From a virus, in IMG/VR virus record IMGVR_UViG_3300049445_000074, positions 1-33,565 of that record: a DNA stretch of 33,565 bases. One strand, given 5' to 3'. The position numbers were made by a program, and so were the translations under genes. Position 1 is the first letter of the stretch. Each line of letters starts with the position of its first letter. The notes under the pieces were generated by a model. That model saw only the letters and a program-made list of their open reading frames with translations, made no database searches and had not been told where the DNA came from. Shown here piece after piece: positions 1 to 33,565 of the stretch.

Positions 1-3000
1 CACCTTGGAATGGCAACCATGCTGCACGAGGCATCTTCGTAAAGGGAAGTGCCTGCGGAATACCAGTCGCACCAGAACCGGCGTTGTAAGCGAACTGGCT
101 CCAGCCCGACTCCTGGTTCCACAACGCTCTCCAGTCAGACCACATAGACCCAGTGGCCCAGCCGGGCATGAGCGCTCTGGCTAGCGCCTGGTTCTGAGCT
201 ACTGATCCACCACCAGGTCCTGCACCTACAGACGTCGTAGCTCTAGACGCGCCGCCGGTAATCATGCTCCAAACCTTGCCTACGACATGCTTCATAAGCG
301 CCACAGGGAGCGTAGCAACCATTGCCGCGAGATTCCCACCTGCACCACTGGATCCGCCAGCTACACTCGTCAGTGCGTTGATGAACGCCGTCGAGTTCCC
401 TGTGGCAGCTGCAAGCATCATCTTACCTGCAGCACCAGTCAAGTTGAACAGCCCCTGCAGTGGTCCTAGCGCTGGCCCGGAAATGTTTGCCCCTGGCCCG
501 ACACGTGCCTGAATGGGCGACACCGGTCCCGGTACTCCGCCTGACGCGAATCCCTTAATACCCATCATCGCGAACAGTGCAGCGTACTTCCGAGTCCTAT
601 GCTTGTCAACGACTGCTTCGCCTGGCTCGAGAAGTGCCGGGATGATATCGCCACCACCGAAACCACCTAGCCGTCCTCCTGAGGAGAACTGCTTCACGAA
701 CGGCATGTCGATCTTGCCCAAGCCTATCGCGTTGACAACAGTGTTCCACAGGGCCCGGATTCCGTCGTCATAGACGTACTTGATAACCCAATCAACTGGG
801 CCCTTGAAGGCACCTTCGATAGCATTCCAGATGCCACCGAGGTCCTTGACGAACTGCTTTGCACCACCCTTGATGTCGCCCCAGATCGACTGCAGGTAGC
901 TCCAGATACTTTGCCAAACGCCGTGTGCGGTGTTGTAGATCGAGTGCCAGACGCCGAAGAACAGTTGCTCAATGGCACCGAAGATGCCACCTGCAGCTGC
1001 CTCGATGATATGCCAGATAGTGACTAGGAACCCCTTGATCAGGTTCCAGACCTGCCTAACGTAGGCGTAGATGTCGACCCAGGCTTGGTGCCAGTGACCA
1101 GACAGGATATCGAGAAACACGCTGAAGACGACAACTATTGTATCCCAGGCCAGCTTCAGGGCGAATATCATTGTAGCCCATACGAACTTGAAGTAGGCAA
1201 GGAGTATGTTCCAGAATATCTTCCAGCCCGCCACGAGTATAGCCCAGGCAATAGAGAATACACCTTCGACAACTGACCAGAAGACCTTCACACCCAGGAA
1301 CAGGGTGTTGAACTCGATCTTGAACAGTGTCTCTATCAGATTGAAAGCGGTCTTCATGACGGAGTATATGAAACCCCAGGTAGTACTGAACACGCTGCTG
1401 ATGTTACCCCAGACAGTGTTCCAGACAGCTTCAAGAGCTGAGCCGTGTGTCTTCCACCACTTGTCGAAGTTGCTAGAGACCCAGTTCTGTATATCCTTGA
1501 AGACAGCCTTAACCTTGCCCCAGGCAGCAGATATCGCCTTCCAGATCATCTGCCAGATGTGGTCAATCCAGTGGTACATGTCGAACCACATGTTGTGGAA
1601 CCACTTACTGATCGGGCCCCAGTGGTTGTAGATCTCGTACGCACCGAATGCTAGGAGTGCGATAACGGCTATGACGGCCAAGATGGTAACAATGAGAGGT
1701 GCCAGCGCTATCTCGGACGCCGCCATGATCGTAGACAGAATCAACCAAGCACCTGCAACAGCTACGAGAATGCCTACAAGTACAGCCAACACAGATATGA
1801 TTGCAAGGATTATCGCGCCCCACTTCAAGATGGTAGGATTGAGCTTGCCTATCCAACTGAATATGGCAGTGAACGCGATTACCAGCTTGGTGACGATCGG
1901 AATGAATACGTCTCCGATCTCGATCATCAGCGCATGGAAGTTGTTCTTCAGAAGTTGGATCTTCATCGCAGGAGTGTTGGCCATAGTATCGTAAGCGGCC
2001 TTCAACGCTCCCTTGCTATTACCCATCTCCTTTACTAGGTTGTTAAGCTGGCCGAAGTTGTGGATAGCGATGTCAAAGAACCTCATGGCTTGAATCGTGC
2101 CACCGGTACCCTTGAACATAGCCGTCAAGACGTCGTTCTGTTGTGTCGGATTCAGGTTCTTGAGAGCAACGCCTAGCTGGGTCATGATCTGGTTGATGGG
2201 TAGCATCTTGCCAGAAGCGTCGACTACCTTGATCATAGAGTCAGCAGTGATACCGAGCTTCGCAGCTGTCTTGTCACCAAGGACACTAGTTACGATTTGA
2301 CCGAAGTTCTGAATCTTATCTCTAGACTTGCCGATCGCATCCAGAGCTCGACCGACTGACGAGGCAGCGTTAGACGCCGACAGGCCGTTCCTAGTAACGA
2401 ACGCCATTAGGGCTGCAGTCTGCTCGAACGTCTGGTTCTCTCGAACAGCAGGACCTGTTACTCGTCCAATAGCGTTCGCGAAGTCTCCATACGTGCCAAC
2501 GCCGTACTTGACGAGGTTGAACATGATGTCCTGAACCTTCGTGACATCCGTTACCTTCATCTGGTAAGCGTTCATAATGCCAATGCTGGCACGCTCAGCA
2601 GTGCTCAAGTCGACTTGACCAGCAACAGCCTCTTTGGCGAAGTTGCTCAACAGGAACTTGGCCTGCGACATGTTCACGTCCATAGACGAGAAGATGTCGT
2701 ACAAGCCTGCCTGGATCTGATCTAGTGGCACAGCGACGTTTCGAGCAACATCTAGACCAGCTTTGGCAACATCGTCGAGAGACGCCTTGACACCGTACAT
2801 CTGTGTCTTGGTAAGAGCGACCTGCTTGTTGTACTCGATAGCGTCGGCGGTCGCCTTACCAAAGAATGCGAGACCAGCAATGCCGACGGCTGCAATACCT
2901 GCACCGACAGCCATCAGTGCTTGACCTCGCATCATGGAGGCCTGCGCGGCCTTCTTCTCGGCATTGCCAAGGTTGTTGAGGTCTCCAGCCAGACCGCGCA

Positions 3001-3064
3001 GGACCCCCGAGCTCATGTTCTGAGCGCGAACTACCAGGATAACCTCTCGAATGCCGAGTGGCAC
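1..3064 (-). CDS. Tail tape measure protein with C-terminal lytic transglycosylase domain (partial)
   Basis: This protein sets tail length and passes through the tail during DNA injection. The frame is open from a GTG at 3064, five bases after AGGAGG (3075-3070), to the window edge: 1021 codons, 3' end missing. The first ~420 residues resemble the TP901-type tape measure core. Strongly hydrophobic segments lie around residues 420-475. A long tryptophan-rich region follows, with Trp recurring every 7-11 residues. Near the edge the motif WNQESGW and the following SGATGIPQALP are typical of tail-borne SLT lysozyme-like domains, with Glu985 (codon 112-110) the probable catalytic acid. Position straight after the chaperone pair fits. 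I am sure of the family; the total length is unknown. Confidence 0.95.
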   Translation of the reverse strand, partial: MPLGIREVILVVRAQNMSSGVLRGLAGDLNNLGNAEKKAAQASMMRGQALMAVGAGIAAVGIAGLAFFGKATADAIEYNKQVALTKTQMYGVKASLDDVAKAGLDVARNVAVPLDQIQAGLYDIFSSMDVNMSQAKFLLSNFAKEAVAGQVDLSTAERASIGIMNAYQMKVTDVTKVQDIMFNLVKYGVGTYGDFANAIGRVTGPAVRENQTFEQTAALMAFVTRNGLSASNAASSVGRALDAIGKSRDKIQNFGQIVTSVLGDKTAAKLGITADSMIKVVDASGKMLPINQIMTQLGVALKNLNPTQQNDVLTAMFKGTGGTIQAMRFFDIAIHNFGQLNNLVKEMGNSKGALKAAYDTMANTPAMKIQLLKNNFHALMIEIGDVFIPIVTKLVIAFTAIFSWIGKLNPTILKWGAIILAIISVLAVLVGILVAVAGAWLILSTIMAASEIALAPLIVTILAVIAVIALLAFGAYEIYNHWGPISKWFHNMWFDMYHWIDHIWQMIWKAISAAWGKVKAVFKDIQNWVSSNFDKWWKTHGSALEAVWNTVWGNISSVFSTTWGFIYSVMKTAFNLIETLFKIEFNTLFLGVKVFWSVVEGVFSIAWAILVAGWKIFWNILLAYFKFVWATMIFALKLAWDTIVVVFSVFLDILSGHWHQAWVDIYAYVRQVWNLIKGFLVTIWHIIEAAAGGIFGAIEQLFFGVWHSIYNTAHGVWQSIWSYLQSIWGDIKGGAKQFVKDLGGIWNAIEGAFKGPVDWVIKYVYDDGIRALWNTVVNAIGLGKIDMPFVKQFSSGGRLGGFGGGDIIPALLEPGEAVVDKHRTRKYAALFAMMGIKGFASGGVPGPVSPIQARVGPGANISGPALGPLQGLFNLTGAAGKMMLAAATGNSTAFINALTSVAGGSSGAGGNLAAMVATLPVALMKHVVGKVWSMITGGASRATTSVGAGPGGGSVAQNQALARALMPGWATGSMWSDWRALWNQESGWSQFAYNAGSGATGIPQALPFTKMPRAAWLPFQG

Positions 3065-3066
3065 AT

Positions 3067-3695
3067 CTACCTCCTGGTATTTGACTTTCGGTTCTCTTCC
3101 TCAATCTCCTTTATCCGTTTGGCCTCGACGACCATATCCATTCCATATACAAAGAACGAATCCTGGTCGAAGAGTCCGCCCGGCTGAGGGAGGCAGTGCA
3201 TATGCTCACAAACGTTGACTATGCCTATGAGCTGTGCAGCTAGGCGTCCGTCTTCAGTAGCGGACGGTGTTCTGCTGGCTTCACTTCGACCGCTGTTGAG
3301 GATGAGCTTGAAGACCTCTGCTCGGAGTTTGGGAGGTTACTCTCCCAGTCGTGTAGGTTCTCGATCAAGTTCGCGATCTCGTCGCCAACCATGCCATCGA
3401 GCTGGTCGACGTCGATCGGGTTCTTGAAGTCGAGCCGCGTCCCGTTGTCGTCCTTGTCCAGGTTGTGATCGACGACACAGCAAGCGAGCTCGAACGACGC
3501 GACGGCCGTCTGTGCCTGCTTGACCTGCATCGACGACTGCTTGGTTCGCTGGTCAGCCTGCATGGACATGGTCATAGCAATGTCCTGGCGGTGCAAGCGC
3601 TCGCCGTACGACATACGACGTAGCTTGACCCAGCCGCCAGGACATGACTGAAGATCGAACTTCTGTGGAACTGTAGACACTGTTGCGTTTGGCAC
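3067..3695 (-). CDS. Tail assembly chaperone, long form made by -1 frameshift
   Basis: This is the equivalent of lambda gpGT. It shares its N-terminus with the short form (3240-3695), slips back one base at CCCAAAC (3333-3327), and continues in the -1 frame. The extension begins LRAEVFKLILNSG, passes the short-form stop, and ends with a charged helix (EAKRIKEIEEEN) at a TAG at 3069-3067, three bases before the tape measure GTG. The -1 frame has a TAA just upstream of the slip site, so the extension cannot be reached without slipping there. Long and short chaperones normally coat the tape measure protein while the tail tube assembles. The gene order major tail protein, chaperones, tape measure is the standard one. 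Confidence 0.88.
3240..3695 (-). CDS. Tail assembly chaperone, short form
   Basis: This is the lambda gpG equivalent, a scaffold that binds the tape measure protein and is absent from mature virions. I chose the GTG at 3695 as start because GGGAGG lies 7 bases upstream; the more distal ATG at 3746 has no good ribosome site and would add 17 very basic residues. That gives 151 residues. The middle is helical and Gln-rich. The C-terminus (residues ~120-151) is a Ser-rich acidic tail that differs from the frameshifted product. It sits between the major tail protein and the tape measure gene. Confidence 0.85.
   Translation of the reverse strand: MPNATVSTVPQKFDLQSCPGGWVKLRRMSYGERLHRQDIAMTMSMQADQRTKQSSMQVKQAQTAVASFELACCVVDHNLDKDDNGTRLDFKNPIDVDQLDGMVGDEIANLIENLHDWESNLPNSEQRSSSSSSTAVEVKPAEHRPLLKTDA
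3327..3333 (-). promoter_or_regulatory. Programmed -1 ribosomal frameshift site CCCAAAC
   Basis: Read on the minus strand in the zero frame this is C CCA AAC, a perfect X XXY YYZ heptamer. Both tRNAs can re-pair as CCC AAA after slipping. It is the last usable slip point after a TAA in the -1 frame and before the zero-frame stop at 3242-3240. Confidence 0.88.
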
Positions 3696-3754
3696 TTTCG
3701 TCCTCCCTTTAGACTTGTGCCTTCTTCTTGTGCGGCTTACTGGCATCTATCTAC

Positions 3755-4693
3755 TTACAGGTGAGGTGTGATGGTTTCTTGCGTCTTGTAGATGATGTCG
3801 TACTCGCTGCCCGACCCATCCAAGACGGACTGGTAGGTGATCGAGGCGCGAACCAGGTCACCCTGACCAGATAGCGGAACCTGGTACACGTCCTTGATGC
3901 CTGCGAACACGTCGAACGTGATACCGTTGTTAGCACCTGCAGCGACAGCCACCGTCAGCTTCTGCGCAGCGACCGACTGGAACAAGGCGTAGTCGCTCTT
4001 GTCGAGGAAGTCACGCGAAGCGGTCATCTGCGTCGAACGTTCTCCGTACGCGACGAACTGCGCACCTCGAGCGTTCTTGAGTCGGTACTGAGCAGCGCCA
4101 GCGTCGTCGACGGTGAACGAGAACGTGTCCATGTCGGTAACGACCGTCGGGTTCGGGATCTGAATGCTCCACGAGCCAGGACCGTAAGGCACCGACGTCG
4201 GCCAAGTCGCTGTCGGCACCGACTGCGTAGCTTCCGACAAGCCGATTATGTCGGCTTGGAACTCGAGGACGTTGTTGTTCACGGTGAAAGTCTGCTTGGT
4301 CACACCGCAACCCGCGTAGCCAAAGACCACGCCGTTACGGACGACAGTGATCGACATCGTTCGCGGAGGCACAGCAACCGATGTTGGCGTGTAGGTGTAG
4401 ACGAAGTTAGTCGCGCCTGTCTTAACACCTACGGCACGAGAACACTCCGTGAAGTAGAGGCACGTGTCTTCCGTTGCCTCCATCGTGAGCGTGCCTTCAA
4501 CGTCGAAGTCACCTGCTACAACGCCGATCTGGGCAGCTGATTGCCGAATCGGTCTGCGGTAGTTGTTCTGCTCCTTGTACTCCAACGTCTCTGACAGAAT
4601 CGGGACGTACTTCGTCGGCGGTACATACGTACCGACGACTGTCTCGAAGGCGATGCCGATCAGGCCACCTGCACCGATACCGTACTGAGTCAC
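3755..4693 (-). CDS. Major tail (tube) protein
   Basis: This 312-residue protein should polymerise into the tail tube. It begins MTQYGIGAGGLIGIAFE, uses the phrase VGTYVPPTKYVPI near residues 20-33, and is almost entirely beta-rich. Those features, and its place just upstream of the chaperone pair, are typical of actinophage and Gram-positive siphovirus tube proteins. It starts inside the end of the 97-residue gene upstream (4-base overlap ATGA). No extra Ig-like decoration domain is obvious. Assignment rests on context and overall character. Confidence 0.82.
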   Translation of the reverse strand: MTQYGIGAGGLIGIAFETVVGTYVPPTKYVPILSETLEYKEQNNYRRPIRQSAAQIGVVAGDFDVEGTLTMEATEDTCLYFTECSRAVGVKTGATNFVYTYTPTSVAVPPRTMSITVVRNGVVFGYAGCGVTKQTFTVNNNVLEFQADIIGLSEATQSVPTATWPTSVPYGPGSWSIQIPNPTVVTDMDTFSFTVDDAGAAQYRLKNARGAQFVAYGERSTQMTASRDFLDKSDYALFQSVAAQKLTVAVAAGANNGITFDVFAGIKDVYQVPLSGQGDLVRASITYQSVLDGSGSEYDIIYKTQETITPHL

Positions 4694-4983
4694 TTCTCAC
4701 CACCTTCGTTCGTCTCGTCGTTGCCCTCGTCGCCGACCTTCTCGACCTTGACGCCGAAGATGTTGAGTTGTGTCGGGTCCTTACCACGTGCAGGCATGTG
4801 CACCCGACGGCCCGTCTCGGGATGCGCATCGGAGAGATTGACTACCGAGTTGATAGAACGGAACCGCTCCACCTGCTCATCGTCAATCTCTGTAGTCGTC
4901 CCGTTGTGGAACGTCCCGAGACCGTGGATGTATACGTCTTGATCACCTAGATTCGGATGATCGACAATCACTCGGTATGTCAT
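4690..4983 (-). CDS. Small head-tail region protein, function unknown
   Basis: This 97-residue protein is not assigned to a family. It begins with a beta-rich part (TYRVIVDHPNLGDQDVYIHG) and ends with a strongly acidic, Gly/Asn-rich tail. It lies between the tail terminator candidate and the major tail protein and overlaps the latter by 4 bases, so it is probably translationally coupled to it. Its position suggests a minor tail or connector component. That is inference from context only. Confidence 0.75.
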   Translation of the reverse strand: MTYRVIVDHPNLGDQDVYIHGLGTFHNGTTTEIDDEQVERFRSINSVVNLSDAHPETGRRVHMPARGKDPTQLNIFGVKVEKVGDEGNDETNEGGEK

Positions 4984-4992
4984 TTACGCCAC

Positions 4993-5448
4993 CTACACCT
5001 GTGCTGGGAATGTTGTCTTACTCTGGGATTCGAACGTCAACCTAGCCCCCATCATGAGGGATCCACTCTTGGTAATCATTCCCGGTTCGTTCTGTGTACA
5101 TAGCACCGAGAAGACATTTCCTCCCAAGAGCAAGTCACTGTGTATCAACGTCTCGATAGCATCAGCCAATGTCGTTGCACCGTGGAGGTTCGCCTGCACA
5201 TCTTGGATCTTGCAAAAGTACACCAAGACATACGTCTCGAACGTGTTCAACGTCCTGAACGTAGCACCCTGAAACTCGCGCTTCTTGTTCCCGGGAGACA
5301 CGCACAACGCAGGCGTATTAGGAATTAGTTCCTGGTCTCCATACCAAACACTCTTCACGCCCAGAGCGGTCATGTTGGCAGAGATGAGAAGCTTCTGGTA
5401 GATGTAGTTCGCGACGACTTCGGAGCTATCGGTATTAGGTCCAGGCAT
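4993..5448 (-). CDS. Probable tail terminator / tail completion protein
   Basis: The 151-residue product has the expected size and place for the protein that caps the tail tube at the head-proximal end, directly before the tube gene. It has a helical N-terminus (residues 8-30), then alternating strands, with LNTFETYVLVYF near the middle and a helical ADAIETLIHSDLLL segment, as in small alpha/beta terminator folds. Its start overlaps the end of the upstream gene by 79 bases in another frame, which is longer than elsewhere in this operon. A structure prediction would separate terminator from other neck proteins. Confidence 0.6.
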   Translation of the reverse strand: MPGPNTDSSEVVANYIYQKLLISANMTALGVKSVWYGDQELIPNTPALCVSPGNKKREFQGATFRTLNTFETYVLVYFCKIQDVQANLHGATTLADAIETLIHSDLLLGGNVFSVLCTQNEPGMITKSGSLMMGARLTFESQSKTTFPAQV

Positions 5449-6065
5449 AACAACCCCAACCTAGCAACGATACGCTCGTTCAACCAGATCTCAAACTCTG
5501 TCTGAATCGCGTCCAAGTCTTCAGTCTGTACCATCGCAAACGGTCGTGCAGGAATATAGGCACGAAGACCACCACTAAGTACCTGGTCCATCATGGTCTT
5601 GAAGCCTTCAGCGGAAGTCGCACCTGCACTAACGGCTGACGAACTTCCGTAGCCTGCCTGGTGTATGCCTCCGTACCAGATCTTGTCTGGCAAGCTCAAG
5701 ATAGCTGCCTGGGTCTGGGTCACGGTCCAGATGTTGAACTGTCCCATGGTCTTGTAGAGCAGTCCAGACCTAAGCAGAGGATCAGAGACAGGGAACCTAG
5801 TCTTGGGGTCTCGAGCCTTCACAATCAGCGTCGCATCAGACAGCGGAGTCCACCCCGTAGGCCTACCACCAGCAATGAAGTTCTTCTGGATGCTAGGTGC
5901 TACGACTCGCTGGATCGAACGCTTCAACGGCTCACGAAATGATCTGATATCAATGTCAAGGGTGTTAAATGCCTTAGCAGACATGGCGATCGTAGGGGTA
6001 AACGAATATCCGATGTTGACCATACTGTCAACTCGGACACCGTTACCCGTTATGGTCGTCGCCAC
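5370..6065 (-). CDS. Virion morphogenesis / head-tail connector protein (HK97 gp10 or Mu gpG-like)
   Basis: The 231-residue protein shows the usual pattern of the phage virion morphogenesis family: a helical N-terminus, GWTPLSDATLIVK around residue 70, a LLRSGLLYKTM segment, IWYGGIHQAGYG near residue 130, and AYIPARPFAMV near residue 170. Members act at the head-tail joining stage. Its last 26 codons overlap the next gene in another frame and read as a Ser/Arg/Thr-rich tail that may be dispensable. It overlaps the upstream connector gene by one base. Confidence 0.75.
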   Translation of the reverse strand: MATTITGNGVRVDSMVNIGYSFTPTIAMSAKAFNTLDIDIRSFREPLKRSIQRVVAPSIQKNFIAGGRPTGWTPLSDATLIVKARDPKTRFPVSDPLLRSGLLYKTMGQFNIWTVTQTQAAILSLPDKIWYGGIHQAGYGSSSAVSAGATSAEGFKTMMDQVLSGGLRAYIPARPFAMVQTEDLDAIQTEFEIWLNERIVARLGLLCLDLIPIAPKSSRTTSTRSFSSLPT

Positions 6066-6547
6066 TAAAACACCTTACCCATGCCGAACTTAGCCGGACC
6101 CAACGAGTTGTCGTTGCAATCCGTATTCATTCGCCATGCATCCCAAGTCGAACTGGTATCTGTCGGGTAAAACACAGGAGCTACTGCAGGACTGTTAGGC
6201 GATATTTCCGCTATTGAAACTGCACCACTGATAATGTCGTTCAGCAGTTGAGTTCCCCAGGTCCTAAGCGTTAGACCATAACTCGCGCCGCGCTGCTCCG
6301 ATATCACTTCCGAGTAGGACCTGTCGAATAGCCAACCGGCGTATATCATCGACATGACCTTTTGAACAATTGCTGGAGTAGTAGTAGCATCAATCCATAG
6401 CGGGACAAACGAGGCGTAGGTCTCGGTTAGCTTCCCGAGAACTTCGCTCGAGACCTGCGCCTCGAGTCCCGCGTCTAGAGAGGTGACGGTCAGCTTCGTC
6501 GACTCGAGCCAGGTCTGAACCTGTGTAGTGGTAATGTGAGCCGTCAA
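6065..6547 (-). CDS. Head-tail adaptor (gp6-like / Mu gp36-like)
   Basis: The 160-residue protein is mostly helical in its first 100 residues, with the phrase MSMIYAGWLFDRSYSE in the middle. That matches the helical adaptor family that docks under the portal. The C-terminal 50 residues are Pro/Ser/Asp-rich and probably extended. It lies in the expected slot between the capsid block and the gp10-like protein and is spaced 14 bases from the preceding gene. Assignment is by pattern and gene order. Confidence 0.68.
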   Translation of the reverse strand: MTAHITTTQVQTWLESTKLTVTSLDAGLEAQVSSEVLGKLTETYASFVPLWIDATTTPAIVQKVMSMIYAGWLFDRSYSEVISEQRGASYGLTLRTWGTQLLNDIISGAVSIAEISPNSPAVAPVFYPTDTSSTWDAWRMNTDCNDNSLGPAKFGMGKVF

Positions 6548-6561
6548 CGAAGCCTCCTCTC

Positions 6562-6852
6562 CTACGAACTAGAACCGGTGGCGTTCTTAGGCGCCTTAGG
6601 GTCCACAGGGACGCCCTGCTGAGTCGCTGCGAGTTGCGCCTCGAGCTCAGCAATGCGAGCGTCACGAGGATCTTCGTAACCCTCACCAGCAGCCCTTGCA
6701 GCTAGGACGTTGGGGTCATCCTCTCCACCCTGAATGACCACGTTGCCACGTTCCAGGAAGTCTGCCCACTGGTCGGGGTCGAAGTCCTCCTCCTTAACAG
6801 GAGTTCCGGGGGGCGTGTCCGCTCCCAGTTCGGTATACGCTACGTACGTCAT
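6562..6852 (-). CDS. Small acidic head-region protein, function unknown
   Basis: This 96-residue protein follows the capsid gene after 8 bases. It has an acidic N-terminal half with DFDPDQWADFLERGNVV, then a short coiled-coil stretch (DARIAELEAQLAATQ, about residues 66-80), and a Lys/Pro/Ser-rich tail. Small proteins like this are common between capsid and connector genes. I do not recognise the family. A capsid-associated or assembly role is inferred from position. Confidence 0.72.
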   Translation of the reverse strand: MTYVAYTELGADTPPGTPVKEEDFDPDQWADFLERGNVVIQGGEDDPNVLAARAAGEGYEDPRDARIAELEAQLAATQQGVPVDPKAPKNATGSSS

Positions 6853-6860
6853 GTTACCTC

Positions 6861-7994
6861 CTAGCCGACGAAGCCACCGCTGAGAACACCGGTGAACAGG
6901 AAGCCGCAGATGGACTTGTTGTTGGTGTCGAGCCCGATCAGCTCGAGGTCATAGCGCTGACGGAACCTGACGATGTCAGATGCCCGACGCTCTTCCCTCC
7001 ACCTGTCGACGATTCCACCACCGAGGGCGTTGTCAGTCATGCCCGTGTTACCGAAGTCGGCAGGGCTGAGCCCAGTCGCACCGTTAGCACCATCATCGAT
7101 GCCTTGACCCGAGAACGCGCCGGAGCCGAACCCTAGGCCTCCAGCACCCCCACCGCCGAAGCCCCATGTGAACTGGTAGGCGAACGCGGGCACCTTGAGA
7201 CCCGGACGCGGAGGCGTGTACGCGAGCAGAGCCTCGGTGTTCCAGAGGTACTGCAGTGCCAGAACCTGTCCAGGGTTGTTAGTCGCGATACCGAAGCCGG
7301 GAACGACGACGTTGTTCAGGCCTAGCAGCGACGCTACCAGATCCGGAGTCAGCACGGCACGTTCGACGTACTGGATCCGAGTGATGAAGTCCTGAGCGTC
7401 CTCGAGAGCCGACATGACCTTGTAGGGGATGATCGCCTGGTTGGGCGAGAGGAACGACAGCTTGTGAACCAGCCGCATCGCCACCCTGAAGTCCTTGATG
7501 GGCGTCGCCGTAGCGTTGCTGTCCCACAGGGGCCCGAAGCCGGAAGTCGTACCCGGAATCGCTGTCAGGCTCGCGTTGTAGTTCGCCGCAGTCGCGACCG
7601 TGTTGTAGATGCGGTACTCCTTGCCCAGCGCGATCCGCGAGGCAAGCATCTCAGCACCGTCGACGTCGGGGCTCAGCGGCGAGTCGGCGTTCTGCCGCTC
7701 TTCGTCCGTAACCGCGATCTGGAGCGCGTGCTCCTGTGCGTAGTAGCTATTGACGCTGACTGTGAGACCAGGAACTTCGTTAGCCTCAGTGCCAGGTGCA
7801 CGAGCGTCATCCAGAGCAGGGTACCACCCCTCGCGTCCCTGGAAGACGTAGTACTTGTCCGACTGCTTGGCGACGGGGACCGAAGGGAAGAGAACATTGC
7901 CCACCAGCCCTTCGTTCGGCCAAGCGACGCTGATCTGAGTGAGGACAACGTCAATGTGAACGTTGCCAGACCCAGTTGGGCTGTAGACTGCCAT
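6861..7994 (-). CDS. Major capsid protein
   Basis: This 377-residue protein should form the head shell. It carries the typical early phrase WPNEGLVGNVLFPSVPVAKQSDKYYVF (quoted here as a continuous region near residues 25-50) and a helical segment with EMLASRIALGKEYRIYN. A later domain ends in DIVRFRQRYDLELIGLD. A Gly-rich stretch (residues ~275-315) may be a flexible loop. It follows the protease and decoration genes, as in Mu-like head modules. Its first 18 residues are nearly repeated at the start of the small protein at 9628-9933. Confidence 0.9.
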   Translation of the reverse strand: MAVYSPTGSGNVHIDVVLTQISVAWPNEGLVGNVLFPSVPVAKQSDKYYVFQGREGWYPALDDARAPGTEANEVPGLTVSVNSYYAQEHALQIAVTDEERQNADSPLSPDVDGAEMLASRIALGKEYRIYNTVATAANYNASLTAIPGTTSGFGPLWDSNATATPIKDFRVAMRLVHKLSFLSPNQAIIPYKVMSALEDAQDFITRIQYVERAVLTPDLVASLLGLNNVVVPGFGIATNNPGQVLALQYLWNTEALLAYTPPRPGLKVPAFAYQFTWGFGGGGAGGLGFGSGAFSGQGIDDGANGATGLSPADFGNTGMTDNALGGGIVDRWREERRASDIVRFRQRYDLELIGLDTNNKSICGFLFTGVLSGGFVG

Positions 7995-8503
7995 TAGGCT
8001 CGCACTCCAACCGTCAGTTCGACATCGAAGAGGTCGCCCGCGGCAGCGTTCGCTCCGAACGTAGGAAGCGGACTACCCGGAAGGGAGATCAACGTACCCA
8101 GGACCTGCCAACCTAGATACGCTGCCTGAGTCGTGATGAACTTCACACGCCCCGGCACTAGCTGGGAACACACGACAAGCGCTCCAAGTACGGGAGCGGC
8201 GCCGACAGTAGCCCACGGAGTGGTGCCACCGGTCGTACCGTCCCAAATGCACTTGGTGTTGCCCTCGAGTGCGACGTTGACAAACGCCTTACCCGTGTTG
8301 GTCTTGGCAGCATCCAGGAGCTCCTGACACACACCTAGCGGCGCAGCTGCAGCAGCTACACCCAGTGTAATCGGAGCGAGCTGCACAGCGGCAGGCGTGA
8401 ATCCGACAGCCGCAACCTGTTGCACGACTGACCACTGCGGATAGACGACGCTGCCGCCCGTCGCGAGGAAGGCCTTGCTAAGAGCATGATCCGTACCCGG
8501 CAT
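7994..8503 (-). CDS. Probable capsid decoration / head protein
   Basis: The 169-residue protein is beta-rich and Ala/Gly/Val-rich, with many short hydrophobic strands and no charged helices. It sits between the protease/scaffold and the capsid gene, the usual place for head decoration or stabilisation proteins. It is longer than typical DUF2190-type proteins, and that similarity is only loose. The gene touches the capsid gene by one base and is probably translated with it. Confidence 0.6.
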   Translation of the reverse strand: MPGTDHALSKAFLATGGSVVYPQWSVVQQVAAVGFTPAAVQLAPITLGVAAAAAPLGVCQELLDAAKTNTGKAFVNVALEGNTKCIWDGTTGGTTPWATVGAAPVLGALVVCSQLVPGRVKFITTQAAYLGWQVLGTLISLPGSPLPTFGANAAAGDLFDVELTVGVRA

Positions 8504-8506
8504 GGG

Positions 8507-9631
8507 TTACTCCTCCTTCCCTGCGTAGCTGTCCTGGCGGTAGCTGTCGTACAGCTCCGGGTTCTGCCGCACGATGCCGCGAACCGCGTCGGTGTACGCC
8601 AGCTGCTTGCCTGTCGCCTTGAAGTGTGCCGACTGAGCGGCAACGACCAGCTCGCCAAGCTGTTGGGTGGCGTCCTTCTCGGTCCGGCTGCCCATCTTGC
8701 CGCGCTCACCAAGTTCGACAAAGCCGACCTTGGTAAGCTGCTCGAGCGACCCGACAAAGGCTTCGGACATCTTGATCGGATCGCCGACAACCGTACCTTC
8801 CGCGATCGCGTCGATCACCGCAGGAGGGAGAACGTATCGTCGACCTCCCTGCGTTGCCTGGAGACCTGACAGACGCGCCCTGGTCTCGGAGAGCTGTCGC
8901 GCGCGGTCTGATGCCGTGGCAGCAGCCTCGGCCCTGGTGACTCGCTCGTTCAGCTCCTTGAGCACCGGGTGCTCGGAGAGGAGCTTGGCGAGCGCGTCTT
9001 CGGTGACACCCTGTGGGGGTGTCGGTAGCAGTGTCGGAGGTACCGGCGTCGGCGGCTCGGAGAGCTTCTTGATAGCCGCGACAACTTCGTCGTCGGTTGC
9101 TCCCTCTGCCAGCTTGAGCGCGATCCTCAGTGCCTTGGGGTCCAACGTGCCTCCCGTCAACTGAGTTGTAGTGATTTCGGACAGATTGACGGGAAGCAGA
9201 TCCTTCAGGAAGGGCCTGTTGGTTAGCGCACCGCCAAACAGTACGTCTTCGTGCTTGATACCCGCCGCGTCAGTCCACTCGTCGTCAAACTCAGGACTGA
9301 AGTAGCGGTACTCGCCGGCCTCGATAGACGCAGCAGCAGGCTTGGTCCAGTCGACGTTCAGATACAGGCCGTCGGCCCGTGCCTCAGCGCCGCGAACCCA
9401 ACCTGCAGCCTTGCCATCTTGGGCCTTGTGGTCGTAGTCGATGTCGGGATCGACGCCGCGCACCTTGTTCGTGACGCTCGCCGCGAACCGGCCGATCTTC
9501 TCCGGCGTGAACTCCATCTTGCCGTAGACCGGGTGCTCGTACGTGCCTACGGGGAGGGCGTGAACCCAGGAGGTCCCACCTGCCTCGAAGAGCTTCTTGT
9601 TGACATCGACCCAAAAGCCGTAACGGCTCAC
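8507..9631 (-). CDS. Mu gpI-like prohead protease with scaffold domain
   Basis: The 374-residue protein is expected to cleave itself and other head proteins during capsid maturation. Its N-terminal ~160 residues show the gpI-like pattern: VDPDIDYDHKAQ, AAGWVRGAEARADGLYLNV, IEAGEYRYFSPEF, and GGALTNRPFLKDLLPV. Residues ~190-290 are helical with a coiled-coil region (ELNERVTRAEAAATASDRAR), fitting an internal scaffold. The C-terminal part may be a separately cleaved scaffold tail. It overlaps the small basic protein gene by 4 bases. The family call is firm; catalytic residues cannot be proven from sequence alone. Confidence 0.85.
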   Translation of the reverse strand: MSRYGFWVDVNKKLFEAGGTSWVHALPVGTYEHPVYGKMEFTPEKIGRFAASVTNKVRGVDPDIDYDHKAQDGKAAGWVRGAEARADGLYLNVDWTKPAAASIEAGEYRYFSPEFDDEWTDAAGIKHEDVLFGGALTNRPFLKDLLPVNLSEITTTQLTGGTLDPKALRIALKLAEGATDDEVVAAIKKLSEPPTPVPPTLLPTPPQGVTEDALAKLLSEHPVLKELNERVTRAEAAATASDRARQLSETRARLSGLQATQGGRRYVLPPAVIDAIAEGTVVGDPIKMSEAFVGSLEQLTKVGFVELGERGKMGSRTEKDATQQLGELVVAAQSAHFKATGKQLAYTDAVRGIVRQNPELYDSYRQDSYAGKEE

Positions 9632-9933
9632 TTCTTGCCGCCCCTCTTGGTCGCGGTCGCAGCCTTCTTCTTGGCTGGTACCTTCTTGAGGTTGGAGTTA
9701 GCCGCCTTCGCGGCGGGAGAAGCGGACCGAGAGGCCGCAGCGACTATAGCCGCACCCTGCTTCGGAGACACTCCGGCAGACTTGGCAGCGGAAGACGCAG
9801 CTGCCTGGAATCCCATGCCCCTCTTAGGTTGGGCCTTCCTCTTCGCCTTCGGCGTAGCTGCCACGCGCTTACCCCCTCCCATGACGGTATCTACGTGAAC
9901 ATTCCCAGAACCACTGGGGCTGTATACGGACAT
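9628..9933 (-). CDS. Short basic protein with a capsid-like N-terminal tag
   Basis: The 101-residue product starts MSVYSPSGSGNVHVDTVM, matching the capsid protein start (MAVYSPTGSGNVHIDVVL) at 13 of 18 positions. The rest is an Ala/Lys/Arg-rich histone-H1-like tail with several KKA and KRGGKK blocks and no acidic residues to speak of. The ATG at 9933 has AGGAG nearby and a TATAAT (9961-9956) upstream, so this may be the first gene of the capsid sub-operon. The basic tail could bind DNA or a scaffold. The shared tag suggests both proteins meet the same partner. Both roles are inference. Confidence 0.82.
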   Translation of the reverse strand: MSVYSPSGSGNVHVDTVMGGGKRVAATPKAKRKAQPKRGMGFQAAASSAAKSAGVSPKQGAAIVAAASRSASPAAKAANSNLKKVPAKKKAATATKRGGKK

Positions 9934-9955
9934 ATGTTCTCCTGGTTCTAAGACG

Positions 9956-9985
9956 ATTATATAGTATGTCCACAGAGGTAAGCTA
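9956..9985 (-). promoter_or_regulatory. Leftward promoter candidate before the capsid sub-operon
   Basis: Minus strand TATAAT occupies 9961-9956 and lies 23 bases before the ATG at 9933. A weak -35 (TAGCTT) is 18 bases upstream. The gap between the fibre-like gene and the basic protein gene is one of the few in the late operon, which supports an internal promoter. Confidence 0.55.
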
Positions 9986-9994
9986 CCCCTTGTG

Positions 9995-12046
9995 TTACAA
10001 CTGCGTAACCCCTACCTTGCCATACAGTGCAGTATGCCGCTTACCTGACTGAAGAATGTCGTACCTGTAGAAGCCTACAACATCGCCAGGTTGCAGATCG
10101 GCATTCGGAATTGCCACGTTGACTATTCCGTTGGGTCCGTCAACAATCGTAATGTCTGTTGGCGTAGTCAACTTGACTGTTGACGGAGCTGTATCGGAAT
10201 CGCCAGCATTGGCCTTCAGGTACATCTCCATCGTTAGGCCTGTAACGTTGAAGGGTCCACCACCAGAAGTGATCGTGACCGTGAGAGACTCATCATTGAA
10301 CTCTGCTAGCGTAATATCGACCTCTTGCATACACCATCCCACCAATCCACCATCTAGTATCTGTCTGACCATACCGCCGCCAAACACTTGCACATGGACA
10401 ACGGTACCTGCAAATGCATTACTGTCGACTACCATACCACCAAAAACGTTACCGTCAACAATCGAACCGCTAAATGGCAAGCGCACTATACTACCATGGA
10501 ACAAGTTCTGGTCGGTGACCGTGCCACTATAACATATAGGCGTTTGTACAGCAGGACCGATAACAGGAAGAGGATTACGAATAACCTGCGGACGTGTTAC
10601 TCGGAAGAGCTGAGTATCCTTACTTCCAACAACTATAGGCGCAGGTGTTGCAGTTGGAACAACGAGCAGAATCGGATTACGAATGATCTTCGTAGGATTA
10701 GGCCTAAGCCATGACTGCGGAGGCTGACTAGTAACGACGGTAGGTGACGAAGTTGTCAAAACAGGAGGATCTTGTGTCGTGTTACGAAAATCTTGTGCAG
10801 GTTTAACATCGTACCACTGCTGCGCATTAGGCTCGTTCTGAACAACAGGCTGAGGTGTCGCTTGCGCTACGACAGTAGGAGCTTGAGGCGCCTGTATTAC
10901 CTGTGCAGTACCAGTCTTAGTATACCTACTGTCAGGCTGAGAAGTCTCAACGACAGGTTGGGGTGTTGCAGTTGATACTATCGCGTCCTGCAAAGAGCTG
11001 CGAGATGTCTGTGGAGAGTTTGTATTAAACCATTGACTAGCAGGAGAAGCGTTAACGACCGTAGGCTGTGCGGGTGGTTGAGGCGTTGGAGGCGCTGCTC
11101 TGACAATCGTCGAGGGAGTGCTAAACCACTGACTTGCATTAGGCTCGTTGACTACGACAGGCACAGGAGTCACAGTAGGCGTAACGACAGGTTGCTGAGG
11201 TGCAAAGCTAATGATCGGTTGATTAGAACTAAACCACTGCGATGCATTAGGAGTCGCTATAACTACCGGTTGTGGAGTCGCTGTAACTGGAGCGACAACC
11301 GTAACGGCGGGCGGGAGTTGCTGCTGCCGGTGATGGAACCGGCGCAGCCACGTCTTGCCCGGCTGCGCCTGCACCGCGCCGCCCCCGGCAGCCGCCGCCG
11401 CCGCCGGGACCTGCAGCGCCCCGATCCACATCACGTCCGTCGACGTGGATACCGTCGCGGTCGCCGTCTCGGAGATCGACCCGTGCGCGACCGTGCCGTT
11501 GCTGTCGGCGGTCTCCAGCGACGCCACGGCACCGGATGAGGTGTCAGACCGCTCCGTGAACCCCGCTGGCGGCGTCCATGTGGAACCGCTTCGGTCCCCG
11601 AACGCCGTCAGTATCCAGTCGGTGTCCTGCGTGGTGACGATCGTCGGGGAGACGTGCGCGGTGCCGCCGCCGGTCGCGTCGAACGCCGCCGCGCTCGCCT
11701 CGAACGGGGTGGCCGGGTCGACGCCGGTATAGGTGTTGACTACCCCGACCGTGGTCGCCGGCGTGGCAGCGAACGTGCAGGTGACCGACGCCCCGGCATC
11801 CCCGGAACCGCACAGCTTCCACAGCACCGTGACGGTCGGCTCCGGTGCACCGCCCGCGTCGGTGGCGGTGTCACGGATCTGCCAGCCGGTGTTGCCGGTG
11901 GTCCCAGTGACATTGCTGGCAGCACCCGCGGTAGAGACCACCGACAGGACCATGACGGACCCGAGGGTGGCCCCGGCCGGGATGACGACAGTCAGCGCGG
12001 TGGTGCCGGTGGCGGGGGTTCCGGCTGCGTCGAAGGCGATTGCCAC
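9995..12046 (-). CDS. Repeat-rich chimeric fibre-like virion protein
   Basis: This 683-residue protein has four visible parts. Residues 1-225 are a Gly/Ala/Thr-rich beta domain encoded by unusually GC-rich DNA. Residues 228-495 hold about eight copies of a ~36-residue Pro/Thr-rich repeat anchored by PNASQWF-like motifs. Residues 508-556 hold five ~10-residue repeats of the form G-S-I-V-x-x-x-x-F. Residues 573-683 resemble the N-terminal attachment domain of baseplate upper proteins (VDITLAEFNDESLTVTI onward), here at the C-terminus. Its location between portal-side genes and capsid genes suggests a head or neck fibre. Domain order and composition are visible; the function is inferred. Confidence 0.72.
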   Translation of the reverse strand: MAIAFDAAGTPATGTTALTVVIPAGATLGSVMVLSVVSTAGAASNVTGTTGNTGWQIRDTATDAGGAPEPTVTVLWKLCGSGDAGASVTCTFAATPATTVGVVNTYTGVDPATPFEASAAAFDATGGGTAHVSPTIVTTQDTDWILTAFGDRSGSTWTPPAGFTERSDTSSGAVASLETADSNGTVAHGSISETATATVSTSTDVMWIGALQVPAAAAAAGGGAVQAQPGKTWLRRFHHRQQQLPPAVTVVAPVTATPQPVVIATPNASQWFSSNQPIISFAPQQPVVTPTVTPVPVVVNEPNASQWFSTPSTIVRAAPPTPQPPAQPTVVNASPASQWFNTNSPQTSRSSLQDAIVSTATPQPVVETSQPDSRYTKTGTAQVIQAPQAPTVVAQATPQPVVQNEPNAQQWYDVKPAQDFRNTTQDPPVLTTSSPTVVTSQPPQSWLRPNPTKIIRNPILLVVPTATPAPIVVGSKDTQLFRVTRPQVIRNPLPVIGPAVQTPICYSGTVTDQNLFHGSIVRLPFSGSIVDGNVFGGMVVDSNAFAGTVVHVQVFGGGMVRQILDGGLVGWCMQEVDITLAEFNDESLTVTITSGGGPFNVTGLTMEMYLKANAGDSDTAPSTVKLTTPTDITIVDGPNGIVNVAIPNADLQPGDVVGFYRYDILQSGKRHTALYGKVGVTQL
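10379..10525 (-). repeat. Five decapeptide repeats in the fibre-like protein
   Basis: Residues 508-556 repeat with Phe at 516, 525, 535, 545 and 555 and Gly opening each unit, for example GSIVDGNVFG and GMVVDSNAFA. The even spacing suggests a narrow beta-solenoid or triple beta-helix stem. Confidence 0.75.
10562..11365 (-). repeat. About eight ~36-residue Pro-rich repeats in the fibre-like protein
   Basis: Anchor motifs occur at residues 228, 266, 302, 334, 370, 406, 441 and 476 (QPGKTWL, PNASQWF twice, SPASQWF, QPDSRYT, PNAQQWY, QPPQSWL, KDTQLFR). Spacing is 32-38 residues. Between anchors are strings such as TATPQPVV. The copies are diverged, so the array is old. Confidence 0.8.
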
Positions 12047-12670
12047 AGGCTCACCTCACATCCGTGCCGGGCGCGGCTTCAGGTCAGTTCAGGCCGAACA
12101 GGAACATCTGCTGCAGCGTGGTCGTGTTACCCGCCGCGCTGGCCGACCAGGTGCCGAACAGCTCAATGTAGTTGTCCACGCGCGGGTCCATGGTCGCGCC
12201 GGAGATGCTGCCCGAGAAGGCCGTGCGCAGCGCAGTCGCCACCGCCGCGCCGCCCGACGCGGAACCCTCCATAATCCAGTGGCCGTTCACCTGGAGGGTC
12301 ATCTGGCTGGTGACGAACGCCGTGCACGTGTACCACGCCTCAAGCGTCCACCCGGCCGTGATGGCAGCGACGGGCGCGGTGGCGGACATGACGGCAACCG
12401 AGTTCGCCTTGGTGCCAGCCGTCGGGTCGAAACCCAAGTTGACAGCGAAGGTGGCCGCGGAAGTGGTAGCGATCGTGCCCCTGCACACCAGGTACAGGGA
12501 ACGCCCTACCGGGTTGGGGACGCCGTTGCGGAAAGCGTTGCCGTCCAGCTTGCACACGGGGTTCGTGCCGATGACGCCGGAGAACGCCGCCTCGGTGGTG
12601 TACGTGTTTTTCGTGATAGCCGCAGGCAGCGTGTATAGCGCTTCGTCCTGCGTGCCGCTCAGGAAGGACA
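11340..12670. other. GC-rich block, probable recent module acquisition
   Basis: From about 11340 to 12670 codons end mostly in G or C, with runs such as GCCGCCGCCGCC. The flanking structural genes use A/T-ending codons much more. The block contains the first ~235 codons of the fibre-like gene and the whole 195-residue gene next to it, and its left edge falls inside the fibre gene at the first 36-residue repeat. Confidence 0.65.
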
Positions 12671-12671
12671 T
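12084..12671 (-). CDS. Beta-rich virion protein in the GC-rich block, function unknown
   Basis: The 195-residue protein is rich in Ala, Thr, Ser and Gly with short alternating strands. It includes VGRSLYLVCRGTIATTSAA and later LTLQVNGHWIM-like segments, as in jelly-roll or Ig-like capsid accessory proteins. No family is recognised. Its codon usage matches the N-terminal part of the fibre-like gene next door and not the portal side, so the two probably arrived together and may interact in one head appendage. Confidence 0.72.
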   Translation of the reverse strand: MSFLSGTQDEALYTLPAAITKNTYTTEAAFSGVIGTNPVCKLDGNAFRNGVPNPVGRSLYLVCRGTIATTSAATFAVNLGFDPTAGTKANSVAVMSATAPVAAITAGWTLEAWYTCTAFVTSQMTLQVNGHWIMEGSASGGAAVATALRTAFSGSISGATMDPRVDNYIELFGTWSASAAGNTTTLQQMFLFGLN

Positions 12672-12682
12672 AAGCTAGCTCC

Positions 12683-13162
12683 TTAGATGCGCTCGAACCA
12701 CATCGTGCAGCGTACGTTCACGATCGCAGGAGCAGTCAGACGGATGCAGAAGCCGTTAGCAGGTGCGGCGTCTGGAACGTCGCCGAGTGGGAAGTCGTAG
12801 ACTAGCAGACCACCGTTAGGCGTGAGCAGGGTACCGTCGACGGCAGTCTGAACTGTTGGCTCCGATGAGCAGTTGATACCTGCGAGGAACCCAGTCGTCG
12901 CGATCGCCCGACCATAGTTCTGAGTAATGAGCGCCGTGGCAGTAGTATTACCGGTGCCTGGCGTCGAGTTGGTAGCCGCCGTCGAGTAGTTGACCTCCCA
13001 GAAGACGGGAATGGCGCTGGCCGTCACACCGTCGAAGGCGATACGGAACTTCTTCAGGTCCATACCGAACTGCGCACCAGCCGTAACGAACATAGCCGTC
13101 TTCGGTGTGCCAGCTGCCAGTGGAACGACACCTGATAGAAGTGAATACCCTGCCTTAGCCAT
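12683..13162 (-). CDS. Small beta-rich virion protein, function unknown
   Basis: The 159-residue protein begins MAKAGYSLLSGVVPLAAG and continues with alternating hydrophobic strands, ending NVRCTMWFERI. Size, composition and position after the portal gene suggest a minor capsid or decoration protein. Its base composition matches the surrounding native phage genes and not the GC-rich block that starts 12 bases downstream. No catalytic motif or membrane segment is seen. Confidence 0.72.
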   Translation of the reverse strand: MAKAGYSLLSGVVPLAAGTPKTAMFVTAGAQFGMDLKKFRIAFDGVTASAIPVFWEVNYSTAATNSTPGTGNTTATALITQNYGRAIATTGFLAGINCSSEPTVQTAVDGTLLTPNGGLLVYDFPLGDVPDAAPANGFCIRLTAPAIVNVRCTMWFERI

Positions 13163-13172
13163 TTCCTACTCC

Positions 13173-15140
13173 TTACTGGCCTCTGCGACCAGACTTGCCC
13201 GATCCGTCACCTTTACCGGTAGACGGTGTTACTGTACCTGGAGGAGACTGACGAGGAGGACCAGCCTGCGGCGCGTTAGGAACGGGAGGCGCTCCTGGTA
13301 CCTGCGTAGGATCGACACCGTGTCCAGGACCAGGTAGCTCAGTTGCCGCAGGCTCGATCTTCTGCGGGTTCATCGCTGTAGGAGACCTTACGATCCGTGC
13401 AGTGGCCATGTCTGCAGGCGGAAGACCCATCTCGTCGCGCAGATGGTCTTCCAGCGGCTGGTCAGGAACGATGATTCCTGCACCAACGTAGTTCCTGAGC
13501 GTAAAGCTGGTAGTGCGCCAGTCCTCCTGCTCGCCGATCCTCTTGGCGACAAGACGAGGGTAGTCTACATTTGCCCAGTTCATATCGACTAGTTGCGGTA
13601 TCGCGTAGGAGTTGAAAACGTCCGTAACGATGTCCGCAGTAAACCTGGTAGCCTTGAGAAACAGCGTCTGGTCCTGCTCGTCCGTCTTCTCGTGCGGATT
13701 TAGAAACTGACCAAGAATCTGCTTCTCGATCTGCGTGTCGTGGTGCTCGATCGACTGAATGCAATTGACAGGCTGACCCTTCAGTTCAGCGAATGCCAAA
13801 GTCCAGTTAGGAGGTAGTACGACGTGCGCTCGGTCGTTGGTTCGTAGGTTACGACCCAGAGCATCTGCAAGAGATAGATCCTGCGGCGAGTATCCAACCG
13901 GCAACTGGATGACAGGAACACCGATTCCATGGCGCTCCTTCTGGATCGCGTCTATCTTGTACAGGTTATCCTTGTAGTACCAATGCTTGTAAGCGGAACG
14001 CAGAAGGCTGATCCCCTCAATGTTGCCGGCCTCCTTATCGAAGCTGAATACCAACAACTTGTTAATAGGAATGTTTACCCATTGCGAGAAGCCCTGAAAC
14101 ACGCCACCCTGCAACCCGGGCACGAAGACTGGTGGCGCCCACAAATCCACGCTGAGCGGGCCGCCCTCGTAGTCGAAGAACCACTCCTTGACGTCCATCG
14201 GATGCCTCGGAGCAAGCTTCTGCCAAACGATCTTGCCACGCGCGTCAGGGTCATTCGTGATTTGTGCACCGGGTACGAACACCTTCTCGAACATGTAGTA
14301 GCCGAAGTCCAACATCAACAGCGACTCGGTCAGAGTCTGCGGCCATGAAGACGTTGTCCACCTCGTCAGGTTCTTCCAGACGAAATTGGCAATCATCTTG
14401 TCCTTAGCACTCTGACTGGCAGGTGCCATCGACCACTGACCGGCAAGCACCGGAGTCTTCGCAAGCCGCATCGTCCCACGAACGGTGCCGTCAGACTTCC
14501 GCATCTTGTCGTAGATCTTCAGACCCTTAATACCGTACAGGTCCTTGTTGTACTCGCGCCTTATCCAAGAAGTGAACGGCGACGGAGTTGCACTACCCAG
14601 TTCGTTACCGATATTGGCGACTGGTGCCCCGAGACCCACACCTGTGCCCTGGGCGAGGTCAACACGCTGATGGATCCGCATCGTGCCGGACTCTGCGCCG
14701 AAGCCAACTCTCTGATCAGGCGGCGGAGCGAACTGCAAACCGTCTTGAGAAGAGCCGATTGGAGTACCGGGTGAAGTTTGTGTAGATGCGGACCCAGGAA
14801 ATACAGGACGGCTAGCGCCTCCAGGAAGAGGCGTTGTTGTGACAGGTCGACCTCGAGTTTGGACACCTGTTCGCTGTCGCATAGTCGCGAGCTGCCTGTT
14901 GGCTCCATCTTCATCACCTCTCTGCATCATCTGGTAGGCCGCAACTTCCTCAGCGCTACCGAAAGTCCTATTCGGTGTCTGGCTGAACATCTCCGCCGTA
15001 CCGTCTAGCACCTGGCCAGCAGCACCACCCGGAGGTGCCATGACAATGAAGGCATCATCACCCCGATGAGCAATAACAGGCTCGTAACCACCGTCGATAA
15101 GGTCCTGCAGGTCAACGCGAGGAAGGTCACGCATATCCAC
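13173..15140 (-). CDS. Portal protein (Mu gp29 / DUF935-like)
   Basis: The 655-residue protein should form the dodecameric ring through which DNA is packaged. The core (residues ~190-570) shows family phrases including VRGTMRLAKTPVLAGQW, LMLDFGYYMFEKVF, LAPRHPMDVKEWFFD, and KLLVFSFDKEAGNIEGISLL. The N-terminal ~170 residues and the Gly/Pro-rich C-terminal ~60 residues are low-complexity and longer than usual, perhaps flexible linkers. It overlaps the large terminase gene by one base, the normal packaging order. Confidence 0.9.
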   Translation of the reverse strand: MDMRDLPRVDLQDLIDGGYEPVIAHRGDDAFIVMAPPGGAAGQVLDGTAEMFSQTPNRTFGSAEEVAAYQMMQRGDEDGANRQLATMRQRTGVQTRGRPVTTTPLPGGASRPVFPGSASTQTSPGTPIGSSQDGLQFAPPPDQRVGFGAESGTMRIHQRVDLAQGTGVGLGAPVANIGNELGSATPSPFTSWIRREYNKDLYGIKGLKIYDKMRKSDGTVRGTMRLAKTPVLAGQWSMAPASQSAKDKMIANFVWKNLTRWTTSSWPQTLTESLLMLDFGYYMFEKVFVPGAQITNDPDARGKIVWQKLAPRHPMDVKEWFFDYEGGPLSVDLWAPPVFVPGLQGGVFQGFSQWVNIPINKLLVFSFDKEAGNIEGISLLRSAYKHWYYKDNLYKIDAIQKERHGIGVPVIQLPVGYSPQDLSLADALGRNLRTNDRAHVVLPPNWTLAFAELKGQPVNCIQSIEHHDTQIEKQILGQFLNPHEKTDEQDQTLFLKATRFTADIVTDVFNSYAIPQLVDMNWANVDYPRLVAKRIGEQEDWRTTSFTLRNYVGAGIIVPDQPLEDHLRDEMGLPPADMATARIVRSPTAMNPQKIEPAATELPGPGHGVDPTQVPGAPPVPNAPQAGPPRQSPPGTVTPSTGKGDGSGKSGRRGQ

Positions 15141-16654
15141 TAGAACACCACCTCATTATCCCCACGCATCTGGAAGAAACCTGCAGAGGTCTGATCTGCA
15201 CCCATGAGGTTAGAGAACGCATGCTGCCCATCCGCAGCGCGACGTTCCGCTGCCGCCTTCGGCGTCAACTCCACAGGGGCAGCTGCTACCATGTCAGGCG
15301 TCAGGTGAGATCCTGCGGCGCCCATCTTGAACAGGCATACGAGTGCATAACGCATTGCGTCGATCGTGTGGTCTTCGACCCTGTTACCGAACTCGGGCAC
15401 GTTGCGACCCTTGACCGGTTCCGTAGATCGGTAGTTGTTCATCTCACGAATGTGGTCCTTGCATTCCCACGACACCCAGTAGCGAGGCTCCTCGATAGGA
15501 GCACCCCACTTGTCTTCCCCGACCTGAACCGGTCGCATGAAGCTGGCCATCAGGTCGATACCATCTCGCCAGGTGTAGTCGGACTTAAGCTCCGGCGGGG
15601 CCCAACACTGGACAAAGAAGCCGCGCTTCCCTAGTTCCTTCGTTACCATCTCGGCAGCTTCAGGGTCAGCAGGATCTCCGAACGTCAGGTTAATGTGATA
15701 GTTCGCAGGTTGAGTTCTGGTCATCATCTGACCAATGTGGTCCGGTATCGTCTTGTACTTCTTGTAGTGGACGCGCCAGACGTAAATCTCGTCCCTCGGG
15801 CTGACTTGGAACTCGACAGCCGCGAGGGGGTTGGTGTAGCCCCAGTCAAACGCAATGTAGTTGGGCCAGGCAGGAATGAACTTGTAGTCCCCTGCTAGTA
15901 CATGCCTGGTCTCATCCCACTCCGGAAATATCTTGCCGACAAAGGATGCGAAGTCCGCACCTATCTCCTGCTGGAACCACTCAGGCTCGGACGTTTCCTC
16001 TAGTAGCAAGATTTCATCATCTTGACGACCTCCCGGATACACCACGGGGTTGTCCCAGCTGGGAAAGCGCCACGATTCGTAAATGCCCTTGAACCGCTCT
16101 CTCCTACCTAGTTGCCAGAGGTCATGCAACCAGTTAAATCCCTCGGGAGTAGTAGGGAAATCTGCTCCCCCTCGACGGTCAGCAAGAGCGGGGCGGATAT
16201 ATCGCTCCCACGTCTCTCGCTTGTGCTTGGCGGCCTCAGACATGATGACGTGGTCGAGAGCCTCACCGACCAGGTATTCCGGGTGCTCAGCACTGCGACA
16301 CTCCACTCGAGTTCCCCAAGGGAATTGTATGAACATATCCCCCGATCGTTTCGAGTATGCACGCTTCACCCTCTTGTCCCGGCCTAGCTTCTCCTTGACA
16401 ATGAGATCGTTCCAAATGACCCGGAACTCCTTCTCCGCCAAGTCATAGGTGGGCCCGACAATCCAGACCATCTGGTTAGCCCTTAGCAGGTGCTTAGGAG
16501 ACACATCCCTCGCTGCCATAGTCGACTTGCCAAAGCGGCGCCCGCAAGTCGGCACCCTAAACCTGGCACCAGAGTCGTGGTACAAGCTCTGCTTGGGATG
16601 CGGCACGTACCCGATCTTCGTCCAGAACGCCCTGGTCAGCTCGTCAACGGGCAT
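15140..16654 (-). CDS. terL: Terminase large subunit
   Basis: The 504-residue packaging motor has an ATPase and a nuclease domain. A variant Walker A, GRRFGKST, occupies residues 38-45 after the adenine-binding PHPKQ. A Walker B-like EALDHVIMSEAAK lies near residue 130. The nuclease half shows YIAFDWGYTNPLAAVEF, then FGDPADPEAAEMV, then VEDHTIDAMRYAL, supplying the three acidic positions expected of an RNase H-type fold. Length is normal. It lies 70 bases after the small subunit gene. Confidence 0.95.
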   Translation of the reverse strand: MPVDELTRAFWTKIGYVPHPKQSLYHDSGARFRVPTCGRRFGKSTMAARDVSPKHLLRANQMVWIVGPTYDLAEKEFRVIWNDLIVKEKLGRDKRVKRAYSKRSGDMFIQFPWGTRVECRSAEHPEYLVGEALDHVIMSEAAKHKRETWERYIRPALADRRGGADFPTTPEGFNWLHDLWQLGRRERFKGIYESWRFPSWDNPVVYPGGRQDDEILLLEETSEPEWFQQEIGADFASFVGKIFPEWDETRHVLAGDYKFIPAWPNYIAFDWGYTNPLAAVEFQVSPRDEIYVWRVHYKKYKTIPDHIGQMMTRTQPANYHINLTFGDPADPEAAEMVTKELGKRGFFVQCWAPPELKSDYTWRDGIDLMASFMRPVQVGEDKWGAPIEEPRYWVSWECKDHIREMNNYRSTEPVKGRNVPEFGNRVEDHTIDAMRYALVCLFKMGAAGSHLTPDMVAAAPVELTPKAAAERRAADGQHAFSNLMGADQTSAGFFQMRGDNEVVF

Positions 16655-16724
16655 ACCACTCCCTGTACCAACGAGGGCGCCGCCCGAAGAAGCTCAGCAG
16701 GCACAGGAGGTCATCCACAGGGCG

Positions 16725-16997
16725 TCAGCTCTTCCCCGTGTTGGCGATCTTCTCGATACCGCGCAGGAACTCGTTGAGCGCCTCTTCGTTGTCGTCTTTT
16801 CCCAGCGGGCCAAGCACGCGATCTACAACATACTGGGACGCACGGAGGCGCACACCCTCGTTGGATCCATTCGTTGCCAGGTCGACAATCTGCGCAGCAG
16901 CGAACGGCGCGTTGCTGTCGAAGATCCTCTTCGTCCTCTGAGCGGGCCCTTCATTGCCGTATAGGTCGGCCTCGAAGTCCTTCATGTGATCGCTCAT
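16725..16997 (-). CDS. terS: Terminase small subunit (probable)
   Basis: The protein is about 90 residues from the ATG at 16997, which sits 7 bases after a TATAAT. A longer reading from 17030 would start inside the promoter spacer. The middle reads IVDLATNGSNEGVRLRASQYVVDR, a pattern seen in small DNA-recognition terminase subunits of actinophages, followed by a charged helical C-terminus. It immediately precedes the large subunit in the operon. It is shorter than many small terminases, so this call leans on context. Confidence 0.7.
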   Translation of the reverse strand: MSDHMKDFEADLYGNEGPAQRTKRIFDSNAPFAAAQIVDLATNGSNEGVRLRASQYVVDRVLGPLGKDDNEEALNEFLRGIEKIANTGKS

Positions 16998-17004
16998 GTT
17001 TACT

Positions 17005-17034
17005 ATTATATAGCCGCTCCAAGCGGACACACAA
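17005..17034 (-). promoter_or_regulatory. Leftward late promoter for the terminase operon
   Basis: On the minus strand TTGTGT (17034-17029), an 18-base spacer and TATAAT (17010-17005) precede the ATG at 16997. Transcription should start within a base or two of that ATG, giving a leaderless mRNA. No ribosome site is present in between. Confidence 0.75.
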
Positions 17035-17096
17035 CACCCAGTGTACCCCTGTGTTACTACAGAAGTTACTCACAAGGCCAGTAGGACCCACGGGTC

Positions 17097-17125
17097 TTGT
17101 AAACCCGCGAGTCATAGACTATAAT
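17097..17125 (+). promoter_or_regulatory. Rightward promoter for the first early gene
   Basis: TTGTAA (17097-17102), a 17-base spacer and TATAAT (17120-17125) drive the gene at 17197. It diverges from the terminase promoter about 63 bases away, so one regulator could control both. Confidence 0.78.
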
Positions 17126-17145
17126 ATAGTTATAAGTAAAAAACA

Positions 17146-17178
17146 AGCGCAAGTGCCGCGCAGCCGCGCGGTGGCGCT
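17146..17178 (+). promoter_or_regulatory. GC-rich hairpin in the 5' leader
   Basis: AGCGC (17146-17150) pairs with GCGCT (17174-17178). Inside it CCGCGC (17156-17161) pairs with GCGCGG (17166-17171) around an AGCC loop. A small CCC-GAA-GGG hairpin follows next to the start codon and includes the AAGGG ribosome site. The hairpins could protect the 5' end or modulate translation. Confidence 0.6.
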
Positions 17179-17196
17179 CGTCCCGAAGGGTACACC

Positions 17197-17463
17197 ATGT
17201 CTCAGCTCAGCCCAATCACCCCGTTCTATGCCGCCAAGGTTGCCAACATCCGGCTCGCCTCTGAGGGCATCGAGAAGACCGTCACGCCGCAGATGCTGTA
17301 CACGTACCACAAGAAGGGCACGATCGCGAGTGCCACCGTCACCGGCTCCGACAAGAAGTACTTCGACGGGGACGCCTTCAAGACCTGGCTGAACCAGTAC
17401 GTCACCGGGGGTGCCACCAACACCCGCACCGACGTCGAGGCGCTAGCCGCGCAGTACATGTAG
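17197..17463 (+). CDS. Small helix-turn-helix protein, strongly codon-biased
   Basis: The 88-residue protein has an excisionase/MerR-like DNA-binding pattern: VTPQMLYTYHKKGTI (about residues 29-43) as the helix-turn-helix, a short wing, then KKYFDGDAFKTWLNQYV as closing helix. It shares the ITP opening and the PQ-M-Y-Y-K-G motif with the 152-residue protein at 24819. Almost all codons end in C or G, unlike most neighbours, which suggests high expression. It has its own promoter, and a hammerhead ribozyme begins on the base after its stop. It could be a nucleoid-type or regulatory protein; the target is unknown. Confidence 0.85.
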   Translation: MSQLSPITPFYAAKVANIRLASEGIEKTVTPQMLYTYHKKGTIASATVTGSDKKYFDGDAFKTWLNQYVTGGATNTRTDVEALAAQYM

Positions 17464-17536
17464 GGCGAAACGGCGAGGGGGCCCGCAAGGGCCCCCAGAC
17501 CGTCTGCGTGGGATAGCCGCCACGCACTGATGAGCC
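17464..17536 (+). ncRNA. Type II hammerhead ribozyme HHR1
   Basis: Order is stem II 5' strand GGC (17464-17466), GAAA (17467-17470), stem III, cleavage triplet GTC (17502-17504), stem I, core CTGATGA (17527-17533), stem II 3' strand GCC (17534-17536). Stem III pairs ACGG (17470-17473) with CCGT (17500-17503), then an internal loop, then an 8-bp GC stem (17477-17484 with 17489-17496) closed by a GCAA loop. Stem I is a perfect 7-bp TGCGTGG/CCACGCA. All core bases are canonical. Predicted cleavage is after C17504. Confidence 0.9.
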
Positions 17537-17554
17537 AGGCTAAGGAGGAGCAAC

Positions 17555-17761
17555 GTGAACGTTCGCCGCGCTATGCGGCACAGGGTGGGTACGCTGGTAG
17601 GCACCCTATGCCTCGTCGTCACGTTCGGAATGGGGTACGCCCTCGGGTGGCACTCCCACGCAACCCACGTCCCGCCGCCCGTGTGCATCGTCGTCCACGC
17701 GAATGGGGCCCCGGCACCCGCGTCCTGCACGGACCCCGGTTCGTACCAGGTTACGCCATGA
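17555..17761 (+). CDS. Small single-pass membrane or secreted protein
   Basis: The GTG at 17555 follows AAGGAGG, which itself lies just after the hammerhead. The 68-residue product has a basic start (NVRRAMRHR), a hydrophobic helix (about residues 11-30, VGTLVGTLCLVVTFGMGYAL), then a His/Pro-rich outer segment with two Cys that could form a disulfide. No family is recognised. It overlaps the next gene by 4 bases (ATGA). Confidence 0.78.
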   Translation: MNVRRAMRHRVGTLVGTLCLVVTFGMGYALGWHSHATHVPPPVCIVVHANGAPAPASCTDPGSYQVTP

Positions 17762-17928
17762 GGTGCGGATACTGCCCCGAGCCGGCTATCTACTGGATGG
17801 CGTGGAAGACGATCGGCAGGCAGAAGGGTGCGCCGGTGTGCCAGAAGCACAAGGATGAGCGGAACGTGAAGGACAACTGGGGCGAGTACCCGACATTCGA
17901 GCCCTTCGAGCCGGATGTGGCCACCTAG
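17758..17928 (+). CDS. 56-residue zinc-binding protein candidate
   Basis: The ATG at 17758 overlaps the upstream stop. The product begins MRCGYCPEPAIYWMAW and later has VCQKHKDER, so CxxC plus CxxH could hold one zinc ion in a treble-clef-like knuckle. The C-terminus is acidic and Pro/Phe-rich. Short proteins with this layout are common in actinophages; the role is unknown. A longer in-frame reading from 17530 would start inside the ribozyme core and overlap the membrane protein gene, so I rejected it. Confidence 0.72.
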   Translation: MRCGYCPEPAIYWMAWKTIGRQKGAPVCQKHKDERNVKDNWGEYPTFEPFEPDVAT

Positions 17929-17933
17929 GACGC

Positions 17934-17983
17934 CAAGTTGGTCGAGGGGCCGAACAAGCCCCACGTGCCCCTCGACCGACTTG
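17934..17983 (+). terminator. Strong inverted repeat, likely terminator
   Basis: CAAGT-GGTCGAGGGG (17934-17949, one unpaired base) pairs with CCCCTCGACC-ACTTG (17968-17983). It gives a 15-bp stem with an 18-base loop, followed by a short CTTTCCT run. It sits just before a new promoter. Confidence 0.72.
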
Positions 17984-18010
17984 CTTTCCTAGCGAAAGCC
18001 GCTGTATAAT
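17981..18010 (+). promoter_or_regulatory. Rightward promoter
   Basis: TTGCTT (17981-17986), an 18-base spacer and TATAAT (18005-18010), 28 bases before the ATG at 18038. The -35 overlaps the foot of the terminator stem. Confidence 0.75.
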
Positions 18011-18037
18011 TGAATTAAGCCCAAAAGAGGGGGTGCG

Positions 18038-18283
18038 ATGACAGCCCACAAGCGACGGTCAGGGGACCTGATAGTCTCCTACGACTGCAAGCAAGGTCGG
18101 CACGAGACCGAATGTCAGGAATGGCTTCGGCTCGCGGGTCTAGAAGATCCGATTCATTGCCACTGCAAGTGCCATCCGGACGACGGATGCGTTCCCACGA
18201 TACGTCGAAAGACACGTCGGAACCCCGTATGTACGTCCTGTTACCTTACCCATCCGGAAGGAGCCTGCGATGCTGTCAAGTGA
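18038..18283 (+). CDS. Cys/His-rich small protein
   Basis: The 81-residue protein holds nine Cys and several His, clustered as HCHCKCHPDDGC near the middle and CTSCYLTHPEGAC near the end, probably two zinc sites. The GAGGGGG just upstream is the ribosome site. No known family is recognised; a nucleic-acid or protein-binding zinc knuckle is plausible. It is first in a two-gene unit after its own promoter. Confidence 0.78.
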   Translation: MTAHKRRSGDLIVSYDCKQGRHETECQEWLRLAGLEDPIHCHCKCHPDDGCVPTIRRKTRRNPVCTSCYLTHPEGACDAVK

Positions 18284-18563
18284 CTGGCTGGAGTACATGG
18301 CAGGCATGGAACGTCAGATAGCGTCTCGGCCGGAACTCGCGCCTAAGAAGGGTCGTCGGGTTCAGGGCATGACCTCGCCGGCACAGAGAAGGGCACTCCA
18401 GCAGACTGGGAACTCGGTCCGGGCTATCTACCAAGAAGTCGGACCCCAGAACGGCGCGCAGATACGTCCACAGGGCCGCCAGGTACCTTTTACGGCCGAT
18501 TTGGGCGGAAACTGTGAAAAGACCATACCCACCGGCAAGAAGACCCAAAGTCGCAGGCGGTAG
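18270..18563 (+). CDS. Basic small protein, function unknown
   Basis: The ATG at 18270 has GGAAGGAG upstream and overlaps the preceding gene by 14 bases. The 97-residue product is strongly basic with an N-terminal helix (DWLEYMAGMERQIA), a central segment (TSPAQRRALQQTGNSVRAIYQE), and a Lys/Arg tail. It may bind nucleic acid, on charge alone. No family recognised. Confidence 0.7.
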   Translation: MLSSDWLEYMAGMERQIASRPELAPKKGRRVQGMTSPAQRRALQQTGNSVRAIYQEVGPQNGAQIRPQGRQVPFTADLGGNCEKTIPTGKKTQSRRR

Positions 18564-18877
18564 TTAGGGTCCCTACTTTAGGGCGTAGGCGCACACATCA
18601 ACGTAACGCACATTAGTTCACATACTACTTAATTAAGGGACGCTTTGACGCTTGCCGTAACTTCTACTAACTTTACCACTATATAACCACCATAAAGTTC
18701 TATAAGAAGACGATTGTGGTATATCAAGCGCCGTCATGTACCGGCCCGCTGGTTAACCTGCGGTTTTACATGCCACCCTTTTGTGCTTGCGGTTTCAGTC
18801 CACCTATAGAGTAACAGGCGCTACCTACCAAAACGACGTATATAATTGTAAATACAACGTCATTGTGTAACTTGGGG
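18564..18877. other. Non-coding AT-richer region
   Basis: No credible gene lies between 18564 and 18950. The stretch is AT-richer than the rest of the right arm. It holds a TATAAT at 18841-18846 without a good -35, a GACGT/ACGTC dyad around it, and otherwise nothing I can name. It may be a control or replication region, but no iterons were found by eye. Confidence 0.6.
18835..18861. promoter_or_regulatory. Dyad over a -10-like element, operator candidate
   Basis: GACGT (18835-18839) and ACGTC (18857-18861) flank TATAAT at 18841-18846. A protein bound to this dyad would cover the -10 element. Confidence 0.45.
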
Positions 18878-18907
18878 TTGTTTGTCCTATCTGCCCAGTG
18901 ATATAAT
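18878..18907 (+). promoter_or_regulatory. Rightward promoter
   Basis: TTGTTT (18878-18883), an 18-base spacer and TATAAT (18902-18907), continuing as TATAATAGAA like the promoter at 24748. The ATG at 18951 follows 43 bases later with AAAGGA as ribosome site. Confidence 0.75.
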
Positions 18908-18950
18908 AGAATCATACAGAGCAGCCCTAGCGCGAAAGGAACAGTAGCTG

Positions 18951-19370
18951 ATGGAGTTCGTTAACGAGAATACACCGCCACTGATTAAGAACACAGGCGG
19001 CAGAGCACCCAAGTACAACTGGGACGCGTGGCTAAGGCACAACCACACCGTTAGGCTTGTCGAGGGCGAAGACTTCGACTGTGCAGCGACGTCCATGCGG
19101 ATGATGTCGTACAACCAGGCCAAGAGGCGTGGCGGCAAGGTGTCCGTCTCGATCGGCCTCGACATACTGAGCCGTAACGTGGTCGAGATTACGTTCCAGC
19201 TTACCGAGACGACGATCAAGCGGCGCGAGCGTGAGCTGCGTGTCGCAGGTACCGAGACAGAACTACTTGACGACGCGGCGATAGTGTCAGGTAAGTGGGG
19301 ACCGGCAAAGACGTTCGAAGAGCCGGATCTGTTCCCTCAGGGTGTAGCCAAGGCGCCTCGTGAGGATTAA
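18951..19370 (+). CDS. Conserved-looking small phage protein, function unknown
   Basis: The 139-residue protein contains HNHTVRLVEGEDFDC (about residues 29-43) and YNQAKRRGGKVSVSIG. It looks well folded: a charged N-terminus, a beta-rich centre, and a flexible acidic tail. The basic YNQAKRRGG patch could contact nucleic acid. I do not assign a family. It is first after a promoter, so probably an early protein. It overlaps the next small gene by 11 bases. Confidence 0.78.
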   Translation: MEFVNENTPPLIKNTGGRAPKYNWDAWLRHNHTVRLVEGEDFDCAATSMRMMSYNQAKRRGGKVSVSIGLDILSRNVVEITFQLTETTIKRRERELRVAGTETELLDDAAIVSGKWGPAKTFEEPDLFPQGVAKAPRED

Positions 19371-19539
19371 CTGGCGCAACGATGCCACCAAGAACGATGC
19401 AGTCCGCTTCACCGATTGCACCTCCTGTGGAGTCGATGCAGGCAAGGTGTGCCGCACCCAGATGGGCGAGATCGCAGCTGCGATTCATGCACCGCGGTAC
19501 GATGCGGCGCGCGCCAAGGTGTCCAAAACTGGGCCTTGA
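19360..19539 (+). CDS. 59-residue zinc-finger protein
   Basis: This is read from the GTG at 19360 to a TGA at 19537-19539. The product has DCTSCGVDAGKVCRTQ followed by HAPRYDAARAK. The layout CxxC-xxxxGxxC and later HxxR is a recurring actinophage zinc-finger pattern. An alternative reading of this DNA in another frame as an N-terminal extension of the next gene is less convincing. The ribosome site (AAGG) is weak, so translation is probably coupled to the upstream gene. Confidence 0.72.
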   Translation: MRINWRNDATKNDAVRFTDCTSCGVDAGKVCRTQMGEIAAAIHAPRYDAARAKVSKTGP

Positions 19540-19565
19540 AAAAGCCTATGGGTCCCAGGTACAAT
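19536..19565 (+). promoter_or_regulatory. Rightward promoter
   Basis: TTGAAA (19536-19541), an 18-base spacer and TACAAT (19560-19565). The -35 overlaps the stop of the zinc-finger gene. The next ATG (19598) has AAAGGAGG. Confidence 0.72.
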
Positions 19566-19597
19566 TAATTGAGCGGGAAAAAGAAAGGAGGCACAGA

Positions 19598-19954
19598 ATG
19601 CCGAACATCGAAATATTCGAGCCGGACATGACCTTCAAGCCGATGAAGGGTGCACACCTCGTCCTGAACGAGAGCATCCTATCTTGGCTGCAGGGTCGGC
19701 TCGACGAAGTGCACGAGATCGGCGGATACGGCGAGATGGACGACAACGTCGAACAGGACGTCAAGGCCCTACTCGACGAGCTACTCAAAGTCGCCGACTG
19801 GTACGAGGTGAAGGACAGGTTCGGACGCAAGGTATTCGCGTCCCGACCGTACGCTGTCTCTGGGCAGCAGGAACAACGTGGCGAGCTTCGAGTCGGGGTC
19901 GTCCTGACGAGGGGCGAGCTCATGCTCGACATACGCGTCTGGGGCGTGTACTGA
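19598..19954 (+). CDS. 118-residue early protein, function unknown
   Basis: The ATG at 19598 follows AAAGGAGG with proper spacing. The open frame extends further upstream, but that extension lies over the promoter and another gene. The protein has an N-terminal beta part (IEIFEPDMTFKPMKGAHLVL), an acidic helical middle (DDNVEQDVKALLDELLKV), and a beta-rich end. It is a compact acidic alpha/beta protein of no recognised family, first gene after its own promoter. Confidence 0.8.
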   Translation: MPNIEIFEPDMTFKPMKGAHLVLNESILSWLQGRLDEVHEIGGYGEMDDNVEQDVKALLDELLKVADWYEVKDRFGRKVFASRPYAVSGQQEQRGELRVGVVLTRGELMLDIRVWGVY

Positions 19955-20082
19955 TGAGGACCTGGACAGACCAGTACGGCAACAGGCACGTACTGACACG
20001 AGACGGCGAGCACTACGTATCGCGCCGGCTACTCTGGGGCGACGTCGTCATCTACGGTCGCTACACGAAAGTGGGCACGTGA
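19954..20082 (+). CDS. 42-residue protein, function unknown
   Basis: Its ATG shares one base with the upstream stop, and its stop shares one base with the next ATG (TGATG at both ends), so it is coupled both ways. The product is basic and rich in Tyr, Arg and Trp (begins MRTWTDQYGNRHVLTRDGEH). It looks like a small beta hairpin. No function can be given. Confidence 0.65.
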   Translation: MRTWTDQYGNRHVLTRDGEHYVSRRLLWGDVVIYGRYTKVGT

Positions 20083-20330
20083 TGGCATCGCTAACGCGTG
20101 AAGAGGGCAACAGGTTCGTCGAAGCCCTCAACAAGCGCAGCCTATGTGCGTGCGCAGTCCTACGCCAGCTCTTGCAGCTCCGCGTGCCTGGACCGTACCT
20201 AGAGTGCGAGCGGCACAAGAACGTGCTCGTCGACGATGATTGCATACACCCAGGAGTGTTCGCCATGTTCGACGAACCAACGACACACTGCTACACGTGT
20301 GGCAGGGACATACCAGTAGAGGAGCTGTAA
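20082..20330 (+). CDS. Cys-rich small protein
   Basis: The 82-residue protein has LCACAVLRQ near residue 22, LECERHKN near 42, and HCYTCGRDIP near the C-terminus. CxxC-type pairs at both ends suggest zinc binding. An ATG at 20082 in a TGATG overlap was preferred over the GTG three bases upstream. No family recognised. Confidence 0.72.
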   Translation: MASLTREEGNRFVEALNKRSLCACAVLRQLLQLRVPGPYLECERHKNVLVDDDCIHPGVFAMFDEPTTHCYTCGRDIPVEEL

Positions 20331-20554
20331 TGCCAACCATGACGGAGACCGAGCTCAAGCAGGAGATTGTCAAGATGGTCGACTGCGGATGTCACACAGT
20401 CAGCCTCGAGGCAGTCGAGCGCGTGGCGAAGTACTTCATCCACGCAGGTAGGGCCGATCGCATGTTCGGACTCGAAGGGAACGATGAAGACGACATCGAC
20501 CTGATGTACAACTTCATCGTCTTCGACAGGAAGCTGGAGGTAACAGAGAAGTGA
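20330..20554 (+). CDS. 74-residue acidic protein, function unknown
   Basis: The ATG at 20330 follows GAGGAG and shares one base with the upstream stop. The product is helical: TETELKQEIVKMVDCGC, then VSLEAVERVAKYFIHAG, then an acidic loop and a closing strand. It overlaps the next gene by 4 bases (GTGA). No family recognised. Confidence 0.75.
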   Translation: MPTMTETELKQEIVKMVDCGCHTVSLEAVERVAKYFIHAGRADRMFGLEGNDEDDIDLMYNFIVFDRKLEVTEK

Positions 20555-21036
20555 ACCTGTTCGAGTTGTTCCAGGCCATGGAGGACCCCGATGTGTGGAG
20601 TCCCGAGAGGCAGGCAAGATCGATGGGCGTCGTAGTCAGGACGCAGTGGGGACAGTTCGGGGTCAAGGGCGTCAGCGTCACTGCTGACAAGGACACACTG
20701 CTGATCGAGACCGAAAAGGTCGAAGAGAACCTCCTGATGGTCCAGCTACGTCAGGAGTTCGAAGCGTACCTGCTCGAGGCTGCTGACGCCGAAGACCCCG
20801 ACGTGCTACTCACGCCGAAGGAGCGTATCAAGGACTTCGCGCTCTACACGTACATGTGCGAGGAGAGCCAGTTCTCACAGCTTCTCGCCCTGTGGACCGA
20901 ATTCGATGGGGCCGGGGACCTGACGAAGTTCGCCAAGTTCGTCGCCAATCGGTGCACAGAGCCACAGGGCGACGAGCGCGATGTCGCGATCGAGGGCATC
21001 ACAGACCCGAGCCTATACAACGACGAGGTGCGTTGA
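20551..21036 (+). CDS. 161-residue acidic protein, function unknown
   Basis: GTG start within a GTGA overlap. The protein is acidic, with a beta-rich first half and a helical second half (LMVQLRQEFEAYLLEAADA; CEESQFSQLLALWTEF). It has no Cys cluster or membrane segment. The mixture of a small beta domain and helices might mediate protein contacts, but no function is supported. It is tightly coupled to both neighbours. Confidence 0.78.
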   Translation: MNLFELFQAMEDPDVWSPERQARSMGVVVRTQWGQFGVKGVSVTADKDTLLIETEKVEENLLMVQLRQEFEAYLLEAADAEDPDVLLTPKERIKDFALYTYMCEESQFSQLLALWTEFDGAGDLTKFAKFVANRCTEPQGDERDVAIEGITDPSLYNDEVR

Positions 21037-21497
21037 TGAAGACAACAGCAGAGCTACGTCGAGAACTTCGTGAAGCGGAGCAGCGTGACGTGGACAACAG
21101 GGAGGCAGCTCGTAAGGCAACGCCGGTGAAGTACCAGTACACCATCGAGCCTGCGAAGCGCGAGAGTACCTTCGACAAGATATACGACGACACGTGCTGT
21201 ATGTACGAGATTCGTCGTACAGCCGTAAACCTCGAAGCTGCGGTAGCAGCAGGTCACGAAGAGTGGGAGCTTCGTGATGGCAGGATGCGCTACCTGTTCA
21301 ACTCGTGGGGAGGCAAGATCGTCACCGCAGTCGGTGGGGGTACGGTGTACATCGGCAGGGTCTGGAACGGCCCTGAGGACTACGCCGATGACAGGGCGTT
21401 CGAACAGATTAACGTCTTCCTCGGCGAGCACCCCGAAGGCGGCGACATCACAACGATCGTCGACGAGTTCCTCGCCATACGGAAACTGAACCAGTAG
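21036..21497 (+). CDS. 153-residue protein, function unknown
   Basis: The ATG at 21036 shares one base with the upstream stop. The N-terminus is a charged helix (TTAELRRELREAEQRDVDNRE, about residues 3-23), followed by a mixed domain with VYIGRVWNGPEDYADDRAF and an acidic helical end. No family is recognised. Its stop at 21495-21497 is one base before the second hammerhead, so its mRNA would be cut just downstream. Confidence 0.78.
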   Translation: MKTTAELRRELREAEQRDVDNREAARKATPVKYQYTIEPAKRESTFDKIYDDTCCMYEIRRTAVNLEAAVAAGHEEWELRDGRMRYLFNSWGGKIVTAVGGGTVYIGRVWNGPEDYADDRAFEQINVFLGEHPEGGDITTIVDEFLAIRKLNQ

Positions 21498-21498
21498 T

Positions 21499-21558
21499 GG
21501 ACGAAACCCATCGTCGTGAGACGTAGGGTCTGCGTCAGATAGGCGCACCGATGAGTCC
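21499..21558 (+). ncRNA. Type II hammerhead ribozyme HHR2 (CCGATGA core)
   Basis: Stem II GGAC (21499-21502) pairs with GTCC (21555-21558). GAAA is 21503-21506. Stem III pairs ACCC (21506-21509) with GGGT (21526-21529), then a 2x2 internal loop, then CGTC/GACG around a GTGA loop. The cleavage triplet is GTC (21528-21530). Stem I TGCGTC (21531-21536) pairs with GGCGCA (21542-21547). The core is CCGATGA (21548-21554), so the usual U4 is C. Predicted cleavage is after C21530. Confidence 0.85.
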
Positions 21559-21570
21559 TAGGAGAACAAC

Positions 21571-21792
21571 ATGACCGCAACGCCCGTCGTCGAGGACGTC
21601 GAACGCCCGAGGGCCACCGTCAAGGAGATCAAGGAGTACTTCGGCGAGCAGAAGAGCGTCCACCTCGACGGCACGCCCGTCAGCTGGATCGGCGAGCTCA
21701 AGGACCTGAAGGCCTCGCCGTCCAAGGCGGGTCACGCCACCGGGTACGACGACGTCGCCTACGGGCTGGCCGACGGCACGCTCACCTACTAG
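21571..21792 (+). CDS. 73-residue codon-optimised protein bracketed by ribozymes
   Basis: The product begins MTATPVVEDVERPRATVKEI and has an N-terminal helix (residues ~15-30) and a Gly/Asp-rich C-terminal half. No family is recognised. Codons end almost always in C or G, as in the genes at 17197 and 24819, suggesting high output. The ATG has GGAG upstream. Hammerheads lie 12 bases before the start and 2 bases after the stop, so self-cleavage would release this gene as a ~286-nt mRNA with hairpins at both ends. Confidence 0.82.
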   Translation: MTATPVVEDVERPRATVKEIKEYFGEQKSVHLDGTPVSWIGELKDLKASPSKAGHATGYDDVAYGLADGTLTY

Positions 21793-21794
21793 CA

Positions 21795-21844
21795 GAGCGA
21801 AACGCCGGGAGGCGTCTGCGGGTGAAGCCCGTACCGATGAGCTC
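21795..21844 (+). ncRNA. Type II hammerhead ribozyme HHR3 (CCGATGA core)
   Basis: Stem II GAGC (21795-21798) pairs with GCTC (21841-21844). GAAA is 21799-21802. Stem III ACGCC (21802-21806) pairs with GGCGT (21811-21815) around a GGGA loop. The cleavage triplet is GTC (21814-21816). Stem I TGCGGG (21817-21822) pairs with CCCGTA (21828-21833) with one G-T. The core is CCGATGA (21834-21840). Predicted cleavage is after C21816. It is the most compact of the three. Confidence 0.85.
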
Positions 21845-21855
21845 AAGGAGGAACC

Positions 21856-22110
21856 ATGAAGGCTCGCAGGATCGCAGCCAGCGTCACAATCGTCGCAGCA
21901 GCCACTCTGGGTGGCATGTCGATCGGATCGGCCAACGCGTCGAGCCCAACGCTGCAGACCGTCCAGAAAGTCGAGACTCTCATCTCGCCGAAGTGCTACC
22001 ACGAGCACCAGGTCACGCACACGTACTTCAAGTACTCGACCAAGGCCGGCCGCTACGTCAGCGAGCCCGTCCGCACCAGCGTGATCGACCAGAACCACTG
22101 CCACGCATGA
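21856..22110 (+). CDS. Small secreted protein
   Basis: The 84-residue product has a clear signal peptide: MKARR, a hydrophobic stretch (IAASVTIVAAATLGGMSIG) and a likely cleavage after SANA at about residue 28. The mature ~56 residues carry two Cys (CYHEHQ near the start and NHCHA at the end) that could form one disulfide. AAGGAGG precedes the ATG and abuts stem II of HHR3. A secreted phage protein could act at the cell surface, for example in exclusion or lysis control; this is inference. Confidence 0.8.
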   Translation: MKARRIAASVTIVAAATLGGMSIGSANASSPTLQTVQKVETLISPKCYHEHQVTHTYFKYSTKAGRYVSEPVRTSVIDQNHCHA

Positions 22111-22373
22111 GCGTGCGCAACCGTCAGCTCCTGAAGGATATTGAGGATGGCCTCAAGGCCCTCTCCGATACGGTACGAGATGCCGATGACCTTCGGGCGC
22201 AGATGGTCGACGCGACATTCCGTCACCGCCTGAGGCATAGCGAGTTGCGAGTGCCTCAGGTCGTGGCGTACAGACAATCCATGACCAAGTTGGCAGACTT
22301 GTACGCCCAGCAGGCAGGGCAGATACAGGAGCTGCTAGCTCACGCCATGGAACTAGACAGTAAGGAGGCGTAG
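22107..22373 (+). CDS. 88-residue helical protein, function unknown
   Basis: The start lies in a 4-base ATGA overlap. The product is nearly all helix with two long amphipathic stretches (RNRQLLKDIEDGLKALSDTV and SMTKLADLYAQQAGQIQELL), a possible helical hairpin or coiled coil. Longer in-frame readings run back through the ribozyme and the secreted protein gene and were not used. No family recognised. Confidence 0.72.
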   Translation: MSVRNRQLLKDIEDGLKALSDTVRDADDLRAQMVDATFRHRLRHSELRVPQVVAYRQSMTKLADLYAQQAGQIQELLAHAMELDSKEA

Positions 22374-22717
22374 TGCACAGAACAGCAGACGGGTTCCCGA
22401 TCGTCGTAGGTCAGTACTACTGGAACAACGACCTAGCACTGTGCCAAGTCACCCAAGTGGCAGCATACCAGAACGCATACCAGGACTGGGGCTTGCAGAC
22501 TTGGCACAAGACCACCAAGGGTGACTTCGACTCCCTTGACCCACGCCACGACATTGGCCGGCTTGCCAAGCGGCATCCAACGACTAACAAGGATGCTGAC
22601 GAAGCAGCGATGCAGGAGCGCATCCAGGCCCTCGAGACTCTGACACAGGAGCTACTCACCCGTGTCGTCGACTTGGAGAACCGGAACTACTACGCGGAAC
22701 AGGAGAACGCGACATGA
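22373..22717 (+). CDS. 114-residue protein with C-terminal coiled coil
   Basis: The GTG at 22373 overlaps the previous stop by one base. Residues 1-60 form a small beta domain with many aromatics (VVGQYYWNNDLALCQVTQV); residues ~75-110 are a heptad-rich coiled coil (MQERIQALETLTQELLTRVV). It probably forms oligomers. No function is recognised. It overlaps the next gene by 4 bases. Confidence 0.75.
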   Translation: MHRTADGFPIVVGQYYWNNDLALCQVTQVAAYQNAYQDWGLQTWHKTTKGDFDSLDPRHDIGRLAKRHPTTNKDADEAAMQERIQALETLTQELLTRVVDLENRNYYAEQENAT

Positions 22718-23058
22718 GCCACCCCTACCCCGAAGTCGAACGTGACACGCCCCAAGACATGGAGCAGTACTTCGACGAGACGATTCACGACGATGACGAC
22801 GAGCCACGCGTGAACTGGTACTTCACGTTCGGCGTCGGTCACAAGCTGATCAGCGTCTGCGACGACCTCCCCGTCAACACGCACGTGGAGGGCATTCCGC
22901 TCACGGGCAGGTACGTCAAGATCAACGGTACCTGCAACTCCACGCGTCTTGAGATGAACAAGCGTTGGGGCAACGCGTGGGCATCGCAGTACCCGGAAGA
23001 GAAGTTCAGGACTCTGATCGCGAAGCACGGTTACGTCGAACTGACCGGCCTCGCGTAG
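22714..23058 (+). CDS. Actinophage conserved small protein (FTFGxGH type)
   Basis: The 114-residue protein contains WYFTFGVGHKLI (about residues 35-46), GRYVKINGTCNSTRLEM, and WGNAWASQYPEEKF. I have the impression that this layout recurs as a small protein of unknown function in actinophages. The N-terminus is very acidic with DDDDEP. Its stop is 13 bases before the arm of a 14-bp inverted repeat. Confidence 0.78.
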   Translation: MSHPYPEVERDTPQDMEQYFDETIHDDDDEPRVNWYFTFGVGHKLISVCDDLPVNTHVEGIPLTGRYVKINGTCNSTRLEMNKRWGNAWASQYPEEKFRTLIAKHGYVELTGLA

Positions 23059-23071
23059 TCCTCCTCTGAAC

Positions 23072-23191
23072 GTCCTGCTCGAACGACGCGATAGGCTGAT
23101 CACCTAGGCGGGAAGCGCTCGACGGCTGGCGGTAGTCGCTGGACCTGGTAGTGCGTGATGTGCATATTGCACAGAAGCGTTCGAGCAGGAC
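23072..23191 (+). ncRNA. Structured RNA element in a 149-base gap
   Basis: GTCCTGCTCGAACG (23072-23085) is perfectly complementary to CGTTCGAGCAGGAC (23178-23191). Inside are a stem ACC(T)AGG with CCTGGT, a smaller AGCG/CGCT hairpin between them, and a TGTGC-ATATT-GCACA hairpin. The AAAGGAGG of the next gene follows directly. It could be a riboswitch-like leader, an RNA processing site or a ribozyme; I cannot assign a class. Confidence 0.65.
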
Positions 23192-23207
23192 CTTGAAAGG
23201 AGGAAAC

Positions 23208-23474
23208 ATGGAAGAATGGCTAGTAGAGGAGTTCCTTCAGGACCCTCGTAGTGGTGAGGAGAAAGTCTCTTACCACCAACTTGTCGATGCCGAAACGGCC
23301 GAAGAGGCCTTCACCAAGGCTGGTCGCGAGGCAGGTAAGAAGCGACCAGGTCCGGGTCCGGAGCCATGGGGCTTCTACTTCGCTCCAGACGAACTGGAGC
23401 CGCTAGAACCGAACTACCGTTGGGCAGCATCTGATGGCTCGTCGGTATGCTACGAAGTGAGGCTGATCAAGTGA
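23208..23474 (+). CDS. 88-residue protein downstream of the RNA element
   Basis: The ATG at 23208 follows AAAGGAGG. The acidic product begins MEEWLVEEFLQDP and shows a mixed alpha/beta layout (VSYHQLVDAETAEEAFTKAG), a Pro/Gly loop (PGPGPEPWG), and a C-terminal strand. The strand-helix opening with AETAEEAF is typical of small one-domain phage proteins. Function unknown. It overlaps the acetyltransferase by 4 bases. Confidence 0.76.
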   Translation: MEEWLVEEFLQDPRSGEEKVSYHQLVDAETAEEAFTKAGREAGKKRPGPGPEPWGFYFAPDELEPLEPNYRWAASDGSSVCYEVRLIK

Positions 23475-23770
23475 GAACCTGCTTCGTCATTCCGGAAGCT
23501 AGGGCGATAGCGGACCTCGTTAAGCCTGGTGAGCTGACGCCCAACTGGACGATCACGCGCATCAACGTACCTTCTTCACATCGCGGTCAAGGTTACGGTC
23601 GCGAGCTGCTTCGTCAGATTCTCGAAGAGGCAGACGCTGAAGGTGTGACGTTGCAACTCGAGATCAGTCCCTCAGACGGACTCAACTACGGACAACTCTG
23701 GCACTGGTACAAGAGACACGGTTTCGTTCGATACGAAACTGGCTACATGCGAAGGAGACCACGTGTGTGA
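23471..23770 (+). CDS. Compact GNAT-family acetyltransferase
   Basis: The GTG at 23471 lies in a GTGA overlap. In 99 residues it shows the GNAT acetyl-CoA motif INVPSSHRGQGYGRELL (R-x-x-G-x-G near residues 38-44), a strand with LQLEISP, and a final WYKRHGFVRYETGYMRR typical of the C-terminal helix and strand. It lacks part of the usual N-terminal region (most family members are ~150 residues). The target could be a host protein, a peptide or a small molecule. Confidence 0.88.
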   Translation: MRTCFVIPEARAIADLVKPGELTPNWTITRINVPSSHRGQGYGRELLRQILEEADAEGVTLQLEISPSDGLNYGQLWHWYKRHGFVRYETGYMRRRPRV

Positions 23771-23900
23771 TCACGACGGGCTCGATGAGGAGTGCCCGGG
23801 ACGCTCATGCCGATGTGTGTGCATGAGCTGCATCATGGGAACTAACCGTCCAGAGGGGCTGAACCTGAATGGTAGGATCGGACTCGTACAAACCGACTGA
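23763..23900 (+). CDS. 45-residue Cys-rich protein
   Basis: The GTG at 23763 has GAAGGAG five bases upstream and overlaps the acetyltransferase end by 8 bases. The product has six Cys in 22 residues (VCDHDGLDEECPGRSCRCVC and then SC), a dense metal site candidate. It overlaps the next gene by 32 bases. Confidence 0.62.
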   Translation: MCDHDGLDEECPGRSCRCVCMSCIMGTNRPEGLNLNGRIGLVQTD

Positions 23901-24117
23901 CTCGTGGGGCATTGTCTGGCGAGGACTCGTAGGCATACCGCTCATCGTGCTCGGTTTGGCTTTGTGCTTGACGATCGTCGGCATCCCGCTAGGCTTGCCG
24001 TTGATTTTCATCGCGGGAAAGCCCCTCGCAGACGAACTACGCAGAAGGACACACAAGCATGTACACCGAAAAGACGGTGTACCTAAGGACTGTAAAGTCC
24101 TGAACGGAGGTAAGTGA
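23869..24117 (+). CDS. Small membrane protein
   Basis: The 82-residue protein has two adjoining hydrophobic segments, about residues 18-35 and 36-52 (VGIPLIVLGLALCLTIVGIP and GLPLIFIAGKPLA), resembling half of a YccF-like repeat. It ends in a basic tail with His and Lys. The ribosome site is weak and the start lies inside the preceding small gene. It likely sits in the host membrane; the function is unknown. Confidence 0.75.
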   Translation: MVGSDSYKPTDSWGIVWRGLVGIPLIVLGLALCLTIVGIPLGLPLIFIAGKPLADELRRRTHKHVHRKDGVPKDCKVLNGGK

Positions 24118-24464
24118 TGACAGGTGTAACGTACACCGTAGTGGGCATCGACGCACACAATCTCGACCCGGGCGCCAAGATCATCGTCAAGGTCGCCAGC
24201 GTCCAGCTCCGTGCGAAGAACGACTTGCAAGTCAAGCTGCAAGTCCTCCCCGAGAAGGAGAAGGACTTCGAAGCGGAACTCCGCGCGGCTATCGCAGGCG
24301 GCGAGCGAGACGACCTGTTCGACTGGCTCAAGGGCATGTGCATGTCGAATCTCGTCATCGCCGACAAGCTCGGTGCACTGTTCGACGAGCTGTGCAAGAC
24401 CAACCGCACTCTCATCAACATGGACGACGGCATCAGGAACACAATCGGAGCGATGCTCAAATGA
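24117..24464 (+). CDS. 115-residue protein, function unknown
   Basis: I use the ATG at 24117, six bases after GGAGG, over the GTG three bases earlier. The N-terminus is beta-rich (VTYTVVGIDAHNLDPGAKI), then a helical second half (LFDWLKGMCMSNLVIADKLG; ALFDELCKTNRTL). No domain is recognised. Its composition is that of a soluble cytoplasmic protein. Confidence 0.76.
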   Translation: MTGVTYTVVGIDAHNLDPGAKIIVKVASVQLRAKNDLQVKLQVLPEKEKDFEAELRAAIAGGERDDLFDWLKGMCMSNLVIADKLGALFDELCKTNRTLINMDDGIRNTIGAMLK

Positions 24465-24493
24465 AGTTCCTCACCTGAAAGGAGGTGAACAAC

Positions 24494-24706
24494 ATGAAGG
24501 CAATAGGAGGCGCCTATCTGGTAGTCAACCCTGATCTCGATTCCGACAACGCCGTCGATCTCCGCAGAGTCTGGCTACCGCGCGTGCAAGTCACGCTGGT
24601 AAAGATCCACAGGGGCAGGCTTCGTCCTTACGAAGTCAAGACCGCTGATGGACGGCTTTTCATCGTGGGACGACTTGACAAGGTCAAGGTCGCACGTGCC
24701 GCTTAG
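24494..24706 (+). CDS. 70-residue basic beta-rich protein
   Basis: The ATG at 24494 is 8 bases after AGGAGG; the longer reading begins with a GTG inside that ribosome site. The product is mostly strands (MKAIGGAYLVVNPDLD; VQVTLVKIHRG; RLFIVGRLDKVKV), possibly an OB- or SH3-like fold. Its stop forms the first base of a terminator hairpin. No function recognised. Confidence 0.74.
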   Translation: MKAIGGAYLVVNPDLDSDNAVDLRRVWLPRVQVTLVKIHRGRLRPYEVKTADGRLFIVGRLDKVKVARAA

Positions 24707-24725
24707 GGAAGCCCAAAAACTTCCC
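24706..24725 (+). terminator. Hairpin terminator candidate
   Basis: GGGAAG (24706-24711) pairs with CTTCCC (24720-24725) around an 8-base A-rich loop. It ends one transcription unit just before the promoter at 24748. There is no T-run. Confidence 0.5.
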
Positions 24726-24747
24726 AAAGAAAAACCATGTAAACCAC

Positions 24748-24777
24748 TTGTGGATCCCCTTGGATCCCAGCTATAAT
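24748..24777 (+). promoter_or_regulatory. Rightward promoter
   Basis: TTGTGG (24748-24753), an 18-base spacer and TATAAT (24772-24777), followed by AGAA. It lies 41 bases before the ATG at 24819, which has GGGAGG. Confidence 0.76.
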
Positions 24778-24818
24778 AGAAGTCAGAGCGAAAATCCAAA
24801 TCGCAAAGGGAGGACACC

Positions 24819-25277
24819 ATGTCCGAAAGCACTCAGACGTCGCCGGCCAAGCCCGACCAGCCGCTGGCGCCGATCACTCCGAAGACCGCTCGGTTCCCGC
24901 TCCCGACTGGCGTCGTGACGCCCATCGAGCTGCGCAACCACCTGGTGAAGGAGAACATCGCCGCCGCGACGCTCAAGCCGCAGCAGATGTACGCGTACGT
25001 CAAGGCGCCGGGCAAGACCGACCCGTTCCCCGTCAAGTGGTACGACGAGGCCGGCAACGTCTACGACAAGGCCCAGGCCGACGTGCTCACGCGCCCCGGC
25101 ATCGACGGCATGCAGAACGGCGTCGACTGGTACATCCGGCGCAACACTCCGAAGACGGCCGAAGAGGTCCAGGCCGCGGTCGCCGCTGACACCGACCCCG
25201 ACGAGTCCACCGCCGACGACACTGCCGGTACGGACAACGAGGACGGCGAAGAGGGCGACTTCGACGAGGCCGAGTAG
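24819..25277 (+). CDS. Codon-optimised DNA-binding-like protein with acidic tail
   Basis: The 152-residue protein is related to the 88-residue protein at 17197: both open with an ITP motif and carry PQ-M-Y-Y-K-G in a helix-turn-helix position (here LKPQQMYAYVKAPG, about residues 54-67). A longer wing region follows (VKWYDEAGNVYDKAQADVL). Residues ~115-152 are an acidic tail (Asp/Glu-rich). Codons end nearly always in C or G. It has its own promoter and is followed by a strong hairpin. The acidic tail could bind host nucleoid or polymerase; this is inference. Confidence 0.82.
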   Translation: MSESTQTSPAKPDQPLAPITPKTARFPLPTGVVTPIELRNHLVKENIAAATLKPQQMYAYVKAPGKTDPFPVKWYDEAGNVYDKAQADVLTRPGIDGMQNGVDWYIRRNTPKTAEEVQAAVAADTDPDESTADDTAGTDNEDGEEGDFDEAE

Positions 25278-25338
25278 TCCCACATCTTCCCGCGGGCGCC
25301 CCCCGGCCCCCGCAGCGGGAAGGACCTGGAGAGTGGGA
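25278..25338 (+). ncRNA. GC-rich structured element after the stop
   Basis: Starting on the base after the TAG, TCCCAC (25278-25283) pairs with GTGGGA (25333-25338). Nested inside, CTTCCCGC (25286-25293) pairs with GCGGGAAG (25315-25322) around a very GC-rich loop. There is no T-run. It may stabilise the mRNA 3' end or terminate. Its place after a codon-biased gene parallels the hammerheads, but it lacks their core. Confidence 0.58.
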
Positions 25339-25708
25339 ACCCCGGGTGGGAATGCGGACTGGCGATGAGACACGTTGGTTAGCGTTCATGGGACTGATAA
25401 GCCGCGACGCCCCCAGAGATGTCGCAGGCGACGCAGTTGGGCCTCCAGGTTACAACTAAAGACGGACCCCTCCTCGAAACTGGCGCAGGCCCACAAACTG
25501 GCGTGGGAGTACGGGAGGGGTCGCAAAGCGGGACAACGCTGCCGAGTGATCGAGGCTGGCCAACGAGTCTACATAGGTAGTACTGCCAGATAGTAACCAG
25601 GCACTGGTGTCCCGAAGGGCCCGAGCGCTGCAGACCAGTCACAATTGGAATGCGTTCCTCAGCACCGGAAACGCTCGGGCCCTTCCTTAGCAGGACAGGA
25701 TGTAATAC
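25339..25708. other. Non-coding stretch with structured RNA signals
   Basis: I see no convincing gene. The region has GCGAC...GTCGC, a 9-bp GACCCCTCC (25465-25473) with GGAGGGGTC (25514-25522) enclosing CCCAC/GTGGG, and a direct repeat AAACTGGCG (25477-25485 and 25496-25504). A 72-codon frame from a TTG at 25375 lacks a ribosome site. A structured RNA is at least as likely. Confidence 0.5.
25614..25685 (+). ncRNA. 14-bp stem-loop element before a gene
   Basis: GAAGGGCCCGAGCG (25614-25627) is perfectly complementary to CGCTCGGGCCCTTC (25672-25685). The 44-base interior includes GGAA-TGCG-TTCC. The stem length equals that of the element at 23072, and both end shortly before a start codon. It could also be a terminator with a large loop. 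Confidence 0.58.
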
Positions 25709-25939
25709 ATGGCCCACCTAGATATAACGGCTACGGAGGCGGAACAGCTTCGTGACGTTCTAGACATTGAGATTGACGCCTGGGAATCAGAGGTTGAACG
25801 GATTTGCGAACAGCCCTTCGACACGTGGGAAGCGCTGTTGAAAGAGTCCGAGTTCCCTAGCTCAGTCTTGACCACGCTCCAGAAGGTAAGGAAGCAGGTG
25901 ATAGACAATGGGCGAGGAGGCTCCCCCGAAACTGTTTGA
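25709..25939 (+). CDS. 76-residue acidic helical protein
   Basis: The ATG is at 25709, 23 bases after the stem-loop. The product is acidic and helical: TATEAEQLRDVLDIEIDAWE, then VLTTLQKVRKQVIDNG. No Cys cluster or membrane segment is present. It overlaps the following wing-helix gene by 32 bases. Function unknown. Confidence 0.72.
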   Translation: MAHLDITATEAEQLRDVLDIEIDAWESEVERICEQPFDTWEALLKESEFPSSVLTTLQKVRKQVIDNGRGGSPETV

Positions 25940-26321
25940 GCACTGCTCGACGGTTTTCGAGGCCATGAAGAAGGCATCTACGCCTCAGAAGGTCGATGGC
26001 ACACACACGCTCGTGTACGAGGGCTTCCTCACACGGCTGTTCGCCGACCACAATCTCGCAACTCCCTACTACACCACGGTGATGCGTAGGCTCAAGCAAA
26101 TGAGTTGTGTTCGACAGCTCTCGCGTGGCGGAGGCAACTCGCCGTCCAAGTGGGAGATGCTCGAAGAGCCTACCTGGGAGAAGTTCGAGCAGTACGAAGA
26201 GCGACGATTCCAACAGAACACCAAGCTCGGCCAGACCATGGATGGCGTCAAGTCGCTCGCGACGCGTATGTCTGACGTCGAAGTTCGTCTGGCTGTTCTA
26301 GAAGGGAAGGAAGCGGTATGA
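25908..26321 (+). CDS. Winged-helix-like DNA-binding protein with coiled coil
   Basis: Residues ~30-85 fit a winged helix: LVYEGFLTRLFADHNL, then PYYTTVMRRLKQMSCVRQL, then a wing RGGGNSPSKWEML. A coiled coil follows (TKLGQTMDGVKSLATRMSDV and VRLAVLEGKE), suggesting a dimer. It is probably a transcription regulator of phage or host genes; the target is unknown. It overlaps both neighbours. Confidence 0.74.
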   Translation: MGEEAPPKLFEHCSTVFEAMKKASTPQKVDGTHTLVYEGFLTRLFADHNLATPYYTTVMRRLKQMSCVRQLSRGGGNSPSKWEMLEEPTWEKFEQYEERRFQQNTKLGQTMDGVKSLATRMSDVEVRLAVLEGKEAV

Positions 26322-26470
26322 CCAAAATCGTTCTCATGGTTGTCGATGACGAGAAGGCTCGGGAGTTCGTCGAGGACGCAACGGCGATGGACAACCTGAT
26401 CGCATACGTCGACAAGGACGGCAAGGATATCGAGCTGCAGCTAGACAGCATCGAGATCGTCAATGGCTGA
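26318..26470 (+). CDS. 50-residue acidic protein
   Basis: The start lies in an ATGA overlap with the winged-helix gene and the end overlaps the next gene by 8 bases. The product begins MTKIVLMVVDDEKAREFVED, a strand and helix, then a second strand pair (AYVDKDGKDIELQLDSIEIV). It looks like a compact alpha/beta fold. No function recognised. Confidence 0.68.
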   Translation: MTKIVLMVVDDEKAREFVEDATAMDNLIAYVDKDGKDIELQLDSIEIVNG

Positions 26471-26795
26471 GACGACATTCGAGGAGGCTAGACGCTGTCC
26501 TTTCTGTCAACAGCCAAGTAAACTGGTCGACGCGAAGAAGCTACCACAGGGCGGCAAGCTGCACACCTTCCAGTGTGACAACGAACGTTGCACAGACAAT
26601 AGCGGTCGTCGTGTAGTCCAGACCAACCCTGACGGCTCACTGGCCCAACGTACTGCGGGTCCGAAGGCATTCGAGGCGCTGAACCACTTCTCGGAGTCAG
26701 CACAACGCGCAAGGCAGGAGCTCCAGCTACTCGAACTCGAATCGCTACACCCGACTATGACCAGGCAAGAACTCATACGCATGCTGGGAGGCTGA
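26463..26795 (+). CDS. Zinc-ribbon protein
   Basis: The 110-residue protein has RCPFCQQP (about residues 11-18) and FQCDNERCTD (about residues 36-45), two CxxC-type knuckles that make a zinc ribbon. A C-terminal helical half follows (SAQRARQELQLLELESLHP). It may bind nucleic acid or a protein partner. The ATG is at 26463. No more specific family is recognised. Confidence 0.78.
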   Translation: MAETTFEEARRCPFCQQPSKLVDAKKLPQGGKLHTFQCDNERCTDNSGRRVVQTNPDGSLAQRTAGPKAFEALNHFSESAQRARQELQLLELESLHPTMTRQELIRMLGG

Positions 26796-26796
26796 T

Positions 26797-26958
26797 ATGC
26801 CTTGGTGGGGATGGCTCATCGCATCAATCTTCGGAGCCTACTTTCTACTTATGGCAGTCGTTATCGCCGCTACCCTTCACAACAACCGAAAGATACAGAA
26901 GGCGATAGACCGCACAGAAGAAGAGATCGGACGTTGGGACTATCGCTACAAGTTCTAA
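26797..26958 (+). CDS. 53-residue single-pass membrane protein
   Basis: GGGAGG precedes the ATG at 26797. The product starts MPWWGW, continues with a hydrophobic helix (LIASIFGAYFLLMAVVIAA, about residues 7-25), and ends with a charged amphipathic helix (NNRKIQKAIDRTEEEIGRW). It should insert in the host membrane. A holin or other lysis role is possible but unsupported here. Confidence 0.75.
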   Translation: MPWWGWLIASIFGAYFLLMAVVIAATLHNNRKIQKAIDRTEEEIGRWDYRYKF

Positions 26959-27086
26959 GCGAGTCTAAGCTGGGACAAAAAGCGCGCGCAGTAGACCCCG
27001 TTAACAGTATGTTCCAGCGGTTAGACCTACCTTAGAACGCGTCTAACCAATGAGTCTACAAAGTTAGCTAATCCAAGAAAAACACG
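26959..27086. promoter_or_regulatory. Cluster of GTCTA repeats, operator candidate
   Basis: The core GTCTA or its complement TAGAC occurs in GAGTCTAAG (26961-26969), GTAGACC (26991-26997), GGTTAGAC (27019-27026), GTCTAACC (27041-27048) and GAGTCTAC (27052-27059). GGTTAGAC and GTCTAACC form an inverted pair. A TTAGCTAA palindrome (27064-27071) follows. The next gene encodes a helix-turn-helix protein. No clear -10/-35 was seen. Confidence 0.6.
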
Positions 27087-27371
27087 ATGAACATCGACGA
27101 GTTCGAAGCTCAACTCAGACGAGACGAGACCGCAGACCAACCACTGATCACACCTGTAGAGTATGGACGACTTAGGGGTATCGCGCCCCAGCTGGTCTAC
27201 TACTACATCCGGAACAAGAAGATCGACACACAGATCTGCCCCTGTGGACGGCGGTGCATAGATAAGGAGGCCGCAGATGAGCACTTCAGATCTACTGGAA
27301 AACTACCCCCGAAAAACGATGAAGGACCTAGCACAGGCGATCCTGGAGATGCCGGAGGACTGGCAGAGTAG
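27087..27371 (+). CDS. Helix-turn-helix regulator with zinc-like Cys
   Basis: The 94-residue protein has an excisionase/MerR-like motif, LRGIAPQLVYYYIRNKKI (about residues 30-47), followed by ICPCGRRCIDKEAADEHF with three Cys in the wing. The C-terminus is disordered and Gly/Pro-rich. It is the third member of the motif group seen at 17197 and 24819. Repeats upstream could be its own operators. Its last 95 bases overlap the next gene in another frame. The ribosome site is weak, as expected of a low-level regulator. Confidence 0.78.
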   Translation: MNIDEFEAQLRRDETADQPLITPVEYGRLRGIAPQLVYYYIRNKKIDTQICPCGRRCIDKEAADEHFRSTGKLPPKNDEGPSTGDPGDAGGLAE

Positions 27372-27600
27372 GCCCGTTGGCATTATGGACCCTGAGGTAG
27401 GCGAGTGCGATCCGTGGTGGGGATACTTCGGCGAAGCTGAGGAATGGATATTCCTCAGCTACGAACTACCAGAAGAAGTGTGGCGTGTACGAGTAGCTAT
27501 AGAAGCCGCAGCAGAAAGGAGGGCGTCGGAGGAACGTAGGGCAGCGCAGATCAAGGCTGTACCGGAAGAAATGAGGAGGTTCTTGCCGTTATGCCAGTAG
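27277..27600 (+). CDS. 107-residue acidic protein, function unknown
   Basis: AAGGAGG lies six bases before the ATG at 27277. The product has a helical start (TMKDLAQAILEMPEDWQSRP), a central acidic aromatic region (CDPWWGYFGEAEEWIFLSY), and a charged helix (AAAERRASEERRAAQIKAV). The opening resembles small proteins that begin with a helix on the MKDL pattern. No function is assigned. It overlaps both neighbours. Confidence 0.75.
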   Translation: MSTSDLLENYPRKTMKDLAQAILEMPEDWQSRPVGIMDPEVGECDPWWGYFGEAEEWIFLSYELPEEVWRVRVAIEAAAERRASEERRAAQIKAVPEEMRRFLPLCQ

Positions 27601-28058
27601 CACCGAACAAGGTCGAGGTTAGTCCCGTCAACAAGGACATGACGCGACTCACGTACACCTGCATGATGTGTGGGCAGCCGTGCCAGATCGACGTCGACAC
27701 CGACAGGTACGAAGTATGGAGGCGTGGCGCAGGTCACGTACAGGACATCTTCCCCGAGATGTCAGCGTCCGAACGTGAGGTCATGATCTCTGGTTCTCAC
27801 GGCAAGTGCTTCGACGATGCCTTCAAGGACCCCGAAGAGGACAAAAGCTGGAAGCTCGAGGATCTTCCTGGTAGGCTCGACGAGGCCGATCCTGAGGGTA
27901 AGTACGTACAGATGTTCGACGACGATGATGACGATCCTTACGGATACTACGAAGACCGAGACGACACGGGACGTGAAGAGCGACGTGAGGAGATGGAAGA
28001 CGAAGATCGAGACGGCGAGATGATCTTCGGCGACCAGACAGCATTGGACGAAGACTGA
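27591..28058 (+). CDS. Actinophage zinc protein with acidic tail
   Basis: The 155-residue protein has YTCMMCGQPCQIDV (about residues 22-35), then YEVWRRGAGHVQDIFPEMSA and EVMISGSHGKCFDD, a pattern familiar from small actinophage proteins of unknown function; the Cys residues probably bind zinc. Residues ~105-155 are extremely acidic (a DDDDDD run and many Glu). The acidic tail looks like an added, disordered extension. Soluble; no enzyme motif. Confidence 0.8.
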   Translation: MPVAPNKVEVSPVNKDMTRLTYTCMMCGQPCQIDVDTDRYEVWRRGAGHVQDIFPEMSASEREVMISGSHGKCFDDAFKDPEEDKSWKLEDLPGRLDEADPEGKYVQMFDDDDDDPYGYYEDRDDTGREERREEMEDEDRDGEMIFGDQTALDED

Positions 28059-28282
28059 TGCCATCCTCATCGCTACGTGAGAGTGAAGGTCGTCAACTAG
28101 CCTTCAGGCCAAACATCTGGGACAAGCAGCCTGCCGACTCTCGGTGTCAGTGTACGTGGGCCCCCGCACCAGGAATGAGTCCGTACGGAAGCAGGGCACC
28201 GTGGGGACTCAAGTTCAAGAACCTCCTGTGTGTCCATCCCCACAACAACCACTACAAGGAGGTCATCGGCGATGCCAACTAG
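28058..28282 (+). CDS. 74-residue protein, function unknown
   Basis: The ATG shares one base with the upstream stop. The product contains SRCQCTWAPAPGMSPYGSRA and a C-terminal KNLLCVHPHNNHYKE, with Cys and His that could bind metal. Its end overlaps the next gene by 11 bases. No family is recognised. Confidence 0.72.
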   Translation: MPSSSLRESEGRQLAFRPNIWDKQPADSRCQCTWAPAPGMSPYGSRAPWGLKFKNLLCVHPHNNHYKEVIGDAN

Positions 28283-28544
28283 TGACTGGATCTGCGAGCA
28301 CCCCCACTACAAGGGTCGGCATCACAGGGGACACAGGAGGTGCGTTCGTGCCAGACGACGAATCGAAGCGGCGAAGCGCCAGGCGAACGTGGCGCCGCAG
28401 AAAACGATCGGTGATCGGCAAGGAGTGGACACCACCAGGGCTCCAGGACGTACACGCGGGAGTCTGGTGCCAAAAGTGCCATCTCCGGCATCCCTACAAC
28501 GGAAGGGACAAACTGGTAAGCCAGTACGAGCAAAGAAGCGATAG
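28272..28544 (+). CDS. Basic protein overprinted by the next gene
   Basis: The ATG at 28272 follows AAGGAGG. The 90-residue product begins MPTSDWICEHPHYKGRHHRG and is strongly basic. Its first 35 residues look like a real Cys/His-containing segment. The last 197 bases are shared with the gene at 28348 in another frame and read as a low-complexity Arg/Pro/Lys tail, so only the N-terminus may be under selection. Confidence 0.6.
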   Translation: MPTSDWICEHPHYKGRHHRGHRRCVRARRRIEAAKRQANVAPQKTIGDRQGVDTTRAPGRTRGSLVPKVPSPASLQRKGQTGKPVRAKKR

Positions 28545-28632
28545 GTGGGTCCTGATGTGGATATGCCCAAAGACGAACAACGTGGTAGGTGAGATATGGC
28601 TGGGCTCTTCGTCTTCTTCGAACGGACCTTGA
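28348..28632 (+). CDS. Zinc-ribbon protein, GTG start inside another gene
   Basis: AGGAGG is 7 bases before the GTG at 28348. The 94-residue product has a basic start, then VWCQKCHLRHPYNGRD (CxxC) and RWVLMWICPKTNN (a single Cys), as in a degenerate zinc ribbon of unknown function. Folding character is better in this frame than in the overlapping one. It overlaps the next gene by 37 bases. Confidence 0.72.
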   Translation: MPDDESKRRSARRTWRRRKRSVIGKEWTPPGLQDVHAGVWCQKCHLRHPYNGRDKLVSQYEQRSDRWVLMWICPKTNNVVGEIWLGSSSSSNGP

Positions 28633-28970
28633 TCGCTACAGTAATCGTCCTTGCCTTCTCTGTATACCTGCTAATCCGCCACGCTAGGAGGAGTGACGGG
28701 TTCTGGCTTTTCAGGGTAGGTCAAGACCGGCCAAGCTGGGAGACGTGTGCACGCTGCAAGGGTATGGGCGTGCACATGATCAGCGGAGCACCCATCCCCA
28801 AGCAGTATCGTAACAGGTACACGGAGGGATACAGCAGCTTCATTCAGTCGGACATAGCCAACACTGTCCAGTGCGGCAACTGTCTAGGTCACGGTGGCTA
28901 CTGGGTCTACGAAGACAAGACACGGATCGAGAACATCGTACCCAACAAGCCTTTCGGAGGTTACGAGTAA
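28596..28970 (+). CDS. Membrane-anchored protein with two DnaJ-type zinc motifs
   Basis: The 124-residue protein has a transmembrane helix at about residues 10-28 (ERTLIATVIVLAFSVYLLI). Then come CARCKGMG (about residue 51) and CGNCLGHGGY (about residue 93), two CxxCxGxG motifs as in the DnaJ cysteine-rich domain, which uses such pairs to bind zinc. There is no J domain. A host-chaperone-like or scaffolding role at the membrane is inference. It ends one base into the next start. Confidence 0.75.
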   Translation: MAGLFVFFERTLIATVIVLAFSVYLLIRHARRSDGFWLFRVGQDRPSWETCARCKGMGVHMISGAPIPKQYRNRYTEGYSSFIQSDIANTVQCGNCLGHGGYWVYEDKTRIENIVPNKPFGGYE

Positions 28971-29320
28971 TGGATACCGAAACGCACGTCTCTAGGAACG
29001 GGCGCAGACACTACAGTCGTTCCGGTTCGAGTGGACTACTATGCGGCAAGTGGCTACCGCTACCGCATCCCGCACCGAAACCTGGAACAGAGATTCGTGA
29101 CTGCAAAACCTGTGCACGGATCCTAACCGAGGACGCAACCATCCTCACGATAGCGCTCACACATGACGCTAGAGAGCATCTACAGGAGTACGCCAGAGTA
29201 CATGGCTACACTGCAAGACGTGCAGCAGAGTACCTGCTTACGCTCACACTCGACAGGAACGTCATGACGGTCGAGAACCTCCGAAGGCTCCCGACGAAAG
29301 GAACGGTGCGTCCTCTATGA
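28970..29320 (+). CDS. Cys-containing protein with ribbon-helix-helix-like end
   Basis: The ATG at 28970 is in a TAATG overlap. The 116-residue product has a basic N-terminus, a single CKTCARIL knuckle (about residues 45-52, with an earlier LLCGKWLP), and a helical C-terminus (LTHDAREHLQEYARVHGY; RRAAEYLLTLTLDR) that resembles ribbon-helix-helix DNA-binding proteins. The last part could recognise DNA. It precedes the helicase with a 4-base overlap. Confidence 0.68.
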   Translation: MDTETHVSRNGRRHYSRSGSSGLLCGKWLPLPHPAPKPGTEIRDCKTCARILTEDATILTIALTHDAREHLQEYARVHGYTARRAAEYLLTLTLDRNVMTVENLRRLPTKGTVRPL

Positions 29321-30849
29321 TCACTCCGTATCCATTCCAGATGGAGTGCGTTGACAAGGTGGCAAAGCCCACTCTTGCGGGACGTCTCGTAGCGGATGAC
29401 ATGGGTCTCGGCAAGACGCTCGAGGGCATCCTGATCGACCTCGAACTTCGTGCAGGTAGACACTACCCTGGAATGGGCAAGACCTCTCCGCCCTACCAAC
29501 GCCCCACGCTGATAGTAGCTCCACAGGGTGTGCACGATACCTGGGACGAGCACATTCGGCTAGTTCACGACAGCTGGACCGAGTCAATTTTCGAGCGGAA
29601 CATAGCTATCGTCGATCCGAAAAATCGTCAGGCACTGATCGACCGGCTCAAGCAGAGGCCCTTGCCATGCTTCGCGATCGTGCACTATGAGGCCCTTAGG
29701 TTGATACCTGAGTTGGCCGACATCAAGTGGTTCCACATCATCTGCGACGAAGTGCATCGTGTCAAGAACCGTAAGGCACAACAGACTCAGGCCCTAAAGA
29801 GGCTCGACACGTTCTACAGGACAGGTCTTAGCGGAACGCCTGCAGACGACAAGCCTGCGGACATCTGGTCAGTGCTCAACTGGCTCTATCCCAAGGAGTT
29901 CAGGTCGTACTGGAAGTTCGTCAACACGTACTGCATAAACGAGCCGACGAACGGCAAGTACGGAAACACTTTCCGGAAGATCACAGGCGTCAACACGGCA
30001 GCGCTGCCTACACTCCATAAACAGTGGGAGCCGTGGTACATCCGACGTAAGAAGGAAGACGTCGCGATCGAGCTACCGCCAAAGACCTACACGACTCTCC
30101 ACGTCGATCTGCTTCCGCAGCAGCGCAAGGCGTACGACCAGATGCGGAAGGACATGATCGCCTGGGTAGGGGATCAGGAAGACACGCCGCTAGTCGCAGG
30201 ACAAGTCGTGTCACAACTTGTCAGGCTTCAACAGTTCGCCCTAGCCTCGGTAGAGTTCCAGGGCGAATACGTTTCCGACGTGTATCGCGCAGGTCGAGAA
30301 GAGGATCGTGGTATACGCCGGAAGGTCGTACTAACAGATCCGTCATCGAAGCTCGACAGACTCGTGGAACTGATAGAGGGGAATCCGAATGAACCTCTCG
30401 TGGTTTTTTCCCAATCACGAGGAATGGTCGAACTATGCGTGCGACGTCTACAATCTAAGGACGTTTCGATACGGCCTTATACTGGCTCGGTATCGAAGGC
30501 CGACAGAAGTGTGGCCGTCAAACAGTTTCAGGCAGGAGACGTACAAGTGCTCGCTGGGACTATTGCAGCTGGAGGTGAAGGTATCACACTCCACCGCGCA
30601 AGTACGGTCGTTTTTCTTGATCGAGCTTGGAACCCAACCCGGAACCGGCAAGCTGAGGATCGACTACACCGAATCGGTCAACTACGACCAGTTCAGGTAA
30701 TCGACTTCGTGGCACGTGATACGGTCGATATGGGTCGACTACAGCGCGTGGCCAACAAGTGGGAGAACCTCCTGTGGCTGCTTGGCGACAAGAGAGGTAC
30801 CCCCGCACCAGAGTTCGACACAATCACGCAAGCCATCCTAGGAGGATAG
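29317..30849 (+). CDS. SNF2-type DNA helicase/translocase
   Basis: The 510-residue protein has the full SF2 set: Q-region ITPYPFQMECV, Walker A DDMGLGKT (residues 27-34), TLIVAPQGV (motif Ia), DEVH (residues 144-147), LSGTP (residues 171-175), and a C-terminal lobe with LAGTIAAGGEGITLH, DRAWNPTRNRQAEDRLHRIGQ (motifs V-VI) and VQVIDFVA. SNF2 enzymes translocate on double-stranded DNA. In phages such enzymes usually act in replication or recombination. It is compact, with little beyond the core. It is the largest right-arm gene. Confidence 0.92.
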   Translation: MITPYPFQMECVDKVAKPTLAGRLVADDMGLGKTLEGILIDLELRAGRHYPGMGKTSPPYQRPTLIVAPQGVHDTWDEHIRLVHDSWTESIFERNIAIVDPKNRQALIDRLKQRPLPCFAIVHYEALRLIPELADIKWFHIICDEVHRVKNRKAQQTQALKRLDTFYRTGLSGTPADDKPADIWSVLNWLYPKEFRSYWKFVNTYCINEPTNGKYGNTFRKITGVNTAALPTLHKQWEPWYIRRKKEDVAIELPPKTYTTLHVDLLPQQRKAYDQMRKDMIAWVGDQEDTPLVAGQVVSQLVRLQQFALASVEFQGEYVSDVYRAGREEDRGIRRKVVLTDPSSKLDRLVELIEGNPNEPLVVFSQSRGMVELCVRRLQSKDVSIRPYTGSVSKADRSVAVKQFQAGDVQVLAGTIAAGGEGITLHRASTVVFLDRAWNPTRNRQAEDRLHRIGQLRPVQVIDFVARDTVDMGRLQRVANKWENLLWLLGDKRGTPAPEFDTITQAILGG

Positions 30850-31170
30850 GTGCTTAACAAGGAAGCCGTCATGCCACTCGTGAGGTTCTCGGAGATGGCA
30901 GAGGAAGCTCTCGCCGACAAGTCATTCGGACTCGACATCACGGCGTGGGAAGTTCGCCCGATCCAGATGATGACACCAGCAGGCCCAATTCCGGGATGGG
31001 GCGTCTGCTACTGGATCAAGAGCCCGCTGCTGGGTGAAGGTCCTCTCGCACAGATGACAACCATCGGCGACCCGTATATCGACAAGGCAATCTTCGACGC
31101 CGCTATTCAGGAGGGATGTGATTCACTTCGCAACTCTCGTGCAGAGCGACTCAACGGATCCCATAGCTAG
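30850..31170 (+). CDS. 106-residue protein, function unknown
   Basis: The GTG at 30850 is on the base after the helicase stop with AGGAGG four bases upstream; an ATG at 30880 (MPLVRFSEMAEEALADK) is an alternative start. The product is alpha/beta, with VCYWIKSPLLGEGPLAQM and a helical end. No family is recognised; it may serve replication with the helicase. Confidence 0.72.
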   Translation: MLNKEAVMPLVRFSEMAEEALADKSFGLDITAWEVRPIQMMTPAGPIPGWGVCYWIKSPLLGEGPLAQMTTIGDPYIDKAIFDAAIQEGCDSLRNSRAERLNGSHS

Positions 31171-31181
31171 TAGGAGGCATC

Positions 31182-31586
31182 ATGTACGACGTACTCGACC
31201 GGCGCAACCCGATAGATGTCGTCTTCGAAAACGACATGTTCACGCAGCTGTGCAAGTCATGGGGCGATGCGGCTACCGTGACAATCCTCACGCAACGCGA
31301 GGCAGCTCAGCGTGCCAGGTACGCAGCTGCAGAGGCAGCGAGGCTGACGCGTGAGAGGCTCGCTGCGATGGTTCGGCCTACCTTCATACCCACGAGGGCT
31401 GTGCCCGAGACGGGACCGATGCCGCTACTCATCGAGACCGGCTTCCCGGACAAGAACACCGATCAGCTTCTCGCCTACATGGCTACGCAGGCAGAGCCGT
31501 ACGACCTGCCAACGCACAGGTTTCCCCGACTACGCAAGGTCTTTCGTGCAGTTGGCGCATCGCTACGTTGGGTTCTAGACCTATGA
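31182..31586 (+). CDS. 134-residue helical protein, function unknown
   Basis: AGTAGGAGG precedes the ATG at 31182. The middle is a long Ala/Arg/Glu helix (QREAAQRARYAAAEAARLTR), and the C-terminus is basic (RLRKVFRAVGASLRWVLDL), possibly membrane- or nucleic-acid-associated. No family is recognised. It overlaps the next gene by 4 bases. Confidence 0.74.
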   Translation: MYDVLDRRNPIDVVFENDMFTQLCKSWGDAATVTILTQREAAQRARYAAAEAARLTRERLAAMVRPTFIPTRAVPETGPMPLLIETGFPDKNTDQLLAYMATQAEPYDLPTHRFPRLRKVFRAVGASLRWVLDL

Positions 31587-31783
31587 GACAGGTCTACATC
31601 GCGCCAGGTATCGACGCGCAGAAGACACACAGCGCTATCGACGATGACGCTGTCGTCCATCATCACACGGCCGACGATAAATGTGGCGCGTACAGGCACG
31701 CGCTCTACCGAAACGGTAGGAAGGTAGACGAATGGGGTGTACTCGATGGCACGCGCAATACTCCTCACGTTCAAGGACAATAG
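31583..31783 (+). CDS. 66-residue His/Asp-rich protein
   Basis: The ATG at 31583 lies in an ATGA overlap. The product has VVHHHTADDKCGAYRHALY in its middle, a cluster of His and one Cys, possibly metal-binding. It overlaps the next gene by 38 bases. No function is recognised. Confidence 0.66.
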   Translation: MRQVYIAPGIDAQKTHSAIDDDAVVHHHTADDKCGAYRHALYRNGRKVDEWGVLDGTRNTPHVQGQ

Positions 31784-32219
31784 CGCCGCCGAAGCGTTCG
31801 TCAAGGCTACTTGGCGTTCGCAGGGTGATGACGGTGCATCGCTTGCCGACGTGGGAGAGCTAGGACTTATCGTCGCTAGCGCTAGCAGGATCCGCTGGAT
31901 GATTGCACAGCCCACTCAGGCATGCAAGTGCACTATCAAGCCTAACACAGGTGGCGGGAAGTTCAACCATCGGTACGAGCAGTGGAAGAAGACAGAGCGG
32001 TTCGGTTGGCTTGTCCACGGCAAGTGCAACAAGCCGAACTTCTTCGTCGTCCGCAACTTCCTCAGGAACTTGCACGTCGGATACAACAACCTGCTTTCAG
32101 AACTTCGAGAGGTAGAAGATGGCACTGATGTCGCGCACCCCGCCGTTGACGGGGTTGTACATGCAGACCCTGCAGATAATCAGGAGGTGGCCACCGTACC
32201 TGTCGGGCAGGCACACTGA
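31746..32219 (+). CDS. 157-residue basic protein, function unknown
   Basis: The ATG at 31746 gives MARAILLTFKDNSAAEAFVK; a GTG nine bases upstream is possible. The product has a basic core with CKCTIKPNTGGGKFNHRYE and FGWLVHGKCNKPNFFVVRN, plausibly a nucleic-acid-binding surface. The last ~33 codons are acidic and overlap the next gene in another frame. No family recognised. Confidence 0.74.
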   Translation: MARAILLTFKDNSAAEAFVKATWRSQGDDGASLADVGELGLIVASASRIRWMIAQPTQACKCTIKPNTGGGKFNHRYEQWKKTERFGWLVHGKCNKPNFFVVRNFLRNLHVGYNNLLSELREVEDGTDVAHPAVDGVVHADPADNQEVATVPVGQAH

Positions 32220-32397
32220 CACTCCAACGTACGTAGTGGAGCTTAACGCAGAGTTCCTCGACGAAGATGCCGCAACGCGGTTCGAGGACAAGATCAGGAA
32301 GCTGCTAGAGGACGACAACATGCACGTTGTCTTCGCGCAACCTGGCCCAAAGACTCCTGAGGATGAACCTCAGGTCGAAAAAGATAGAGGTGATTGA
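32119..32397 (+). CDS. 92-residue protein, function unknown
   Basis: GAGGTAG precedes the ATG at 32119, inside the previous gene (101-base overlap). Residues ~35-75 look well folded (PTYVVELNAEFLDEDAATRF; EDKIRKLLEDDNMHVVF), a small alpha/beta unit; the first 30 are basic and less ordered, so the true start could lie later. No function recognised. Confidence 0.62.
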   Translation: MALMSRTPPLTGLYMQTLQIIRRWPPYLSGRHTDTPTYVVELNAEFLDEDAATRFEDKIRKLLEDDNMHVVFAQPGPKTPEDEPQVEKDRGD

Positions 32398-32398
32398 C

Positions 32399-32926
32399 AT
32401 GAGGAACAAGAGAGCGCTATTCGCAGTAGTGTCACTGACCGTAGGAGTACTGCTTACTGCGTGCCAGGGAGTCACGACATCAACGACAAGCGCACCTGCA
32501 ACGGTACAGGCTACGGCAGGATGTCCAACGGGGATGAAGCCTGACGTCAACGGGGTGTGCAACCCGGGAGGCAAGACACCTGCTACGCCGACGCAGAAGG
32601 CCAGCGTTCAGCTGACTGCTAGCCAGCAGCAAGCTGTCAACGCCGCTCAGGGGTATCTCAACGATGGTCAGGGATTCAGCTACAACGGCTTGATGAGCCA
32701 GCTCACATCCACCTATGGCGAGGGGTTCAATCAGGCTGACGCGAAATTCGCGATTGGCTATGTGCACCCAGACTGGGACTCGCAGGCCGTGATGGCGGCA
32801 AAGGGCTACCTGGCTGACGGTCAAGGATTCAGCAGAGCTGGCCTGATCGACCAGCTCACATCGAGCTACGGCGACGGGTTCACACAGGCCCAGGCGATAT
32901 ACGCCGTCAACAAGGTTGGTCTGTAG
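32399..32926 (+). CDS. Ltp-like surface lipoprotein, probable superinfection exclusion
   Basis: The 175-residue protein starts with a lipoprotein signal (MRNKRALFAVVSLTVGVLLTAC) whose lipobox LTAC would be lipidated on Cys22. A Thr/Pro-rich linker follows. Then come two copies of the Ltp/host-surface lipoprotein repeat: AVNAAQGYLNDGQGFSYNGL with LTSTYGEGF, and AVMAAKGYLADGQGFSRAGL with LTSSYGDGF. In Streptococcus phage TP-J34 the Ltp protein blocks injection of related phage DNA by acting on the incoming tape measure protein. The same role is inferred here. Confidence 0.85.
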   Translation: MRNKRALFAVVSLTVGVLLTACQGVTTSTTSAPATVQATAGCPTGMKPDVNGVCNPGGKTPATPTQKASVQLTASQQQAVNAAQGYLNDGQGFSYNGLMSQLTSTYGEGFNQADAKFAIGYVHPDWDSQAVMAAKGYLADGQGFSRAGLIDQLTSSYGDGFTQAQAIYAVNKVGL

Positions 32927-32935
32927 TCACCAGCT

Positions 32936-33445
32936 ATGGCTGACGAGAATGCGCTGGAGCTAGCGCGAATCTGCCGTGAAGCACTAAACCGGGAAATCTA
33001 CGGAGGCGATGCTCCGCATGACAGTAACGCGCTCAGTGAGACATGGCCGACCAAGACTGGCGCTGCGTTCACCATCGAACGGGGTGGCAGCGAGTACGCC
33101 GTCACGATCGCTCCTACCGATACAACAGGCGACCTGAGTGCGCCCGAATACGTCATCGGGAAAGGTGACTTACATGAACGAAAAGGGAAAAATCATGACA
33201 AACCTGGGCACGGCTGCTCCGGCAGCGGTCATCCGTCTCTACCAGCTCATTCCCCCGAAGCGGCGGGCGGGCTGGAACAAGCACAACGGGTACGCCTCAA
33301 CGTCGCACCTGGCCCTGGCGGCTGTGCTCGCAGGCGGCGGCTGGAAAGCGTTCCGACACTACGCTACGCCGCGCTACGCCAGACGGCAGTACGGGTTCGT
33401 CGCTGCCTGGGCAGTGTTCGCGCTCACCCTGGGCGTAGGCAGTAG
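32936..33445 (+). CDS. Small protein with a doubtful C-terminal half
   Basis: The ATG at 32936 gives an acidic, well-formed first ~80 residues (ADENALELARICREALNREI; AFTIERGGSEYAVTIAPT). From about 33180 the frame runs through a GC-rich overlapping gene in another frame and becomes low-complexity Arg/Gly/Pro. The native stop was probably lost at a junction. The first half is real; the end is uncertain. Confidence 0.55.
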   Translation: MADENALELARICREALNREIYGGDAPHDSNALSETWPTKTGAAFTIERGGSEYAVTIAPTDTTGDLSAPEYVIGKGDLHERKGKNHDKPGHGCSGSGHPSLPAHSPEAAGGLEQAQRVRLNVAPGPGGCARRRRLESVPTLRYAALRQTAVRVRRCLGSVRAHPGRRQ

Positions 33446-33467
33446 CTGGACGGACACTGGCCCGTGA
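33174..33467 (+). CDS. Small membrane protein in a GC-rich segment
   Basis: ATG at 33174, or more likely 33195 after AAAAGGG. The product has a basic N-terminal region (IPPKRRAGWNKHNGYASTSH) and two hydrophobic segments (HLALAAVLAGGGW; YGFVAAWAVFALTLGVG). It resembles small phage membrane proteins in general, with no assigned role. Codons are GC-biased relative to the lipoprotein gene. A structured RNA candidate follows 24 bases after its stop. Confidence 0.7.
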   Translation: MNEKGKIMTNLGTAAPAAVIRLYQLIPPKRRAGWNKHNGYASTSHLALAAVLAGGGWKAFRHYATPRYARRQYGFVAAWAVFALTLGVGSSWTDTGP

Positions 33468-33490
33468 TCGCTGTTGCGGCGTAGTCACCT

Positions 33491-33565
33491 GAACGTCCGG
33501 TCCGGTTTTCGCGCGGATAGGCTCCCCAATCCATAGTTCGCAGCTGGAGGCCGGAACCGGGCCTT
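33491..33565 (+). ncRNA. Structured RNA candidate at the right edge (partial)
   Basis: GGTCCGGTT (33499-33507) pairs with AACCGGGCC (33555-33563) with one G-T. Inside it GGCTCC (33520-33525) pairs with GGAGGCC (33546-33552, one bulge). The 5' part shares CTGAACGTCC and, further in, GATAGGCT with the element at 23072. The 3' end may be cut by the window. Confidence 0.5.

Follow-up and report, generated by a model that had tools for sequence, protein, structure and literature searches.

Type II hammerhead ribozymes between phage genes as candidate processors of polycistronic mRNA

In 2011, series of hammerhead ribozymes around phage genes were reported to be cleaved in vitro and in vivo, and a function in transcript processing was suggested (PMC3088659). 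Prophage transcripts with multiple hammerheads were cut both in vitro and in E. coli, and the proposal for such clusters was that long phage RNA is cut into gene-length messages (PMC3088659). In haloviruses HF1/HF2, the 5' end of a transcript lies within 3 nt of the hammerhead cleavage site, 13 nt upstream of the helicase start codon (PMC3088659). A 2017 review described phage hammerheads as frequent and their role as unknown, which makes this an acknowledged open question (PMC6155905). Here we analyzed a 33,565-nt stretch of DNA from an uncultured phage (the window), in which three cis-acting hammerheads fill gaps between co-directional phage genes. The window offers a small system for testing this question: three ribozymes with two types of core, and a gene that would be cut out on both sides.

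The type II order (II-GAAA-III-UH-I-CUGANGA-II), with stem II open and stems I and III closed by loops, was found at all three sites, each of which has three paired stems together with GAAA, GTC, and CYGATGA. We scanned both strands of the window with a strict descriptor (minimum lengths of 3 bp for stem II and 4 bp for stems III and I; C[UC]GAUGA, GAAA, A15.1-U16.1, and H17) and obtained exactly three matches, sites 1-3; the result was the same with a widened core, and 400 dinucleotide shuffles of the window gave zero matches. Unconstrained RNA folding regained the hammerhead fold at all three sites, which lie on the + strand between + strand genes. The coordinates, stems, cores, and GNRA loops given in an earlier note on this DNA were all recovered when the sequence was re-read, and the three cytidines it had named as cleavage residues coincide with the predicted C17 positions (Table 1).

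The earlier note had also proposed the Rfam type II model (RF02276) as a check, with the lack of a significant score counting against the identification. Site 1 scored 40.1 bits, over the gathering threshold of 37 bits, while site 3 remained below it (21.8 bits) and site 2 gave no Rfam match, even when a 451-base stretch was searched. Site 1 has the full consensus core (C3 U4 G5 A6 N7 G8 A9, G12 A13 A14, A15.1-U16.1, and H17), and sites 2 and 3 depart from it at U4 alone, which is replaced with C (U4C). The core had been written as C(T/C)GATGA, which is correct as sequence, but that U4C is a non-consensus change had passed unremarked. Since both of these cores depart from the model consensus at a conserved position, rejecting sites 2 and 3 for want of a covariance score would be too harsh. 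Their complete architecture, the zero chance expectation, the identical placement, and the recurrence of U4C with intact stems in other phage contigs support their identification as type II hammerheads. The type II assignment in the earlier note was borne out by the architecture, the shuffles, and the Rfam score of site 1. A match to the FdoG1 thermometer (19374-19544; 22.1 bits, cut-off 50) overlapped genes and was taken as chance.

Table 1. Hammerhead sites, flanking genes, and nearby promoter-like signals in the window
Feature	Position	Strand	Basis
Promoter-like TTGTAA-17-TATAAT, ahead of the two genes flanking site 1	17097..17125	+	Consensus scan
Gene for 88-aa protein, upstream of site 1	17197..17463	+	Homologues in L125-L127 (85% identity)
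Site 1, type II hammerhead, core CUGAUGA; 7-bp stem I, 3-bp stem II, and 4-bp stem III topped by a GCAA-loop hairpin	17464..17536	+	Rfam RF02276, fold, descriptor scan
Site 1, predicted cleavage after C17	C17504	+	H17 follows U16.1
Site 1, loop I arm UAGCC of predicted pseudoknot	17514..17518	+	Pairing with 17538-17542 (5 Watson-Crick pairs)
Site 1, tail arm GGCUA of predicted pseudoknot	17538..17542	+	Sequence; class-wide statistic
Gene for 68-aa protein, GTG start, downstream of site 1, hydrophobic N-terminal segment	17555..17761	+	Translation
Promoter-like TTGAAA-18-TACAAT, nearest listed upstream of sites 2 and 3	19536..19565	+	Consensus scan
Gene for 153-aa protein, upstream of site 2	21036..21497	+	Distant homologues (L134, L135) lacking a hammerhead
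Site 2, type II hammerhead, U4C core CCGAUGA; 4-bp stem II, stem III with GTGA loop, UCAGAUAGG motif in loop I	21499..21558	+	Descriptor scan, fold
Site 2, predicted cleavage (C17)	C21530	+	Sequence position
Gene for 73-aa protein, between sites 2 and 3	21571..21792	+	Homologue only in conspecific contig
Site 3, type II hammerhead, U4C core; stem II GAGC/GCUC, 5-bp stem III closed by GGGA loop	21795..21844	+	RF02276 (sub-threshold), fold, descriptor scan
Site 3, predicted cleavage (C17)	C21816	+	Sequence position
Gene for 84-aa protein, downstream of site 3, signal-peptide-like N-terminal segment	21856..22110	+	Translation

Each ribozyme is placed tightly between its neighbors. Site 1 begins 0 nt past a TAG stop codon (17461-17463) and ends 18 nt ahead of a GTG start codon (17555), with a Shine-Dalgarno (SD) sequence, AGGAGG (17543-17548), directly 3' of its pseudoknot tail arm. 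Site 2 begins 1 nt past a TAG and ends 12 nt ahead of ATG 21571, and the respective distances for site 3 are 2 nt past a TAG and 11 nt ahead of ATG 21856, confirming the earlier ranges of 0-2 nt and 11-18 nt. The 88-aa protein had no PHROG or Pfam match, Pfam gave no credible match for the 68-aa protein, and the 84-aa protein had only a weak, sub-threshold one. All three are located in the non-structural arm that runs rightward and also carries a helicase gene (29317-30849); the genes around them may be early genes. The terminase of the contig is 34-35% identical to those of Arthrobacter/Microbacterium phages. In the consensus scan, promoter-like sites were overall not above shuffle expectation and no terminator-like site was found on the + strand. 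Judging from strand and spacing, the genes flanking the ribozymes presumably share one transcript.

We consider it probable that self-cleavage splits the polycistronic phage mRNA between cistrons. As this RNA emerges, each ribozyme would fold through stems I, II, and III, with an additional loop I-tail pseudoknot at site 1, and would cleave its own backbone after C17; such cleavage is very likely at site 1 and reasonably likely at sites 2 and 3. Some tens of bases past its stop codon, the upstream message would then be closed by the stem III hairpin and a 2',3'-cyclic phosphate. The downstream message would have a 5'-OH and open with the stem I hairpin, immediately ahead of the SD sequence. 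Neighboring cistrons would become separate RNAs with hairpin-capped ends, whose stability and translation would be uncoupled. In particular, cuts at sites 2 and 3 would free a 286-nt RNA (21531-21816) carrying the 73-aa gene alone. The hairpins may protect the new ends, and cleavage may benefit the phage.

A survey of IMG/VR yielded 130 unique type II hammerheads, and a single contig had as many as 10. The median distance from the stop codon to the ribozyme start is 1 nt (n = 130); in 74% of the 130 the upstream stop codon lies within 5 nt of the ribozyme start, compared with 4.5% at random places, and many stop codons share one base with stem II. An SD sequence and a start codon come next on the same strand in 121 of the 130. 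The SD is located 0-29 nt past stem II (median 13), a looser spacing than on the stop-codon side. The hairpins flanking the cut are stable by computation, with means of -11.6 kcal/mol for stem III and -9.9 kcal/mol for stem I. The loop I-tail pseudoknot was present in 63 of the 71 surveyed ribozymes with a 3-bp stem II, against 20 expected with swapped tails; no clear pseudoknot was found at sites 2 and 3. Unmasking of the SD by cleavage was on average unsupported, as computed accessibility went up in 30 and down in 28 of 112 cases, and secondary structure alone thus gives no evident sign that translation is affected. The same pattern was also sought in bacterial and archaeal genomes, where only 4 of 116 stretches were fully structured, indicating that most occurrences of the motif in them are due to chance.

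Among changes at C3, U4, G5, and A6 with intact stems, the survey contained 11 strict-pattern cases of U4C and none of the others. Because U4C is the only such change found, it looks as though sites 2 and 3 represent a variant that has been retained, not debris. In a viroid hammerhead, U4C lowers activity in vitro, yet it is tolerated and the ribozyme is functional in vivo (PMC3088659). The U4C cores of sites 2 and 3 probably cut more slowly, and cleavage there may be partial. Hammerheads of this kind can be missed by standard Rfam annotation. The survey turns scattered examples into testable rules: the ribozymes start at the stop codon and stop a little short of the ribosome-binding site, an array can have as many as ten of them, and a single change, U4C, was observed in the C3-A6 turn.

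The stop-codon rule, holding at a median of 1 nt across 130 hammerheads with looser downstream spacing, could also reflect coupling to translation. A ribosome ending the upstream gene would cover stem II and the GAAA strand and block folding, so that cleavage would occur only when the upstream gene is idle. The ribozyme would thereby sense upstream translation, and the downstream gene would be uncoupled when this is low. The pseudoknot arm of site 1 abuts the SD, so initiation could also open this ribozyme. However, tight gene packing alone would yield the same spacing, and fast hammerheads may cut between ribosomes anyway; we regard this coupling as unlikely. Rather doubtful, too, is the fuller proposal that phage hammerheads abutting stop codons are translation-gated cutters held open by terminating ribosomes; they would cut once translation of the upstream cistron has stopped, and more slowly in U4C versions such as sites 2 and 3. 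If it were true, ribozyme arrays would act as a cistron-by-cistron clock of phage mRNA processing.

We next compared the locus with its relatives. In relatives with about 80% identical DNA (L125-L127), the gene pair around site 1 is kept and the hammerhead is absent, indicating that site 1 is not essential; the contigs of these close relatives end before sites 2 and 3, and the comparison covers site 1. As for another ribozyme replacing site 1 in L125-L127, no Rfam match was found, and the gap in L125 and L126 folded no better than shuffles. In L134 and L135, no hammerhead was found beside the homologues of the gene that precedes site 2, and a conspecific 53-kb contig contained no further hammerheads. 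The phage collection yielded no close DNA relatives, RF02276 matched none of four cultured phages that are related or array-similar (BcepNazgul, BUCT551, Wollypog, and Rie18), and the array loci L075, L051, and L050 had no DNA match among cultured phages. The absence of site 1 from L125-L127, the varying flanking genes among phages, and the near-copies within some arrays (e.g., L061 and L051) would suit harmless passengers that spread by recombination among intergenic gaps and phages without benefit. Against this, hammerheads precede orthologous genes in two divergent phages (67%, 60%, and 46% protein identity) and a DUF3150 gene in a third (22%), decaying copies with C3, G5, or A6 changes were unseen among structured examples, and placement and orientation are strict, making passengers improbable.

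The recurrence of U4C with intact stems and the same placement, together with the slowed but functional viroid ribozyme (PMC3088659), might instead mean that the cores of sites 2 and 3 are tuned for late or conditional cutting that leaves a mixture of cut and uncut RNA, with a role in regulation rather than processing; neither a ligand domain nor additional conserved structure was seen, though, and tertiary contacts may fully compensate U4C, so we hold this to be very improbable. Finally, although hairpins I and III are stable, the conservation of the unpaired core in all cases, the zero chance expectation, the Rfam match, and hairpins without U-tracts after them make it extremely improbable that the sites are chance hammerhead-like hairpins, mere 5'/3' mRNA stabilizers, or weak terminators.

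Self-cleavage near a start codon alters mRNA fate in the glmS ribozyme, which requires a metabolite cofactor; its structure is unrelated to that of the hammerheads in the window, which contains no cofactor domain. The window's ribozymes share with described type II hammerheads (RF02276; Perreault et al. 2011, PMC3088659) the open stem II, hairpins I and III, the core CUGAUGA/GAAA/UH (apart from position 4 at sites 2 and 3), and the phage setting, and site 1 also shares the loop I-tail pseudoknot. Sites 2 and 3 differ from RF02276 in having C4 and a 4-bp stem II without a clear pseudoknot, and they fall below the cut-off or are missed. Prophage clusters such as those in Agrobacterium tumefaciens (the ardA triple), Clostridium scindens, and Azorhizobium have two or three hammerheads around single small genes on one transcript (PMC3088659), whereas here the genes and the phage are others, and all ribozymes are type II and directly at stop codons. 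HHphage of haloviruses HF1/HF2 likewise lies just before a start codon, at 13 nt (PMC3088659, PMC7230728), but it belongs to an archaeal virus, has a core insertion, and precedes the gene that comes first on its transcript, whereas the ribozymes here are intergenic. The viroid U4C hammerhead has the same core change and serves viroid replication instead of phage mRNA (cited in PMC3088659). The earlier note had called a hammerhead series used as spacers between early genes unusual; such series have been on record since 2011, and with clustered phage hammerheads, the processing proposal, and the tolerated viroid U4C already published (PMC3088659), the window adds another case.

Each of sites 1, 2 and 3 carries the complete plan of a type II hammerhead, and the three-stem structure was also obtained by free folding. 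On re-reading of the sequence, the coordinates, stems, GNRA loops, stop and start codon distances, and predicted cleavage bases described in the earlier note proved correct. A strict descriptor applied to both strands of the window matched these three sites and nothing else, even with a widened core, and 400 dinucleotide-preserving shuffles of the window gave no match. In 1.1 Mb of fetched contigs, 150 descriptor matches were found in the real sequence versus none in a block-shuffled control. The Rfam search suggested for all three sites supported only site 1, which scored 40.1 bits against the type II family RF02276 (gathering cut-off, 37 bits); site 3 reached 21.8 bits, in a short search only, and no RF02276 match was reported for site 2, the short search included. 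Core position 4, which is C in sites 2 and 3 (CCGAUGA), is likely the main reason for these poor Rfam scores.

Coordinates of the hammerheads and other features in the window and in two survey contigs
Record	Feature	Positions	Strand
Window	Upstream gene of site 1 pair (88 aa)	17197-17463	
Window	Site 1	17464-17536	+
Window	Downstream gene of site 1 pair (68 aa)	17555-17761	+
Window	Stretch of ~390 bases without listed + strand ORF	18564-18950	+
Window	Site 2	21499-21558	+
Window	Site 3	21795-21844	+
Window	Gene just 3' of site 3	21856-22110	+
Window	Helicase	29317-30849	
Window	199-aa protein, two Lipoprotein_Ltp repeats (host cell surface-exposed lipoprotein, PF07553, E 8.5e-30)	32327-32926	+
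L075	Ten type II hammerheads, ~5.6 kb	1650-7250	
L048	Duplicated half-hammerhead	3493-3585	

The window (33,565 bases; record ends as classed in IMG/VR) is from a tailed phage. Its structural genes run leftward and include terminase, portal, head protease and major head protein (PHROGs) and tail tube (Pfam), and the terminase shares 34-35% identity with those of Arthrobacter and Microbacterium phages. All three hammerheads lie on the + strand in the rightward arm, which contains small genes, mostly without known function, and the helicase gene. The small proteins encoded just 3' of sites 1 and 3 have a hydrophobic, signal-like N-terminus, and the product encoded just 3' of site 2 lacks one. 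The stretch without a listed ORF, located between two gene blocks, is higher in A+T and contains several TATAAT-like boxes. The Lipoprotein_Ltp family is linked to superinfection exclusion in phages.

Core changes were scanned across all contigs of IMG/VR with a single pattern, variable at the core position alone and limited to the CGAAAC...GTCTGCG subset of hammerheads. U4 was changed in 45 stretches, giving 11 unique strict-pattern sequences with all three stems; all 11 had C and none had A or G, and two came from a conspecific contig, as its counterparts of sites 2 and 3. In the same subset, no stretch with a change at C3 (37 stretches), G5 (7) or A6 (19) had stems, so that U4C is the sole change of the C3-A6 turn seen with an intact fold. 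In a viroid that carries U4C, the reaction is slower in vitro, yet the viroid remains infectious (PMC3088659). Taking the intact fold and this viroid together, we infer that sites 2 and 3 would be working ribozymes, perhaps slower ones.

In viral contigs, pattern search and the descriptor identified at least 130 unique type II hammerheads, sites 1-3 among them; the pattern fixed TGCG at the stem I start and C17, and the counts are lower bounds rather than an unbiased census. The upstream stop codon ended at a median of 1 nt 5' of the ribozyme, counted from its first paired base, and 74% of the matches listed had a stop codon within 5 nt, versus 4.5% for positions drawn at random from these strands. 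Of the 130 matches listed, 121 had a start codon and accompanying Shine-Dalgarno-like sequence within 150 nt downstream (median, 25 nt), compared with 47% of random positions and 37/130 in the antisense control. Arrays among the matches listed comprised ten hammerheads in contig L075, with diverse stems, six each in L051 and L121, and five each in L066 and L092, and whole-record Rfam searches confirmed several RF02276 matches per record. AAA ATPase, MoxR-like ATPase and DUF3150 genes lie downstream of hammerheads in the L051, L121 and L092 arrays. In L048, the 5' strand of stem II, GAAA and stem III make up a half-hammerhead that is tandemly duplicated just 5' of a complete one, which suggests local duplication. 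Orthologous genes follow hammerheads in L051 and L121 (identity 67%, 60% for the AAA ATPase, and 46% for DUF3150), and in L092 the DUF3150 gene behind one hammerhead has 22% identity; this position 5' of orthologous genes suggests that hammerheads have been kept for a long time in some locations.

Within the window's lineage, a conspecific 53-kb contig, >99.9% identical over the compared stretches, carries sites 1-3 and no further hammerheads. Three contigs of ~80% DNA identity (L125-L127) keep the site 1 gene pair, and their gap at this place contains unrelated sequence of similar length and no hammerhead. The gene that precedes site 2 has distant homologues, and these likewise have no hammerhead beside them. 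These hammerhead-free relatives of both loci point to recent gain or loss of the ribozymes in this lineage, where they are useful at most and non-essential.

Among the survey matches listed, loop I-tail pairing of at least 4 bp was present in 63 of 71 hammerheads with a 3-bp stem II, versus 20 with swapped tails, in agreement with the pseudoknot of Perreault et al. (PMC3088659). The signal was weak (21 of 69 versus 9) among those listed with a 4-bp stem II, the class of sites 2 and 3. Site 1 has a predicted UAGCC/GGCUA pairing, the tail arm of which is continuous with the Shine-Dalgarno AGGAGG. The loop I motif GUCANNUAGGC recurs, with a 4-bp stem II, in site 2 and in contigs L006, L011, L020 and L052; no pseudoknot was evident in these hammerheads, which are possibly a separate tertiary-contact class.

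Cleavage in the gaps would leave the upstream message with a 3' hairpin and a cyclic phosphate just past its stop codon, and the downstream message with a 5'-OH, the stem I hairpin and a ribosome-binding site close by (predicted mean hairpin energies, -11.6 and -9.9 kcal/mol, respectively). Cuts at both site 2 and site 3 would free an RNA of 286 nt in which the 73-aa gene is the one gene. The simplest role would be processing and separate stability of cistrons. The stop-codon rule of ribozyme placement makes a variant in which cleavage is gated by ribosomes a serious rival, although genome packing could also account for this rule. An unmasking switch at the Shine-Dalgarno sequence is without support, since its computed accessibility upon cleavage showed no systematic shift (30 up, 28 down, n=112).

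The open-access literature searched yielded no stop-codon rule with numbers, no arrays of as many as ten hammerheads and no core-change spectrum in phages. Type II hammerheads were described by Perreault et al. (2011), who reported clusters flanking single prophage genes and their cleavage both in vitro and in E. coli, and who proposed the cutting of long phage transcripts into messages of gene length; they also describe the HF1/HF2 case, in which a 5' end of the transcript has been mapped (PMC3088659). De la Pena et al. (2017) described closely spaced hammerheads flanking small genes, with a phage link and the role left open (PMC6155905). That hammerheads are known from phages, as the earlier note held, is borne out by this literature, but its view of such a series as unusual does not stand beside the published prophage clusters (PMC3088659). 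From the 2011 and 2017 descriptions, the three-site series is a further case of the published phage hammerhead clusters.
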